The notes under the pieces: generated by a model | What the model saw: only the letters and a program-made list of their open reading frames with translations | What the model was told of the DNA's origin: nothing | Databases searched by the model: none | Translations under genes and position numbers: made by a program | IMG/VR virus record: IMGVR_UViG_3300048024_000800 | Span: 1-64,000 of that record | Strand: one strand, 5' to 3' | Source: a virus | DNA: 64,000 bases | Part shown: positions 1-64,000 of the stretch, piece by piece | How positions within the stretch are numbered: the stretch's first letter is position 1 | How the letters are laid out: each line of letters starts with the position of its first letter

Positions 1-860
1 ATCCGTCATCGTCATCATCTGTGTCTGCATTATCTCCTGTTCCGTCGCCGTCTGTATCAGTATCTTCTGTGGGGTCTAGCGAAAAATCGTCGTCGACATC
101 TGGAGTTCCATCGTTATCATCATCTGTATCTGCAACGTTTCCTATTCCATCTCCATCTGTATCAATTGGTTTAGAGTTGTCGTCCAATGGATCGGTACCT
201 TCTACAATTTCCTTGGCATCGCTCCATCCGTCATCGTCATCATCTGTGTCTGCATTATCTCCTGTTCCGTCGCCGTCTGTATCAGTATCTTCTGTGGGGT
301 CTAGCGAAAAATCGTCGTCGACATCTGGAGTTCCATCGTTATCATCATCTGTGTCTGCATTATCTCCTGTATTGTCGCCGTCTGTATCAGTATCTTCTGT
401 GGGGTCTAGCGAAAAATCGTCGTCGACATCTGGAGTTCCATCGTTATCATCATCTGTGTCTGCATTATCTCCTGTTCCGTCGCCGTCTGTATCAGTATCT
501 TCTGTGGGGTCTAGCGAAAAATCGTCGTCGACATCTGGAGTTCCGTCGTTGTCATCATCTCCGTCAAATTCATCGTCTTTTCCATCTCCGTCAGTATCCG
601 TTCCTGACGCTTTATTTGGGTCAAGAGGAAAGTTATCGTCGTTGTCTGACACTCCATCGTTATCATCATCTGTGTCTGCATTATCTCCTGTATTGTCGCC
701 GTCTGTATCAGTATCTTCTGTGGAATCTAGCGGAAAATCGTCGTCGACATCTGGAGTTCCATCGTTATCATCATCTGTGTCTGCATTATCTCCTGTTCCG
801 TCACCGTCTGTATCAATTGATTCTGACGAGTCAAAGGGAAATGCATCATCTTTATTCAAT
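1..860 (-). repeat. Tandem 105-bp repeats encoding Ca-binding DxDxDG units
   Basis: The block starting gtgtctgcat (as read on the plus strand) recurs at 21, 246, 351, 456, 672 and 777, with a variant at 126. Steps are 105 bp except for one 120-bp step and one interval of 216 bp holding a diverged copy. Copies are nearly identical at the nucleotide level, implying recent expansion or homogenisation. Confidence 0.9.
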
Positions 861-1780
861 ACTCCATCTGCATCTTCGTCTTGATTTGGGTCAATTTTAA
901 CGTCGATGGTGAATGTTTTTACCGCAGCGCTTCCCAGTAACCCTATAGCTGTTAGTTTGCAAATGAAAATTGGATTGCTTTCTTGTGCAGAGTTTGGTCC
1001 AGCTGGGGCATTTATAAAACTTAAAGAATAAACATCTGGATGAAATTCTTCGCTTAGTGATGAAGAATTGTTTGTTGCGTTTCTGGAAGATTTTTCGATT
1101 TTAAAATATTTGCTTGATCCTTCTTCCACGCTAATCTGGCCTTGCATTGAGTTTGGGTGAGATTTGCAGCGATAAGTATAATTACCTATTGATGTAGGCT
1201 TGAAGGTTGTAACTTGGTTAACTTGAGTAGCTACAACAGCTCCGTTCGAATTTAAAATTTCAAGCGGGTGCCCACTGCTGGTATTTGTAAAAAGATAAAC
1301 ACTACCTTCTTTTAAATTTGAAAGAGGTATATTCTCTGAACTTCCATTTACTGAAAGCTCGACTCCATCTTTAGTTAATGTATATGAAGTTGATCCATTG
1401 GGGGTTAATTCGTAAAATAACTGCTCTCCTAAGACAATATCTCTGTATGTCATATTATTTGGACGCAATAAACTCGCTAAATCATTTTCTATATTTAGCG
1501 TGCCTTCTATGTGACTAATGCTTTCTTCCTCAAGCAGCCATTCTGGAGGGGGAGCGATAACTCCCGCTTGAGAAAGCAACCTTTTCATTTCTTTTTGAGT
1601 AAAAGATGTCTGCGAACTTAAATTCTCTCCGTTTAATGTGAGATTTCCTTCTACATTAAGGTTTTGATTTATTTCAACGCTTTTACTTACTTCTATAGAA
1701 CTTCCGGTAGATTGAAACTCATCTATCCATAGAACCTTTCCGCTAATTACGTCTGAGTTGAATATATGGTTGGAGTTCAT
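1..1780 (-). CDS. Tail fibre/adhesin with cupredoxin-like domain and thrombospondin type-3 repeats (3' end outside window)
   Basis: Open on the minus strand from an ATG at 1780 to the left edge with no stop, so the C-terminus is missing. The first ~110 residues look like a phage fibre N-terminus (LNVEGNLTLNGENL). Residues ~120-225 read as a cupredoxin-like beta domain: H171 (SSGHPLEI), then C205-x2-H208-x3-M212 (YRCKSHPNSM), the order of type-1 copper ligands. From about residue 300 onward are Asp-rich DTDGDG / DTDDDNDG units, the calcium-binding thrombospondin type-3 pattern, in a tandem array with a 35-residue period. The gene is last in a minus-strand run behind two lectin-like fibres, which suggests a receptor-binding or tail-fibre role. 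Copper binding is inferred from the ligand pattern only. Confidence 0.8.
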   Translation of the reverse strand, partial: MNSNHIFNSDVISGKVLWIDEFQSTGSSIEVSKSVEINQNLNVEGNLTLNGENLSSQTSFTQKEMKRLLSQAGVIAPPPEWLLEEESISHIEGTLNIENDLASLLRPNNMTYRDIVLGEQLFYELTPNGSTSYTLTKDGVELSVNGSSENIPLSNLKEGSVYLFTNTSSGHPLEILNSNGAVVATQVNQVTTFKPTSIGNYTYRCKSHPNSMQGQISVEEGSSKYFKIEKSSRNATNNSSSLSEEFHPDVYSLSFINAPAGPNSAQESNPIFICKLTAIGLLGSAAVKTFTIDVKIDPNQDEDADGVLNKDDAFPFDSSESIDTDGDGTGDNADTDDDNDGTPDVDDDFPLDSTEDTDTDGDNTGDNADTDDDNDGVSDNDDNFPLDPNKASGTDTDGDGKDDEFDGDDDNDGTPDVDDDFSLDPTEDTDTDGDGTGDNADTDDDNDGTPDVDDDFSLDPTEDTDTDGDNTGDNADTDDDNDGTPDVDDDFSLDPTEDTDTDGDGTGDNADTDDDDDGWSDAKEIVEGTDPLDDNSKPIDTDGDGIGNVADTDDDNDGTPDVDDDFSLDPTEDTDTDGDGTGDNADTDDDDDG

Positions 1781-1782
1781 GT

Positions 1783-1794
1783 TTTTATATACAC
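1783..1794 (-). promoter_or_regulatory. Candidate late promoter element (GTGTATATAAAA)
   Basis: On the minus strand the element lies two bases before the ATG at 1780. It matches the GTGTA(A/T)T elements before other virion genes in the window. If TATATA acts as a -10 box, transcription would begin almost at the start codon. There is no recognisable -35. Motif recurrence is the only evidence. Confidence 0.3.
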
Positions 1795-1804
1795 AGTTTT
1801 TAAT

Positions 1805-2641
1805 TTATCTGACCGCATGAGTATGTATTCTGCAAGGGTCTTTTAATTGTGCTCCGAATAATATATGAAAGGAATTTTCGGACACTCCAGAAACTAGGTG
1901 CAGTAATGCAGGCCCTTCGGTTTCTAAGCTATTAGAGATTGTCGGGGTCGCATGAAATGTATTCGGGAAATTAATTTCATAAGAATCTTGTCCGGTCGCT
2001 AGGTCTGTAAAGAAAGATTGCGTGGTAGTTTTGCTTGTTGAAGATTGACCTGTTGCTCTTGTTGAAGTGTGCATTTTATATGCGTCGCTTCCGAGAGTTT
2101 CATCAAAATTTACATAATATTCTGAAGTGTTAACTCCTGAAATAGAATAAGGAATAATTTTTGTTGCTCCGTCAATTTCCAAAGATAGTGTCACTGCTGG
2201 AGGTTCTCCGAAAGTCTTCGGAAAGTCTATTTTATAACTATCACTTCCTGCTGCAAGCGGAGTAACAAAAGATACTGATTCATCTGACCCTCTTGAAACT
2301 TTATTCCATTCTCCATCTTCTGATTTTATAAAAACATTTTCCAAAAACGCATCTCCAGATACATTGACTCCGTCAAGAAATGTACAAGAGTCTGCAAAAT
2401 TTTTTTCACCACTAATTAATTGATCTCCTGTTAGTAGCATAGTATTATCCAATATAGAACTTTTTAAATTCTTGTATTGTATTTTTTCATTGTATTGTCC
2501 TGAATTTGAAATTAAAAATAATACTTCATCATCTTTATTTCCTTGAGTATTGATTTTTGCACTGCTTGGAAAAGGTTCTAATCCGTCAGATGACAGTTTT
2601 TGTGTATGAAAAAGATTAGATATTCTATTATCTTTGTTCAT
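1805..2641 (-). CDS. Tail fibre protein with two H-type-lectin-like domains
   Basis: 278 residues. The N-terminal ~110 residues (LKSSILDN, LISGEKNF, LENVFI) match those of the gene just upstream, so the two are tandem paralogues. The rest is two ~70-residue repeats with the pattern Y-x-I-x-FP-x-TF-x-x-x-P, then S-x-V-x-x-x-x-F/Y-x-x-x-F, ending in IHT/MHT. This is the sequence style of H-type lectin domains (six-stranded sugar-binding folds found in phage fibres and discoidin-type lectins). The start lies two bases past the stop of the 2644-3507 gene, so the two are co-transcribed. Function inferred: trimeric receptor-binding fibre. The family assignment rests on pattern, not a search. Confidence 0.6.
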   Translation of the reverse strand: MNKDNRISNLFHTQKLSSDGLEPFPSSAKINTQGNKDDEVLFLISNSGQYNEKIQYKNLKSSILDNTMLLTGDQLISGEKNFADSCTFLDGVNVSGDAFLENVFIKSEDGEWNKVSRGSDESVSFVTPLAAGSDSYKIDFPKTFGEPPAVTLSLEIDGATKIIPYSISGVNTSEYYVNFDETLGSDAYKMHTSTRATGQSSTSKTTTQSFFTDLATGQDSYEINFPNTFHATPTISNSLETEGPALLHLVSGVSENSFHILFGAQLKDPCRIHTHAVR

Positions 2642-2643
2642 TG

Positions 2644-3507
2644 TTATGATCTTTTTGTTCCCTGAGTGCTAGAGAAGGTGTGTATCGTGTAGTCGTCATT
2701 AACATTTGTTCCAAAAGTGATTGTGTATGAACTATTGTTTACACTAGATATCGTGTAAGGAATAATCTTGTTTGCTCCTTCTACACTGATCGTAACAATA
2801 GGAGCTTGTGAGTATGCAAAAGGAAAAAATATTTCGTATTGATTTGAACCTTTTGTTAATGTACTGCGAAAAGCCTGAATTTGCTTTTCTTCGGTTGTCT
2901 GAGACAAAGCCGTGGTATTAAGGTAGTAGTTTTGACCTTGAGTTTTGGAACTTAATTTTAAAGAAAAGTCGTGCCTCGTAACGTTTGAAATTATGAACGG
3001 CTTTATTATTCCTCCATTCTCGCTTTCAAGGTTTGCGCATATTACTGGATTCGATTCAAATGTTTTTGGTAAATTTATTTTAAATTCATCGAACCCTTCT
3101 TTCAACCGAGTTTTGAATGCTACTGTCTCATCTTTTATTGATGAAATTTTGAAAAACTCTGCGGAGGGCTGTTCTTGAATGAACGCGTTTTCCAAAAAAC
3201 AGTTTCCTGATATCGACAGGTCTTTAGTTGGGCCGGCCGAATTAAACGAGCAGTTAGAGTTAAAAGTTTTTTCTCCGCTTATCAATTGAGTTCCTGTTAA
3301 ACATACCGCATTATCTAATATCGAGCTTTTTAAATTCGAGTAAGATATTTTTTCATTTCTTTCTCTTGGTCTAGCCAGCAAGAAGTCTATTTTTTTGTCA
3401 TGCTCTGTTTGCGGGTTTGAATGCGCAGAACTTGGGAAGCTCTCTAGAGTTAAATCAGAAATTAATATTTCTTTTTCTTGTAAATCTGAAATTCTTTTAT
3501 TAGGCAT
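2644..3507 (-). CDS. Tail fibre protein, paralogue of the downstream lectin-like fibre
   Basis: 287 residues. Residues 1-110 share NEKISYSNLKSSILDN, LTGTQLISGEKTF and GNCFLENAFI with the 1805-2641 product. Two C-terminal repeats (FKINLPKTFESNP... and YEIFFPFAYSQAP...SVNNSSYTITFG...IHT) resemble H-type lectin domains. It is the first gene of the fibre run after the divergent start region at 3508-3558. Tandem duplication of a whole fibre gene is a common route to two receptor specificities. Whether both are on the virion together cannot be told from sequence. Confidence 0.6.
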   Translation of the reverse strand: MPNKRISDLQEKEILISDLTLESFPSSAHSNPQTEHDKKIDFLLARPRERNEKISYSNLKSSILDNAVCLTGTQLISGEKTFNSNCSFNSAGPTKDLSISGNCFLENAFIQEQPSAEFFKISSIKDETVAFKTRLKEGFDEFKINLPKTFESNPVICANLESENGGIIKPFIISNVTRHDFSLKLSSKTQGQNYYLNTTALSQTTEEKQIQAFRSTLTKGSNQYEIFFPFAYSQAPIVTISVEGANKIIPYTISSVNNSSYTITFGTNVNDDYTIHTFSSTQGTKRS

Positions 3508-3518
3508 GGCGAGTCTTT

Positions 3519-3529
3519 TATTTATACAC
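3519..3529 (-). promoter_or_regulatory. Candidate late promoter (GTGTATAAATA) for the minus-strand fibre genes
   Basis: On the minus strand GTGTATAAATA ends 11 bases before the ATG at 3507. It contains TATAAATA, the T4-type late promoter core, and also fits an extended -10 (TGTGTATAAA-like). It is paired back to back with the plus-strand GTGTAAT at 3545 in a 51-bp divergent spacer holding TTAATTAA at 3530-3537. Confidence 0.35.
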
Positions 3530-3544
3530 TTAATTAATAAAAAG

Positions 3545-3551
3545 GTGTAAT
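3545..3551 (+). promoter_or_regulatory. Candidate late promoter element (GTGTAAT) for the 3559 gene
   Basis: GTGTAAT is followed by seven bases and then ATG at 3559, exactly the spacing seen at 63898-63912. No purine-rich ribosome site is present between element and start, which fits a leaderless or near-leaderless message. Confidence 0.3.
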
Positions 3552-3558
3552 CAGTTTA

Positions 3559-4686
3559 ATGGCTAAACCTTCTCCTACTAGAATCACATACGAAAGGCTT
3601 GGAATTATGGTATCTGATTCTCCCGCTTATAAAGAGGCGGGTTCTGTTTTCAAAAACTTGATAAGAGTTCAGGATGTTGATTATGATTTTTCGCACCCAG
3701 CTTTAGATTTAAAGTCTGTTGGTTTTGATAATTTAATCGTTAAAGACGAAGAGTCTCCTGTTGTCAGGCAGGGTGATGTTCGGTGTAATATTTCATATCT
3801 TTTTTCTAGCGGACAAAACGAAGAAGCTATCGGTTTTAATTTGAGCCCTAGCGAAACAATTTTAAAAAATTTTATAGATGCTCCTGGCCACAACGATAGT
3901 AATATAGTTATTGTCGCCGCAAACGAGGTTGACTCTATAGATTTAAACAATATAAAAGATCAAGATTCTTTTGAAGGGTATAATGTAATAGGTTTAGGTA
4001 ACTCTTTTTTGATCGATTATAACTATGAAGCTTCTGTTGGGCAGTTGCCTTCTGCTTCAGTTACTTATGACTGCGGAAACATGAAATTCGATATTTATGA
4101 GCATAGTGACCCTCCCTCTTTTCCTTCTTTAAAGCTAGGCTCTGATAATAAATTTTCAGAAGAAAAAATTAATATAACTTCTGAAACGTTTTCTCCACAA
4201 GTATCTGCAGACTGCAATGCAATTATGCCTGGAGATATTTTGATAGAAATAACTAAAAAAGCTGGAGATTACGGAGGCGTACCTTTGGAAAAAGTAAACG
4301 CAGCAATACAAAGCGTATCTATCGATGTTCCAATTCCTCGGCAAAATATTTTTGGATTTGGTAGCAATTATGTTTTTGATAGAAAATTAAAACTTCCAAT
4401 TATAGGATCGTGTGCTATAGAAATGATTGTTCGGGAGTTTGATGAAGGTCAGATAGACTCTTTTTTTACAAAAGGTTCTGTATACGACATCAAAATCAAG
4501 CATACTGATAGAGATTTAAATGACGGCAGAGTTGAAGTTTCTTCTGTGATTAATACATTTTTAATAGAGGGAGCGCAATTAAAACAGCAGGCATACAGGG
4601 CTGGAATTGGTGGCCAAATGACTGTTGGAACTTTTTTTACTTTTGGAATAGGTAGAAAAAAGGGGTTAAAGTTATATAGACAATAA
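3559..4686 (+). CDS. Tail-tube-like structural protein (paralogue A)
   Basis: 375 residues. It shares an ordered set of segments with the 664-residue minus-strand protein at 4737-6731: an N-terminal RVQDVDYDFS-type strand, a VRCNISYLFSSGQNEEAIGFNL segment in two parts, then GLGNSFLIDYNYEASVGQLPSASV, and finally SVSIDVPIPR...YVFDRKLKLP. The same architecture recurs more distantly at 17943-19073 and 19070-19987. Tail-tube or tube-cap identity is inferred from this family, from its neighbours (neck and tail genes) and from beta-rich composition. It runs convergently into a shared terminator. It may be a minor tube variant or a tube decoration. Confidence 0.55.
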   Translation: MAKPSPTRITYERLGIMVSDSPAYKEAGSVFKNLIRVQDVDYDFSHPALDLKSVGFDNLIVKDEESPVVRQGDVRCNISYLFSSGQNEEAIGFNLSPSETILKNFIDAPGHNDSNIVIVAANEVDSIDLNNIKDQDSFEGYNVIGLGNSFLIDYNYEASVGQLPSASVTYDCGNMKFDIYEHSDPPSFPSLKLGSDNKFSEEKINITSETFSPQVSADCNAIMPGDILIEITKKAGDYGGVPLEKVNAAIQSVSIDVPIPRQNIFGFGSNYVFDRKLKLPIIGSCAIEMIVREFDEGQIDSFFTKGSVYDIKIKHTDRDLNDGRVEVSSVINTFLIEGAQLKQQAYRAGIGGQMTVGTFFTFGIGRKKGLKLYRQ

Positions 4687-4714
4687 AAAACCCGCCGAAT
4701 AAAGGCGGGTTTTT
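4686..4714. terminator. Bidirectional rho-independent terminator
   Basis: An 11-bp perfect stem (AAAAACCCGCC / GGCGGGTTTTT) with a 7-base loop GAATAAA, flanked by A-run and T-run. It works on both strands and separates the convergent tail-tube-like genes ending at 4686 and 4737. Confidence 0.92.
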
Positions 4715-4736
4715 ATTAAAGATAATTAATAGTATC

Positions 4737-6731
4737 TTATCCAGAATACCATCCAGGTAGGTTTTCAACGTCTAAAGCGTTTCTAGATCCTAGTATAAAT
4801 AAACCTCTTGCTTTATCATCTGGAGCTCCAACTTGAGCAGTAAAGGTTAAGTCTACAGATTTATTATCTCCAATACTCGAACTGAACGACTCTCCTTCGA
4901 GAAGAGCTCCCTTTACAACATATTGCATTGCTACTGGGCCATCTCCCATTTGAGCTGGCTCACGCATTGTAAATACTAGATCGTGCTCTTCTGTGTTCCA
5001 TAACAGCTCTGCTACGTCACCTTTTTTGAGGTCTGCTAGTATTGCATTTACTGAAATTGAAATGTTTACTGGATAATCTACCACTCTGCTGTATCCATAT
5101 GGAGATCCTAATCTGTTTAATACAGATCTTGAAAGAGGAACATCGATGCTAAAGCTTTGAATATGAGCTGAACCTGCAACAGAATAGTCTTTTTGTGGGT
5201 TGTCGTTTATTCCTACGGAACTTCCGTCATTAAAGACTCCAGCTTCTTCAATATCCCAATGAGCTGTGTCTGCAGTTCCAGGGGTATTACCTTTGTTTTC
5301 TGCAGTCAAAGATTTGTAGATATGTACGCCAACCTTTGTCCAGTAAGTAGAAGAAGTTGTTTTTATATCTGCAGTAATGTCTGTAGCAATGTCGGATAAA
5401 TCGGCAACTGTCCATCCAGCGGTTGAAGAAGGATCTCCTCCTCCGGCAGCTGCTCCACTTGCGCTTTTATAATACTTGCTATCTCCCGGATCAGCGGCTA
5501 GAGCTCCCGCGACGTAGGTGGTCGCAGCGTCGTAAGCCACTGGCAGTGTATTTATTTTATAATAAATAGTTGGAGTTGCAGCATTTTTATAAATTTGATC
5601 TTTTACTAAAGTGAGCGAACCGTCGTTGATCAATACAGTGTCAACGAAAGCGCCTTCTTTTTTGAAGAAATTGTCTCCGATCTTAATGTGTGCGACGATA
5701 GCGTCCGCAAAGTTGAGAGCGTTGCCCTCTTTGTCCTTAAGATTGGATAAGCTTGATTTTGTTACTACTTTTGCTGCTGCTTGCTCGGCGGTGGTAGCAA
5801 CCGAATATTTTACTCTGTCTCCGATGTTATACTCCTTGTTTGCCGAGTAGTCGTCCAGATATGGAGTTGAAAAGCCTCCAACTGTATCTCCATAACCTTC
5901 AGAGCCTCGAGGATCTTCGCCCGGAAGAAGCTCAAATTCTGCAGCTCGTCCATCTGTTCCAAGAGATAGTGTTATATCTCCAGGACGCAAACAAGACCAA
6001 CCTTCTGATTCTGCATCTGTATCTGTGGCGCTGTCATTTAAGACACCACTAACTGCAGGAGGAATACTAAATTTAACGTCTGTAATTGGTGTTCCATAAT
6101 TAGTATTAACTGCTGGAATTTCAAGATCTTTGCATCCTGTATAACTTTTTAAGTTTAAACCGTCAACTGTAACATTCGCAGTTGGCATTCCGCCTACTGC
6201 AGCTTCTATTGAATAGTTTGAAACAAAACCGTTTCCAAGCGCTATAACACTTTTATTGTCTGAACTTGTTGTGTCTGCCCCGACTGCGTCTTTTCCTTCG
6301 CAGGTTGTTAATATAAAAAAGTTTTTTCCTGCAGCGTTAACGCTTTCTCCGCAAACAACTCCATCCATAATTTCGCTTGAAAGTGCGCTTTGTTTTCCGC
6401 TAACATTCATTCCTAACAATCTTTCATTTATTCCGTTTGTTAAGTAATATGAAAAATCGAGAGTTACTGTGGGAGGCTCTATCGAGACTGAGTCTACTCG
6501 AGCAAGCTGACCAAATTGATTTACGTCTTGACGGTTAATACTGAAACTATAGTTTGCGCTTTGTACTCTTCGAAGTTGTTGAATGCCTGTTTTGTCTACA
6601 CCAGCCACGTCAGTTGCTTTGCCTACGTTGCCGTCTGCGAAGTGGTGTCCTGTTGCATCGACTGTTCCGGCATATAATGCCTCGCTTTGATAAATTACTC
6701 GCGCTCGTCCTGGTAAATTTTTGTCTGCCAT
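4737..6731 (-). CDS. Probable major tail (tube) protein with carbohydrate-binding insert
   Basis: 664 residues, long for a siphovirus tube protein. The N-terminal ~280 residues and C-terminal ~140 form the tube-like scaffold shared with the 3559 protein (ALGNGFVSNYSIEAAVGGMP; SFSIDVPLSR...YSRVVDYP). Between them is an inserted region holding CBM5/12-like units: YNIGDRVKYS..., and near residues 395-443 YDAATTYVAG...KYYKS...W, plus YWTKVGVHIYKS...AHWD. Such surface-exposed decorations on tube proteins are known in siphophages. The order neck proteins then this gene fits the major tail protein slot. The CBM cassette is 93% identical in DNA to one in the giant fibre on the other strand. Confidence 0.65.
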   Translation of the reverse strand: MADKNLPGRARVIYQSEALYAGTVDATGHHFADGNVGKATDVAGVDKTGIQQLRRVQSANYSFSINRQDVNQFGQLARVDSVSIEPPTVTLDFSYYLTNGINERLLGMNVSGKQSALSSEIMDGVVCGESVNAAGKNFFILTTCEGKDAVGADTTSSDNKSVIALGNGFVSNYSIEAAVGGMPTANVTVDGLNLKSYTGCKDLEIPAVNTNYGTPITDVKFSIPPAVSGVLNDSATDTDAESEGWSCLRPGDITLSLGTDGRAAEFELLPGEDPRGSEGYGDTVGGFSTPYLDDYSANKEYNIGDRVKYSVATTAEQAAAKVVTKSSLSNLKDKEGNALNFADAIVAHIKIGDNFFKKEGAFVDTVLINDGSLTLVKDQIYKNAATPTIYYKINTLPVAYDAATTYVAGALAADPGDSKYYKSASGAAAGGGDPSSTAGWTVADLSDIATDITADIKTTSSTYWTKVGVHIYKSLTAENKGNTPGTADTAHWDIEEAGVFNDGSSVGINDNPQKDYSVAGSAHIQSFSIDVPLSRSVLNRLGSPYGYSRVVDYPVNISISVNAILADLKKGDVAELLWNTEEHDLVFTMREPAQMGDGPVAMQYVVKGALLEGESFSSSIGDNKSVDLTFTAQVGAPDDKARGLFILGSRNALDVENLPGWYSG
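5401..5550 (-). repeat. Inverted dispersed copy of a CBM5/12-like cassette
   Basis: The reverse complement of 5401-5550 aligns without gaps to about 41147-41296 with roughly 11 mismatches in 150 bases. Both copies encode YDA(A/T)TTYVAGAL...[10 protein letters not shown]. The copies lie ~36 kb apart on opposite strands. Confidence 0.9.
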
Positions 6732-6797
6732 AATATTGTTTGTATAAAAGTTAGTTCTGTGTTAGTTACATTTTTTTGTATATAAAGGGAAATTTTT

Positions 6798-7643
6798 CTA
6801 TCGAGGAAATCTTAGGCTAGTTACTTCGAAGTCTATAAAGCCTACAAATAAAGATGGATCTATATTTTTGCTAACCCTGTCACTTAGCTTGGAAACTCTT
6901 GATTCTTCAACGTGAAATAATGGATATCTTTTTGAATTTATAAATTGTTTATAATTGAAGTTTATAACATCTCCATATTCATTGAATGGATAATCTTCGA
7001 AATTTAATTTTGCAAATACTTCATTTTTTGCATCTGCGAAAACAGATAATGCTCCGTCTAATTGGTATGTGTTTTCTGCAAACACTACGCATCTAATGTT
7101 TGTTGTTGTTTTATCTTCACCTCCAAATGCATAAGGTTCGTTTTCTGAAAGCTCAGGGTTTACAAAAATAGCAGGAACAACTTGTTTGTATGGAGCTATG
7201 CCTGATATATCTTGCTTGAATCTTCCATTTACATCAAATTTACTGTCAACAATTAATTGCTCTTCTGTTTGATTTGTTATATAAAAATTGAAATCTTTTA
7301 CTGCATAAGATCCGCTGACTGCTGTGTTCGACGATCCAAAAGACGAATCAAATATTGCGCGCCCATTGTCAAAATCAAACTGCAAACCTTCGTCTCCTCG
7401 GTTCATAAAGGTTCCGTTATCAAATACCCCACTTGGAATGCTTGCGCCTTCGATGCTTGAATCATAAACCCATTGTTTGTGTGGGCTGCTATAACTTACG
7501 AGTCCGTTTCCGAGCCTGTCATCTGAATCGTTTGAATAAAAAGTTGATGTGTGATTAGTAAATGCTTCTGCTTTATTTGTTATAAAGTTGTCCGCCCAAA
7601 GCATAAAGCTTGTTGTTAATTCATGTTGAAATTGTGGTTTCAT
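6798..7643 (-). CDS. Neck/tail protein in the tail-terminator position
   Basis: 281 residues, no family recognised with certainty. It begins MKPQFQHELTTSFMLWADNFI and is beta-rich with no membrane segment or signal peptide. The start overlaps the stop of the upstream gene (TAATG), so translation is coupled. It sits directly between a tail-completion-like gene and the major-tail-protein candidate, the place where siphoviruses encode the tail terminator. That role is inferred from position only; a minor capsid or decoration protein is an alternative. Confidence 0.5.
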   Translation of the reverse strand: MKPQFQHELTTSFMLWADNFITNKAEAFTNHTSTFYSNDSDDRLGNGLVSYSSPHKQWVYDSSIEGASIPSGVFDNGTFMNRGDEGLQFDFDNGRAIFDSSFGSSNTAVSGSYAVKDFNFYITNQTEEQLIVDSKFDVNGRFKQDISGIAPYKQVVPAIFVNPELSENEPYAFGGEDKTTTNIRCVVFAENTYQLDGALSVFADAKNEVFAKLNFEDYPFNEYGDVINFNYKQFINSKRYPLFHVEESRVSKLSDRVSKNIDPSLFVGFIDFEVTSLRFPR

Positions 7644-8266
7644 TAAAAATAAGATTTTGATACTCTTGATGCTTGAATTGAATTTAAATCTTTTTCAAAA
7701 TTATTTAATAAAGACTTTATATAAGAAGTTTTTACTCTTCCTCCTCCTGATACTTTACTGTTTTGAATTCCTGTTCCTGATCTTCCTTTTGAGGATCTTT
7801 TGAAAATGTATTGTCCTAAGTTTGGTATTCCTCCACCTTCCATTTCTCTGAGCCAACTTAATCCTTTTGCCCACGGCATCGGGGTCGCCTTGTATAAATC
7901 ATTTAAAGAAGGCGCGGTTATTATATAAGTCCAAATTAAACCTTTTGTTCCTATCGATCTTCTTTTGAGTATAATTTCTGTTTTTTGAAGCAATGATTCG
8001 ACGGTTGATAGTGGATCGGTCTCTACATTAAATCCAATAAAACTAAAAAGATTGCCGCGAGGAGTCAATCCTGAGGAACTTGATGCGTTTGGGCCGCTTT
8101 TTAATTCTCGAGTAACAGGATGAGATTCAAAATCTTTCATCATTTTATTGTGCAGAACTTTAAATTCTTTTTGTATCAAGTTTCTTGTTTTGAGCATCAG
8201 CTCATTGTCTCTCTGCAATTGTTTTACAATAGAAGTTTTTATTGATCTATCTAATCGCGCAGACAT
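7643..8266 (-). CDS. Neck/tail-completion-like protein
   Basis: 207 residues, basic. N-terminal ~60 residues are helical; the central segment PMPWAKGLSWLREMEGGGIP and the Gly/Ser/Arg-rich RSSKGRSGTGIQ resemble small conserved phage connector-complex proteins of the HK97-gp10 type, which also begin with a helix and carry a PW-containing sheet. TAATG overlaps join it to the genes on both sides. Role in joining head and tail is inferred from size, order and charge. Confidence 0.5.
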   Translation of the reverse strand: MSARLDRSIKTSIVKQLQRDNELMLKTRNLIQKEFKVLHNKMMKDFESHPVTRELKSGPNASSSSGLTPRGNLFSFIGFNVETDPLSTVESLLQKTEIILKRRSIGTKGLIWTYIITAPSLNDLYKATPMPWAKGLSWLREMEGGGIPNLGQYIFKRSSKGRSGTGIQNSKVSGGGRVKTSYIKSLLNNFEKDLNSIQASRVSKSYF

Positions 8267-8727
8267 TATACTTCTGTTGGCCTTAGGAACAAGGTGTAAA
8301 ATTGAACTTTGTCAAAAAGTCCGTGAGCTCTGGGGTCAGACTCAACATGGAACATTCTTCCGTCAAGCTCTATTCTTTTTGCGTCTTTTATATATTGGTA
8401 GTCTTCTATTTTTAATTTAATTCTTACCATGCTATTCGCATCAGGCTTTGACACTTTAACTTGTGCATCTGTATCTCCGAAGTATTCTAAGCTTCTATCT
8501 GTGTCGTACCTTATTCTCGCTTTAAATACTTTTTTTACGGGAACATTTTCCACGCTATTTGTTTGAGCTCCAGCTGTATTATATAAATAGTTGTAATTTG
8601 GGTCTGTACTAATGATGACTTTTTGAGCCTCTTTATATACAATAATATCTCTTCCAAATGTATCGTGAAGGTTTAATAAATTTGCCGCAATGTCTGCTCT
8701 GTCTGAAGGTGATAAGAATTCTACCAT
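8266..8727 (-). CDS. Head-tail connector/stopper-like protein
   Basis: From ATG at 8727 (MVEFLSPSDRADIA) it encodes 153 residues. The frame stays open to 8892 but that extension overlaps the divergent gene at 8785 and looks non-coding, so 8727 is preferred. The product has a helical start and then a small beta domain (KVFKARIRYDTDRSLEYFGDTDAQVKVSKPD split by turns; RIELDGRMFHVESDP). Size, beta-barrel-like pattern and first place in a connector - completion - terminator - tube order suggest a head-tail joining protein. No direct homology is claimed. Confidence 0.5.
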   Translation of the reverse strand: MVEFLSPSDRADIAANLLNLHDTFGRDIIVYKEAQKVIISTDPNYNYLYNTAGAQTNSVENVPVKKVFKARIRYDTDRSLEYFGDTDAQVKVSKPDANSMVRIKLKIEDYQYIKDAKRIELDGRMFHVESDPRAHGLFDKVQFYTLFLRPTEV

Positions 8728-8756
8728 GAATAACTTTACACTAAACAATATTTTTT

Positions 8757-8765
8757 GTGTATATC
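8757..8765 (+). promoter_or_regulatory. Candidate late promoter element (GTGTATATC) in divergent spacer
   Basis: It lies in the 57-bp spacer between the divergent starts at 8727 and 8785, and is followed by an AGGTATAAGG ribosome-binding stretch before ATG 8785. TTTACA at 8735-8740 is a possible weak -35. Confidence 0.3.
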
Positions 8766-8784
8766 GTTTTAGGTATAAGGTTTT

Positions 8785-9072
8785 ATGGACGCAGAAGGTA
8801 TTTTTAAAAAATCCTGTCAAAGGAATACGGTTTCCCTTTTTAAGGGTTTCCTCGTTATGCTTGAAGACTTGCATAATGAGCATCAGATTCATTTTAATAA
8901 ATTAAAATACAATCTTCCTGAGGGCTGTTCCCCTATTATTGATCAGGCAAACTATTTTGATGATGATAAACTTCAATACTTAAGAAAAAGAACTTTAGAT
9001 ATTGGTAATGAAACAATTAGAAATATCGAAGGCGAATTAGATAATTATACTATAGGCTTTACATTTAAATAA
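8785..9072 (+). CDS. Small phage protein of unknown function
   Basis: 95 residues with no recognised domain (MDAEGIFKKSCQRN...IGFTFK). It is preceded by an AGG/AAGG ribosome site and opens the long plus-strand tail operon. Composition is mixed alpha/beta with two cysteines and no membrane segment. Being first in the tail operon, it may be a tail assembly factor, but nothing in the sequence shows that. Confidence 0.6.
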   Translation: MDAEGIFKKSCQRNTVSLFKGFLVMLEDLHNEHQIHFNKLKYNLPEGCSPIIDQANYFDDDKLQYLRKRTLDIGNETIRNIEGELDNYTIGFTFK

Positions 9073-9079
9073 TAATATT

Positions 9080-9898
9080 ATGGCAGAATCAACATTAGAA
9101 AAAGATCAAACAATGGACGATACGCGCAAAAAGTTGCGTGAAATTTACAGCTTCACTTTTGAGAAAGAAGAAAAAGCAAAAAAAACTGAAACGAAAAAAG
9201 TAACCAATCCTGAGAGTGGAGAGGAAGAGGAAATTTCTGTCACTAAGGAAGTTGTAGATAAGATTCCATATAGGGTCATAATGAAGCAGCCTAACAGAAG
9301 GCAAATCGAAGAAGCCGAGCTAGAGTTTAGTGTTGAAATGAGCAACTGTATTAAGAGAGGCATTTTGACCAAAGCTATGCTCGCAAAAAAATACAGTGAC
9401 ACGGGCGGCCTTCTTGCGGAAGAAGATGCGAAAGCTCTCACCAAAATGTATATTCGTTACGGAGAACTTTCCCAAGAAAGCGAAAAGAAACAAATCAAAA
9501 ACCTTAAGACAGATGAGGATAAAAAGCGGCTCGAAGAGATCGCTGGAGAAATCGCTACATTAAGAAAAGATATCATTAATGTCGAAACATCTTATTCTAA
9601 TTTATTTAATCATACTGCCGACGTTCGAGCAGAAAATAAAGTTATTCAATGGTATATTCTTCATTTAACGTTTATACAAAAAGATGATTCTGATGATTCA
9701 ACTCCTCTATTTGAGGGAAATGATTTTGATCAAAAGCTTCAAACTTATTATGAGCTAGAAGAAAATGGAGATGAGCTTTACGACTTGGTTGGTGGAAAAA
9801 TCGCAGCCCTATACAGCTTTTGGTATTATAGTTCTGGCGCGGTATCTACGGCCGATTTTGAAAAGTTAGACAACGATATCGAAGAGGGTAACATTTAG
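9080..9898 (+). CDS. Putative tail assembly chaperone (first of pair)
   Basis: 272 residues, highly charged, with coiled-coil stretches (~residues 20-60 and 150-175: EEKAKKTETKK; EDKKRLEEIAGEIATLRKD). The protein is acidic at the C-terminus and has no membrane segment. It ends five bases before the next gene, and both sit immediately upstream of the tape measure gene, where siphoviruses encode their G/GT-type tape measure chaperones. The role is assigned from position and composition. I see no classical slippery heptamer at the junction, so a GT-style frameshift fusion is not supported. Confidence 0.5.
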   Translation: MAESTLEKDQTMDDTRKKLREIYSFTFEKEEKAKKTETKKVTNPESGEEEEISVTKEVVDKIPYRVIMKQPNRRQIEEAELEFSVEMSNCIKRGILTKAMLAKKYSDTGGLLAEEDAKALTKMYIRYGELSQESEKKQIKNLKTDEDKKRLEEIAGEIATLRKDIINVETSYSNLFNHTADVRAENKVIQWYILHLTFIQKDDSDDSTPLFEGNDFDQKLQTYYELEENGDELYDLVGGKIAALYSFWYYSSGAVSTADFEKLDNDIEEGNI

Positions 9899-9903
9899 TA
9901 TGC

Positions 9904-10890
9904 GTGGAAACTGTCAAGCGCAGAAAAATATTTAGAGATATAGTTCGAGGTTTCTCTGCTACAATCTTTAAGGATGATTATGTTTACATAAAACACTTGA
10001 CTCCTCATGATCAAGTAGAACTTGAGGAGATAGAGGAAAAATATTTTAATATAGCTTTAAGAAAAGGAGTTCCCACAGAAGAGGATATGCTCGCCTACCT
10101 TAAGCAAGAGGGCGAATGGTCTGAAGATGACGATAAGTTTATTGTTGACAAACAAATATTTGTAGAAAATTTAAAAAAAGCACAGTCTAAAATAATTCTT
10201 AAATCAGATGTTGATCGACAATCCAAGTTGATCGAGAAAGAAGAAAGTTTATTGCGGCAAAAGCAATTCGAGAAAATTTCTTTGATCGGAAACACTTGCG
10301 AAAAATATGCAAAAGATAGATTAAATGATTTTTATATGATTAAAAGTTTTTTCTCTGATGTTGATATGAGGAAGCCTTTATTTAGTCAAGATAAATTTGA
10401 TGAGCTTGATAATCATGATATAAAAGTTGTTATAAATAGATACAATGAAATATTCGAAAGCTTTAATGAAGAAAATATACAATATACTATACTAGAAGAT
10501 TTTTATAATCCATATTTAAGTTTTGCTGAAGATAGTATGCAATTTTATGGCAAAGCATTTTGTGACTTAACATATAATCAAATAAGATTAATTGTATATA
10601 CTAGAGTATTTAAAAATATATTTGACTCAAATGAAAATATTCCTGAAAATATAAGAAAAGATCCTGCGAAATTGCTAGAGTTTGGAAGCAGCTCTAGGGA
10701 GGAGCGGGACAAAGCTAAGGATAAACTTTCGCAGGGAGATGGAGGCACTATAGTTGGGGCAAAGGACGAAGATTATGAGTATCTTGGAGTCGAAAAGCCA
10801 AAGAATACAATAAATCTTCATGAAGAAGCAAAAAAGAAGGGCGGCACTTTAAATATGGAAGATTTAATGAAATTACATGGCGTAGGATAA
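9904..10890 (+). CDS. Putative tail assembly chaperone (second of pair)
   Basis: 328 residues from a GTG start at 9904; an ATG at 9900 is in another frame and stops after 11 codons. The product is soluble, helical and charged (VRGFSATIFKDDYVYIKHLTP at the N-terminus, KKKGGTLNMEDLMKLHGVG at the C-terminus, both shown in part). It lies in the -1 frame relative to the previous gene, the same arrangement as lambda G and T, but with its own start codon five bases after the stop. Chaperone function for the long tape measure is inferred from this slot. Confidence 0.5.
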   Translation: METVKRRKIFRDIVRGFSATIFKDDYVYIKHLTPHDQVELEEIEEKYFNIALRKGVPTEEDMLAYLKQEGEWSEDDDKFIVDKQIFVENLKKAQSKIILKSDVDRQSKLIEKEESLLRQKQFEKISLIGNTCEKYAKDRLNDFYMIKSFFSDVDMRKPLFSQDKFDELDNHDIKVVINRYNEIFESFNEENIQYTILEDFYNPYLSFAEDSMQFYGKAFCDLTYNQIRLIVYTRVFKNIFDSNENIPENIRKDPAKLLEFGSSSREERDKAKDKLSQGDGGTIVGAKDEDYEYLGVEKPKNTINLHEEAKKKGGTLNMEDLMKLHGVG

Positions 10891-10895
10891 TTTTG

Positions 10896-10906
10896 GTGTA
10901 TTAATA
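10896..10906 (+). promoter_or_regulatory. Candidate late promoter element upstream of tape measure gene
   Basis: GTGTATTAATA lies 23 bases before the tape measure start, which has its own ribosome site (AAGGAATAAGG) seven or so bases from the ATG. It matches the element found before other virion genes. Confidence 0.25.
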
Positions 10907-10929
10907 CCTTATCTAAGGAATAAGGAAAT

Positions 10930-13900
10930 ATGTCTATAAATTTAAATGTAAACGGTAATACGGCCCCGCTGGAGGCAGCTGTTCAGGCGGCTGTAAACAG
11001 AATTCGCAAGACTCCAATCAAGGTAACTGTTGACGATAAGGGCGCTACTCAGCCCTTGGGCAATATGAAGCGGGGCGCTGATGAGTTTAGCAAATCGATG
11101 GAAGCTGCGAACGCTCGTATTATAGCTTTTGGAGCAAGTATGGCGATTATAAATGGAATTTCTGACGCATTCAAAGCTATGGTCACCAATGTCGTTCAGG
11201 TAGAAAAAGCTTTGGCAGATATTAATGTTGTGATGGGTTTAAGTTTGGCTAACTTGGATAAGTTTTCAGACTCTTTATTTAAGGTGGCGAAGGAAACTGC
11301 TGCAAGTTTTGATGTAGCTGCTGCAGCAGCCACGGAATATGCACGTCAAGGTTTAGCTGTTGAGGAAACCTTGAAAAGAACCAAGGACGCTTTAATCTTG
11401 ACTCGATTAACAGGCATGGACTCTGCAAATGCAGTTAAAGCTTTAACTGCCGCGATGAATACATACGGAGATCAAATAAAAGATACTACTCAATTGGTTA
11501 GTAAGTTTGCCGCAGTAGACGTTAAGTTTGCGGTTAGCGCGGAAGACTTTGCTGATGCAATATCTCGTACTGGTCAGGCTGCAAAAAGTGCTGGAGTAGA
11601 TATTGATGAGTTGGTGGGTCTGGTTACTGCAGCGCAGCAGCAAACTGCTAGAGGTGGTAAAGTAATCGGAAACTCGTTTAAAACAATTTTCACGAGAATA
11701 GGAAGAACTGATACATTAAATCAATTAGAAAACTTGGGCATTGCTGTTCGAGATGTCGAAGGAAATACAATCGGCGCAAAAAGAATTTTGACTGATCTTG
11801 CAAATACGTTTGACTCTTTGACCGAGTCGCAAAAAGCTCAAATTGCACAAACAGTTGGTGGAGTTTTTCAAATCAATGTTCTTAAGGCTGTATTAAGTGA
11901 TGCCGCGAAACAAAACGGAATTCTTGCGAACGCAACACAAATTTCTGCAGGGGCTACGGATGAAGCTATACAAAAGAATGAACAACTAAGAAGCACAATG
12001 TCTGCAATGGCTAGCGAAACAGGTCTCGCGCTTAAAGAAGTTTCTGCTAAAATAGGGGAGCTCGCGATAGCTCCTGGAATGGAAAAGATTTTAAATATCG
12101 TTAAAGGTTTTGCGGAAGGAGCTTCTGATATGCTTGGAGATGGAGAGTCTTCTGGAAATAAATTTGCTACAGGTTTTTTAAAAGGACTCGGTAATATTAT
12201 TACTGGTCCGGGATTGGTTGTTATCGTTGCCGTGTTTGGCAAACTATTTTTGAAAGCGGCTCAGTATGCTCGAGAAAGTTTGGGCTCGTTGATTGGTGTT
12301 ACGAGTGAAGCTCAAAAACAAAAAGCTATACAAACTTCTTTGGTCACTTTATTTGGTCAGAACGCAGCTCTTAGCAAGGAAATGTTGCGCACCGATATCT
12401 CTCGAACAGAAAAGGAAAGAATAATTCTTGGATTGCTTAAAGCTCAGGTAGTGGAAGCTAATGCTTTAAACACTATCGCGAGAAGTTCTGCAGCTAATTT
12501 GTATCAAAAAGGTTACGGATCTAATCTTGCTCCCAGAGCAAAACCTCGCCGTACAAGCGCGCAAGGTTATATACCTAATTATGTAGACGCTGAGCGCCAG
12601 CAAGCCGCACAAGGTGGGTATGCTGCTGGAAGTATTCGCAGTATGAACATGCCTGGCGAAGGCTCGGTGATATACAACAGTGCAGAAAAAGTAAAGAATT
12701 TTAAAGGTATGAGTCAGCCCGCGATTATGCCTCCAAAGTCAAGTAAAGCTGGAGAAAATTATCAACAAGCATTTGGCAGTATACATGGATTTGATCCATA
12801 TGCTGCAGGAGGATATATACCGAATTTTGCGAAAAAAACCGCATCTAAAACTTCTGATATTCCACGAAATCTTAATTCTAAAAAACTGGGAGATCTGAAT
12901 AAAGATTCTTCTTTAATTTTATTAACCGCTGACTCTTCTGCTGATAGCGAGTCGAGGTTCTTTGTGGGAAAAGACCCTAAGGGTGGGACAAAAATTTTAA
13001 ACACTGCAGATCTAGCTTCAAAGAGGACTACGGGTTATTACCAAGTAGATGTTCCGTATTATTCTCTAGATAAAAACGACAAAAGTAGGAAAAGTAAAAT
13101 AGACTTACCCTCGATACAAAAGGCAATTACTGCTGCAGCATCAGGCAAAGCTCTTGATATAGCCAAGCAAATTGTCGGGGGAGAGAAGAATTTAAAACCT
13201 TTTAATAGAGAACAAATTAAAGAAACATTTAATAAAGGCGCTTTTAAGGGCGCCGCTGGTAGCGCATTCGAGAGTGCAATAGCTGCAGCCCTTGACTCTT
13301 ATTTGTTTCAAGATTATAAAGCAAGAACTGATACATCTGCTATAGATTTACCTTATGACCCTAAGGTGTTTCAGTATTTTGGAGCTCCTCCTGGTGCTGG
13401 GAAAATGGGGGCAGAGGTAAAAGCTGATCTAGCTAACAATTTGCAACAAGGTGCCGCCAATAAGTTTTATCAGGTTTTAGCGGGGGGTCGTGCGGCATGG
13501 CAATATAAGGATAAAAATTTTAAGGACCAAATGAGGGGGCCGGCTGAAGATGCAGGTTTGGAAAGAAGGGGGGGCGCTTATTTTAAGAAAGGTAGGGCTT
13601 ACGGTCATATTCCAAACTTCGCCGCAGCGCGACTAGCTCTCACGGGTGGATTGGTTGGAAAAAACAAATTTGGCAATATAGATCGCAGGCAGATGACAAG
13701 ACTAGTAAGATCTAATCCTTACTTCAACGGCTTGATGAATGAACATCTTACATGGGACAGTTTTCCGAAAAAAGATAAGCGTAAATTAAGCAGGTGGCTA
13801 CTCAAACAAGGGGTGTCTAACCGAGCCTTACAAGCGTATGGTCTTGCAAGCATGCATTCAAAATCGATCGGAGAGGGAATCTCAAACTTAGCTATGGCGA

Positions 13901-16900
13901 AAGGCTATATTCCTAACTTTGCTGACCCATTATCTGATGCGATAGGTAGGGAAAAAGAGGCTGGAGTTCCTGTTTCAAAAATAAGAATTGGCTCTCATTC
14001 AGCGCTAATGAATAAAAGCAATCCGATTGGTCTGGGCGTAACCAATACAGACGATGAACCAAATGGATTGCGAGATGTATTTGGAGCTGCTAATGGATAT
14101 GTGCCGAATTATTTTAATCCATGGGAGCGCTTAAAAAGTTCGGTAAAGAATAGCGATTTTGGAAAAAGCTGGGATAAGGCTACGGCGCAGCACACCAAAG
14201 AAATACAAAGATTAAACGCCAGAATCAAACAAAGAGAGCAAGCTTTAAGCAAGCATAATCAAGAGTTATCAGCACTCACTAAGGGGACTAGTGAGTATAA
14301 CGCAGTTCAGAGAAAAATAAGAGACACCACCAAAAATTTAAATAAAGCTACGCAAAAAAAGACTGCCCTCCTAAACTCTCCTGCGCCTGGCGTCGGGGGC
14401 AAGATGGGTAGATTTAGTCAAGGTCTCGGAAAAGCTTTTTCTGGAAATTCAGGCATGATGATGATGATGGGAGCTCCTATGGCGGCAGGGTTTCTTCAGC
14501 AAGGGGGGATGGGTGCACAGGGAGGAAATCAAAATATGTACGCTGCAGGTGGAGCCTTAAGCGGTGCCGCTTCCGGAGCTATGATGGCAAGCATGATAGC
14601 CCCAATGTTTGGACCTGGAGCTCCTTTAGTTATAGGTATTGGTGGACTAATTGGAGGACTTGAGGGCTTAGCGGCTGCAAATGAAGAAAATACAAAAGCA
14701 TTAAAAGAAGTCGAGAAAGAAAGAAGGCAGCAGGTTGTATCTTCTTTTGTAGGTGCAGATCCTAAGTTCATGCAAAAATTTTCCAAGAACATATTTAAAG
14801 ACCTGAGCCCAGAAGACAAATCAGTCATGAGAATGGCAGCGCCTGAGTTTACAGCCACTAAACCCCCCGATGTTAGCGAAAAAGACATATTTACGAGAAG
14901 CGCAGTTAACCCAATAGCTAAAATGAAAATTCCTTTTTTGTCTCCGCTGTTTTCTCCAAGCGACGAAGAAAGAGCGCAAGCTACGGAATATAGAGAACAG
15001 ATGGATGAACAAAAGCAATTTCAAAAATACCAAAAATACCAAGTTAGCAATATGAGAAAAGCTTTGGGGTCTATGGGGGATGAAGAATTTTTGTTGCCAA
15101 ATTATCAAAAAAATAAGCAAGGTAAAATACAAACAAAAGGGCAACCCGAGTTAAAAAAAGCTTCTGCATATCTAGAAAATTTAGAAAACATAGGGTTTTT
15201 TGAGGTAAAAGATACTGGTGACGTAGCGAGGGTTGAAGCTCTTCGGTCAAAGTTATACGAAATCTACCAAAGCAATCTAACCCAGCAAGAAAAAGCCTTA
15301 ATTCTTCAATTAAACTTTCAGCGAGTGATGTTAAAATCCCAAAAAGCTGCCGCGGATACTCAATTAGATATAAAAAGTAAATATCTAAAACAATCTAATT
15401 TATTAGATTCTCAAGAAAAGATTCTCGGTGGTTTGATAAGCGAAGAGCAAAAAGTTAGAATTCAATACAATAAAAATTTAACAAAAGCTTCTGAGGCGTA
15501 TGCTAGTGGAGCTGCCAAGGCGGAATCTGATTTTTCTATGGGCCTGCTTCAAGATATTCAGGGACAAGGTAGGGATAGCCTTAGATCTGCAATAAAGCAA
15601 GAGTTGTTTAATCGGATGACCAACGAAGAACAGCGTGGAAAGGGAACCGCAGAGAGTATTTCAAATGTCGAACTCTCTGGAGAATTAGCCGCAATGTCAT
15701 CTAAGGAAAAAGAAGAATTTTTAACGAGCTTAAAAAATAAAAATAAGGGGCTCGATAACGAAATTAATGAAATACTAGGCAATAGACAATTAATATATGA
15801 TAACCAAATAAACACCCTAGAAAAACAAAAAACTCTTTCTGATGGTCAGAGCCTGTCTCAAAAAAATCTCAATGAAAAAATTGCTAAACAAAAAGACCTA
15901 ATGGTTGATGTTAACAGGGAGATGCAAGCTTACATCCGTGGGTTAGATAATGCTGCTCAATCCAGGGTAATAGCTTCTGAAATTACCGCTGCTAGATTTG
16001 GAGCTAGACCTCAAACACAAGAAGCAACTTTTGCGGAGCAACAAAGATTGGTCAAGGAAAGACAGCAAGGTATTCGCGAATCATATACAAAAAGCGCAGT
16101 TTCAGAAATGCAAAAACTGGCAACTGATAAAGGTTTAACTAAGGAGCAAAGATTGGAAATTGCTGCTGACCCATCAAAATTAAAAGGTATGTCTTCAGCG
16201 GCTATTGACTCTATGGAGAAAAGCTTTAAATCAAGAGGAGGGTCGAGGAAAACTACAATGCTAGATCAATTAATAAAAAATAGCCCTACTGACACGGAAG
16301 ACCAAAAAAAATTAAAAATTTCAAGAAAACAGGAATTGGATGAATTAAAAACCCTTGAACAATCAATTACTGACGCAAAAGCTCAAACATCCAAACAAGA
16401 AGACGATATTATTGCCAAGCTTGAAGAGCAAAAAAATAAAGTTGAAGAAAGAATATCAAAAGAAAAAATATTGCAAGAAATAAGAGAAAAAGAATACACC
16501 CGAAGAACTGGCCCAGGTGCTTTCGGAGAGGGCGTTAAGGATGCTGGGATAGATATGGAAAAGCGGGTCGCTATGATGGACTACGAGCTTGGAACAAGGC
16601 TTCCTCAAACATTTGCTAATGGTTTGTCTGGAGCGTTCATTGAGGCGATCAATGGAGCCAAGGACTTGGACGACGCGCTCAGAGACGCTGGCTTGAATTT
16701 CTTGAAGATGATTCAAGAAGCCATGATGCAAAAAATGGTCATGCAAATGATGGGAGGCTTGGGATTTTCGCAAGGAGGTAATGTCCGCAATTACTCGAAG
16801 GGCGGAAATGTTCCCGCAAGAGTTTCGAATGGAGAATATTTAATGAGTCGAGAGGCTGTAAATAAATACGGCGGATCATTTATGCATGGATTGAACGCCC

Positions 16901-17946
16901 GAGGAAAAGCTCCTGGATTTTCTTCTGGAGGAAGAACTATTCAGCCAGGATCCGCACTGGCTGCTAATTTTGGCGGAGCCGAAGGTTATAAATCCGGAAA
17001 AAGGTACCAATCTCAAGCAATGTCTTCATTTTTTTATAGCGGACAATCCGGCAATCCTGGACTGCGGGAGGACACCGACGAAATGAGTAAAATATTGGCA
17101 GAAAGAGAGCAAGCAAGGTTGAGAGCTGAGGCTGAGGCAAAAGCAAAAAAACAAGAAAAAAGAGCCATGTGGGGCATGCTTGCCGGAATTGTCGCGACCT
17201 CAGCGGCGAGCTCATTAATGGATCATTTCTCTAGTTCAAACTTAACTGCAGACGCAAAGGCTGATGGTTATACTGTAGACACTCCTTCTGGGGTTAGGTC
17301 TGCCACAAAAGATGGTTACCAATACAGTCTTCTGCCTGGCGCTAGCGACAAAGGATTTGATAATGTTTCTAAAACCAGAAGCTGGAACCCTTTTAGCTGG
17401 GGAGGTTCTGGAGCTGGAGCCAGCATAAATGAAAGGCAATTTCAATTTAATGATTTTCAGGCTTCTCCGAATTATGGCGTTCCCCCCGACCCGTTCGGCT
17501 ATAAGGACCCTAGGCTTGCGTATTTTGGTGGAAAAATAGGTAACTACGCAAATGGCGGACCTATTTCTGGGAAATCTGGAATCGATCAAATTCCTGCGAT
17601 GCTTAGCGAGGGCGAGTATGTCGTTAAAGCTAGTAGTGCGAGACAGATTGGTAGGCCAATGCTTGACCAAATAAATGCAGGAAAGTTTTATGATGGAGGG
17701 CAAGTATCTACTTTAAGCCAGAACTCGGAATCTTCCGTATCTGAGGGTAATACAAATAATATAAATATTTCCGTAAATATAGAAAATGGAACAGTAAAAG
17801 AATCTAATGAAAACTCAAAGGATCAGGATTCGAAAAATCAGGATTCTAGTAGTGAGTCTAAGATCGCCCAAAAAATTAAACAACAAGTAGTTGCTGTAAT
17901 AATAGAAGAACAAAGGATTGGGGGTCTTTTAAACAAGTCTAAATGA
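10930..17946 (+). CDS. Tail tape measure protein with embedded nuclease-like cargo domain
   Basis: 2338 residues, the length ruler of the tail. Residues ~50-350 match the TP901-type tape measure core (IAFGASMAIINGISDAF; AAAATEYARQGL; TARGGKVIGNSFKTIFTRIG). Hydrophobic stretches lie near 405-430, 1180-1260 and 2075-2095. Five GY(I/V)PN(F/Y)-type motifs occur at residues 546, 628, 892, 992 and 1056. Between the second and third is a domain with E781 (GSAFESA), D806 (AIDLP) and E829-x-K831 (GAEVKAD), the PD-(D/E)XK nuclease pattern. Residues ~1100-1900 are mostly coiled coil. The C-terminus carries two G-rich (S/N)NGEY / SEGEY segments typical of tape measures. Its stop overlaps the next start (ATGA). 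Confidence 0.93.
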   Translation: MSINLNVNGNTAPLEAAVQAAVNRIRKTPIKVTVDDKGATQPLGNMKRGADEFSKSMEAANARIIAFGASMAIINGISDAFKAMVTNVVQVEKALADINVVMGLSLANLDKFSDSLFKVAKETAASFDVAAAAATEYARQGLAVEETLKRTKDALILTRLTGMDSANAVKALTAAMNTYGDQIKDTTQLVSKFAAVDVKFAVSAEDFADAISRTGQAAKSAGVDIDELVGLVTAAQQQTARGGKVIGNSFKTIFTRIGRTDTLNQLENLGIAVRDVEGNTIGAKRILTDLANTFDSLTESQKAQIAQTVGGVFQINVLKAVLSDAAKQNGILANATQISAGATDEAIQKNEQLRSTMSAMASETGLALKEVSAKIGELAIAPGMEKILNIVKGFAEGASDMLGDGESSGNKFATGFLKGLGNIITGPGLVVIVAVFGKLFLKAAQYARESLGSLIGVTSEAQKQKAIQTSLVTLFGQNAALSKEMLRTDISRTEKERIILGLLKAQVVEANALNTIARSSAANLYQKGYGSNLAPRAKPRRTSAQGYIPNYVDAERQQAAQGGYAAGSIRSMNMPGEGSVIYNSAEKVKNFKGMSQPAIMPPKSSKAGENYQQAFGSIHGFDPYAAGGYIPNFAKKTASKTSDIPRNLNSKKLGDLNKDSSLILLTADSSADSESRFFVGKDPKGGTKILNTADLASKRTTGYYQVDVPYYSLDKNDKSRKSKIDLPSIQKAITAAASGKALDIAKQIVGGEKNLKPFNREQIKETFNKGAFKGAAGSAFESAIAAALDSYLFQDYKARTDTSAIDLPYDPKVFQYFGAPPGAGKMGAEVKADLANNLQQGAANKFYQVLAGGRAAWQYKDKNFKDQMRGPAEDAGLERRGGAYFKKGRAYGHIPNFAAARLALTGGLVGKNKFGNIDRRQMTRLVRSNPYFNGLMNEHLTWDSFPKKDKRKLSRWLLKQGVSNRALQAYGLASMHSKSIGEGISNLAMAKGYIPNFADPLSDAIGREKEAGVPVSKIRIGSHSALMNKSNPIGLGVTNTDDEPNGLRDVFGAANGYVPNYFNPWERLKSSVKNSDFGKSWDKATAQHTKEIQRLNARIKQREQALSKHNQELSALTKGTSEYNAVQRKIRDTTKNLNKATQKKTALLNSPAPGVGGKMGRFSQGLGKAFSGNSGMMMMMGAPMAAGFLQQGGMGAQGGNQNMYAAGGALSGAASGAMMASMIAPMFGPGAPLVIGIGGLIGGLEGLAAANEENTKALKEVEKERRQQVVSSFVGADPKFMQKFSKNIFKDLSPEDKSVMRMAAPEFTATKPPDVSEKDIFTRSAVNPIAKMKIPFLSPLFSPSDEERAQATEYREQMDEQKQFQKYQKYQVSNMRKALGSMGDEEFLLPNYQKNKQGKIQTKGQPELKKASAYLENLENIGFFEVKDTGDVARVEALRSKLYEIYQSNLTQQEKALILQLNFQRVMLKSQKAAADTQLDIKSKYLKQSNLLDSQEKILGGLISEEQKVRIQYNKNLTKASEAYASGAAKAESDFSMGLLQDIQGQGRDSLRSAIKQELFNRMTNEEQRGKGTAESISNVELSGELAAMSSKEKEEFLTSLKNKNKGLDNEINEILGNRQLIYDNQINTLEKQKTLSDGQSLSQKNLNEKIAKQKDLMVDVNREMQAYIRGLDNAAQSRVIASEITAARFGARPQTQEATFAEQQRLVKERQQGIRESYTKSAVSEMQKLATDKGLTKEQRLEIAADPSKLKGMSSAAIDSMEKSFKSRGGSRKTTMLDQLIKNSPTDTEDQKKLKISRKQELDELKTLEQSITDAKAQTSKQEDDIIAKLEEQKNKVEERISKEKILQEIREKEYTRRTGPGAFGEGVKDAGIDMEKRVAMMDYELGTRLPQTFANGLSGAFIEAINGAKDLDDALRDAGLNFLKMIQEAMMQKMVMQMMGGLGFSQGGNVRNYSKGGNVPARVSNGEYLMSREAVNKYGGSFMHGLNARGKAPGFSSGGRTIQPGSALAANFGGAEGYKSGKRYQSQAMSSFFYSGQSGNPGLREDTDEMSKILAEREQARLRAEAEAKAKKQEKRAMWGMLAGIVATSAASSLMDHFSSSNLTADAKADGYTVDTPSGVRSATKDGYQYSLLPGASDKGFDNVSKTRSWNPFSWGGSGAGASINERQFQFNDFQASPNYGVPPDPFGYKDPRLAYFGGKIGNYANGGPISGKSGIDQIPAMLSEGEYVVKASSARQIGRPMLDQINAGKFYDGGQVSTLSQNSESSVSEGNTNNINISVNIENGTVKESNENSKDQDSKNQDSSSESKIAQKIKQQVVAVIIEEQRIGGLLNKSK

Positions 17947-19073
17947 GTTTCTCTAATTACCAACAAACCGTAATAATAAACGGAATATCTTTATCTGGGG
18001 TTCAAGATGTTAACGGAAGTTATGGAATCAATGAAAAGCCTGTTCGTGTTGCAGGGGCTGGATTTGTTGACGCTTTAATAGATTCTCCGCTAGAAGGAAA
18101 CTTTTCGATTTCAAGAAAAATGGTAAGCCGGGACCCTCTTCTCTCTTCCAATGTTATTGGCTCCTACGATTTTGATGAAGAAGAAATTAGCGGGGCTATA
18201 CTTTATGATGAAGCTAGCAAGGGGTTCGGGTTTACTAAAGGTAGGGTTTCCAGGTATTCTGTTTCTTGTTCTGTTGGAGATATTCCGTCTATCGAGACCG
18301 ATATTATTGTGTTTGGGTCGTTGGGAAAAAATGTTCTATCTGAAACTCGTTTCGAAATTAATGAGTCTTTTGCAAATTATCCATTTGGGGGCGATGATGT
18401 CTATTTCTTGGATTCTAATGGAAATCTTCTTGATGGTTCAAATTCAGAGAATTTAAAAACTAAATGGGATGGCGGATCTTTAGTCGTCAGTCAAAGTGAT
18501 TATAATTCTCTACCTTCTAACTCTCGCATATTCGACGATGGTGATGTTTTGGGTTTGGGCAGAAACGCATTCTCTTCGCAAGTTTCCTATGAGGGAGCTA
18601 TAAACAAAGAGCATCCACCAATACAATTTTGCGATCAATCTAGTATTAAGGTCAGTGTTAGTGATTTTGAAATAGATGCTGTCAGTGATTTTAGTTTTAG
18701 CAGGACAATAAACTTATCACCGATTTATGCAATACATCAAGGAAACGACCAAGAGTGGGATGAGGGCAAACTTAGTTTTCCTAACCTAGAGCCTGTTCAG
18801 ATAGATACTCAATATCCGATTGAGACAGATATAAATTTCACGATGATCGTTCAGTCTTATCAAATAAGAGAAATTAGGGAAAGAATACAGTCTGCCCCAA
18901 AAAGCGATGTATCTATTCAAATAAGGGATTCAAAGACCGATCAAATAATCAACTCTCTGGTCGGAAGAAACGTAAGACTTACAAGTGAATCTCTCACTTC
19001 GAATACAGAGCAGGAGATGTCCATATCTTTAACCTATAAAGGTTATGAAACCTCTCACAATCCCGTAATATGA
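17943..19073 (+). CDS. Distal-tail / tail-tube-like protein (paralogue C)
   Basis: 376 residues, coupled by ATGA overlaps to the tape measure and to the next gene. The scaffold (NVIGSYDFDEEEISGA, GFTKGRVSRYSVSCSVGDIPS, IIVFGSLG) parallels that of 19070-19987 and, more distantly, the tube-like genes at 3559 and 4737. Residues ~152-211 are an insert (FLDSNGNLLDG...ENLKTKWD...LGLGRNAFS) that also occurs inside the metalloprotease of the 1800-residue protein. Placement directly after the tape measure suits a distal tail or tail-tip ring protein. Function is inferred. Confidence 0.6.
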   Translation: MSFSNYQQTVIINGISLSGVQDVNGSYGINEKPVRVAGAGFVDALIDSPLEGNFSISRKMVSRDPLLSSNVIGSYDFDEEEISGAILYDEASKGFGFTKGRVSRYSVSCSVGDIPSIETDIIVFGSLGKNVLSETRFEINESFANYPFGGDDVYFLDSNGNLLDGSNSENLKTKWDGGSLVVSQSDYNSLPSNSRIFDDGDVLGLGRNAFSSQVSYEGAINKEHPPIQFCDQSSIKVSVSDFEIDAVSDFSFSRTINLSPIYAIHQGNDQEWDEGKLSFPNLEPVQIDTQYPIETDINFTMIVQSYQIREIRERIQSAPKSDVSIQIRDSKTDQIINSLVGRNVRLTSESLTSNTEQEMSISLTYKGYETSHNPVI

Positions 19074-19987
19074 GTAATCCGTTTTTAAGGTTCGAAGATG
19101 GAAAAATTTCCTTAGGAGGTAAAGACTTATTGGTTTCATCTGCGAACCTTTCTATTTCTCCATCTTTTCAGGTAGAGAGGGTTTACGGGGATTATGATCC
19201 CGACCTGGTTGGAGCTAAGACAGAATTTATTAATTTCGCCCCAATGACCGGACTTAATGGAAAATTGGATATTTCGTTTTACATCTCCGCCGAATCTTTT
19301 AATCGAGAAGGAGGTATTAATTCTATCGAAAGACTGTTTGAAATAAAAGGCGGAATGTCTGAGGATCCTATACATTCAAATGTTGTTGGTAGATATTCTT
19401 TCGACAATATGTATTTAACTTCTTTTAGTTTTGAGCTTCAACCTTTTAAAATTGTTAAGGCTAGCGCTTCGTATATTATATATGGTTCAATCAGAAAGAA
19501 TCCTAGCCGAAGATTTGTTCAGTTGGGAGCTAATTTTGCTCATGGGTTAAAATCTTTCGGGCAAATAAAAATTGGAGGCGCTGCAGTTAACCCTTCTTCC
19601 TCTGAGAAGTTTGAAATTAATAGTTTGAATTATAAAATAATCGTGGATAGAAAGCTACATACTAAGATAAGAGAATCTGAAAATACGAGTATTAATACTT
19701 TTCCCGACGGGGTCTTGCCTTATAGAGTTTCAGTTGAAAGCATCGAGTCTGAAATGAATGTGCAATGTAATGATATTGTCTCAAGCTTGAATTCTTACGG
19801 AGATCAGCAGCTGGGGAGCTCTCCCGAAGGGCTGCAAGATTCTGAAATTTGCGCCTTTTTGTACTCTGCAAAAGGGGAGAGGGTCGCTAAATTTTCCTCA
19901 AGGGGTAAGATTCAGTCAGAGTCTATTTCTATAACTGAAGGATCAAACGCTTCTTGCAATATATATATTAAGGAAATTATAAAGTAA
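19070..19987 (+). CDS. Distal-tail / tail-tube-like protein (paralogue D)
   Basis: 305 residues. Contains NVVGRYSFDNMYLTSFSFELQ and ASASYIIYGSIRKNPS, aligned with the equivalent SYDFDEEEI and TDIIVFGSLGKN segments of the preceding gene, so the two are tandem diverged paralogues without the insert found in the first. ATGA and TAATG overlaps on both sides. Together they probably form a ring at the tail end between the tube and the tip complex, an inference from gene order. Confidence 0.55.
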   Translation: MSNPFLRFEDGKISLGGKDLLVSSANLSISPSFQVERVYGDYDPDLVGAKTEFINFAPMTGLNGKLDISFYISAESFNREGGINSIERLFEIKGGMSEDPIHSNVVGRYSFDNMYLTSFSFELQPFKIVKASASYIIYGSIRKNPSRRFVQLGANFAHGLKSFGQIKIGGAAVNPSSSEKFEINSLNYKIIVDRKLHTKIRESENTSINTFPDGVLPYRVSVESIESEMNVQCNDIVSSLNSYGDQQLGSSPEGLQDSEICAFLYSAKGERVAKFSSRGKIQSESISITEGSNASCNIYIKEIIK

Positions 19988-22900
19988 TGAGTAATAATCC
20001 TGAAGATGGAAATTATTTTCTAGCTAACATATCTAATTATAGCGGGGTTTTTGACCCTTCTCTTAGTTATAAAAAGTTTGATTTTGTTTATGATCAGAAT
20101 GACGGGCTTTATTATTACGCAAAAAAAGATATTTCTTTTGGTGGTAATGTTCAAGTTTCGGGTGATTATAGATTTGATTTAGTTCCAGATGGCCCCATAA
20201 TAGATAATAGAGAGTCGTATTACATTTATGATAAATGGAATCAATTAGGGTTGCTAAACCAAGGTTTTCGTGCTGGACAAGAAATAAGTATACAGGGTTC
20301 TATACAGGGTTCAAACGGGAACTTTGAGGTTTTAGAAGTCGAAGAGAGCGTGGACGCTTATTATAATTCAGAAGCTCAAAACACAATTATCTCTGCGTTA
20401 GATCTCACTGAACTTGCTGGAGGTTGGTACAGGTCTTCGTGGTTTTTTATTCCTAATAAGGGAGAAGTTTCTGAACTCGACAAGTCTCTTAACTATCTAA
20501 TAGAAGGTAGTAATTGGATTTATAATACACTACTCGGTTGGCTTTTTATTAATCTTGATAATTCTTACGGAAAAAACTTTTGGTTTTACATGCCACAATT
20601 TTCTAACTCTAGGAGTGAGGGTGACGGTGTTTGGTTATGGGCTGATATTCAAACTATCGGGTCTTCAATTGCAAACTCAAACTCTTTTATTTATCTAGGA
20701 CCTTCTAATCAAGTTAACGACTACTTGAGTTATGTGGTAAATTCTCCAGAGCTTAATGAATATTACTCTCTTGGTAAAAGTTGGGATTATCAGGATGGCC
20801 TGGGCTCTCTTCCGTCAGATAGAAAAAGTAAAGAGGAATTTGGACTAAGTCATTGGGTTTTTAACGGAGAAAAAGAAGGTTATTCTATGCCAACAAAACA
20901 GCTCATGGGTGCAGAAAGTTGGGTTTTTTGTTCCGAGTCTCACTCAGACTTATATTCTGTTTATTTTTATAATTACTCTGATAATACTTGGTTTGGCAAA
21001 TCAACGTCTTCTCTGGCTATCTCTCAAGTTTCGAGTTCTCAGGTTCAAATATCTCCAGAGTCTTCTGTTCCTTCGAGTTTTGTACCTAATAGGTTGACCG
21101 ATGGAGTATCTTCTAGGTTGATCGTTAGAGGTTCAAATGAGAATTCTAAGATTTCTACAATTGAGGAAGCTGGCGAAAATAATATTATTCTTACCTCTAT
21201 CAATAATTTGCCCAGTTCTAATCAAGATGCTTGGGCGTCCGACAGATTCTTTTTTGATGCAGATTATGGATCTACTGTAAATTTCAAAGCCAATGTGAGT
21301 AAAAATGAATTCGGCAATGGATATTATTCTGTTCAACCAAAAGGAATTAATTGTTTGGACTTTGAGGTTAATTTAGATTTTAGAAATAGGACTAATAGGG
21401 AGGCTAATGCAATCATTCATTTTTTAGAATCCCATCAAGGCCAACTAGAAAAAGATTCTTCCTCTTCTTTTTTGCAGTATAATCAGGGAATATCTGGATT
21501 CAATTGGGACGGCTCTTCCACCTTTCATCCATACGACTCCCTGGATAATCAGTCTAAAACTTTTTACTGTTCAGAGTTTTCTCATAGTTTAAATTTTGAG
21601 AATAGTAATGATGTCTCTGTTAAGTTGAGAAATTTTAATACTTCTATATTGAATAAGTCTGAATCATTGTTTATTAATAGAGCTGATGATTATAGCGAAA
21701 GCTCTTATTATTCTAAAAATGATGTGGTTTTTTATCCGGATAATCATCAGTATTATTATTTTCATAGCGGAAGCCAGCATCAGGAGGCTCTAGCTGGGCC
21801 TCCCGTTTTGATGCATGATGAGTGGACTAAACAAAGCGGGTATTGCTCAGAGATAAACAAAGAAGCGTGGACTAGGGAGTTTTTCTGGAAACCTTCTGTC
21901 GGGCTAACTGTGTCCCAGAACCCCAAGGTTTTAGAATTAAATTTGAACGATTCGTATTCGCAGATTTATGCAAACGGAATTAATGCTAATCTATTAAATT
22001 TAAATCTAAATTTTAATAATAGAGATGACGCAGAGTGTTATTCTATTCTTCATTTTTTGGAACAACATTACGGATCTGTACCTTTTATATTTTACCCTCC
22101 TGCTCCCTACGAAACAGAAAAGGCTTTTATATGTAGAGATTGGTCTCACGTTTATAATTTTAAAAATAATCATAGTATATCTGTTCTATTCGAGGAGTTT
22201 CCTTTAAAGCTATCGAGTGAGGATTTAATTAACCAAATATCTCCCGCAATAAAAACTAAAGGAGAAATAATTGCTCCTTCTTTTTTAGAGTTTTCTGAAG
22301 AGAATGAAGAGTTCTCTTGGGATTCCGTGTTAAAGAAAAGGTTTTATATAAAAAATGTTGGCGGAACTGATGTAGATATATCAAGCTTGCGCATTTCTTC
22401 AGAAAGATATTTTAGAATTTTAGGAAAAAGGTCCTTGGGCGAAACGTATTGCACTGAGGGGCTTGATAGAAAAAGTTTAGTTTTCGACGAGAGCTTTGTT
22501 ACAGCGCGATCTATATATTTAGATATTTTAGAGCAAGATGCTCCCGAGAGTTTTATTCAAATATATTCTGAAGATTTAAAATATTGGAGCGTTGGCGATT
22601 TTATTGGGGTGCTAATGAATGACGATTTATTTCTTTATTCCGCTCCTTCCGTTAAAAAAATAAAAATTTTATATAAAGATTTATTGGGTAGGGATGCAGA
22701 TTCGCAGGGCTTAGATTACTATATAAATGAGAGTGATAATTTAAGTATTGTTGAGTCAATAATGGATTCTAGTGAGTTTTGCGAAGCTTTTCTTTTGCCT
22801 AAAACTTCTGAGCGGCCAGGAACCGTGCTGCAAGTACCTTTGGATAAGCTATTAGATCTTAATCTTCAGGGTAGGACGATAAAACTTAAATCTTATGATG

Positions 22901-25389
22901 ATGGAGTTCAGGGGTTTGAGACTTTCGACGATGGCCCTTTCGCTAGATTTATTCAGTACCCGGATGGAAAAATAAAAGATGAGGGATCTGGCACATTTTA
23001 TGATTATTCGTATTTCATTAATAGCTCTATGTTTGAGCAATATGGAACTTCTGTCGTTCCTGCTTATTCTGAGGTATATATAGACATAGTATATCAAAAT
23101 AAATATGGCGAGATTCCGGCATTTTTTTTAGAAGATAATTTAGGGGAGAGAATAGAGTGGAATAATTATGATGGAAGCCCGGGAGGAGGGTTAAAGATTT
23201 CAAATGGAAGCGAGTGGCTCGACTCCGAACTTACAATTCAAACTGATTCTAAGGCAATAAAGTCAGAGCTTCGAGCTTGGGTGACGTCTTCAGATAAAGA
23301 GCGCAAAGAAGTTATTGAGGAGGAGAATGAAGCCTGGAAAAAAGCCGAATGCATAACTTTTCCTTTCAGCCTAAGATTTATGGATGCAGATAGCAGTCGT
23401 TTTATAAAATTTGGTAACCTCTGGCTTCAATCATTTAGTCATGGGGACCCAGTCCGACCTAGAACCGAAAACTCTGAGGGAACTTTATTTAAAGATGCGG
23501 TTAATTGTAGGGCTGATTGGCCTTTGTTTGACTCTTCTGACTCTGTTCATTATTTAGGTTTATGGGTTCCTTATGAATTTAAAACTTTTTCAATACAGAA
23601 TGGGGGGGTTTTATTACCAAGGCCTTTTTCTCCAACTTCTGTTCTAAGTTCTACCGGTGAGCTAAAAATTAACTCCTCTATTTCTTTGGACGTCGCTAAT
23701 TCTGATATTCATACATTGATAAGTATTGAGCCTATCGATTCATCTGAATTACCATTAGGGTATTCCAGCGGTTGGAGTCAAAAAGGAATTATGAAAATTC
23801 ATTCTTCAAAAGCTAACACTTTAGAAGATAATGTATCTTTGCCGGTTAGTTTTTCATACTCTTGTTTTTCTGAAGCTTCTTGCTTTATTGAGGATAATGC
23901 GGGATTGGGTAATATACAGTTTTCTATAGAACCTGTAGTTTATAAATATGGAATGTTGTATGACAGCGAGCTTGAAAGCTATTATGTAGAGAATAAAGAT
24001 GGAGATTCGCTAGGAAGAAACCTAGATCTTGATTCGGCTTACAGTCTGCTACTGAGGTCAAAAACATCTCTCGATGCTTATAAGAAGATGGTTGATTACT
24101 GGGGCAGGGTTTCATGCAGAATTTGGAGGCACTTGACTAGAACTGACGCTCAGGATGAATTGCTCAAGGAAGCTTATTCAAATCAGGGGCTTGAGCGACT
24201 TTGGGTTGTAGGAAACTTTATTCGACAATCTTCTCCGCTTCCATATTTAAAAAACTCTCCTGGGTTTAATTTTGATATAAATTTTATGTGCCCAGATATA
24301 GATCCTAGGTTTAAAGAAGGGCTTGAAGAAGCTATACTTTCTTGGCAGAATATTATTCAAGATGATTGTTCTATAAGTGTGGACATAGTTGAGACCTCTC
24401 ATGGCAGACTCCCTGGAGAATTTGGGTTTGATCCAAATTCTTCAACAATAGCTTATGTCGCATCGAGTGCGTCAAGTTTTATAGAAAAAGGCATGAGGGT
24501 CTGGGGAAAAGATTACCCTCTTCGCGCAAGCGCTGTTTTTGCGTATAACCCTGAGATTATGTCTTCTGATGAATCTCTTAATTTAAATAGCTTGGGATCA
24601 AGTTTTGCTAAAGAGGTATCATCTCATGAACTTGGGCACGTTTTTGGGTTGACTGTGTTTCATAAAGTGGGGTTTTTCATGCCTGCAAGCCAAGAGAAGC
24701 TTGATGAGATAATACCTAACCAAATCATAAGGCCTTTTGACGGAGATTTTGTTTTCTTTACTAATTCAAATGGAGATACTTTAAGCGAAGGTGAAAATCT
24801 GAAGACGATATGGGACAACCTACTTGGACCTTGGGAAACAGAGCCTGTGTTTATAGACCAGGCGCAATACGATTCTCTGTCCGACGAATCTTTTTTAAGT
24901 TCTGACAATAAAACATTATCTTTGGGCAAGGACGCCTTTAGTGAAAGAAATAACATAACCTCTTTCTGGGGAGATGAGAGTCGGCAACTCATGGCTCATT
25001 CTTATGAAAATGAAGATTTTGGATGGCAATATATCGCAGCTAAAGGGGTTGAAAAGTATCAAGAGTTAATTGCTCATAATGGATACGATGATCCAGATAA
25101 TTATTTTTATGAAAGCGTGCCTCTTAATCAAAGGAATAATACCAATTCTACAGAAATACTACCGGACCTGCACTTTTCTGAGTTTCCAAAAAAGCAAAAA
25201 AATGGCATTAAATGGCAACCAGCTTTTCCAGCCGCCCTTATGACCACTTTTATCGACTTAAATAAGGGTATGACTCAATCAAGATTTACTTTAGGATGTA
25301 TAGAGGATTTAGGTTATACTGTTGATTATACTTTTGCATGTTCTAATGATCACCCTAGCTTAAAAATAGATGCTGGAGAGAACGATTAA
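19987..25389 (+). CDS. Giant minor tail protein: duplicated M-like domains, DUF4214-like module, M8-type metalloprotease
   Basis: 1800 residues. Residues ~450-560 and ~650-745 are two copies of a lambda-gpM-like minor tail domain (LDFRNRTNREANAIIHFLE; LNFNNRDDAECYSILHFLE; each ending in FxC-x-x-(F/W)SH). Trp-rich and CBM-like segments surround them. Residues ~889-938 (ILYKDLLGRDADSQGLDYY) match DUF4214. Residues ~1440-1790 are a zinc metalloprotease: H1547-E1548-x-x-H1551-x-x-G1554, a late third His H1729 (DLHFSEF), a Met-turn M1752 (ALMTTF), and the closing SRFTLGCIEDLGYTVDY, the leishmanolysin (M8) layout. The gene lies between tape measure/distal-tail genes and the L-like gene, where lambda has M. 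The protease may degrade host surface protein or process the tail. Confidence 0.82.
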   Translation: MSNNPEDGNYFLANISNYSGVFDPSLSYKKFDFVYDQNDGLYYYAKKDISFGGNVQVSGDYRFDLVPDGPIIDNRESYYIYDKWNQLGLLNQGFRAGQEISIQGSIQGSNGNFEVLEVEESVDAYYNSEAQNTIISALDLTELAGGWYRSSWFFIPNKGEVSELDKSLNYLIEGSNWIYNTLLGWLFINLDNSYGKNFWFYMPQFSNSRSEGDGVWLWADIQTIGSSIANSNSFIYLGPSNQVNDYLSYVVNSPELNEYYSLGKSWDYQDGLGSLPSDRKSKEEFGLSHWVFNGEKEGYSMPTKQLMGAESWVFCSESHSDLYSVYFYNYSDNTWFGKSTSSLAISQVSSSQVQISPESSVPSSFVPNRLTDGVSSRLIVRGSNENSKISTIEEAGENNIILTSINNLPSSNQDAWASDRFFFDADYGSTVNFKANVSKNEFGNGYYSVQPKGINCLDFEVNLDFRNRTNREANAIIHFLESHQGQLEKDSSSSFLQYNQGISGFNWDGSSTFHPYDSLDNQSKTFYCSEFSHSLNFENSNDVSVKLRNFNTSILNKSESLFINRADDYSESSYYSKNDVVFYPDNHQYYYFHSGSQHQEALAGPPVLMHDEWTKQSGYCSEINKEAWTREFFWKPSVGLTVSQNPKVLELNLNDSYSQIYANGINANLLNLNLNFNNRDDAECYSILHFLEQHYGSVPFIFYPPAPYETEKAFICRDWSHVYNFKNNHSISVLFEEFPLKLSSEDLINQISPAIKTKGEIIAPSFLEFSEENEEFSWDSVLKKRFYIKNVGGTDVDISSLRISSERYFRILGKRSLGETYCTEGLDRKSLVFDESFVTARSIYLDILEQDAPESFIQIYSEDLKYWSVGDFIGVLMNDDLFLYSAPSVKKIKILYKDLLGRDADSQGLDYYINESDNLSIVESIMDSSEFCEAFLLPKTSERPGTVLQVPLDKLLDLNLQGRTIKLKSYDDGVQGFETFDDGPFARFIQYPDGKIKDEGSGTFYDYSYFINSSMFEQYGTSVVPAYSEVYIDIVYQNKYGEIPAFFLEDNLGERIEWNNYDGSPGGGLKISNGSEWLDSELTIQTDSKAIKSELRAWVTSSDKERKEVIEEENEAWKKAECITFPFSLRFMDADSSRFIKFGNLWLQSFSHGDPVRPRTENSEGTLFKDAVNCRADWPLFDSSDSVHYLGLWVPYEFKTFSIQNGGVLLPRPFSPTSVLSSTGELKINSSISLDVANSDIHTLISIEPIDSSELPLGYSSGWSQKGIMKIHSSKANTLEDNVSLPVSFSYSCFSEASCFIEDNAGLGNIQFSIEPVVYKYGMLYDSELESYYVENKDGDSLGRNLDLDSAYSLLLRSKTSLDAYKKMVDYWGRVSCRIWRHLTRTDAQDELLKEAYSNQGLERLWVVGNFIRQSSPLPYLKNSPGFNFDINFMCPDIDPRFKEGLEEAILSWQNIIQDDCSISVDIVETSHGRLPGEFGFDPNSSTIAYVASSASSFIEKGMRVWGKDYPLRASAVFAYNPEIMSSDESLNLNSLGSSFAKEVSSHELGHVFGLTVFHKVGFFMPASQEKLDEIIPNQIIRPFDGDFVFFTNSNGDTLSEGENLKTIWDNLLGPWETEPVFIDQAQYDSLSDESFLSSDNKTLSLGKDAFSERNNITSFWGDESRQLMAHSYENEDFGWQYIAAKGVEKYQELIAHNGYDDPDNYFYESVPLNQRNNTNSTEILPDLHFSEFPKKQKNGIKWQPAFPAALMTTFIDLNKGMTQSRFTLGCIEDLGYTVDYTFACSNDHPSLKIDAGEND

Positions 25390-25395
25390 CATATT

Positions 25396-26595
25396 ATGAC
25401 ACAGGAATCAAGTTCAAACTTAAATAAGCAGTTAAATTCTTTAACTCCTGATACTCTTCTTGAGTTTTTTGAGATAGATTTTAGCAATCTCCAAGCAAAC
25501 TTTGATCAGTTTAAATTGGATTATGGAATAACTTTTGGCTCTGAACCTATTTATAGGTTTTGCCCCATGATAAATGGAACAAACCCTATTATCTGGCAGG
25601 GAATTTCCTTTCAGCCTTTGCCTATAAAAATAGAAGGTTTTGAGCATAAGTCTGAAGGAGGTTTGCCTAGACCAATATTAACCCTTGCAAATCCTGATGG
25701 AATATTCTCTAGAATAGTTTATTCTAATCAAGATTTTACTAATTGTAAGGTAACCAGAAAGCGAACTTTTGCTAAATTTCTTGACTTGGATAATTTCCAA
25801 AACAGGAATCAGGAGGGTGGCACCAATAGCCTCTTTGCTCTCGAAGATAAAGAAGCTCATTTTGATGATGATATATATTATGTAAATAGGAAGGTTTCCG
25901 AGAGTAAAAAAAGCATATCTTTTGAGTTAATTTCTCCACTGGAAATGGAGAATGCCAAGATTCCTGCAAGAAAAATAATTTCTAATTTTTGTCCATGGAC
26001 TTATAGGTGTTCTGTGGGTTGCAAATACAATGGTTTGCCTATAGAGAGTATTGAGGGAGTTGACCTTACTGAGAATTTTTTAAGCAAAAAGAACCAGGGG
26101 TTGTTCTCTAATTCTTCTTCAATTAATGCATCATTACTTGATAAAGATTTAGGTAAAGTCAGGGTAGATCGATATCCAGAAATGCTTAAGTCTGTGCCTG
26201 AGTGGAGCCCTTTTGGTCATCAATTTTCTGAAGAATCTAAAAAGTTTTTAGAAGGTTCTGAAGTGGAAATATTCAGTTACAAGTTGGGAGATTTGGTAAA
26301 AATAGTTAATTCTTCGTCTTCCAATCCTTACGTTCAGGTGCCGCAAGTTTTTGTGTGCACGAGAACTCATGCATCTCCGGCTGAATTTCATCCCTATTTA
26401 AGCAAGGATTATTGGGCTAAGGATGAATGCTCTAAGACTATAAGCGCATGTAAAAAAAGATTCCCTCCTCGAGGCTCCGTAGAAGAAAAAAAATACGCAA
26501 CTAGAGGTAATATTTTTGTAAGAAAAGAGGGCACCATTCCTCAAGACCTTAGGTTTGGGGGTTTTCCTGGAACTGAGGAATATCCTTTTGAATAA
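25396..26595 (+). CDS. Minor tail protein L-like (Fe-S) with carbohydrate-binding insert
   Basis: 399 residues. The N-terminal domain (FFEIDFSNLQ, IIWQGISFQPLPIKIEGFE, RPILTLANPDG) and the cysteine set C199, C205, C209, C345, C352 match lambda gpL, a tail tip protein that holds an iron-sulfur cluster. Between the two cysteine groups, residues ~295-345 contain YKLGDLVKI...FVCTRTHASP...YW, a CBM5/12-like unit inserted into the family fold. It follows the M-like gene by six bases and precedes the JAMM gene, matching the lambda M-L-K order. Confidence 0.85.
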   Translation: MTQESSSNLNKQLNSLTPDTLLEFFEIDFSNLQANFDQFKLDYGITFGSEPIYRFCPMINGTNPIIWQGISFQPLPIKIEGFEHKSEGGLPRPILTLANPDGIFSRIVYSNQDFTNCKVTRKRTFAKFLDLDNFQNRNQEGGTNSLFALEDKEAHFDDDIYYVNRKVSESKKSISFELISPLEMENAKIPARKIISNFCPWTYRCSVGCKYNGLPIESIEGVDLTENFLSKKNQGLFSNSSSINASLLDKDLGKVRVDRYPEMLKSVPEWSPFGHQFSEESKKFLEGSEVEIFSYKLGDLVKIVNSSSSNPYVQVPQVFVCTRTHASPAEFHPYLSKDYWAKDECSKTISACKKRFPPRGSVEEKKYATRGNIFVRKEGTIPQDLRFGGFPGTEEYPFE

Positions 26596-26917
26596 TCCCT
26601 TCCAAGAATTATTGCTATGTAAGATTAAAAAATATGCGAGAGAAAACAGTGGGGAGGAGTCCTGCGGCGTTATAGTTCGGGATCTTGCGGGTTTTAAGTT
26701 CTTTCCTTGCGAGAATTTAAGCCTAAGAAAAGATTCTCATTTTTTTATAGACCCTTATATTATAGTTGAAAATGATGTAGCGTGCATTTATCATTCTCAT
26801 GTGAGTCAATCTTCTGAACCTTCTGCTCTTGATAAAAAAACTTCCAATGAATTATGTATTCCTTATTTAATATATAGTTTAAAAGATGATGACTTTTATT
26901 TTTATAATTGTGTATAG
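26588..26917 (+). CDS. Tail JAMM/MPN peptidase, K-like
   Basis: 109 residues from a TTG at 26588, preceded by GAGG nine bases upstream and overlapping the L-like gene by eight bases; another TTG at 26555 is in frame but has no ribosome site. The metal-binding JAMM signature is complete: E23 or E24 (GEESCG), H69-x-H71, then S79 and D82 (HSH...SALD). Lambda gpK has an N-terminal JAMM domain plus a C-terminal NlpC/P60 domain. Here only the JAMM half exists, so the peptidoglycan-active half is absent or replaced by another protein. It probably acts in tail tip assembly or cleavage. Confidence 0.82.
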   Translation: MNNPFQELLLCKIKKYARENSGEESCGVIVRDLAGFKFFPCENLSLRKDSHFFIDPYIIVENDVACIYHSHVSQSSEPSALDKKTSNELCIPYLIYSLKDDDFYFYNCV

Positions 26918-26918
26918 T
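26910..26918 (+). promoter_or_regulatory. Candidate late promoter element (GTGTATAGT)
   Basis: It overlaps the stop codon of the JAMM gene and precedes a double ribosome site (AAGGTAATAAGG) of the tip gene starting at GTG 26936. TATAGT is a good -10 hexamer preceded by TGTG. Confidence 0.3.
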
Positions 26919-26935
26919 AAGTATAAGGTAATAAG

Positions 26936-29900
26936 GTGAAAAAGGTATATTTACATGGTAAGATGGGGGAGAAATTTGGCTCGGAGTGGCATTTTAATGT
27001 TAAGACGGTTCCTGAGGCTTTAAGGGCTATAGACTGCAATTGCGAGGGTTTCCTTGATTATTTCCAGCAAAAAATAAATGAGGGGGATAAATATTTTATT
27101 TTTAAAAAAGATTATAGAAATATAAAGAGCAAGGAAGACTTCGAGGGTAGTCTTGTACTTAATCAGGATGAGGCCTTGTCGGAAATAGAGTCGGAAGAGA
27201 TTCATTTAGTTCCGTCTGTTCAGGGAAGTATTCCGGGTTTTTTCGCTGCTGCCTCGGCTTGGGCTGCTAATTTTTTCACTGTAACTACTCTTATTAATAT
27301 TGTAGTTATGACCGCCATAAGTTATGGCATCGCTATGCTTACAAAGCCCCCTGACGAGGAGGAGGTCGATGTTAAAACTATAACCTCTAAGTCTTATGTT
27401 ATGAATGGGGCTTCTAACAGGGCTGCCCAAGGAATTCCTGTTCCGATTGGTTATGGAAGATTGATGGTCGGTTCTGTTAATATAGGGCTTGAGCGAGCGA
27501 TTAAAAAATCTTCTTTTTTGCGATCCGAAAGTGATCAAGTTTTACAATCTTTTTCTACTACTAGGTTTTTGGAATTAATCTGCGAAGGCCCTATAGAGGG
27601 GTTTGTCGATCAAAAGGGAGTTAAGTTAGCTCAAGAAGATTGGGAAAAAGCTGTTTTTTTAAATGAGGTTCCTGTGAGAAATGAAGATGGAACATATAAT
27701 TATATATTATCTGAAGAAAAGAATCAATCTGTAGTAGTGGATCAAATCTCAGACGTAACCACAAGTATATCTATATCTACCGGAGATGAAGATGACTTTT
27801 CTCAATCCACTTATTTTTCTGATGGGATAAATTATATCAGGGAATATAATAAGGTTATGTATGGGCCATCTCCTTATACAATAAAGAATCAGGCTTTTCT
27901 CGTTGAAGATGAGGATTCAGGCCTCCAGGAAATAGAAAAAGCTAAAAAATACGGAGCTAAGATATTTTCTCATTTTGTTTCTAACGTTAGTGTTGGGCAG
28001 TGTATTTTTTCTCTTGCCGCAAGATTATCAAAGAGCGATACACAGGGGAACACTTTCCCTGAAACTTGCAGGTTTGCTATTCTAGTTCAGAGATTTGATG
28101 GAGAATTTAATATCCTAGATAAACAATCTGGGTGTCGCGTCAAAATCTCAGATGACTTTAGGGTGAATCACGGAGAAATTGGTATTTACGAAGATGAGAG
28201 CGCGAGAGGAAGAGATGGAAGAAGTATCGAAAAGTGGGAGTTTGGATTTAGGTTTTACTGGGAGAAGCTTAAAGATGAGGAAATGCAAGGCGAGAATCTT
28301 GTGATGTTTCCGATATTTAGGCCTAAAAATATTGACGAGGCTGTCGAGTCTTTTCGCACAGACGCTCATTTTACAGAAAAAGCCAAAAGCTTTGAAGATT
28401 TTGTAGATAGGAACGAAGAAGCTTATTCTTCGTATAAAGAAAAAATAAAAAGTTCGGGTATTTTTTGCGTAAACGGGATCGCTACGGAAAGTTTTGAGTT
28501 TCAAATAAGTTGCGATTTTGATTTTAATTTTGGAACTTCAGAGATTAATGAGGGTATAACGTTTAAAATTATTAAATTAAGCCCTGAATACGATCCGTCT
28601 ATCTCTGGAGAGCAAGATATAGCCGGAATGAGAAAGGTTCGTTCAATGTCTTTCGTAAGCGTTCAGGAGAAGGTCGACTGTTCCTTAAGGTATCCTCATA
28701 GTGCAATTTGCTCTGTGGAATTTGACAGTAGGAATTTTGAGAATACTCCTAGTAGAGCTTACCATTTAAAGCTTAAAAAAGTTCTTATTCCTTCTAATTA
28801 TGATCCAATATTAAGGAAGTATATAGACGATAAAGGAAATAAAACTCCATGGGACGGATTGTTTAAGGGGCAACAGACTTCTGTCGAATCCCTCAATTCA
28901 ATTAGCGATTTTCACAAATACTGGACAGATAATCCGGCTTTTATTTTGTTTGATTTGATACAAAATCCAAGGTTTGGTGTTTCTAGGTATGGCCTTGAAG
29001 AAGGTTCTATAGATAAGTGGCAAATTTATAAAATAGCAAAATACTGTGATGAGTTAGTTAATACTGATTATATTGTGGAGACAAAAACTCAGATCCTTAG
29101 ATCTTTTTTTACAAGTGGAGTTGTTAAGTTTGATAAATACTCTGACATTCTGGATGGAAATTATGGTTATATGGAAATTTCTGTAGATGATAATTTTTTC
29201 TATAATTCTGGCGATAATAGAGTGCTCTTGCAGTCGAAAAAAGTAGGTAGAAGTGATTATTCTCCTCTTGGGCTAAATAGGGATGACCCTTGTACTTCTG
29301 TAAGTCTTGAAATGATTTTTGATGAAATTTTGGGTAGGGAGCCTACTAGCGAGGAAGTTTCTATTTATGAAGATTTTTCTATTGGTCGTGTTTGCGATTC
29401 TTTAGTTTTTAAATTGAACGAGCAGAACCCTCAGTCAGTATTTCTAGACAGCGATTTCAAAAAAGAGTTCGGGAGCGGGTCTCAGTTTGCTGGTAAAAAA
29501 ATAGCATTCTTCTCTTCAGATCATAACTTAAGTAGTTTTTCTCCAGATGTAAAGCTTAAGATACAGAAGGATTCATGCCTTAAGAATGGAAGATTTGGTA
29601 TAGAAGAAAGAATACTTTTAGACGCTGACCCTGTTTCTAGAAAAATATATGTCTCCGGACCAAGTTTTAAAGGAGACTTTAAACCTGTTTTAAATCCTTG
29701 GGGAGACGAATTGTATTTAGGGGGCTGCGCTTGCCAGGTGAATCACCCACTTGTTGAGCCTAGGTTTTCTTCTAATTTTTATATAACTGATCAAACTGAT
29801 GCGTTGTCCGCCTTAAATCACGTTTGCTCTATTTTTAGGGGCATCCCAAGCTATTATTCAGGGAAAATAAGCTCCAACCATGACTTTCCAAAAAAAGCAA

Positions 29901-32080
29901 GGATGCTTTTTACTAATTCTAATATACATTCTGACGGCTTTTCGTATTCAGGGAGTCATAAAGCTCAAAAGTACACCAGCTCGCTTGTTAGGTTTAATAA
30001 TAAAGAGAAAAATTTTGCACCAGATGTCATTGTTGAAGAGGATTCAAAAGCTCTTCAAAGAATAGGGTTTCAGCAAAAAGAAACTATTGGATTTGGGATT
30101 ACTTCTGAGTCTCAAGCTAGAAGGCTTGCTAGATGGACTCTTCATACTGCTAATTCGGAGGTTGATGCAGTGTCATTTAAAACGTCGCTCCCCGCAAGCT
30201 TATTACATCCTGGTTCTGTTTTTGAAGTGTCTGACGAAATGAGGGTTGGTAAAGGTCGAAGTGGAAGAATTTCTGAGATAATTATGACTAGAAATTATGA
30301 TTTGCTGAATGAAGAAAATGAATCTGCTCTTATTGAGGATCCCTATATTTTGCTTGACAAGTTCGTAAGTCAGGGTCCTAACCCTTCAAGGGTTGAGCTT
30401 TCTGTATCTGTGGGCATAAGTAGCGGGTCGTTTTACTCAATAAATAATAGATCGTTAGAAGAAAAAACTGTGGACGATCAAGACACTGAAATTGATAATG
30501 TGCAGTCTTCTCAGATACTTAGGTTTGACTGTTCCGTTGGTAGCTTAGGTGAAGTTGACGAAAGGCCTATTGGTGTTGGCCGACCTTCTATACTTGAAGA
30601 TTTTTTGTTAAAAATAAGTTTAGAGGTTGATTCTAAGAATAACTCTTTTAAGGCTTATAAGCATGGATTTGTATCTGGGTCAAGAGTTAGATTTTTATCT
30701 AATGGAATTTTGCCTGCTGGGTTGGATGTTAATCGAGTTAATGATCGTTCCTACTTTATTATTAATGAGACTGACCATACTTTTCAAGTATCAAAAACGA
30801 ATAACGGCGAACCTGTTTTTATCTATAACGAAGGGTTTGATGCTTTTCTTCAAAGAGGAGGTTCTCATTTTGTTTGCCCTGAAAACTTAAACGGGAAAAC
30901 TTCCGCCGCAACTTTAGAATATTTAGGGCAAATACAAAAAGGTGCAAATTTTTCTATAAGCGGTAATGTGAATTCTGAAGTTAGTAACGTTGGGACTACT
31001 TCTTTAAACTCTTCTGAGCTTTCTAGTATAGGGGTATTAAATACTAGTTTTGCTAATTTTTTGTCGTGGCAATATTCTACTATACTTGGGCAAATATACA
31101 TTTCTTCGAAGGAATGGGTTTTTTCAATTGATTTTGGGTGGGTTTACGTTAGTTATATTATTGATTCTCCGGTGGGTGATAGGTGGATATTTATCGAAGA
31201 TATGGGGTGGACCCTTATAGATGCCGCGCAAGATTATTGGTGGATACCTTATTACCACGAACATCAGACTATTAGCCCTTGGGTTTTTAAATCTGACAAA
31301 AATGAACTTTTTATTCGAGACTCTGATTGGGCCAGCAAGAAAAAAACTGATTATGTTTATATAGGCGGATATTCTCATAATCCTTATGGTAAGAAATTTT
31401 TAATAACTTATGTCTCCGAAAGCTCTTTGGGTTATTGGGTTAAACAGCCAAGCCTCGAGCTAACTGAAGGAAGCCCTTCCGATCCCCCTTCGTCGCCGGA
31501 ATCTGTAGATGTAAGTGGTCCCCATCAGGACAGTTCTTCATTGGATCATATTTACTACATAGACAGTTTAAGTTCTGAGCAGGGGAGTGAGGCTATAGGA
31601 GTTAAGCTTTTAAGCTCTCAGCCTTTGGGCTCAAGGATTAATCCTAACGTAATAATCGAAGGGTTCGAAAGTGAAAATCATAATTTCAACGCGTTAATTA
31701 ATAAAAAATGGGAGGCAGTTTATATTGACGATCTTAATCTTGAGCTTATAGCTTCAAATCTAGAGGCTGCTGATTTTCTGCAAGATTCTTATCAAATTTA
31801 TGATCATGGAAAGGTGAAATACGAGAGTGTTGCTTCCTCTATTTTTTCAAATTTTTTAGAAAAAAAACTGTATAGAACTTTATCAGTAAAAGAGTTGCCT
31901 GATGGAGAATTTGAAGTTTCTGGTATGGAGTATAATTTTCAAAAATTTAAATCTGTTGATGAAAATGAATCTTTGAGGACTCCTTATTTTCCTATACCGC
32001 CGCAGGCAGATATGAGTGTTCCTGATTCTCCTTCTGATTTGCAACTTGAAGATAATACTTATAGGGGTGTATTTAAGTAA
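26936..32080 (+). CDS. Tail tip/host-specificity protein, fused I-J type
   Basis: 1714 residues from GTG. Residues 1-~100 resemble lambda gpI ([13 protein letters not shown]...[10 protein letters not shown]), followed by a hydrophobic segment near residues 118-140 ([19 protein letters not shown]). From ~155 the J-type core begins: [16 protein letters not shown] and [15 protein letters not shown]. Further J-like parts are [15 protein letters not shown] and [16 protein letters not shown] near residues 940-1080. A DUF4214-like unit sits near 790-846 ([13 protein letters not shown]). Residues ~1365-1510 are Trp-rich repeats ([25 protein letters not shown]). It builds the central tip that contacts the host receptor. 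I and J are separate in lambda, so the fusion is notable. Confidence 0.88.
32067..32073 (+). promoter_or_regulatory. Candidate late promoter element before the giant fibre
   Basis: GTGTATT, then eight bases, then ATG 32082; it sits inside the end of the tip gene. Same spacing class as at 3545 and 63898. Confidence 0.2.
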
Positions 32081-32081
32081 G

Positions 32082-35000
32082 ATGGCTACAACAATATTAG
32101 GGTTAAAGTTTAAGGTTAATGATCTTTCTGCTAGGTATGAGGTTGTTGGGACGTCTGACAATTACTCTTTTTCTTATGATCTTGGTAAGGGCGAGGACCT
32201 GGTTGAGAGCTCTGTCAATAATCAATACAGCAAGTCTATAGATCTTCTAGGAAATTATGGCGTTTTTAATGTGCGGGTTTTTGCCGAAACTTCTCTGGGG
32301 ATAAGGTCACAATTTATTGAAGAAAATGTAGTTATCTCTCCTCCAAGTTTTGGTGGAACTTATACGTTTTCTAAAATTCAGATGTCTTCACTTGGTAAAG
32401 ATTTTGATCCGTTTATAAATAAAGCCGCTAGTCAGCAGGATAATTTATTAAACTGTTCTTCTGTGTTTGCCGGTAGGCATGTAAATATAAAATGGGAGGT
32501 ATCTCCTCCTCCAGGCCACCCTTTGGAGGGGCAATCTATTTCTTCAGAATTAATGTCCGATCCTTTTTTTGATCACTTTGAGTTAAGTCTAAAAAGTGGA
32601 AACCCTGGCCTAGATATCTCCAGTTTAAGCTCTTCAGAGCCTTTGATGAATACTCTTAAAACTGAAGAGGTTAATGAAGCGCTCTCTAATTATCGAGAGA
32701 ATTTTTTAAATATAGATAATTATATTTTTGAGGATTTAGATTTAGCTAGAAATTTAGACCTTCAAATTGTGTGCGTGGATTCTCTTGGTGATACGTGCAC
32801 AGGTTTGATTAGCGGGTTTAATCCTGCTCCTGTTTTGAGTAGTTTTTCTAATTCCACTTCTTCATCTAAGACTTCTTTTTCTTGGAGCTCTGAAGATTTT
32901 GACTTTAGGAATGTTCAGGTTTCTTACCTTGCTGTGCCTGATGGGCATTCTATATATGATGACCAGGATCTTCAGAATAGTATACTTCATTTAGAGTCAT
33001 TAAGTGCAGCAAAAGAATATATAGCTTTACCGGATTTTAGTTATCAGGTTGGAGATCTCGCGCTATATTCTGATGATAATGTATATAGAGCTACTCAAGA
33101 TCATATAGTTGACTCTTTGAACGGCCCTGGAAATTTAAATTTTTGGGAGGAAGTCGGGCCTAAGGTTAATTTTCATTCTGATACAGAAACTGTTAATTTG
33201 AACTTTTTTGAGAATGTCCAGTTGTGGGGATTCAATTATTACTATTCTTTATTACCTTTTGATGAGTTTGGGGCTGGAGATGTTTTTAATGTTACCAGTG
33301 AAGGCTTAAGTAGGAAGGGTGAGGGTGGTGAACTTAGGAGTTTTAATACGTCTGTTGCGATTAGTGATTTAAATTTTAGGGAGCGAGGCGATGATCTAGT
33401 TTTTTCTTGGGGCTTTTTTGATGAAAAAGGTAATAAGTTGGACCTTACTGATTATAGGGTTAAATCTGATAGCATTGATGCAAGTGAGCAGCTGTTTGTT
33501 CAGGCTTACATTTTTGATGTAGACACTCTTGATGTTGTTTACGATATTGACCCCCTAGATCCCTCTATCTTTGATTATTTTGAATACAATAGAGATTTAA
33601 ATAATTCAATATATCTTCAGGGAGGTTTTCCTCCTTACGCTCAAGAGTTCGATCCTGGTCAAGTTTATTCTCCTGATGGATCCAATAATTGCGCTTTTAT
33701 TGAGGGGCAGTATAAAATTTTTAAGTCTGTAGCTCAGAACAGCTTTACTTCTCCTTATGTTCGTCCTTACTATAAGGATTGGATTAGCGAGAATAATTAT
33801 TATTCTGTTTCTGATGAAAATATTGTAAAATACGATGGGGCCTTATATAAAGTTATACAAGACATTGGGCCTCTCGCTCCATCTGTGGTTGGTTTTTTTA
33901 ATGAAGAGTTCCTGTCTGAGAATTCTGAATATTATTCTATAGGAGATTTAGTTTTTGCTCCTGATATTGATATTGAAATTTTTAACCCTTCTCTATCTTT
34001 TAATGTTGGGGAGTTGGTTTTTTATAGAGGGTCTGTTTACAGATGCCTTTCTTCTCAGTCTAAAGGTAACGCAATTTATCCGAATTTAGATTCTGAATTT
34101 TGGCGTAAAGAAAATCCGGTTGAAGATTTTTCATGCTCTGTCTTTAAACTAATATACGATTCTTCGATCGAGCCAATGGGGGTAAGTCCAGCTTCAGTTA
34201 ACTCGGGTTGGGAAAGGGTTACTCCAAATAATAACTCTGATTATTTTTCTTTATTTGCTGGGCCTTTCAATTATAATGTCGTAGAGTGGAGCGAAGATTA
34301 TGATTTTTATGAGGGAGACTTTACTGTTTATGGAAATGATATTTGGATATGTCTCGCGCCAAATAGGTCGCAGCGACCCCCTGAATATTCTAGCTCCTGG
34401 AGCAATCAAATTTTTTCGTCAGATTCAAATTCATTTCAAGATATAGTTGCTGATTATAAGTTTGAGGATATTGTATTCCATAACGATCAGGTTTATAAGT
34501 GCTTATCTGATAATCCTACTGGCGCGCCTATATCTGCTATCAGCGAGCCTAATAGGAGTTCATTAAGTAATTATTTAGATTCTCAGTGGATTCCTTTTTG
34601 GGAAGAGGATCTAAGTGACTATGGTAACGTATTTGGTCATGTAGGTATCCCCGAAAGCGGAAAAAGAGATATAGGCATAGATGTTTCTTTGGTCAATCTC
34701 AATGGCGACATATTAGACTCTTCGCGAATTATTGCGACTAATCCTCCTCCAAGAATATTACCGCAAGGCTTTAGTGTTGACAGTACAAGCATGGCTTCTA
34801 GGGTTAGATTTAATTTTAATTACGATCAGGGATTTCAAGAAAAAACAACGAAAGTCAATTTGTATAGATCTAGCTTTCCGGATTTCGATATAACCGGATC
34901 TGATAAATTTCCTCTTGAGCATATTGGTGCAGATTCTACATTCGTAAAGTCTGTGTTGGGTGCTGGAGATGCTACGTTTGGCGATAATATTACTGAAATT

Positions 35001-38000
35001 TTTGACGATCCTCCTTTATATGTAAACTCAGAAGGTATAGAGGAGGCTACTGGTTATTATTATAAAATTCTGCCTTTTGATGATTTTGGGTCCGGAGATT
35101 TGTTTGGAGTAAACCCCAGTAACGATGGAGGTCTTGACAAGATCATAGTTTACCCAAAAAACTTTCACAGTCAAAATCCAACAGATCCAATTGGAGAAAT
35201 TCCCAAAGCATCCCAACCAAACCTGGGTCCAGATGGGGGTATAATTTTATACGAATCTATTCCTGGTCCAGCGCAAAACTTAACTGGAGATACTGCGTTT
35301 GTAAACTACTTCTTGAATTGGGATATGCCTACTTCAGAAAGGGATGAGAATGATAATTTTGTTAAGAGAGTTCCTAATGATATTGATTATTATGAAATCT
35401 GGGAATCTACAGGTAAATATATAAACTACAGTTTGGATGGAGGAGTTAGTTCAAGCTTTTTGAATCAAACTACTAATCTAAATGGTTATAGAAGAATTAT
35501 TGGAGATCTTGAAAGCTATGGAGATGTACCTTTAGAGGCAATTGATATCGCAGAAAGTATAGTTGGTGCAAAAAATATATTTGATGTAGACGCTCGGTCG
35601 CTGTCCTTAGAAACCACTTACAAGGGGGAAGTTAATGATAGAAGATATTTTTGGGTAAGACCTGTAGATTTTGCAGGAAATAAGGGACCTTTTACTGGAG
35701 CCAAAAATTTCGATGGAGAGTACGTTGAGGGTTTAGAGTTAACACTGGGACAAGCAAAAACTACAGATATTGCTGACTTTGAGCAAAATATAACAAAAAC
35801 ATTTCCTAATACGGTAGCTTTGGTTCCCAATAACCCTTTTAAAAATCAAGACCCCAATAGTTCGTCTATATCTTGGGAAAGTCATTATTTGTATAATAAC
35901 GGAACTGGCTATTATATTTCTGCAGGTAGCACAGACGATAAATTTCTTTATTTTACGGGAAGTTCTTTAGAGTTAACTGAAGACCAAAAGAAGGAAGAAT
36001 TAAAGTTGGGTCAAGCTGGAGGAGGAACTCTTGACGACTCTAAAAATAATCCCCTTAGGAATGTAGTCTTTACTGGAGATTACGATTCTGTAAATTATCA
36101 TCCCGCTGGACAGGGGCAGGGTACCGACGATGAGCTTCCGGCAGTAGTAGATGATAGCGATTTTATAATAGCAAGAAATGTAAACGGCATAGCTTCTCCA
36201 ATGTGGCACGCATTTGCTAACGCATTGATTGGTAGTGCTCACATAGAAAATGCCGCTATTACAAATGCAAAAATTCATAACTTAACTGCAGACAAAATTA
36301 GAAGTGCAGAAATAAAAGGTCAAGATATTCAGGTGGGTCTTGGTGGGGGTAGCGGTCAAATTAGGAGCGCTGGCTTCGATGGTCTTGCTGATACTGGAAA
36401 AGGTTTTGTTGTTAGTGGAGACGGAAGCTTCGTTTTTGCGGCGGACGACGGAAGATTACACTTTGATGATGGCGAACTTGTATTAGAAGGAAAGCTTAAG
36501 CAAGTTGATGGTAAAGAATATACATTTATAGATTTAGATGCTTCGCCTGATTCTTTCTTTTATAGTGAATTGTCTGATGGAACATATGTTAGTGATGAAC
36601 CTCAAACCTGTGAAATTAGGGCGTCTTTTCAAAATAGTTTTGTTCAAGAAAATCAAGTTAGATTTAGAGTCAGTAATCCTAATAATGGATATGAATTTAT
36701 TAAGTATAGCGATTTTGATGATGATCCTACGACATATGGTAAATACAATATAAGCGGATTTAAATATGATCCAACCGATGGTGACTTTGTAGGCGGAGAA
36801 CCTAAGGTTGCTACTGCGGAATTTAATGTAACTGGATTTAATCAAATGATTAATACTGTTGATCCGCAGCTTACAACAATTATTGTTTCTGCATCAGGAT
36901 TAAATACCTCAACCGAAAGATCAATTCCAATTAATTTTGTAGCCGATGGAGCGGCTGCTGTATATGTAGAACTTGCTGCAACTCAACAAGTTTTTGAATA
37001 CGATTCGGATGGAAATGAGCTTGCAACGAATAGTGATCCTACATTAACTGCGACGGCATATAATGCTGATGGATTGATATATTACAACTTTATTTCTGGC
37101 GGATTGAGTTTGCAGAATTCAGTATCAAATTATTATCAAGTGACAGGTATACCTGAAAAATTTGAAGATATGCCGATAGCTTTTTCTGTGGATATAAGTG
37201 GACAAGACGATTCTTCTATACTTGCTTCTGATCGTTTTACATTTTTCGGAACGCATCCAGGTAAAGATTCGTATACTGTTTTTCTAACAAATGAAAATCA
37301 TACATATCCAGCAAATGAGAATGGGCTTGTTCATCCTGATGATCTTGAAGTAGGTAAAACTCAAGTTAGGTTTTTTAGGGGAACTGGAGAATATAGATAT
37401 GATCAAGCTGGTTCTGCAGATAAAAGTTTTAGTCTTGTTAGTGTCACTAGCAGCCATCAAAATGTTGTTACTCATTCTGAAGATCCACAAGGGGTTGGTG
37501 TTGATAGAAAACTTTTTGTTAAAATGGCCGCCTATCCTGACGATAAAAATGAGGGAACTTTTACAATAAAAGTAAAAGACAATCAATACAGCGATGTTAC
37601 TTTTGAAAAAATATACACCTACTCAAAATCAATAGAAGCTGCCAAGGGAAGAACTGTTGAGTTGTCTGCCGGTGCACAGGCTATTAAGTATGATACTGCG
37701 GGTGATAATCCAACACAAAATCAAACAGTTGAAATAACCGCATTTGCGACTAATTTCATTGCGGCAGCGCAATATGAATTTTTCATAGGAAATACTAAAA
37801 TTCAGAACAAAAATGTGGGTGCTACTATAGAAATTAACATTCCTGCTACTCATGATGGAACTGCAACAACAAGTAATCCAGACGACCCCACTAATTCTGC
37901 AACTTATAATTTACCTGTTACAATAGAATGTAAAGCATATGACACGACAAAAAATGATACTGGAGATGTAATCGACACTAATCCAAGGGCTACAGACCAA

Positions 38001-41000
38001 ATTACAATATTCGGTCTGAAGGAAGGCTCTAATGCTATAACTGTAATTCAGTCTCAGCAGTTTGTTAATGTTCCTGTAAAAAATGATAGCTCTGGTGGAG
38101 TAACTGATGTAGATGTTTCTAATACAGAAAATATATTAACTGTTTTTGATGGAACAAATCAATTAAATTATAAATCGGGCTCTGTTCCGACAGACATAGA
38201 TGATGGAGATATTGGTTTTTATGTTGCTGCTACTTCATCGTCTTTAACGGTAACCTCTGGGGCTGTTACCGGTCCGCCTAAGCAATTTAAAACAAGCATA
38301 GCTCAAGCCTCAGATTGGTTTACGAGCGAAAATTCAGCCAAAATAAATTATGCAATAACTGTAATTGACCATGATGAACAAAAAAGAGAATTAGATGCAG
38401 AACAAAATTTAGTTAAAACTTTTGATGGAACAATAGCAAGAAAAGTAGATTTAACTGCTGATGATCAAACAATAGAGTATGATTCCGCAGGAAATACTGA
38501 TTCGGGTCAAAAAATTACTCTTACCGCTACGGCACATAATACAATTGGAGATGTTTACTATAAATATACTGTAACAGATTCTAGTGGAGCTGTTGTTGAT
38601 AATAGTCTAGATGTAAGCGGATTTAACAAGGATGATACAGAGGTTAAATATACTGTACCACAAGTAATTGGCGGCCCTGTAAAAATTAAAGTTGAAATAA
38701 GTGAAAAGTCCGATGGAAGTGTTGTTCTAGCAACAGACGAAATTACAATTTATTCTTTGAAGAACGGATCTGATGTTATCACAGCAATCTTAAGTAACGA
38801 AGCTCATTCTTTAACCAAAGATTTTGAAGGAATAATCACTTCTACGGGAAGCGGAACAGATATTAAAGTTTTCCAAGGGACACAAGAATTAACATTTGTT
38901 GCAGGAACAGTAAACCCTTCGGGTGAGAATACTTTTACGGTAGAGGATTCAACTATAGGCGGAGTTACTAATGGAAGCATGGCCCAGCATGCAGATCAAG
39001 ACAAGAAGTATTGCGTTGTAGAACCTCATGACTTTAGCTCTTTCACTGGTCAATCTGCGACGATTACATATACAATAAAATTTAAAAATGACGTTGGAGA
39101 AACAGGCACCATAACGAAACAACAAACCTTCTCTATATCTCAAGAAGGAGAACACGCAAGAAAAGTTGATCTAACAGGAGACCAAGCTGTAAAGTATAAT
39201 ACTGCTGGAAGTTCTCCTGATCCTGATGAGATTACATTAACTGCAACCGCACTCAACCAAAGGTCAAGTTCGACTTTGCTATATAGGTACAGCCTTGTCG
39301 GAAATACAATAGGTACTCTTAAGGAGGGCAACAGCACTTACAACGAAGAGTTCATCAGTGAGAATACAATAAAGTATAATCCTCCTGACAATAAATTTAA
39401 GGTTGCTACTGTTATGGTTGAAATGCGTGAGGATGGAACTGATGTAGCTAAAGATACATTAAGTATTTATGGTATTCAAGACGGCTCTGATGTTATCACA
39501 GCAATATTAAGTAACGAAGCTCATACCCTACCTAAGAATTTTAATAACATTGTTGATTATTCAGGAAGCGGAACAACTATTCAAGTATATCAAGGTACTA
39601 CTGAGTTAGCTGTGGTCGACGACTCGACCACACTTTCTGCGGGAAAATACAAGATAAGTACAGCGGCAGCCGGTATACAAGCTAATCGATCGACAACAAC
39701 ATTAAATGAATTCGATAACGCATCAAATTTAACTGCAGATGCTGCAAGCATAACGTTTACCATAGAAGGAAAAGATTCTGACGGCAAAGATTTCTCAATT
39801 GTTAAGACGCAAACCTTCTCTATATCTGCACAAGGTATACTAGGTAATAGAGGGGTAGGTATAACGTTTAGAGGAGTTTATGATCCAACCGAAGAAGAGT
39901 ATATTGGCGCGGTTGATGGAGGGAACAGAGGTGATGTGGTTGAATATAATGGTTCATATTATTTGTGTATACAAGATAATGGGACTAAGGCAGGCTTATC
40001 AGTAAAAAACCCTACTGATGGCGCGTACTGGGAAGGGTTTGGTGCTGAGTTTTCAAGCGTAGCAACAGATATATTGTTGGCTCAAGACGCCGCAATAACT
40101 AGATCTTTGGTGATGGGCAAAAATACTAAAGATCCGTCGGGAAGCGGAGGAGTAATAAGAAGCGCAAATAAAACGGGATTTGGAGATGGTAACGAAGGAT
40201 TTTTCCTTGGTGATACTGATGTTGTTGAATTTGAAGTTGGTGATTCTGATTCTTTTATTAAATTTGATACTGATTCAGATAGAGTAGAAATTAAGGGTTC
40301 ATTGATTATTAATAGTAGGGATGATAGTAATTTAAATATTAATTCTATAGATGGAGAAGACGCAACATTTATTGGTGGTGGATATAATAATTCGATATCA
40401 GGTTTGGGTTCCTCGATTGTTGGTGGGGGAGAAAATGATATAAGCGGAAGGTTTTCTTTTATAGGTGGTGGTTTTAATAATAATATGGGCGACAATTTCT
40501 CTGCTATTGTTGCTGGATACAATAACGAAATGCCAAATACTGGAGAGCTGCATCAAGGAGCTAATCTTATTGGGGCAGGAATACATAATATTATTGACGG
40601 AGGAACTTCACAAACTATAGTAAATGGAAGCGAAAACCTTATTCATCAAACAGGAAATGTTGGGGACGAGCTTGTAGCTTTTGATGGTCAACAAGGTTGG
40701 CTTTCTCCAGGTTTTCTTGGAACTTTTTCTGGCTATGGAGGTGGAGGTTTGGCGTATAATAAAAGCGCTAATTTCGTAGATGGTCTGGCAGGTTGGGTTG
40801 AAAACTCTTGGTGGCCATCATACAAAAAAGATTGGGGTGTGAATACGTTAAGTAATGTATTTTATATTGGGAGTAACCGAGGAATAAGTCAAGGCGCCTG
40901 GGTTTATCATACCGATTTAAAGTGGTGCAATTTTTCGGATCAAAGTAGTGAAGTGTATAATGACGCTGAATATAGAATTTATGATAGTTTATATGGAAAA

Positions 41001-43673
41001 GCTTATCCTAATAAAGATACGTTTTACATTTATATGGCAAGTTTTGATCCAGACTTTCGGGATTTTTATTTCTGGTACAAAGATGAAGGTCTTGCTCTGG
41101 TGCAGTCTGGGGGTTCTTTGGGTCTAGGTATTAAACTTTATAGACATATACTGCCAGCAGCTTACGACGCTACGACCACCTACGTCGCGGGAGCCCTAGT
41201 CGCTGATCCGGTAGATAGCAAGTATTATAAAAGCACAAATGGAGCAGCTGCCGGAGGAGGAGTTCCTTCTTCAACCGCTGGATGGACAGTTGCTGACGAC
41301 ATTTCGTCTTATGGTTGGTATTTTTTACTAAAGGATAATAATTCTGAAATTAAGTTGTATCATTATAACACTCAACAATTGCATTCACCGATTAGCGTGT
41401 CGGTTGATACGGATGGCGATGGAGTGGATGACTATTTGGACCTGGATGACGATGGCGATGGAATCCCAGATGTTGATGACGACTTTCCGCTAGATTCCAC
41501 AGAAGATACTGATACAGACGGTGACAATATAGGAGATAATGCAGACACAGATGATGATAACGATGGAACCCTAGATGTTAACGACGATTATCCTCTTGAT
41601 CCAAATAAAGCGTCAGGAACTGATACTGACGGAGATGGGCAAGACGATGAATTTGACGAAGATGATGATGGTGATGGGCTATTAGATATAAACGATAACT
41701 TTTCGTTAGACGCTCAGCAAGCTCAAGCGATCACTTGGAACAATAATACTTCTCACAACTTGAATGCTGGTTCGTTTTCTTTGGAAGCTACTAGCACCTC
41801 AGGACTCACGCTTTCGTACACAAGTAGCAACACATCAATTGCAACAGTAAATTCAAGCGGGTTGGTGACACCGCTAACAGGTGGAGCATTTACAATAACA
41901 ATATCTGCGCCAGCCAATGCAAGTTACTTTGCAGCTTCTTTGACTACTGCTTCGATCACTGTGATTGATGACGTAACTGATACTGATGACGATGGAATTC
42001 CAGATTCTTCTGATCCATTTCCAAACCAGGTAGCTCAAACGATCTCTTGGAACAATAGTACTTCTCACAACTTGAGTGACGGCCCTTTTTCTTTGGAAGC
42101 TTCTACCGATTCAGTAGTCACGCTTACGTACGCAAGTAGCAACACATCAATTGCAACAGTAGATGCAAGTGGATTGGTGACACCGCTAACAGGCGGAGCA
42201 TTTACAATAACAATATCTGCACCAGCCAATGCAGGTTACTTTGCAGCTTCTTTGACTTCTGCTTCGATCACTGTGATTGATGATGTAACTGATACTGATG
42301 GGGATGGAGTGGTTGATCTGAATGATAACTTTCCAAACAATCCTAACCGCGCAAGCGGAACGGACACTGATGGTGATGGTATAGATGACGAATTTGAGAT
42401 TTTTACCCCAGTAGACGAAGCGCAACTTAAAACTGCCGTGGACGAGTGGATTGACGATGAAGCGTCTGCGGTGATAAAGTATAAAGATATTAATACGTGG
42501 AACGTAAGTAATGTAACGAACATGAGAGCTATGTTTCACAGTGCAACATCTTTTAATCAAGACATAAGCTCCTGGGACGTTAGTAATGTGACAGATATGG
42601 CTTACATGTTTTACAAAGCAACATCTTTTAATCAAGACATAAGTTCTTGGAATGTTAGTAATGTGACAAGTATGATAGACATGTTTAATGGAGCAGCATC
42701 TTTTGATCAAGACCTTAGTAGTTGGGATTTCGGCCCACGCGCTAATGGCTTTGGACCCAATATGCATGATATGTTTGAGTATAACAGCGTGTTTGGGGGT
42801 CCACGATTAAGTGTGTTTAATTATGATGCACTATTGAATTCAATTAAAAATCACGTTGAGGCTGCGGATGGGTATTCAGGCGGTTTAAATGGAGGAGGCT
42901 CTTATTATTCAATCAACGGATTGGCGGCAAGGAATTATCTCAGCACAGGAGTCTGGGCCCCATACGAGTGGGATTGGGCCGTTCAAGATTGGGGACAACT
43001 GAAGACTGCAGGTCTTTCTTTAAGCTTTGATACAAAAACATTAACCATTGAAGATAATAACTATAACACTCACAATCTTTACGCTTGGTTCCAGTGGCAA
43101 TGCGACTTGGCTGGGAAAGATGTGGCGTGGAACCGCACTGGCAACGCTCTTGATCTAGGCGACTGGAACATACTCATAACAGGTTATTCAAGATACACTG
43201 GCGACATGACAACGACGGGAATCATTACTGTAGACGTGCCGTTATATATATATGAGACTTATGGTCAGGCATTTGCGGGAAATAGGACAGACGCGAACGG
43301 ACTATTTAGAAGTTTACATCCCCAAGTCTCTTTTGACCCCGTTACTAAAATAGTCACTACTAAGTTCTTCCCTGGTCCTGATGGCGCTTACGAGACTTGG
43401 AGTACGGTTGTCTCCAGTGAATCGCATAGTTTTGCTAAAATATACAGCGCAGGGTTATATTCTAGCGGTGAGGTGATCGGTTATTATGGTAGCGGGGGTG
43501 GTGAAGTTGTCTTCCAGTCCGACGCGTTAGACAGCTCGTTTAACGGAGAATATAAATTTACATTTTCCGGAAAAAGTAAAAACCCCTATACAGGCACCTT
43601 TATAGCGAGCCAACCCATGCATTATGTCTCGTCAGGGGAAGAGGTGTTTCTTACAATAAATATACAGACCTAA
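32082..43673 (+). CDS. Giant mosaic tail fibre (adhesin)
   Basis: 3863 residues from ATG 32082 ([10 protein letters not shown]), one base after the tip gene stop; the frame is open from 32016 but that part lies in the tip gene. In order: fibronectin-like and at least five CBM5/12-like units (nt ~33030-34610, e.g. [16 protein letters not shown]); a J-type linker ([14 protein letters not shown], ~36260); four ~230-260-residue repeats ([16 protein letters not shown] type, ~36950-39830); GGGxNN beta-roll repeats (~40365-40660); Trp-rich segment; CBM cassette (41147-41296); thrombospondin type-3 Asp repeats; two Ig-like domains; three DUF285 25-residue repeats (NVSNVTNM...FNQDISSW, ~42495-42730); a unique C-terminus. 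It is a sugar- and surface-binding adhesin adjoining the tip. No catalytic motif seen. Confidence 0.85.
41147..41296 (+). repeat. Dispersed CBM5/12-like cassette, copy in giant fibre
   Basis: Partner of 5401-5550 in opposite orientation, about 93% identical over 150 bases. It keeps the third-position matches, not only the protein, so the exchange is recent. Confidence 0.9.
41460..41670 (+). repeat. Thrombospondin-type-3 coding block shared with the left-edge fibre
   Basis: Reverse complement of about 556-765 matches this block; over one 80-base stretch (RC of 655-734 against 41490-41570 region) I count two mismatches. Both encode [12 protein letters not shown] and, further on, [13 protein letters not shown]. 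It is an inverted repeat about 40 kb apart. Confidence 0.8.
41715..42300 (+). repeat. Tandem duplicated Ig-like domain, 312-bp period
   Basis: The segment beginning CTTGGAACAATA at 41733 recurs at 42045. Long stretches such as those encoding [18 protein letters not shown] are nearly identical in DNA. Each Ig-like unit is followed by a DTD(D/G)DG calcium-type linker. Confidence 0.85.
42495..42730 (+). repeat. DUF285 (BspA-like) repeats, 75-bp period
   Basis: ACATCTTTTAATCAAGACAT occurs at 42547 and again at 42622, with a third diverged copy 75 bp on (GCATCTTTTGATCAAGAC). Each codes for the 25-residue NVSNVT-M--MF--A-SFNQD-SSW pattern. Confidence 0.85.
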
Positions 43674-43675
43674 TA

Positions 43676-43696
43676 ATGAAAGAAATTAAAAAATGA
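43676..43696 (+). CDS. Six-codon mini-ORF coupled to the S74 fibre start
   Basis: ATG AAA GAA ATT AAA AAA TGA (MKEIKK) starts two bases after the giant fibre stop, and its TGA overlaps the ATG of the next gene as ATGA. It may act only as a translational relay, because the S74 fibre start itself has no good ribosome site. Expression is not shown. Confidence 0.3.
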   Translation: MKEIKK

Positions 43697-44607
43697 CAAC
43701 TTCTTCCCCAACATCAACGCAAGGTTTCAGTGATTATTATAATGATAATAATTTCATTGGCGCTGGAGTAGATAATCAAATAATAAACAGCTCGAGATGC
43801 TCAATTCTTCAGGGCTCTTCTAGTTTTATTAGCGGTAAATATAATTGCCATGCAGTAGGTGATTATCTGGGCGTAGGCTCTCTTCAGCTTGAGGATAATA
43901 CTTTTAATATAGGTTGCTTTAACGGAACTTATTCATGGGGGCCAATATTCGCAAAAAGAGGACTATCTGTTACTCATGATGCTATGTTTGGTGGGGAGGT
44001 TAGAATTGGCGGAAGTAGCAATAGGCATATTCAGCCTTCAGGTTTTTTTCCTGATAATTCATGGTTGGACATGGAAAACGGTTACTTTAAGGGTGGAAAC
44101 GACTTTGGTTATGTAGATTTTGATGCTCAAATGGACCTAGAAGACATGACTCAAAGATGGGCAGTGAGAATACATAATGGCTTTATAGAGGAAGATAGCG
44201 ATACAAGTTCTGATCTTTTTATAACCACCGACCCCTCCCAAACCCAGAAGCTTTCTAATTTGAACGTTCAAGGAGATGTAATTTCTTTTTCTTCCTCTGA
44301 TAGGAATTTAAAAGATAATATTTCTTTGATAGAAAACCCTCTCGATAAAGTTTTATCTCTTGATGCTATAGAATTTGACTGGAATTCTAACCAGCATGCA
44401 TACAGAGGTCACGATCTCGGGTTGATTGCTCAACAGGTAGAAGAGGTTGCTCCAGAGTTGGTGGTCACCAGAAGTGATGGATACAAGGCAATTAAATATG
44501 ATAAAATAAATTCTTTAATTGTTGGAGCTATACAAGAACAACAAAAGAAAATAGAATTTTTAGAAAAAAGGCTTGAAAGTCTGGAGCGGCGGTCTAGTCG
44601 TTCATAA
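43693..44607 (+). CDS. Tail fibre with C-terminal S74 intramolecular chaperone/peptidase
   Basis: 304 residues. Residues ~15-65 contain NNFIGAGVDNQI and similar beta-roll pieces that echo the GGGxNN repeats in the giant fibre. From residue ~200 comes the endosialidase-type chaperone domain: S202-D203-RN-L-K207 (catalytic Ser and Lys spaced as in S74 peptidases), then NPLDKVLSLDAIEFDW, HDLGLIAQQVEEVAPE and a C-terminal coiled coil (QEQQKKIEFLEKRLESLERR). Such domains trimerise fibres and then cut themselves off, so cleavage is expected just before S202. It converges with the minus-strand cluster, overlapping the facing gene by 14 bases. Confidence 0.9.
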   Translation: MTTSSPTSTQGFSDYYNDNNFIGAGVDNQIINSSRCSILQGSSSFISGKYNCHAVGDYLGVGSLQLEDNTFNIGCFNGTYSWGPIFAKRGLSVTHDAMFGGEVRIGGSSNRHIQPSGFFPDNSWLDMENGYFKGGNDFGYVDFDAQMDLEDMTQRWAVRIHNGFIEEDSDTSSDLFITTDPSQTQKLSNLNVQGDVISFSSSDRNLKDNISLIENPLDKVLSLDAIEFDWNSNQHAYRGHDLGLIAQQVEEVAPELVVTRSDGYKAIKYDKINSLIVGAIQEQQKKIEFLEKRLESLERRSSRS

Positions 44608-45421
44608 CTTTCATTAACACTCTAGCTTGCGTCGCAGGTATATCTGAAAAGTCATTCCATTCTTTTACTGAATCGTTTTTGTATTTTCCATCTTTCCACC
44701 AATCTCTAAGATAAACTTTAAATTCTTCAAAGCTTGAGCAGTTTAATTTTTCTTTGGCTAGGTTTTCTATCATTGAGTGGGGGGTAAGTGATGGAGATGA
44801 ATTTGATTGTCCAGAGAATGACTTGTTATTCGATTTATCTATTTCATCGTCCCCTACAATGTGGACGTTTAAGAAATTTCTCACGCATCTAACAAACGCT
44901 CTATTGCAAGCTATTGTTTCAAGGAATTTTGTAGCAAAGCTACTGGTATTATTTAGGGTAGCGTTCGCCATATCTTGAAACTCAACAGCTTTGTTTCCTG
45001 TTTCATAGTTTGGTAAAAATTTTATTTTGCAAACTGCTGCTACGTGGTCTTGTTCACATTTAACTATGTCATAAGAAACATCCAAAAAACCTCTAAGCTT
45101 TGCGAGTTCTTTTATTCCGCTTAGTTTTATTAATAGTTGGTGATCTCCCAGTCCAACTACGCTCCTTGGCATATCTTTTTTTCTTAAATCAAACCATGAT
45201 TTGTTCGGAAATAAATGCTCATCTTTTATCATTGATCTCCAGTTTACTGATCCATCTTCTGCGAATTCATAATCAACGTTATCTAATAAGCCAAATTGAT
45301 TTCTGCAGAATTTTCCTGGCCCATCTTTATAGTTTTTGATATAGTTCTTGGGTTTTTCTTTTATTTCTGCGGTTGATTCGAGAGTTACTGAGTTGTCTGT
45401 GGCTGATTTTGATTTTGTCAT
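44594..45421 (-). CDS. Putative ssDNA-annealing/recombination protein
   Basis: 275 residues. The core reads VNWRSMIKDEHLFPNKSW, LLIKLSGIKELAKLRGF, then CKIKF and ATLNNTSSFATKFLETIACNRAFVRCVRNFL. The helical A-NRAF-R-VRNFL segment after a short sheet recalls Rad52/Sak-like single-strand annealing proteins of phages, but the match is by general pattern and is weak. The C-terminal ~60 residues after a Ser-rich linker form a small separate domain. It is the last gene of the minus-strand early operon, and a whirly-like ssDNA-binding gene lies three genes upstream, which supports a DNA-recombination role. Confidence 0.4.
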   Translation of the reverse strand: MTKSKSATDNSVTLESTAEIKEKPKNYIKNYKDGPGKFCRNQFGLLDNVDYEFAEDGSVNWRSMIKDEHLFPNKSWFDLRKKDMPRSVVGLGDHQLLIKLSGIKELAKLRGFLDVSYDIVKCEQDHVAAVCKIKFLPNYETGNKAVEFQDMANATLNNTSSFATKFLETIACNRAFVRCVRNFLNVHIVGDDEIDKSNNKSFSGQSNSSPSLTPHSMIENLAKEKLNCSSFEEFKVYLRDWWKDGKYKNDSVKEWNDFSDIPATQARVLMKVMND

Positions 45422-46581
45422 TATTTGCGTTCGTTATAAATTTTTATTATGTTCAAGTCTTCCCAGAATTCTTCACAATCAATAATTTCATTATGATTTC
45501 CTGGTTTGTCGTACTTCCATGCAGCCTTACTGTTGTATATTTGGCCTCCTGATACTATTTTCATTGAACATTTATAACGAGAATTATCGCATAGTTTTTC
45601 TGATTTGTCAAGATCTTTTTTTGTTTTTGGTTGTTGTAGTAAAATATTCCAATCAAAAAACTTAACTCTTATATTGTTTATATTTTTTTTATCTTTGCTT
45701 ATTAAATTAAATTTTATATTTGATCTTTCTAATAATCTAAAATAGTTTTCATTATCTTCTTCTGATACATAGTAATTTATATAGTTTATGTTATCCTTTA
45801 TTATATTGAGGTATTTTATTTGCATGGGTTTATCTAGGAAAATATTGCATTTTCTGTCGTATGCCCATTTAACTATATTTTCTTCATCAAAGCATTCGTT
45901 GCCCCATATGTTTACTGCTTGACCCTCCGCGAATGAGGACGGCATGATGTGGTTTGGCACAACAGATATAGAGCTTTTGTGGTACTCCACTCCAGTGTGT
46001 ATTGTTTCTATTTTATCTAGATCATTCTTTATTTTTAATAAATTTAATACACCCAAAGCTATCTCCTCTGGCTTGATTAGGTTAACTGTTTTGGGGAACT
46101 CTTTACTTGAAAAGGAGGGCTTTAATCCTTTTCTGTCTGACTCTATTAATATTTGATTATTTTTGTCGCCCCAATAAGGGCCGCAACATTCTTTATATAG
46201 TATGCTATATAGGCACACTATTTTTTTATTATATCCTGATGCTATATGTGTGCTAAATGAATCATTTCCGAAGTGTAGTAGAGAGTTTTTTATTAAGTAA
46301 GCTGTTTGCCTTATTGAGGTCTTCCCGTGAAAGTTTGTGCATCCAGGTATACCTTTGTCGTCTTTTCCTCCTATTTGTATAATTTTTATCCCCATTTTTC
46401 TTAGGTAGGGTTCAATTATTAAGATTACATCTTCAAAGTAGTCGTAGTTTTTTGATTCCATTCCGCTGCTTGCATGCAACGTTATGTATTTATCATGCGG
46501 AACCGGAAAAAAAAGAGGTTCTATGTGAGGAGTATCTATCTTAACTCCGCAGGAAAGCGCATATTGTTCTATTAAGTGCAT
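45421..46581 (-). CDS. GT9-type glycosyltransferase, C-terminal (donor-binding) half
   Basis: 386 residues. Residues ~30-190 match only the second Rossmann half of heptosyltransferase-type GT9 enzymes: YITLHASSGMESKNY, IIQIGGKDD, then LLHFGNDSFSTHIASGYNKKIVCLYS. The first half of the fold is missing here but is present at the C-terminus of the upstream protein. The start overlaps the upstream stop by 10 bases (ATGCACTTAA). The last ~180 residues are a separate domain of unknown kind (VPNHIMPSSFAEGQAVNIWGNE). The stop shares its last base with the next start. The two halves probably associate, or a frameshift joins them. Confidence 0.65.
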   Translation of the reverse strand: MHLIEQYALSCGVKIDTPHIEPLFFPVPHDKYITLHASSGMESKNYDYFEDVILIIEPYLRKMGIKIIQIGGKDDKGIPGCTNFHGKTSIRQTAYLIKNSLLHFGNDSFSTHIASGYNKKIVCLYSILYKECCGPYWGDKNNQILIESDRKGLKPSFSSKEFPKTVNLIKPEEIALGVLNLLKIKNDLDKIETIHTGVEYHKSSISVVPNHIMPSSFAEGQAVNIWGNECFDEENIVKWAYDRKCNIFLDKPMQIKYLNIIKDNINYINYYVSEEDNENYFRLLERSNIKFNLISKDKKNINNIRVKFFDWNILLQQPKTKKDLDKSEKLCDNSRYKCSMKIVSGGQIYNSKAAWKYDKPGNHNEIIDCEEFWEDLNIIKIYNERK

Positions 46582-48476
46582 ATGTCGAATTGTATTTTAT
46601 CTTTTCCGTTGTGCATGTAATTTAACATCCTTTGAGTTCCTATGAAGGGCAAAAAAGCTATTTCAAAGAAACCTTCGTGATCTCCGTGCCCTTCCATTAC
46701 TGTAAGGTTATCTAAATTCTTATCGTAGGGTATAACCTTATGTATATAAGGATTTCCTTCTAGTACTTCGAAATACTCCTTTTTCGTTGCAAAGTAAATA
46801 TTTAAATCCGGATAAGTCTCTTTTATGTTTTTTAGTAAAGAGGTGCATAGATATACATCCCCTATGCTTTCGGGCATCGATATTAAAAGCCTTTTTCCTT
46901 TATCGTCCTCACTTAAAAGCTCAGAGAAATTTATGTTTTTATTTTTTTCATTATCTTTTGCTGCTACCTGCTTAAAGTATTTTAATATTTCATCCCTGGT
47001 GGCGCCTTCGGATAATTTTTTTGACCAATGCTTGTGCCCATCATCAGATTCTTTAATTTCCATATCTAGGATATTTCTATAAATATCTTTTAACCAATCA
47101 GATTGATCCTCTATCTCTGGAGGGTTATATTCAGGGTTTTTAGGTTTTGATTTAAAATCAAAATCCCAATCTGGAGCATCCATATTATCTAGAAGTAGCT
47201 CCAGTTTTTTTCCTATAGATTCTATTCCGTAATTTTTTATTGTAAAATCTCTAGCTTTCCTACCAAGCTCTTCTCTTTTACTGTTACTCATTCTGAATAC
47301 TTTTCTTAATTGACTGGCTATACTGTCAGGACTGGTGCTAGCTTTGATAAACTGGGTGCCCGGTTCTCTATATTCAGTCCAGCTAAGCGGTAGGCCTGCC
47401 GAGTCTTTGGTGCAGCAATCTTCTCCGCAGCTATAATTTGTTACTAGAGTTATCAACTCTGTTAGCTTCGCTTCTTGTATAGGTATCTCTTGACCCCCGC
47501 TTGTAAATGGGTGGCAATAGACGTCCATGCAGTTATATATCTGATTTAACTGAATTTCACTAACCCCTAGTTTAGCATTTGTTGTGTTTTGGCTTTTCTT
47601 TGAACCGCAAAAAGGGCAATCTTCTTCCTCTTTCGAGAAACTTTTTATCTCGAAGTTTTTGCAATTAGAGCATATATAAGTAGTTAATACTCTGGATGGA
47701 TCTATTTTTTTCTCCTTGATTAACCTCGGGATATCCCAGCCCTCTGACCAGCTAGTGTGTAATAGTAATTTAGCTGATGAGTTTGGATTTTGGTTACAAA
47801 AAATCTTGAATCCTTCAAGTAGATTTGGGACGCTCTTTCTTAATTGGTTTCTAAAAACGAAACCTATCACAAAGTCTTTATCTATTTTAAAGAAGTTTCT
47901 TATCTTCTTTCTATCTTGATCCTCTAACTTTTTAAAGTTTGAGGTGTCTAGAGCTCCATGTAGAGTTTTTACATGATCGTGACCTAATTTATTTAAAGCT
48001 TTTGACGCGAAGGATGACCACGTAAAATAGTTTTTAATCTCTGGGGCAACTTTCTCTGCTTCGGGTAGTATTGGCAGGCTGTCTAAAGTAGTCCAGATCA
48101 TGCAATTTATTTTGTTCCACCATTTCTTTTCTGTATATCCTGAGAAGGCCCATATGTCTTCTATACCTATGTAAACATCAGGTTTCTCCTGTTCAATTAT
48201 CTTGTCAATCGTGTGGGTTCCGTAGCTGGCGCTTCTTGCTAAACTTGGATCTTCTTTTAATTTTCTTAATAAAGATGGATTGTTGGGGAGAGAGCCCTCA
48301 CACTTCCATGGCAAGTTTTTTAAAGACGCGTCTCCCCATTGTATGCCGTTTGAGAACTCTACTATATCATACTTTCCTGTTTTTTGTAAGTAGAGTAGTA
48401 TATTTTTTGTATGCTTTCCGAATCCAGTAAAAGCTTTACAGTGATTGGAGTGTATTAAGATTTTTTTTTTATTCAT
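46572..48476 (-). CDS. GT4-type glycosyltransferase + DUF4214-like module + GT9 N-terminal half
   Basis: 634 residues. Residues 1-~430 are a GT-B, GT4-like enzyme (HSNHCKAFTGFGKHTKNIL; IGFVFRNQLRKSVPNLLEGF; YCHPFTSGGQEIPIQEAKL), with an inserted zinc-ribbon-like pair (CSNC...CPFCG) near residues 275-300. Residues ~460-510 (WLKDIYRNILDMEIKESDDG) resemble DUF4214. Residues ~527-634 are the first Rossmann half of a GT9 enzyme (RLLISMPESIGDVYLCTSLL), ending abruptly where the next gene begins. TAATG coupling to the ssDNA-binding gene upstream. Likely transfers sugars in the phage-borne glycan pathway. Confidence 0.75.
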   Translation of the reverse strand: MNKKKILIHSNHCKAFTGFGKHTKNILLYLQKTGKYDIVEFSNGIQWGDASLKNLPWKCEGSLPNNPSLLRKLKEDPSLARSASYGTHTIDKIIEQEKPDVYIGIEDIWAFSGYTEKKWWNKINCMIWTTLDSLPILPEAEKVAPEIKNYFTWSSFASKALNKLGHDHVKTLHGALDTSNFKKLEDQDRKKIRNFFKIDKDFVIGFVFRNQLRKSVPNLLEGFKIFCNQNPNSSAKLLLHTSWSEGWDIPRLIKEKKIDPSRVLTTYICSNCKNFEIKSFSKEEEDCPFCGSKKSQNTTNAKLGVSEIQLNQIYNCMDVYCHPFTSGGQEIPIQEAKLTELITLVTNYSCGEDCCTKDSAGLPLSWTEYREPGTQFIKASTSPDSIASQLRKVFRMSNSKREELGRKARDFTIKNYGIESIGKKLELLLDNMDAPDWDFDFKSKPKNPEYNPPEIEDQSDWLKDIYRNILDMEIKESDDGHKHWSKKLSEGATRDEILKYFKQVAAKDNEKNKNINFSELLSEDDKGKRLLISMPESIGDVYLCTSLLKNIKETYPDLNIYFATKKEYFEVLEGNPYIHKVIPYDKNLDNLTVMEGHGDHEGFFEIAFLPFIGTQRMLNYMHNGKDKIQFDICT

Positions 48477-49126
48477 TAAAACGGAGCATCCTCTGAGGGC
48501 GTCGGTTTTTCGGTTTTATTATTTGCGCCATCACAAGAAATGTTTAGTAGTTTTTGAAGCATACCTAATCCTCCAGCTAGATAATCTTGGGGCCTATTAT
48601 CGCTTTTATCTCGATAGCTTTGCATCTTTTTATGATCCTCTATTCTTCTGTGCTCGTAGAGACAATGAAGGTAATGTTTAAAAAATTCGGCTAGATTCTC
48701 TACCTCGCCGGGTTCTAGTGGTATTCTGAAATTTTGACTTCCATTTCTAGTTAGGGTTATTCCGAAGGCAGGAAGAGTTACCCATTTTTCAGAATCTGCG
48801 GTTTTTATTTTTGACTTCTTGTCCCAGGGGGTAAATTTTATTGAAGTCTTGTTGTCTTCAAATGCATGAAAAGATGAGAATTCGTTCCTGTTTTTAAACG
48901 CGCTTATTACTCCGCCTATTTCAAATTCAGTAAATTTTATATTTATTTTTTTATCTGGATCATTCGCATTTTGAGAAAAGCTTCCCGTTTTTGTTTTGTC
49001 GTTCCAACTGTGCTGTTGAATGGCGTTTGCGTAAACAACCGGCTCTTTCTTTTTGTTATGACCTATTGAGAAATTGAAAGCACAACCTGCGTTTTTGCTG
49101 TTTGGTTTGTATAAAGATAATGACAT
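48476..49126 (-). CDS. Whirly/PC4-like ssDNA-binding protein
   Basis: 216 residues. The first ~150 form a beta-rich unit ending in a helix (NIKFTEFEIGGVISAFKNR; FGITLTRNG...FRIPLEPGEVENLAEFFKHYL), the pattern of PC4/whirly ssDNA-binding folds. After a flexible linker it ends in SEDAPF, an acidic-hydrophobic tip like that of SSB proteins (DDDIPF), which recruits replication partners. This tip is what most supports the call. It has its own promoter (49148-49175) and heads a subgroup that ends with a recombination-like gene. The family assignment is by pattern only. Confidence 0.5.
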   Translation of the reverse strand: MSLSLYKPNSKNAGCAFNFSIGHNKKKEPVVYANAIQQHSWNDKTKTGSFSQNANDPDKKINIKFTEFEIGGVISAFKNRNEFSSFHAFEDNKTSIKFTPWDKKSKIKTADSEKWVTLPAFGITLTRNGSQNFRIPLEPGEVENLAEFFKHYLHCLYEHRRIEDHKKMQSYRDKSDNRPQDYLAGGLGMLQKLLNISCDGANNKTEKPTPSEDAPF

Positions 49127-49147
49127 GATGTTAAAGATATTTTAATA

Positions 49148-49175
49148 ATAATAACATTCATATTTGTTTTGTCAA
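49148..49175 (-). promoter_or_regulatory. Sigma70-type promoter for the ssDNA-binding gene
   Basis: Minus strand: TTGACA (49175-49170), 16-base spacer, TATTAT (49153-49148). The predicted start of transcription is about 15 bases before the ATG at 49126. No clear ribosome site follows. The -35 overlaps the stop of the preceding WavE-like gene. Confidence 0.7.
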
Positions 49176-50050
49176 CTATCAATTAATTCTATGTCGTGAC
49201 ACCAGTCTTCTTCGTTGTATAGCGCGTCATACTTTCTGTAGCTAGATGTCCATATGTGATTTGGTAAATCGCGTATTCTTATTATGTCAAAATGTTTTTT
49301 CATTAGTTCTGTGCATTTTTTTTCATCTAGCACGCCAACCCTTTTTAAGTTTTTGTCCCAAAAGCTTTCTATTATAGCTCGACACAGTAGCTGTTCTGGA
49401 AATTGAGATATCCTTTTTTTATTGCAAAGCTCTGTTGATAGTTTAAACACGTCAAGCATCCTTGTTCGCTCTCCAGCTACAATATGATCGGATGGGTGGA
49501 ATTTGTTCTGCCTTGAGAATCTAAAATAGATATTCGAAGTTATTATTTTGAACCATTGATATTCTCCGTTTTTTTTATTTATGTGAGAGTTGTTTATTAA
49601 TTTTGATATGAATGGCTCTAGGGTTGGGTAACTCTCGTCAGATCTAACTTTTATACAAAAGAAACCTGTCGCCTTTTTGATTCCGCTTAATGTCGTTATG
49701 TTTTGGTATATCCATGGGGCTTGTTTTCCTGGCTTTTTATTTTTAACTTTTACGTTTTTATATTTATTGACTACGATTTTTATTTTATCTTTGTAATTAT
49801 CTAGTCTTGATAGGTCATCTGTGTCCCAACAACTTACTATAACTTCTCCGTAGCGTAAATAGTTATTTATGGTGCTTATTGATCTTTCGTGAAGTGGTCC
49901 TTGTATTATTATTGATACTGTTCTTTCGCGCTTTTCGAATCTTTTTAATATTCCTTTTTGTAGCGATATCGAAAAATTAGTAAAACTCGAAACGAAACTT
50001 AGTTCTTGCCCTTCCTTGTTTTTTAATTTGTGTGGGTTCCATTCGTTCAT
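49172..50050 (-). CDS. WavE-like polysaccharide biosynthesis protein
   Basis: 292 residues. VSIIIQGPLHERSISTINNY, YGEVIVSCWDTDD and GFFCIKVRSDESYPTLEPF are the three landmark segments of the WavE family, linked to lipopolysaccharide outer-core synthesis in Vibrio. It probably is a GT-A-like glycosyltransferase with the D-x-D-type RSDESY region. ATGA overlap with the gene upstream. Confidence 0.7.
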   Translation of the reverse strand: MNEWNPHKLKNKEGQELSFVSSFTNFSISLQKGILKRFEKRERTVSIIIQGPLHERSISTINNYLRYGEVIVSCWDTDDLSRLDNYKDKIKIVVNKYKNVKVKNKKPGKQAPWIYQNITTLSGIKKATGFFCIKVRSDESYPTLEPFISKLINNSHINKKNGEYQWFKIITSNIYFRFSRQNKFHPSDHIVAGERTRMLDVFKLSTELCNKKRISQFPEQLLCRAIIESFWDKNLKRVGVLDEKKCTELMKKHFDIIRIRDLPNHIWTSSYRKYDALYNEEDWCHDIELIDS

Positions 50051-50469
50051 TTTAAATAATCAGAACATAAGCCAAAGCATGGAGGCCCCGCATACCGCCT
50101 TGCATCATCTACAACCAAAACGCTTTTATTGCTGACCCTTTTTCCTGGATAGGTCCATATGAAATTTTTAGAAGTTAACGTAAAGTCGTCTGACTCATGC
50201 CAAAAATAATTTAAAGTTCTAAACTGGCTAAGTAGGTCCATTGCTTCTAGGTTTTTACAATGAATCCATAAGTGTCTGAAGTTCTGAATGAGAAATTTTG
50301 TAGGACACGGAGTTTCTGGGTTATCATGCCCGAGCCATAATTGCTTATCTGCCCAGATGTCAATTTCGACATCAAATCCTAGTTCTAGAGCTTCCTCTAT
50401 GTAACTTATTGAGTTTTCTCTTTTTTCGTTAGGGCCAGCAATGTTACCCCTGTGGGATATTAATATCAT
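50047..50469 (-). CDS. GDPD-like (TIM-barrel) phosphodiesterase fragment or relative
   Basis: 140 residues. ISHRGNIAGPNEKRENS, GFDVEIDIW and WLGHDNP match the opening of glycerophosphodiester phosphodiesterases: catalytic His in HRG, the metal-binding E-x-D pair (EID) and the second His in GHD. At 140 residues it is about half the usual length, so the barrel is short. Proteins of this short type are often found in bacterial surface-glycan clusters. It overlaps its upstream neighbour by 26 bases. Enzyme activity is uncertain. Confidence 0.6.
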   Translation of the reverse strand: MILISHRGNIAGPNEKRENSISYIEEALELGFDVEIDIWADKQLWLGHDNPETPCPTKFLIQNFRHLWIHCKNLEAMDLLSQFRTLNYFWHESDDFTLTSKNFIWTYPGKRVSNKSVLVVDDARRYAGPPCFGLCSDYLK

Positions 50470-51826
50470 ATTTTAAGAAAGTTTCTAGATCCTCTGGAGT
50501 TCCTAGCCCCCACATCTTTTCAATATGGAACGTTTTTACTCTAGCTCCATTCAATAAAGCTTCATTATATACTGGGCATACGTAGAATTCATTATTGACT
50601 CTAATATTTTTTTCTATCATCTGTTCTGCTGATTTTACGTAATCAGAGCCTTTTCTCCAGAAGTATATACCAACAGTTGCATGTTCGCTGATGGGTTTCT
50701 TTTCTGCTACTTCAATCACGAATCCGTCATCATTTAATTTTGCGTAACTCCACTTGGGGTGAGTTGAGTGAAATGTTAAAATGGACGCATCGATGTCGTC
50801 TGCCATAGATGAGTACATGAATTGATTACTGTCCCACTGTACATACTGATCGGAGTTTGCTAGAACTAATGGTTGATCATTGTTGATAAACTCTTTAGCT
50901 AAAAGCGTCGTGCATGCCGCTCCCTCGGTTAAGCCTTCTACTTGAACTATTTCGCAGTTTGGAGAAATTAAATTTAAAGTATGCTGTAGGGAGTATTTTT
51001 CGTAATGTTCTTTTTGTACAATAAAGATATGCTTGGCATCGATATTTAAGTTTTCGACAACTCTTTGTATCATAGGTTTTCCATCAACATCAATTAAGGG
51101 CTTAGGAAAAGTATAACCTGCTTGCTCGAATCTGGACCCTGCTCCAGCCATAGGAATGAGTACGTTCATTTTACCTCCTTGCCATTTGGGTGAAATTGAT
51201 GATGTTTTTTCTGCACTTAGTATAGTATTGTTTACCTTAGTAAATGTCAAGTCGTTAGAATCTGTAACTGCACATAAATGTGCCCCGCTTCTTATTGCTC
51301 CTTTTCTTCCGATGTGAGAGTCTTCTATAACTAGAGTTTCGTCGGGGTTAGCTTTCGCTTTGATCATGCACTGCATGTAAATTTCCGCATTGGGTTTTGG
51401 TAAGTTTACATCTTCATTTGAGTATAGAAAATCTATGTATTCAAAAAAACCTTTTCTTATTAACATTAATTTTGATGTATCTCTTATAGAGTTTGTTGCG
51501 CATGCAATTTTATAATTTTGTGATTTTAGTTTTTTAAGAATATCTATTATTCTATGGTCACGCTGGTAGTCGTCTATTTCTTGTAATGTTTTTTGTTGTT
51601 TGAGTTGCCATACTCTGTTGTGATATTTTTCTGGAAGATTTTTTTCGGCGGTTAACTTTTTTAGTTTTTGCGTAGTTGTTAATGCGTCATACTTGCAAAG
51701 ATGTTCTTCTTTGCTGATTGTGTATTCTCCTCCTATTTCTGAAAGGGCTTTATTTAGGGCAATGTAATGTAATTCGCGCGACTCAACCAATACTCCATCT
51801 AAATCAAATATAATTAATTTAATCAT
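50444..51826 (-). CDS. HAD phosphatase/mutase - sugar nucleotidyltransferase fusion
   Basis: 460 residues. Residues 1-~212: HAD hydrolase of the beta-phosphoglucomutase type with nucleophile D8 and D10 (FDLDGVL), CATNS motif, LPKPNAEIY lysine and EDSHIGRKGA acid motif. Residues ~220-460: nucleotidyltransferase with IPMAGAGSRFEQAGYTFPKP (signature loop), DVDGKPMI, LANSDQYVQWD and a closing MWGLGTPEDLE. Together they could convert a sugar phosphate (by mutase or phosphatase action) into an activated NDP-sugar, supplying donor to the glycosyltransferases around it. The exact sugar cannot be told. Confidence 0.85.
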   Translation of the reverse strand: MIKLIIFDLDGVLVESRELHYIALNKALSEIGGEYTISKEEHLCKYDALTTTQKLKKLTAEKNLPEKYHNRVWQLKQQKTLQEIDDYQRDHRIIDILKKLKSQNYKIACATNSIRDTSKLMLIRKGFFEYIDFLYSNEDVNLPKPNAEIYMQCMIKAKANPDETLVIEDSHIGRKGAIRSGAHLCAVTDSNDLTFTKVNNTILSAEKTSSISPKWQGGKMNVLIPMAGAGSRFEQAGYTFPKPLIDVDGKPMIQRVVENLNIDAKHIFIVQKEHYEKYSLQHTLNLISPNCEIVQVEGLTEGAACTTLLAKEFINNDQPLVLANSDQYVQWDSNQFMYSSMADDIDASILTFHSTHPKWSYAKLNDDGFVIEVAEKKPISEHATVGIYFWRKGSDYVKSAEQMIEKNIRVNNEFYVCPVYNEALLNGARVKTFHIEKMWGLGTPEDLETFLKYDINIPQG

Positions 51827-52559
51827 CCGTTTTACTTAATGCTGCGTCGATAAGTAGGTCTATTTCTTTTTTGTTTCTTGGAAAATTTCTTGGGCAATGG
51901 CAGTCGATAAAATGTCCACCTTTAATTTCGCTTAAGGAGTAGTTCCAGTTTTTTCTATCAATTCTTCGTGTTGCTATTGCGTTATTAAAGCCTCTTTTTA
52001 AAAAGGATATTTTATTTTTATTATTCCACTTATTAATCATTCTTCCAAAGAATAATTCATCCGTATCCCATCCCCAGTTAAATTTACTTAAGTTTTTGCA
52101 ATATTCCTCGAATGAATGGCTTAGTTTTAATATCTCAATAAAAACTTTACCTTTAGCTGCGTTGTAGCATATCGGGAACCTGTTTCTTGATAAAGAGGAG
52201 GGGGCATCAGAAGTCATGATTGCAATGTTATCACTGCAAATTTCTTTTATGCTATCTGAGAAATAGTGGGGGCTTAATGGAAGCATATCGATATCTGATG
52301 TTATGCAAGTTTTTTCCTTATAGTATTGGGTTGCAAACATTCTCGATATTTGCGATTGAGTTGATATGGGTAAATATTTGTTTTTTTTTATAAAATGTAA
52401 ATCGTAATTTTCATTTTCAACATAATCGTTTCTGTCGCATATGAAAACTAATACTGGCTTAATACCAACGAGGTCACTCCATAATCTAGAAGCGTACGGC
52501 CAGAATTCTATATAAGAAGACTCGTTATCTGCGCTAACTATTGCATAATCAATTTTCAT
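51819..52559 (-). CDS. GT-A-type glycosyltransferase
   Basis: 246 residues. ITSDIDMLPLSPHYF carries a D-x-D metal/nucleotide-sugar motif, preceded by FATQYYKEK and followed by WGWDTDELFFGRMI, where a Trp-Gly-Trp-Asp segment normally sits near the acceptor site. Overall it looks like a GT8/GT-A family member. It lies head to tail in the cluster, overlapping its downstream gene by eight bases. Acceptor and linkage unknown. Confidence 0.65.
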   Translation of the reverse strand: MKIDYAIVSADNESSYIEFWPYASRLWSDLVGIKPVLVFICDRNDYVENENYDLHFIKKNKYLPISTQSQISRMFATQYYKEKTCITSDIDMLPLSPHYFSDSIKEICSDNIAIMTSDAPSSLSRNRFPICYNAAKGKVFIEILKLSHSFEEYCKNLSKFNWGWDTDELFFGRMINKWNNKNKISFLKRGFNNAIATRRIDRKNWNYSLSEIKGGHFIDCHCPRNFPRNKKEIDLLIDAALSKTDD

Positions 52560-52563
52560 ACAA

Positions 52564-53157
52564 CTAAGGAACTCTGGAAAGAATCATTAATCCATTATTA
52601 TTTTTAAATTCTTTTTCTATATTCCATTGTTTATTTAGATTTATAAAGTCGGTAACCGCTGCATATAGGCCGGTTTTGTTTTTGGGCATATCTTTTATTA
52701 AATTGCTTGCGTGTTTATATGTGTGTTCATCTTTATTCTTAAATGAAACTGTATCATGTAATATAATTGCATGATTAACTTTTGCGGAATGCCTTGTTAA
52801 TTCACTGTATAGTTGATTGTAGGTGTGCAGTGTATCTATGAAAAGCACATCTGTTTGCTCTATTTCTATTGATAGGCTATCACATTCTTGGAATATAAAA
52901 TCTGTTTTTAATGATTTTGATATGTCTATTATTTGTTGAGTTTCATTTGTTATTTTTATGTCATAGGATATTAATTTATTGGGCTCCCCTGCTAGTAAGG
53001 CTATAGTCGAACTGCCCCATCTTACGCCCATCTCTGTTATGTGATTATATTTCTCGGCGTAAGATTTTAGGGTGGGAAGGTGCTCATTTATGTCGATTGA
53101 TTTATATAAGAGGGGCTCTGTTGTATGTTTTTTGTATAATTCTTTAATTAATTTCAT
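52564..53157 (-). CDS. SAM-dependent methyltransferase (methyltransferase-24-like)
   Basis: 197 residues. HITEMGVRWGSSTIALL is the glycine-bearing SAM-binding loop, KLISYDI the second strand with acidic end, DVLFIDTLHTYNQLYSEL and HAIILHDTVSF the later strands. This arrangement is typical of class-I methyltransferases such as cephalosporin-hydroxylase-like and Methyltransf_24 enzymes in surface-glycan clusters. It may methylate a sugar, for example to cap a chain. Confidence 0.7.
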   Translation of the reverse strand: MKLIKELYKKHTTEPLLYKSIDINEHLPTLKSYAEKYNHITEMGVRWGSSTIALLAGEPNKLISYDIKITNETQQIIDISKSLKTDFIFQECDSLSIEIEQTDVLFIDTLHTYNQLYSELTRHSAKVNHAIILHDTVSFKNKDEHTYKHASNLIKDMPKNKTGLYAAVTDFINLNKQWNIEKEFKNNNGLMILSRVP

Positions 53158-53845
53158 TTGAGTATCCTAAATGTTTATGTAAATAGTGCATTCTTTGTAT
53201 ATCTATGTGTCTATTTGGTGGAAACTTGCACCTGAAGTGAAATATATTATCTGGGATATTTATATTAATAATATCATTAAGGTGAGGGAAGTCAAAGCGT
53301 TTTTGTGGTGATGGACTAATGCCTGCTTGGAGAAAAATTTTAGATATAGCTACGTCGTCCGGTAAAGAATGGTCCCATAATTCTTTTTTTTCTAGGCATA
53401 GGTTTATTAAGTCTTTAGATATGAAGTATCCAGATCCGGAGCAAAATTTAATGCGTTCGTTTTGTTTTTTGTTTGAGTGGCTGCCTATTACTCCGCTATA
53501 AAATTTATTAATTGGTATTTTTTTTATAAAATATAGGAATTGAGAACTATGTATATATGATGAAATATTTGTTCTGAAAATATAATCTGGATTGTATTTG
53601 GTATTTATAAGTTTAATTGCTTCTAGTGTTTTCCTTCCGATGTTTTCTTTTAGCTCTTGGCCTGGGCATAGTATGTAGTCTTTTTTTATTTGCGCTGACT
53701 CTACTGAGTTGCTATATTTATAGAAAAATATTTTTACATCGTTATTTTTTGACAACTCTTTTATCCACGTGGGTCTTTGCCCTTTTTCCTCTATGCCAAT
53801 AAAGGGGGCGCTATCCGTGGTTAATATAAGTATTATGCATTTCAT
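53144..53845 (-). CDS. Beta-1,3-galactosyltransferase-like protein
   Basis: 233 residues. The order LILTTDSAPF, YIFRTNISSYIH, FCSGSGYFISKDLI and LPDDVAISKIF parallels GT31-type enzymes (KxDDD, then GxGYxxS, then EDVxxG). Where these enzymes carry an acidic DDD, this protein has TNISS, so the usual metal site is missing. It could be an inactive relative or use another mechanism. It overlaps the genes on both sides by 14 and 35 bases. Confidence 0.5.
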   Translation of the reverse strand: MKCIILILTTDSAPFIGIEEKGQRPTWIKELSKNNDVKIFFYKYSNSVESAQIKKDYILCPGQELKENIGRKTLEAIKLINTKYNPDYIFRTNISSYIHSSQFLYFIKKIPINKFYSGVIGSHSNKKQNERIKFCSGSGYFISKDLINLCLEKKELWDHSLPDDVAISKIFLQAGISPSPQKRFDFPHLNDIININIPDNIFHFRCKFPPNRHIDIQRMHYLHKHLGYSNEIN

Positions 53846-54542
53846 GATTGTTTATAGATTGCTCTTTCCAGTTTTTATCTAAGTATACGTAGTCTTCTGT
53901 TTTAGGGAAAAGTTCTATGTGCTCTTTAGTTTTTCCGACAGGTATGTAACCAGGATGAGGCTCTGAGTGTATTAGAATTTTTTTAGTGTATTTAAGCATT
54001 TTGGGTACGAAGTAGTTAGTTAAGAAGAACTCGTCTGCCCCGTATATAGTTTTATCATCTTTATATTCGTTTATTAAATTAAGTGTTGAGAATGGGGTTT
54101 TCTTTGAGGATATACAGCCAGCCATGTAATACCTAGGTTCTTTTTTCTTATACAGGGCTAACCTGTCATGGGCGAACCATATGAATTCTAGCATATGATC
54201 TTTTTTTAGCCAATCATTGATGCAAAAAATGTCGTTCTCTTGTATTGGAAAATCTAAATCCCTGCAGACTGTTATATCTGCGTTATCAAAAGCCAAAAAG
54301 CGCCAAAAGCAACCTTCTCTACCTTTAGACCTTGGCATTTTTATAAGTTCAGTGTTTTTAATTGAATTTAATCTACTAATAATGCCTTCGGGAACCGTGT
54401 CATCGTGGTATACTCTAAATTTCCAATCGGGCATAAAGTCTCTAACAAATTTAGCATTCCTTATTGATCCTATGGAGTATTTATTAAAAGATGTAAATCT
54501 ATTAAAAAAAAGAGATGTCGATATAATCTTCTTTATTGTCAT
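53811..54542 (-). CDS. GT-A-type glycosyltransferase (DxD)
   Basis: 243 residues. Features are WKFRVYHDDTVP, GCFWRFLAFDNADITVCRDLDFPI with the D-x-D motif in RDLDF, YYMAGCISSK and IYGADEFFLTNYF. The layout (acceptor-side YMAGC then DEFFL) is that of small GT-A enzymes found in marine phage and bacterial glycan clusters. Sugar and acceptor are unknown. Confidence 0.6.
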   Translation of the reverse strand: MTIKKIISTSLFFNRFTSFNKYSIGSIRNAKFVRDFMPDWKFRVYHDDTVPEGIISRLNSIKNTELIKMPRSKGREGCFWRFLAFDNADITVCRDLDFPIQENDIFCINDWLKKDHMLEFIWFAHDRLALYKKKEPRYYMAGCISSKKTPFSTLNLINEYKDDKTIYGADEFFLTNYFVPKMLKYTKKILIHSEPHPGYIPVGKTKEHIELFPKTEDYVYLDKNWKEQSINNHEMHNTYINHG

Positions 54543-54576
54543 AAAGGCTTAAGGTTAAATTTAAAATATTTTTATA

Positions 54577-55182
54577 TTAATCTATTGTTTTTTCTGTGCA
54601 AATTATTAATTGAGTACTCTGGGATCTATTTGTTATTTTGTGATCTATCACTTTTAGGTGGCTTGAAATATATTGGTTAAATTCAGAAGAGTTCCACTCT
54701 CTAATATGAGTTTTATTTCCTGGAGGGCCATTATACCCGGGGTTATTGGGGTGATAGTGCAAGTCTCTATCTGGGGTAGATATGAATGCAAATTTAAATT
54801 TAAAAGTTTTTATATATTCCATTAGCATGTCTGGATTTATTAAGTGCTCTATTACATCCGCACAGATTACTATATCTGTTTTAAGGTTTGGGGGGTTGTT
54901 GAAATCTGATTTAAGCCATTGATGGGAGGGATATTTTGAATTTAAGAAATCAAGGTTACATTCAACTTCTAGTCCTGTGGTGTTATATTCCTGGAAGTAT
55001 TTAACAAGTTTATATCCGGAGCCACACCCAATATCAATTACATTATTAAGGTCATGTTTTTGCATGAAGCCCCTAGCTTCAAGATAGACTTCTTTTTGCC
55101 AACCATCAGTATTTTTGGTATCATCATAATGTAGGAAATTTTTCCTAGAGGTATAATTGTTTTTTATAAAGAAATTTTTCAT
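54577..55182 (-). CDS. Class-I SAM-dependent methyltransferase
   Basis: 201 residues. NNVIDIGCGSGYKLVKYF is a textbook SAM-binding motif I, TTGLEVE strand two, then SDFNNPP, TDIVICADVIEHLINP and FAFISTPDRD. These match the UbiE/COQ5-type methyltransferase fold. It lies in the glycan cluster, so O-methylation of a sugar is the likely job, as for other cluster members. Confidence 0.8.
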   Translation of the reverse strand: MKNFFIKNNYTSRKNFLHYDDTKNTDGWQKEVYLEARGFMQKHDLNNVIDIGCGSGYKLVKYFQEYNTTGLEVECNLDFLNSKYPSHQWLKSDFNNPPNLKTDIVICADVIEHLINPDMLMEYIKTFKFKFAFISTPDRDLHYHPNNPGYNGPPGNKTHIREWNSSEFNQYISSHLKVIDHKITNRSQSTQLIICTEKTID

Positions 55183-55187
55183 AAATA

Positions 55188-55862
55188 TTAAAGTTTTACT
55201 GATATTAATTTTATGTGTTTGTTTAATTTTTGAGAAGATATTATCTCATAATTAATGTTATTTAAGCCACTTTTTTTAAAGTGAGATAGTTGAATTTCTT
55301 TATTTCCAGTATTAAATATAAGATCTTCTAGGTCTGATATCTTTTTCTTTTCGCCAGAATAGATTTCATTATTTGGTTTATGGGGTAAAATTTTTAACAT
55401 ATTGAATGTTGTTAGTTTAAGGTGGCCTGACATATTGTTTTTATTTATAATATATCTATGAAAAAGGGCTCTATCTTCTATTCCCCATCCCCATATATTA
55501 TTAGGAAAGCCATTTGCTTCCTGGAAGCTGCAACTCGAGAGTTTGCATACGCCCCCCAAGGAATTTTCGTGGGCAGTGAAGATGCGTAATGCATCATATG
55601 AGTTGATAGTGTAAAATTCTTTAATTAATTTTTCTGAAGGAATAATATCTACATCATGGGTGATAATAAAATCTTTATCGGAACTTTCCAGGAAACCTAT
55701 ATTTAATAGTTTTCCCCTATTGAATTTTTTATTGTCAGCTTGCTCTATTATTAATATTTCGGGTTGATTGAAATATTTAACGAAAACTTCTAGGGTGTTT
55801 TTTATAAAAATATTAAGATGTTCGTGTCTGTCCCTGAATGGAATAATTATTGACGATTTCAT
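55188..55862 (-). CDS. Beta-1,4-galactosyltransferase-like (GT7) enzyme
   Basis: 224 residues. It shows the full GT7 order: IIPFRDRHEHL, IIEQADNKKFNRGKLLNIGF, THDVDIIP (D-x-D), SLGGVCKLSSCSFQEANGFPNNIWGWGIEDRALFHR (quoted here in two parts: GGVCK... and NGFPN, WGWGIED). Animal enzymes have WGWGGEDDD; here it is WGWGIEDRA, so the catalytic ED is kept and the following acids are lost. ATGA overlap with the upstream gene. Confidence 0.78.
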   Translation of the reverse strand: MKSSIIIPFRDRHEHLNIFIKNTLEVFVKYFNQPEILIIEQADNKKFNRGKLLNIGFLESSDKDFIITHDVDIIPSEKLIKEFYTINSYDALRIFTAHENSLGGVCKLSSCSFQEANGFPNNIWGWGIEDRALFHRYIINKNNMSGHLKLTTFNMLKILPHKPNNEIYSGEKKKISDLEDLIFNTGNKEIQLSHFKKSGLNNINYEIISSQKLNKHIKLISVKL

Positions 55863-56761
55863 TTTAAATATTTGTTTTTCATGTGGGATTTGATTTCCTT
55901 AAATATGCCCTCGTTCCACATAAAGTTGTTTTGGAATTTTTTATAAACTTCTTGATTTAACCAACTGTCAAGTTTGAAGTTTTCAGGGTTGCTATGCTCT
56001 CCTATTTCTCCTATGTAGTTGAAGTTATTAGTGAACGTAGATACTTTAATGAAACCTCTGGCCGCAAAGGCTGCCGAGGTGCATGAGTCTTGACTTGAAA
56101 CAATTTTTCTTGGATCAGCTCCAATGGAAGACATTAATTTTAAAATTTCTCCATGAGGTCTGAATCTATATTCTTGCGGCAATAACTTCCAGTACGACTC
56201 CAGTATGTCATATATTGATTCATAAGAAGATCTCCTTATTGCATAAGCCCAAAGATGATCCATTAAAATGAGTTTATCCTTATTGTCTTCTTGAATATTT
56301 ATAGAAAGCCTGTCGTCTCTATCATGTGAATAATTTATATATGAATAACGGTGAGTTTTCTTTGATCGATGATGCTCTCCGAAGCAATTAATCATCGCTA
56401 TTCTTTCGTCGTCTTTAAATTTATCAATAAGAAAATCTAACTGCTGTATGTAATGAGGTTGCAATACGGAATCGTCTTCAATGATTATAGCAAATTCATG
56501 GTCTTTAAGAGCCAACTCTCTTGCGTATTTCATTATCCTAGCAACACCTTGGTTTGATTTTGATATTACTGTTTCGCAGTGAGGAATGAATTGGTTGGCT
56601 AGTTTAAATGAATCTTCAATTAAGGGAATATCTTCCTTGAACCTAGGTCCATCGACAACACAATAAACCTTCCTATCCCAACATTGCGGAGATAATGAAT
56701 CTAAGACTCGCTTAAAGTAATCAGGTCTATTATAAGCTGTTAGTACTATTGGAGCTTTCAT
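55859..56761 (-). CDS. GT2/GT-A-type glycosyltransferase
   Basis: 300 residues from ATG 56761 (MKAPIVLTAYNRPDYF); the frame is open to an ATG at 56806, which would add a charged 15-residue leader absent from the family and overlap the upstream gene further. Key parts: VLTAYNRPDYFKRVLDSL, YCVVDGP, FAIIIEDDSVLQPHYI (EDD motif) and MDHLWAYAIRR. It fits GT-A enzymes that recognise nucleotide sugars with EDD. Substrate unknown. Confidence 0.68.
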   Translation of the reverse strand: MKAPIVLTAYNRPDYFKRVLDSLSPQCWDRKVYCVVDGPRFKEDIPLIEDSFKLANQFIPHCETVISKSNQGVARIMKYARELALKDHEFAIIIEDDSVLQPHYIQQLDFLIDKFKDDERIAMINCFGEHHRSKKTHRYSYINYSHDRDDRLSINIQEDNKDKLILMDHLWAYAIRRSSYESIYDILESYWKLLPQEYRFRPHGEILKLMSSIGADPRKIVSSQDSCTSAAFAARGFIKVSTFTNNFNYIGEIGEHSNPENFKLDSWLNQEVYKKFQNNFMWNEGIFKEIKSHMKNKYLK

Positions 56762-57548
56762 TGTAGATTGTAGAGTTGTGCCCTTGATTTCTCCATTTTT
56801 TTCCATCTTTGCATAATATAGTTTTTATATTTCCAAAAGAATTGGTGCCTGTTAATTGCTTGTACTTACAGTTTTGTAAATGAAGACACATAGTCATGAC
56901 TGACTCGGGGACCTTAATCGTGTATTCTGGGTATCCATCTTCCCACATGATTTTTATAGCTTGTCTTAAAAATGATAGGCAATTAAAATATTTATCCATT
57001 TGATCTGGGTGACCAATAGCAAATTGATCATTGATTTGATTTGGTAGAGATTGTTTTTCGTAAACAAAACTAAAACTAAATTCTTTTTTTAATTCTTCTT
57101 CGTGATCGTAAATATTATCACTTTCAAATAAAGGTAATCTTATTAATTTATTTTTTATGCAATCATTTTTTTCATGAATTTTGATTGGTTCGAGAACTTG
57201 TATATCTGGGCGTAATCTGACAACTAGATCGTACTCAGTTTTTTTGTAAGTAATATAATCCTGATACATTGTGTGGCAGGTCTTTAGTCCTGCTAGCATG
57301 GGTATTAATCCTGGGTTAGGTTCGAGTTTTAATTGATCTATTGATCCTACTACTTTCATTACTTGATTGAAATTTAAGATGTGCTGCCTTGTGGGTCTGT
57401 AGTATTGGTAGAATTCTTGATAGGGTTGGTCATCCCAGGTACTGATAAAAATATCTGGACTGAGAGGTTGTATTATGTTTTTCGTTATGGATTCTATACA
57501 GTTTTCCCAGTCTCCTAGTTTTCCGCTAAATAGTAGTGCTGTTTTCAT
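56730..57548 (-). CDS. Polysaccharide-cluster protein, glycosyltransferase-like
   Basis: 272 residues. TALLFSGKLGDWENCIESI, PDIFISTWDDQPYQEFY, and YDLVVRLRPDIQVLEPI form a pattern common to unnamed proteins of bacterial glycan clusters (opening strand, STW, RxRPD). The RPD acid segment may be the metal site of a GT-A-like fold. ATGA overlap with the GT9-like gene upstream. Confidence 0.5.
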   Translation of the reverse strand: MKTALLFSGKLGDWENCIESITKNIIQPLSPDIFISTWDDQPYQEFYQYYRPTRQHILNFNQVMKVVGSIDQLKLEPNPGLIPMLAGLKTCHTMYQDYITYKKTEYDLVVRLRPDIQVLEPIKIHEKNDCIKNKLIRLPLFESDNIYDHEEELKKEFSFSFVYEKQSLPNQINDQFAIGHPDQMDKYFNCLSFLRQAIKIMWEDGYPEYTIKVPESVMTMCLHLQNCKYKQLTGTNSFGNIKTILCKDGKKWRNQGHNSTIYNESSNSTNSL

Positions 57549-58495
57549 TCTGTGATATATTCCGTTATGTTTCTCTGGGCTACAAGCTTTTCGATATTAT
57601 CCAATAGGAAAGGGTAAAGTCTGTACGCAGGATTTCTTAATGTGTTTTTGATTATTTGTCCCGCGCTCTTAACGTCGTAGTGTAAGGGAAGCACGAACTT
57701 TTCATTAAAAAGCCATCTTATTAGATATGAATATTGAGTTACGCCGTAAGACTCGCAGTACTTTGAGAACGTAAAAGTGGGCTTTCCATAGTGGTAGGGA
57801 ATGAATCTTATTCCAGAATCAATTCCAAAAGCGGCGATGCACTTACTTGATATAAAGAAGATGTCTGTTAGCGAAGCTTCCACAAAGTGTAGTCGAGGGT
57901 TTTCGTCATTAATTATATCTTGATACTTGTGTTTGGAATCTTTATCCATAAGTACTACCACGTCAAACTCTAGAGCAATATTCTTTAAGAGTTTATCAAT
58001 ATACCAATCTTCCATATTCGAATCTGCCCCATCTCTAGCATATAGATGTGACATTATGAATCTTTCTGGAAGATCTATTTTTGAGTTTATTTGGCATTCT
58101 GGTTTTGGGAAAAAATTAAATCTTTTAAACCAGTCAAAATTATAATTTAACCATTCCAATGAATCGATATGTAGATCATAAAATTTATCATATTCTTTAT
58201 TCATTTTATTGAATATGTTATCGGGTACATTCTTTATATTGCCGATGTGATCTTCATCTGGGAAATTGGATGATTTTATTTTAAATGTTTTGTATTTTTT
58301 TTCTTTAATGATGAATGTTTCATTAAAATGAGAAGGCCACATTTCATTAAGTATTTTTGATTGACTCTCGCTTCCTTCTGTATCTGAGAATAAATCTATA
58401 GAGCAATCTGGATGAAGCTCCTTTATTGCCGGAACAAAACGGTTTGCCGCAAAATGGTCTCCTAGCCCTCCCTCCATTCTTACTGATACCTTCAC
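57545..58495 (-). CDS. GT9-like glycosyltransferase
   Basis: 316 residues from GTG at 58495 (GTGA overlap with the HTH gene). KVSVRMEGGLGDHFAANRFVPAI is the GT9-type opening (R-x-x-x-GLGD), HPDCSIDLFSD the next strand, and CIAAFGIDSGIRFIPYHYGKPTFTF the second-half motif (normally NDTGPxH-x-A). The Asp-Thr-Gly of the family reads as D-S-G. It is the first sugar gene in the operon. Probably transfers a heptose-like or related sugar. Confidence 0.65.
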   Translation of the reverse strand: MKVSVRMEGGLGDHFAANRFVPAIKELHPDCSIDLFSDTEGSESQSKILNEMWPSHFNETFIIKEKKYKTFKIKSSNFPDEDHIGNIKNVPDNIFNKMNKEYDKFYDLHIDSLEWLNYNFDWFKRFNFFPKPECQINSKIDLPERFIMSHLYARDGADSNMEDWYIDKLLKNIALEFDVVVLMDKDSKHKYQDIINDENPRLHFVEASLTDIFFISSKCIAAFGIDSGIRFIPYHYGKPTFTFSKYCESYGVTQYSYLIRWLFNEKFVLPLHYDVKSAGQIIKNTLRNPAYRLYPFLLDNIEKLVAQRNITEYITE

Positions 58496-58806
58496 TGTCT
58501 ACTACCTCTGATTATCACGTTATCTCCGCCGAGTACTACAGTAGTTAACTGGGTTAATGTTTTATTGCAAGTTTTTTTTCTTTTGATATGTTTGGCCTTG
58601 GCTAACCTGTTGAGACTTCCTGATATTTTTCCGTATGACATTCCCCCAAGATCCAACCCTATTCTTTCGTTGGAGAAAAAGATTGGCTTTCCGTGGGACG
58701 CCTTGGAAACGAGATAGTTATATACAACTAAATCATTGCCAATTAAGTTTCCATTGATAATATCTTCTTGTACAACGACTGGAATTTGTGTGAATTTTTT
58801 CATCAT
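58492..58806 (-). CDS. Winged-helix DNA-binding protein, probable leaderless message
   Basis: 104 residues from ATG 58806 (MMKKFTQIP). An upstream ATG at 58821 overlaps the promoter -10 box and is not used. The middle shows an HTH-type helix pair (IFFSNERIGLDLGGMSYGKISGSLNRLAKAKHI, given here as IFFSNERIGL and GKISGSLNRLAKA), followed by a beta wing. It resembles replication-initiator/DnaD-type or MarR-like winged helices, family not settled. As the first gene of the minus-strand operon and next to a palindromic region, it may be an early regulator. Confidence 0.55.
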   Translation of the reverse strand: MMKKFTQIPVVVQEDIINGNLIGNDLVVYNYLVSKASHGKPIFFSNERIGLDLGGMSYGKISGSLNRLAKAKHIKRKKTCNKTLTQLTTVVLGGDNVIIRGSRQ

Positions 58807-58811
58807 GTTTG

Positions 58812-58840
58812 ATAATATCATGAAAGCTTACTTTTGTCAA
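58812..58840 (-). promoter_or_regulatory. Consensus sigma70 promoter, leaderless, for the glycan operon
   Basis: Minus strand TTGACA (58840-58835), 17-base spacer, TATTAT (58817-58812). The ATG begins five bases past the -10, so transcription should start at the start codon. Confidence 0.85.
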
Positions 58841-58869
58841 GCAACATTCAAAAAACTGTACATGCGACA

Positions 58870-58883
58870 TACAATTAATTGTA
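58870..58883. promoter_or_regulatory. 14-bp palindrome in divergent early control region
   Basis: TACAATTAATTGTA is a perfect palindrome between the two divergent sigma70 promoters, with further TGTACA (58857-58862) and TTGTACAA (58879-58886) half-sites around it. It looks like an operator for a dimeric regulator. The intergenic stretch 58807-58978 holds only these elements. Confidence 0.5.
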
Positions 58884-58943
58884 CAATGTTAATAATATAG
58901 ATATACATTAATATATTTTTTTAATATTATATAAATATAAGAA

Positions 58944-58972
58944 TTGACAAATTGTATAGATGGTGATATAGT
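58944..58972 (+). promoter_or_regulatory. Consensus sigma70 promoter, leaderless, for the plus-strand early operon
   Basis: TTGACA (58944-58949), 17-base spacer, TATAGT (58967-58972). The ATG at 58979 is six bases past the -10, where transcription itself is expected to start. There is no room for a ribosome site. Confidence 0.88.
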
Positions 58973-58978
58973 AGTTGA

Positions 58979-59275
58979 ATGAAGTTTTTAGATTTAAGTG
59001 ATGGAAGGTTCTTTTTAGTAAAATGCTCAGACTGGTCGGTAATCACCGAAGCCTCGAGCGAAACAGAGGCGTGTACCGCTGCATTAACTGAAATGTTGGA
59101 CAAGTCGGGCAAAGACTTAAAATTATCTTCAGTTATGGTAACACAAGAATTAATACCAGATGTAATGGACGAAAGGTATGATGATCCGGTATCCTACCAT
59201 TCAGTTTCCAGGATGCTGGCCAATGCGGGAATGCATGACTTATCCTCAAGTATGAAGCATATATTCGGAGCGTAA
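58979..59275 (+). CDS. Small early protein of unknown function
   Basis: 98 residues (MKFLDLSDGRFFLVKCSDWSV...KHIFGA). The opening forms a beta hairpin followed by a helix (SETEACTAALTEMLDKSG), an arrangement seen in small regulators, but I recognise no family. It is directly controlled by a strong promoter and is probably made very early, so an anti-host or regulatory role is possible. It ends two bases before the kinase gene. Confidence 0.6.
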   Translation: MKFLDLSDGRFFLVKCSDWSVITEASSETEACTAALTEMLDKSGKDLKLSSVMVTQELIPDVMDERYDDPVSYHSVSRMLANAGMHDLSSSMKHIFGA

Positions 59276-59277
59276 AT

Positions 59278-59826
59278 ATGAAGCTTATAGGTATATGCGG
59301 TTTAGCTAGGTGCGGGAAGGACACTTTTTTTGAAATATCAAAAAGTATATTAAGAGAGAAAGGCTCAGAGGCTAAGAAGTTTGCTTTCGCTGATTCCCTA
59401 AAGTTGGAATGCGACGAGCTACTAGGGAAATATACTAATATATCATCCTTTACTGAGAAGGACGAGGAAAAGAAGATGATTAGACCGCTTCTTGTGGCTT
59501 ATGGCACAAACATAAGAAGAAAGCTTAACGAGAACTGCTGGATAGAAAAAATAGAAGAAGAGGTTCTTAAAAATTTGAACCTAGGCAAAGTCGTATTTAT
59601 TACGGATGTAAGGTTTGAAAATGAAATAGACTGGATACATAGAATGGGAGGAAAAACGGTACACATAACCAGAGAGGGTACCGCGCCCCCTAATTTAGAC
59701 GAAGAAATTAACAATCCCATACTCAAGCGTAAATCTAATATACGCATAACTTGCAATAATTTCCCTGACAAATATATAGATAAACTTAGAAATACAGTAG
59801 AGTTAGCTTTACAATCAATTTTATGA
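59278..59826 (+). CDS. Deoxynucleoside monophosphate kinase (T4 gp1-like)
   Basis: 182 residues. A P-loop GLARCGKDT at residues 8-16 with the Asp-Thr of the dNMP kinase family, then ADSLKLECDELL, RPLLVAYGTNIRRK and VVFITDVRFENEIDWI (adenine/LID region pattern DVRFxNE), closing with a C-terminal helix. It converts dNMPs to dNDPs, feeding phage DNA synthesis. It overlaps the next gene by ATGA. Confidence 0.85.
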   Translation: MKLIGICGLARCGKDTFFEISKSILREKGSEAKKFAFADSLKLECDELLGKYTNISSFTEKDEEKKMIRPLLVAYGTNIRRKLNENCWIEKIEEEVLKNLNLGKVVFITDVRFENEIDWIHRMGGKTVHITREGTAPPNLDEEINNPILKRKSNIRITCNNFPDKYIDKLRNTVELALQSIL

Positions 59827-60419
59827 ACGAAGAAACTACAGACTTAACTCTGATCGAGAACATACAGAATAATAAAAAACAAGAAGACAGCTTAAACGCC
59901 TTAGTGGAAAGGCATAGTGGAATTTACTTAGAAATGGTAAATTCTTATGCTAGTCCAAACAGCCCGTTTATTGATTACAATGATCTGGTTAACGATAAAG
60001 AATATAAAATTTACAGCGCCGCAATAAAATTTGACAAGACTAAAGGGGCAAAGTTTAGTACTTACCTAGGAAACGAAACAAAATGGATGTGCTTAAATAT
60101 ATACAATAAGAACAAAAGAAGACCAACATGGCACTCAGACTACTTAGAAAATATACCTGAATCTCCAGACTTCCAATGCGACCCAATGTCCGCGAACGTC
60201 AAAAAAGATTTATTAAATAAAGTATTAAATGTAATAGACGAACATCCTGACAAAAGAGTAAAAAGAATTTTCAATATGAGATATATAATAGGACACAAAA
60301 ATAAAGTGATGTCTTGGAAAAAAATAGGAACAGTAATGAAATTAAGTATACAAGGTTGCATAAACATACATAACTCTGCAATTAATAGCTTCAAGGAACA
60401 ACTAAAGGAGGAAGTATGA
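59823..60419 (+). CDS. Phage sigma-like factor
   Basis: 198 residues. The segment FIDYNDLVNDKEYKIYSAA, KFDKTKGAKFSTYLGNETKW and NIYNKNKRR corresponds to sigma-70 region 2 (core binding and -10 reading; FDxxKGxxFSTY is the hallmark). After a linker, residues ~140-195 (RVKRIFNMRYI, SWKKIGTVMKLSIQGCINIHNSAI) form a region-4-like HTH. Regions 1 and 3 are missing, as in T4 gp55-type late factors. It may direct host RNA polymerase to late virion promoters, such as the GTGTA(A/T)T elements in this window, an inference. Confidence 0.75.
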   Translation: MNEETTDLTLIENIQNNKKQEDSLNALVERHSGIYLEMVNSYASPNSPFIDYNDLVNDKEYKIYSAAIKFDKTKGAKFSTYLGNETKWMCLNIYNKNKRRPTWHSDYLENIPESPDFQCDPMSANVKKDLLNKVLNVIDEHPDKRVKRIFNMRYIIGHKNKVMSWKKIGTVMKLSIQGCINIHNSAINSFKEQLKEEV

Positions 60420-60799
60420 ATAAATTCATAGGACTCGGCAACCTAACTAGGGAGCCTGAGATTAAAAAAACAAAAAATGGAAACACTGTTTGTGACTTTA
60501 GTGTCGCTATAAACAACAAGGCTAGCAACTCAGTATTCTACATTGACGTAGAAGCATGGGGAAATGTGGCTGAAAACTGCAACAGATTCCTATCGAAAGG
60601 CAGAAAAGTTTTACTCGAAGGGAAACTATTGTCAAGTAGCTGGGTTTCTAAATCTGGAGAAAACAGAAGTAAGACTTATTGTAGGGCTGATTTTGTAAAC
60701 TTTCTTGATAAGCCTTCAGAGGAGAACCAAAAAGAAAACGTTGATAGGAAAGCTGAGCGAATAATAGAAGAGGACGACTTCGCAGACATCCCGTTTTAA
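60416..60799 (+). CDS. ssb: Single-stranded DNA-binding protein
   Basis: 127 residues. OB-fold SSB with FIGLGNLTREPEIKKT, VCDFSVAINNK, FYIDVEAWGNVAENC, FLSKGRKVLLEGKL and a C-terminal acidic tip EDDFADIPF, as in bacterial SSB. It coats ssDNA during replication and recruits partners through the tip. ATGA-linked to the sigma-like gene upstream. It starts with MNKFIGLG after an AAGGAGGAAG ribosome site. Confidence 0.95.
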   Translation: MNKFIGLGNLTREPEIKKTKNGNTVCDFSVAINNKASNSVFYIDVEAWGNVAENCNRFLSKGRKVLLEGKLLSSSWVSKSGENRSKTYCRADFVNFLDKPSEENQKENVDRKAERIIEEDDFADIPF

Positions 60800-60800
60800 C

Positions 60801-61853
60801 ATGAATTCAATAATATATAAAGGCCCACTAAACTCCTTATCATTTGGGAACGTGTCCGTAAACCTACTAAAGGCAATGTTCGAAAAGGGAATGAACGTAG
60901 CTATATTCCCGAATGGCAATATAGATGTTAGCGCCTTCGAAATAGATCAAGATTTTAAAACATGGATAGAATCTGGGATTAATGATAGGTTTCAAATATT
61001 CAAGAAATCTGACACAACGTTGCAAATGTGGCACTTAAATGGTTCGGAAAACAGAATATCCCCCAAGCAGATACTGTATACTTTTTACGAGTTAGATAAG
61101 CCAACTAGCACGGAAATTTCCCTAGCAAACTTTCAAGATAAGACTGTATTTAGCTCATCTCAAGCTCAATCTCTCTTTCCAGATTCATCGTTTTCCCCTT
61201 TGGGGTTTGATAGCTTTTTTCATAAAACTGAAAAAAAATACCTTGAGGGAAAAACCCACTTTGGGTTAATGGGTAAATTTGAAAAAAGAAAGCATACCGA
61301 AAAAATAATAAAATGCTGGATCCGTAAGTACGGAGGTAACCACAACTACCAATTGACATGCTGCATAACAAACCCATTTCTAAAGAAAGAACAAATGGAG
61401 GCCGTAATATCACGAATTCTCGGAGGAGAAAGATGTGAGAACATTAATTTCTTACCCTTCCTTCCTAAAAATTCTCAAGTAAACGACTACTTAAACTCAA
61501 TAGATATTGACCTAGGAGGAATGAGTGGCGCAGAAGGTTGGAACCTCCCCTCTTTTAATGCAACCTGCCTAGGAAAATGGAGCATAGTACTAAATAGTAG
61601 CTCTCATAAAGATTGGGCTTCTAAAGATAACTGCGTACTAGTAAACCCAAGCGGCAAAGAGCCTGCTTATGATAATATGTTTTTTAAAGAAGGAGAAGAG
61701 TTTAATCAGGGCAACATATATACTTTTGATCAAGATGAATTCATCGATGCAATGGAAAAAGCTGAAGAAAGATGTACCATAACAAATACAGAAGGTGAAA
61801 AATTAAAGCATAAGTTCACCTATGAAAACACACTAAATAAGATTTTAGAATAA
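60801..61853 (+). CDS. GT-B (GT4-type) glycosyltransferase
   Basis: 350 residues. IIYKGPLNSLSFGNVSVNLLKAM is the GT-B opening, FGLMGKFEKRKHTEKIIKCW the domain-two start, and GGMSGAEGWNLPSFNATCLGK the donor-binding loop (E-G-x-N-x-P-x-x-E-type in GT4). TAATG overlap with the next gene. It lies in the early operon, not in the glycan cluster, so it may act on DNA or on a protein or serve the same glycan. Confidence 0.72.
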   Translation: MNSIIYKGPLNSLSFGNVSVNLLKAMFEKGMNVAIFPNGNIDVSAFEIDQDFKTWIESGINDRFQIFKKSDTTLQMWHLNGSENRISPKQILYTFYELDKPTSTEISLANFQDKTVFSSSQAQSLFPDSSFSPLGFDSFFHKTEKKYLEGKTHFGLMGKFEKRKHTEKIIKCWIRKYGGNHNYQLTCCITNPFLKKEQMEAVISRILGGERCENINFLPFLPKNSQVNDYLNSIDIDLGGMSGAEGWNLPSFNATCLGKWSIVLNSSSHKDWASKDNCVLVNPSGKEPAYDNMFFKEGEEFNQGNIYTFDQDEFIDAMEKAEERCTITNTEGEKLKHKFTYENTLNKILE

Positions 61854-62197
61854 TGCCTCTATATACATATGAGCACCCCGAAACAGAAGAGTTGATTGAC
61901 ATAGTTCAATCAATGAAAGAGGATCATATATATATTGACAATGAAGGAGTAAAGTGGAATAGAGTATTTTACGCGCCTGAAGCTTCAACAGACTCAAGTA
62001 TTGACCCGTTCGACAAAGAAGCATTCAAGTCTAAAACCTTTAATAAAAAAGGTTCTTATAACGATGTGCTAGAAAAAAGTAAAGAGTTGGGGCAAATGAG
62101 AAAAGATAAACTAGGGTACGACCCTGTTCAAAAAAAATACTTCAAGGATTATAGTAGCAAGAGAAGGGGCATAAAGCACCCTCTTGACAACACCTAA
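61853..62197 (+). CDS. FmdB-like small protein lacking the zinc cysteines
   Basis: 114 residues. It starts MPLYTYEHPETEELIDIVQSM like FmdB-type zinc ribbon regulators, which read MPxYEYxCxxC; here the cysteines are replaced (EHPE), so the metal site is gone. The C-terminal part (MRKDKLGYDPVQKKYFKDY) is basic and matches the usual tail of these phage proteins. Role unknown. Confidence 0.6.
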   Translation: MPLYTYEHPETEELIDIVQSMKEDHIYIDNEGVKWNRVFYAPEASTDSSIDPFDKEAFKSKTFNKKGSYNDVLEKSKELGQMRKDKLGYDPVQKKYFKDYSSKRRGIKHPLDNT

Positions 62198-62213
62198 ATT
62201 TTAGGTGTAATAT
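62184..62213 (+). promoter_or_regulatory. Promoter with embedded operator for the 62222 gene
   Basis: TTGACA (62184-62189), 18-base spacer, TAATAT (62208-62213), start of transcription predicted at about the ATG 62222, again leaderless. The -35 overlaps the end of the FmdB-like gene. Confidence 0.55.
62190..62208. promoter_or_regulatory. 19-bp inverted repeat operator candidate
   Basis: ACACCTAAA-T-TTTAGGTGT, two perfect 9-bp arms around one base, occupies the spacer between -35 and -10. A repressor or activator bound here would block or remodel the promoter. It has no T-run, so a terminator is unlikely. Confidence 0.6.
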
Positions 62214-62221
62214 ACTCCTGT

Positions 62222-63484
62222 ATGTCAGACCCAGGAGATTTTAAGAATAATCCGTTATATACGGATATAACAAAACTTGATGCGCTATCACCCTCGCCAT
62301 CTTTTTCTTATAACTGGAACAAAGCATCGGGAAGATGGGACCCTGCAGCGGAAGTAGATTTTATACTAGAAGGGTTATCTGGAGAGCTCGCAGAGTTAAA
62401 CAGACAAAGCTCTAGTAGTGTAAAATTATTGTCAGGTATCTCAGGAGAACTCTCAAATATTCATGTTGAGGTTGAGATCGACAGGGATATAGAATCCCAT
62501 AGGTTACTATCAGGCATTCATGGCGAATTGCTTAACCTAGGGGTAAACGACACGAGATCCCATGAGTTGCTATCAGGAGTAAAATCAGAATTATCAAACA
62601 TACACGTTGATGTAGAGATAGATAAAGATGTTGAATCTCATAGATTGCTATCTGGAGTCTTAGATTCGCTTACTAATCTTGATGTAAACGACACAAAAGC
62701 TCACGGTTTGCTATCAGGTTTATCTATAGGTTTATCAAATCTAGATGTAGATGACAATAAAACCCACGAACTACTTTCGGGAGTAATAGGAAAACTTGAC
62801 CAAATAGGAGGAACCCCATCCGATCCCATTAGCGGAAATCAATCAAGAAGCAAGTCTCAACAATGGAAACTTAGAACCAAGACGGTTTCGCAAAAAATAG
62901 AAGAAGACTTTATACTTATGGAAGACATTCCTGAAGAATTAAGGTTTGGCTCAAACTCTGGAGATTGCTTAGGTCAAGACAGAAACATAAAAGATGATTT
63001 ATTCGGAAACTACTTCAATAATGGAAGAAAAAATTCCAGTGAACCAGAAAAATCACATCCAGATTTTTTCTTGCACGCAGAATATACAAAACCTGATAGA
63101 TGCAGAGACTCTTTTTCTACCTTTGATAGCGATACTCAATACGGATTAAGACAAGAAAACTTTAAGGCTAGTTTAAAAAATTCTTACGAACTACAAGATT
63201 ATAATGAATTATATGAAAGAGGACTACTTGATCATATTGTAATATACAACCACTCTCCTTATCCCATACAGTTTCACACTAGCGATAGAAGGTTTTCAAT
63301 AACAGATTCAGTAAAAGAAGGAAAAGATAATTTAATATTCCTCGATCCAGATATGGCCGTTAAGATACACAATGACGAAGCAGGAAGAGTTTTTGTAAAA
63401 AGACCGCATACTATATCAGGATATTCAGTAGATTACGCAATTATATATAAAGTTCCAGCGGAGCAAGACAGGATCGACGGCTAA
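62222..63484 (+). CDS. Structural/fibre protein with LLSG repeats
   Basis: 420 residues. Residues ~55-200 hold six repeats around LLSG(I/V)xxxLxN(I/L), alternately ~21 and ~26 residues long with (V/L)xxDxxxH linkers, likely a coiled or trimeric stalk. The C-terminal ~230 residues are unlike the rest (YNHSPYPIQFHTSDRRF, MAVKIHNDEAGRVFVKRP), probably a compact beta domain. The next gene begins directly after its stop. Confidence 0.65.
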   Translation: MSDPGDFKNNPLYTDITKLDALSPSPSFSYNWNKASGRWDPAAEVDFILEGLSGELAELNRQSSSSVKLLSGISGELSNIHVEVEIDRDIESHRLLSGIHGELLNLGVNDTRSHELLSGVKSELSNIHVDVEIDKDVESHRLLSGVLDSLTNLDVNDTKAHGLLSGLSIGLSNLDVDDNKTHELLSGVIGKLDQIGGTPSDPISGNQSRSKSQQWKLRTKTVSQKIEEDFILMEDIPEELRFGSNSGDCLGQDRNIKDDLFGNYFNNGRKNSSEPEKSHPDFFLHAEYTKPDRCRDSFSTFDSDTQYGLRQENFKASLKNSYELQDYNELYERGLLDHIVIYNHSPYPIQFHTSDRRFSITDSVKEGKDNLIFLDPDMAVKIHNDEAGRVFVKRPHTISGYSVDYAIIYKVPAEQDRIDG

Positions 63485-63889
63485 ATGGACTATTTCAGAA
63501 TCAAAGACCCTCTAAAAAGGGTAGGTCCAGATAGTTATATAATCGGGAAAAGCTTAACTGAACCACAGTTAAGGTTAGATGGAAACAGGCTTGAGGTTGA
63601 TGAGATATATGCAACTTCCGCTTTATTTATAAACGGCCTAAATGTATCAGACTACATAACAGGAAGCTCACTGCAAGATCAAAATTTTAACTCTAACCTT
63701 CGAGACAGTAGGCTTGATATATCAGAAGCCTTTGAGAAAGATGAGTTGGGAGATATATCCCCTTCTAACGCCCCACTTATATCAGATTCAATGTGGATAT
63801 TAAGGGATGATAATAATCTAGAATTAAGAGCTAATATCTGGAGGTATGATACAGGCCCCGAAGCTTTTACAGATGATATATCTTTTTAA
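63485..63889 (+). CDS. Small virion structural protein
   Basis: 134 residues beginning directly after the previous stop. It contains LRLDGNRLEVDEIYATSALFINGLNV, quoted in part as LEVDEIYATSALFINGLN, a fibre-shaft style strand-turn pattern also seen at the start of other fibres here. Function unknown but linked to the neighbouring fibres. Confidence 0.55.
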   Translation: MDYFRIKDPLKRVGPDSYIIGKSLTEPQLRLDGNRLEVDEIYATSALFINGLNVSDYITGSSLQDQNFNSNLRDSRLDISEAFEKDELGDISPSNAPLISDSMWILRDDNNLELRANIWRYDTGPEAFTDDISF

Positions 63890-63897
63890 TAATATTT

Positions 63898-63904
63898 GTG
63901 TAAT
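63898..63904 (+). promoter_or_regulatory. Candidate late promoter element (GTGTAAT)
   Basis: Followed by seven bases and the ATG at 63912; same sequence and spacing as 3545-3551. Confidence 0.3.
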
Positions 63905-63911
63905 ATAAGTA

Positions 63912-64000
63912 ATGGCTACAAGAAATTTAGTTCCAAGGAATAGCGGAGAAGGTGGAGTCGGCAGGCTAGACAAAGCTTGGGCGACAGGAGTATTTGATAA
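63912..64000 (+). CDS. Structural/fibre protein, N-terminal fragment (cut by window edge)
   Basis: Only 29 codons are visible: MATRNLVPRNSGEGG then RLDKAWATGVFD. The MATRNLVPR opening followed by a Gly-rich stretch and RxxKxW is the usual start of marine phage tail fibre proteins with repeated shaft units. The stop is beyond 64000, so length and C-terminal receptor domain are unknown. Confidence 0.6.
   Translation, partial: MATRNLVPRNSGEGGVGRLDKAWATGVFD

Follow-up and report, generated by a model that had tools for sequence, protein, structure and literature searches.

The locus considered here is a run of overlapping minus-strand open reading frames (45421-58495) in an uncultivated tailed phage from the sea, which a preliminary description had taken for a glycan biosynthesis operon of about ten glycosyltransferase (GT) genes under one strong promoter. 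It raises the question of whether these genes form a single system, and of what such a system would glycosylate. The window analyzed is a stretch of 64,000 nucleotides, positions 1 to 64,000 of IMG/VR record IMGVR_UViG_3300048024_000800.

Two abutting units

Reading of the open reading frames in the window confirmed the overlapping genes and extended the run beyond 45421 down to 44594. The glycosylation genes form two evolutionarily separate units that abut, unit A (44594-49126, minus strand) and unit B (49172-58821, minus strand). The four genes of unit A were kept together across the 85 loci read (the first, gene X, in 83 of them), at identities down to 35-45%; in none of 57 distant loci did unit B lie close to unit A. 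Two near-consensus promoter sequences were present:

49148..49175, minus strand: unit A promoter, TTGACA-16-TATTAT with TG, 11/12 matches
58812..58840, minus strand: unit B promoter-like site, TTGACA-17-TATTAT with TG, 11/12 matches

The promoter at 49175 is conserved upstream of gene X, with a mean score of 10.2 across 39 orthologous upstream regions versus 8.4 in shuffles. At 58840 the −10 element overlaps the listed start of the 58492-58821 gene, and the true start of that gene is therefore probably downstream of the listed one. Because two units of different evolutionary behavior abut, the proposal of one operon with one promoter is unsupported.

Chance was ruled out, and so was contamination with host DNA, an alternative raised in the preliminary description: at least 18 viral records have the same loci, flanked by phage structural genes. 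Just beyond the window, at G000 66528-74119, lies a second GT cluster flanked by fiber-like genes. The multidomain GTs between these fiber-like genes have the arrangements GT25-pyruvyl transferase-DXD GT and exostosin-type-GT8-GXM methyltransferase-GT34. The glycan cluster as a whole is of an already known kind; the split GT9 unit described below appears to be undescribed.

Unit A and its divided GT9 enzyme

At least 561 stretches encode relatives of unit A. In order of transcription its genes are:

48476..49126, minus strand: gene X, 216 aa, first gene of unit A
46572..48476, minus strand: GT4 with inserted Cys4 zinc ribbon, DUF4214-like segment and GT9 N-terminal half; PHROG GT 3.2e-20, GT4 fold matches
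46572..46581, minus strand: overlap of the two GT9 halves, 10 nt, C-half frame in −1
45421..46581, minus strand: GT9 C-terminal (donor-side) half, residues 1 to ~180, with an extra C-terminal domain; Pfam GT9 6.5e-6
44594..45421, minus strand: gene Y, 275 aa, last gene of unit A, in 85/85 loci

The genes for "GT9" and "GT4" had been described as two ordinary enzymes. Both families were matched, but GT9 is split, its N-terminal half being fused to GT4 and its C-terminal half separate. The N-terminal half comprises residues ~527-634 of the 46572 protein; in a profile search residues 527-588 matched residues 7-68 of the GT9 structure 3tov (E 3.9e-4). It includes the catalytic Asp of the GD motif, D540, which was kept in 72 of 74 sequences. 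The 45421 protein gave a profile match to residues 240-288 of 1psw and fold matches to 1psw, 3tov and TibC over ~175 residues, and within its D-S-x-x-x-H-A motif D107 and H112 were retained in 68 and 69, respectively, of 73 sequences. In the GT4 part, whose closest fold match is a chlorovirus protein, the four zinc ribbon cysteines (C269, C272, C287 and C290) were invariant in 74 sequences. The DUF4214 match was below its Pfam cut-off.

The split falls at the same residue everywhere, and in 80 loci the two halves were never fused on one polypeptide. In the close family the halves share the same 10-nt overlap or one of 13 nt, whereas distant phages have other spacings or an inserted gene; 14 of the 80 loci, and also loci L253 and L254, have an extra gene between the halves. 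At locus L251 the two frames do not overlap when translation is taken to begin at the conserved Met. A sequencing error or a programmed −1 frameshift was rejected as the source of the junction, because the split is constant in ~50 loci and elsewhere the halves are separated by whole genes; inspection of the junction by eye showed no slippery heptamer. Since D540 and the D-S-x-x-x-H site belong to different chains, the GT9 enzyme can work only if the two polypeptides associate, and from these sequences we infer that they would do so.

Genes X and Y belong to no known family. Searches of Pfam, PHROG and PDB gave no useful match for gene X, which had no similarity to an SSB, and none worth naming for gene Y, which had none to lambda Bet or the ul36 Erf-like protein. 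The idea that they encode single-strand-binding and annealing proteins was accordingly dropped, and both were left unnamed. Among 50,697 phage records, the GT9 C-terminal half, gene X and gene Y found no match and the GT4 protein weak matches only. Unit A often adjoins replication genes.

Unit B and its exchanged cassette

The ends of unit B are conserved in relatives (the HAD-nucleotidyltransferase, GDPD-like, WavE and 56730 genes), with an exchangeable cassette between them:

49172..50050, minus strand: WavE-family GT, unit B core; PF07507 3e-10
50047..50469, minus strand: compact GDPD-like phosphodiesterase, 140 aa, unit B core; profile match to GDPD 7e0v, E 1.1e-4
50444..51826, minus strand: HAD (beta-phosphoglucomutase-like)-sugar nucleotidyltransferase fusion, unit B core; PF13419 (HAD_2) 4.8e-28, PF00483 (NTP_transferase) 2.6e-11, PDB matches to 4evw and beta-PGM
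51826..55856, minus strand: exchanged cassette (51819, methyltransferase-like 52564, GT31-like 53144, 53811, methyltransferase 54577, GT7 55188)
55859..56806, minus strand: GT2-family GT; PF00535 3.4e-6
56730..57548, minus strand: conserved unit B protein, phrog_13607; GT function by motif only
57545..58495, minus strand: protein GT9-like by eye
58492..58821, minus strand: 109-aa protein, phrog_22534, conserved first gene in siblings

The borders of the cassette were seen by comparing the window with L004. The flanks are 97.6-97.8% identical on both sides, and no shared DNA was detectable between 51826 and 55856; tail-tip genes diverge in the same phage pair. Cassette gene sets differ among siblings, and the cassette has a lower GC content (31-32%).

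The predicted mutase/phosphatase-nucleotidyltransferase fusion was borne out by the two domain models, and the GDPD-like protein by its profile match to a solved GDPD and by H-R, E-D, H and K residues invariant in its alignment. This donor pair, adjoining or nearby, also occurs in cyanophages and SAR11; it is found in bacterial loci and adjoins glycan genes in one SAR11 genome. The count of about ten GT genes held in part: family models identified GT9, WavE, GT31 (53144, Galactosyl_T, 3.8e-5), GT7 and GT2, and PHROG a GT in the 46572 protein, but 51819, 53811, 56730 and 57545 had no clear GT match. The 57545 protein was rejected as a full GT9, having neither a Pfam nor a PDB profile match. Of the two methyltransferases claimed, 54577 was clear and 52564 weak, below the cut-off. 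In 17 loci 56730 is the sole gene of at least 130 aa between 58492 and the HAD-nucleotidyltransferase gene. By eye, the 58492 protein is possibly a winged-helix regulator.

Pathway and acceptor

These assignments support a glycan pathway carried by the phage, in which donors are activated, chains are extended and the product is tailored. Nine records, among them G025, a circular relative of 184 kb, were searched for lipid-carrier initiators (PF00953, PF02397) and for GtrA (PF04138); none matched, and the controls were positive. Every cluster protein is predicted to be soluble, without membrane anchors. Of the acceptors suggested earlier (a host glycan, a virion protein or DNA), DNA is the least supported, and host lipopolysaccharide (LPS) is most likely, slightly ahead of virion proteins as a close second.

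We tentatively favor, at somewhat less than an even chance, a soluble phage-borne pathway that adds sugars to the host LPS core, changing the surface and excluding competing phages. Unit B encodes the donor-making enzyme (HAD-nucleotidyltransferase with its GDPD partner), core transferases and the exchangeable GT/methyltransferase set; in unit A the GT4-GT9 N-half chain would associate with the separate C-half chain. These enzymes would act in the host cytosol, adding sugars stepwise to a pre-existing acceptor, the LPS core at the inner membrane face. Unit A would make the constant part of the glycan, shared by all these phages, and unit B a variable part specific to lineage or strain; phages with the same receptor would be shut out of the altered cell during infection. 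LPS-core assembly requires neither an undecaprenyl carrier nor a polymerase, and the proposal thus fits the lacking initiator and GtrA and the soluble proteins. It is favored by the LPS-type families present (GT9, WavE, GT25, pyruvyl transferase), by the donor pair in bacterial loci and beside SAR11 glycan genes, and by cassette exchange with sharp borders together with tail-tip divergence in one phage pair. Analogous polymorphic clusters of cyanophages and pelagiphages have been read as O-antigen remodeling (PMC7824862, PMC7029224). Counting against it, superinfection exclusion needs just one transferase, surface remodeling does not require unit A to adjoin replication genes as it does in many phages, and the proposal presupposes a host with LPS.

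Soluble transferases would also fit cytosolic decoration of the phage's own virion proteins (tail fibers or capsid), with a constant core glycan made by unit A and variable outer sugars added by unit B together with the second cluster; we consider this a real possibility, if a doubtful one. A constant core with variable decoration, made by cytoplasmic virus enzymes including multidomain GTs, is known from chlorovirus N-glycans (PMC7826918), and mycobacteriophages Che8 and Rita are reported to have glycosylated virions (PMC11256854). The position of the second cluster between fiber-like genes, which also weighs against LPS, the lack of membrane anchors, the chlorovirus fold match of GT4 and the sibling varying in both tail-tip genes and cassette all agree with virion decoration. 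Against it, unit A travels with replication genes, not structural ones.

T4 glucosyltransferases act on hydroxymethylcytosine. A T4-like role for unit A on phage DNA or a replication protein, with unit B a separate surface or virion system, is highly improbable here: the dNMP kinase at 59278, the invariant zinc ribbon inserted in GT4 and the location of unit A directly after DnaB-ThyX-primase-nuclease-polymerase genes in one phage group speak for it, but PF00303 had no match in the nine records including G025 (9/14 controls positive), Tet_JBP none in a search where no control matched either, and a C5-cytosine methylase was found in one distant phage only. Moreover, 6-bp palindromes are scarcer than expected in both sets, suggesting exposure to restriction. 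A broader form, in which unit A is a replication-linked glycosylation system common to a large group of uncultivated phages, its two GT4/GT9 chains and zinc ribbon acting with X and Y on phage DNA or a replication protein, is unlikely. It is very unlikely that the genes are passengers, host glycan genes gathered at a recombination hot spot with no constant role in infection. Cassette genes differing between near-identical phages and their lower GC content would agree with this; the retention of the unit A set, its split position and its key residues at such low identities, and of the unit B core in siblings, argues against it.

Comparison with known systems

GT9 heptosyltransferases (WaaF 1psw, 3tov, TibC) resemble the enzyme here in that each half matches GT9; they differ in that here there are always two genes, the N-terminal half fused to GT4 and the C-terminal half with an extra domain. 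In GT-B enzymes that are split, for example Alg13/Alg14, two polypeptides form one active site. Their two-chain site is the likeness, drawn from description rather than sequence, and they belong to another GT family.

Cyanomyoviruses S-CAM9, B23 and S-SM2 and the pelagimyophages share with this phage runs of GT genes and the HAD-nucleotidyltransferase and GDPD-like genes (59% and ~45% identity), and their clusters, like unit B, vary between related phages (PMC7824862, PMC7029224). Cyanophage-type clusters match neither the GT9 halves nor WavE, however, and the epimerases and sugar kinases of S-SM2 were not noticed here. Capsid glycosylation in chlorovirus PBCV-1 is similar in its virus-encoded, cytoplasmic, multidomain GTs and its constant core with variable outer sugars (PMC7826918), but PBCV-1 infects eukaryotic algae and has a known acceptor. 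Che8 and Rita (Freeman et al. 2023, cited in PMC11256854), likened by description, have phage-encoded GTs and a possible virion acceptor, with few GTs compared with more than 10 here. The gtrABC genes of P22 and Shigella phages also alter O-antigen (annotated in P22); they form a membrane GtrA/GtrB/GtrC system, and the GtrA family was not found here.

GT clusters of marine phages are known and poorly understood. Here the constant and the swapped parts are separated with exact borders, making their two roles testable apart. The split GT9 unit occurs in hundreds of viral stretches, with three of its four genes unmatched in the phage records searched, and its two chains offer a concrete target for finding what phages glycosylate. 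These results suggest that building glycans of their own is a basic, little-studied part of the lives of such phages.

Organization of the Gene Run

The full virus record is 74,951 bases long, and the window covers its bases 1-64000. The neighbourhood is common to 18 records, of which nine were compared gene by gene. The features were as follows:

44594-58821, minus strand: closely packed gene run
44594-49126, minus strand: unit A, with its own promoter
49172-58821, minus strand: unit B, starting at a near-consensus promoter (58840)
66528-74119 in G000 coordinates (8529-16120 of L082): second glycosyltransferase cluster, just outside the window between fibre-like genes

The preliminary description had proposed one glycan operon under a single strong promoter. 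Family searches supported transferases of the WavE, GT31-like, GT7 and GT2 types, a GT4-type protein and one half of a GT9, together with a HAD-nucleotidyltransferase fusion and two proteins resembling methyltransferases. The 140-aa protein is a compact GDPD-like enzyme that carries the catalytic residues usual for this type; four more proteins were taken as transferases by eye only. The single promoter had to be abandoned, because unit A has its own in addition to the 58840 site. Across 39 orthologous regions upstream of unit A, the best sigma-70-type site scored a mean of 10.2 out of 12 vs. 8.4 in shuffles (an extended −10 earning an extra half point), and 17 regions scored at least 10.5, compared with 0.6% of shuffles.

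The second cluster encodes two DUF2827 proteins and two large (approximately 900-aa) multidomain glycan enzymes, one a GT25-pyruvyl transferase-DXD transferase and the other an exostosin-type-GT8-GXM methyltransferase-GT34 protein. It is missing from the corresponding place in two relatives, G011 and G013. Another relative, G025 (184 kb), appears circular, since one gene recurs at both ends. Its ∼79-82 kb and 150-154 kb stretches (L091-L100) contain genes that by eye resemble those for succinate dehydrogenase cytochrome b, inorganic pyrophosphatase and a DUF1501 protein; these may point to the host.

Unit A and the Split GT9

The order in unit A is gene X, a gene for GT4, zinc ribbon, DUF4214 and the GT9 N-half (46572), the GT9 C-half (45421), and gene Y. 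Scanning with an alignment of the GT4/GT9N protein revealed at least 561 stretches encoding relatives. All 85 loci read in detail had GT4/GT9N, GT9C and Y, and 83 had X; those without X start at or near a contig end. Genes X and Y and the GT9 C-half had no match among 50,697 phage records. X and Y were first guessed to be single-strand binding and annealing proteins, but tests of this idea gave it no support.

The 46572 protein profile matched GT9 (3tov) with its last hundred residues only (E 3.9e-4), and that of 45421 matched the donor-side half of heptosyltransferase II (1psw); the predicted structure of the latter matched 1psw, 3tov and TibC over ∼175 residues. In the close family the two reading frames share 10 or 13 nt; in distant phages they abut, overlap by 1-20 nt, or stand a whole gene apart (14 of 80 loci), which excludes programmed frameshifting as a general mechanism at the junction. 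No fused halves were seen in the 80 loci. In nearly all cases the C-half starts at one and the same residue (H-[L/I]-x-E-x-Y-A), and key residues are kept in both halves. An active GT9 would thus need assembly from two chains, and this anatomy suggests that they associate.

Within the stretches read, all 57 distant unit A loci lacked HAD-nucleotidyltransferase, GDPD and WavE genes. Some distant phages have DnaB, ThyX, primase, nuclease, PHP, exonuclease and DNA polymerase III alpha genes, followed by unit A. In distant loci (L283-L334) CGATCG is strongly avoided (4 observed vs. 48 expected), as is CCGCGG. In the window, a conserved protein that is GT4-like by motif, with no Pfam match, is encoded at 60801-61853, with 61853 on one side and what looks by eye like a canonical SSB gene on the other; the cluster to which it belongs was present in 29 of 64 loci.

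Unit B and the Exchanged Cassette

The smallest unit B consists of 58492, 56730, and the HAD-nucleotidyltransferase, GDPD-like and WavE genes. In 17 loci, which represent fewer distinct phages, nothing else of at least 130 aa besides 56730 lies between 58492 and the HAD gene; the others have 57545 plus three to six changing genes (methyltransferases, GT25, sulfotransferase, pyruvyl transferase, cytidylyltransferase and others). The window and L004, a related locus, are 97.6–97.8% identical on either side of the cassette and have no detectable DNA similarity across 51826-55856; therefore, unit B is an exchange locus with sharp borders. Record G001 has the L004 pattern plus strongly diverged tail-tip genes. 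One cassette variant (L046 6306-9301), with a CST-I/MptE-like protein and a cytidylyltransferase, suggests a sialic-acid-like sugar.

The HAD-nucleotidyltransferase/GDPD pair also occurs in cyanophages and in bacterial assemblies, among them SAR11 and Prochlorococcus. In one SAR11 assembly (L134 9551-11371) it forms a two-gene island with gyrB-like and lepA-like genes on either side, so it may be a self-contained pathway. In Legionella (L128 9132-11419) a LicD-like gene (by eye) precedes the HAD-nucleotidyltransferase, which hints that the enzyme might make a CDP-alcohol instead of a hexose donor.

The −10 box of the unit B promoter overlaps the listed start codon of 58492-58821, so the true start is probably further in. 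Two repeats resembling TACAATTNNTTGNATGTCGC, possible operators, lie upstream at 58822-58910.

The Acceptor

GT9, WavE and GT25 are families typical of the lipopolysaccharide core. The preliminary description had seen no flippase or lipid carrier enzyme; in agreement with part of this, neither GtrA nor a transferase that would start a glycan on a lipid carrier was found in the nine records. With no membrane segment in any cluster protein of the window, this fits a mechanism in which sugars would be added stepwise in the cytosol onto a ready acceptor, the lipopolysaccharide core being a candidate.

DNA glycosylation by unit A is tempting from the position of the unit, but it lacks a base-modifying partner, and palindromes are avoided. 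Virion proteins are another possible acceptor and a close second to the lipopolysaccharide core; their model is the chloroviruses, with a constant core and variable decoration (PMC7826918). We tentatively place the host surface slightly ahead because of the enzyme families and the precedent from marine phages (PMC7824862, PMC7029224).

Our search for a description of unit A in open papers found none. Unit B belongs to an already known kind of cluster, of which it is a new member, and unit A is, to our knowledge, a previously undescribed, conserved four-gene block in which GT9 is obligately split.
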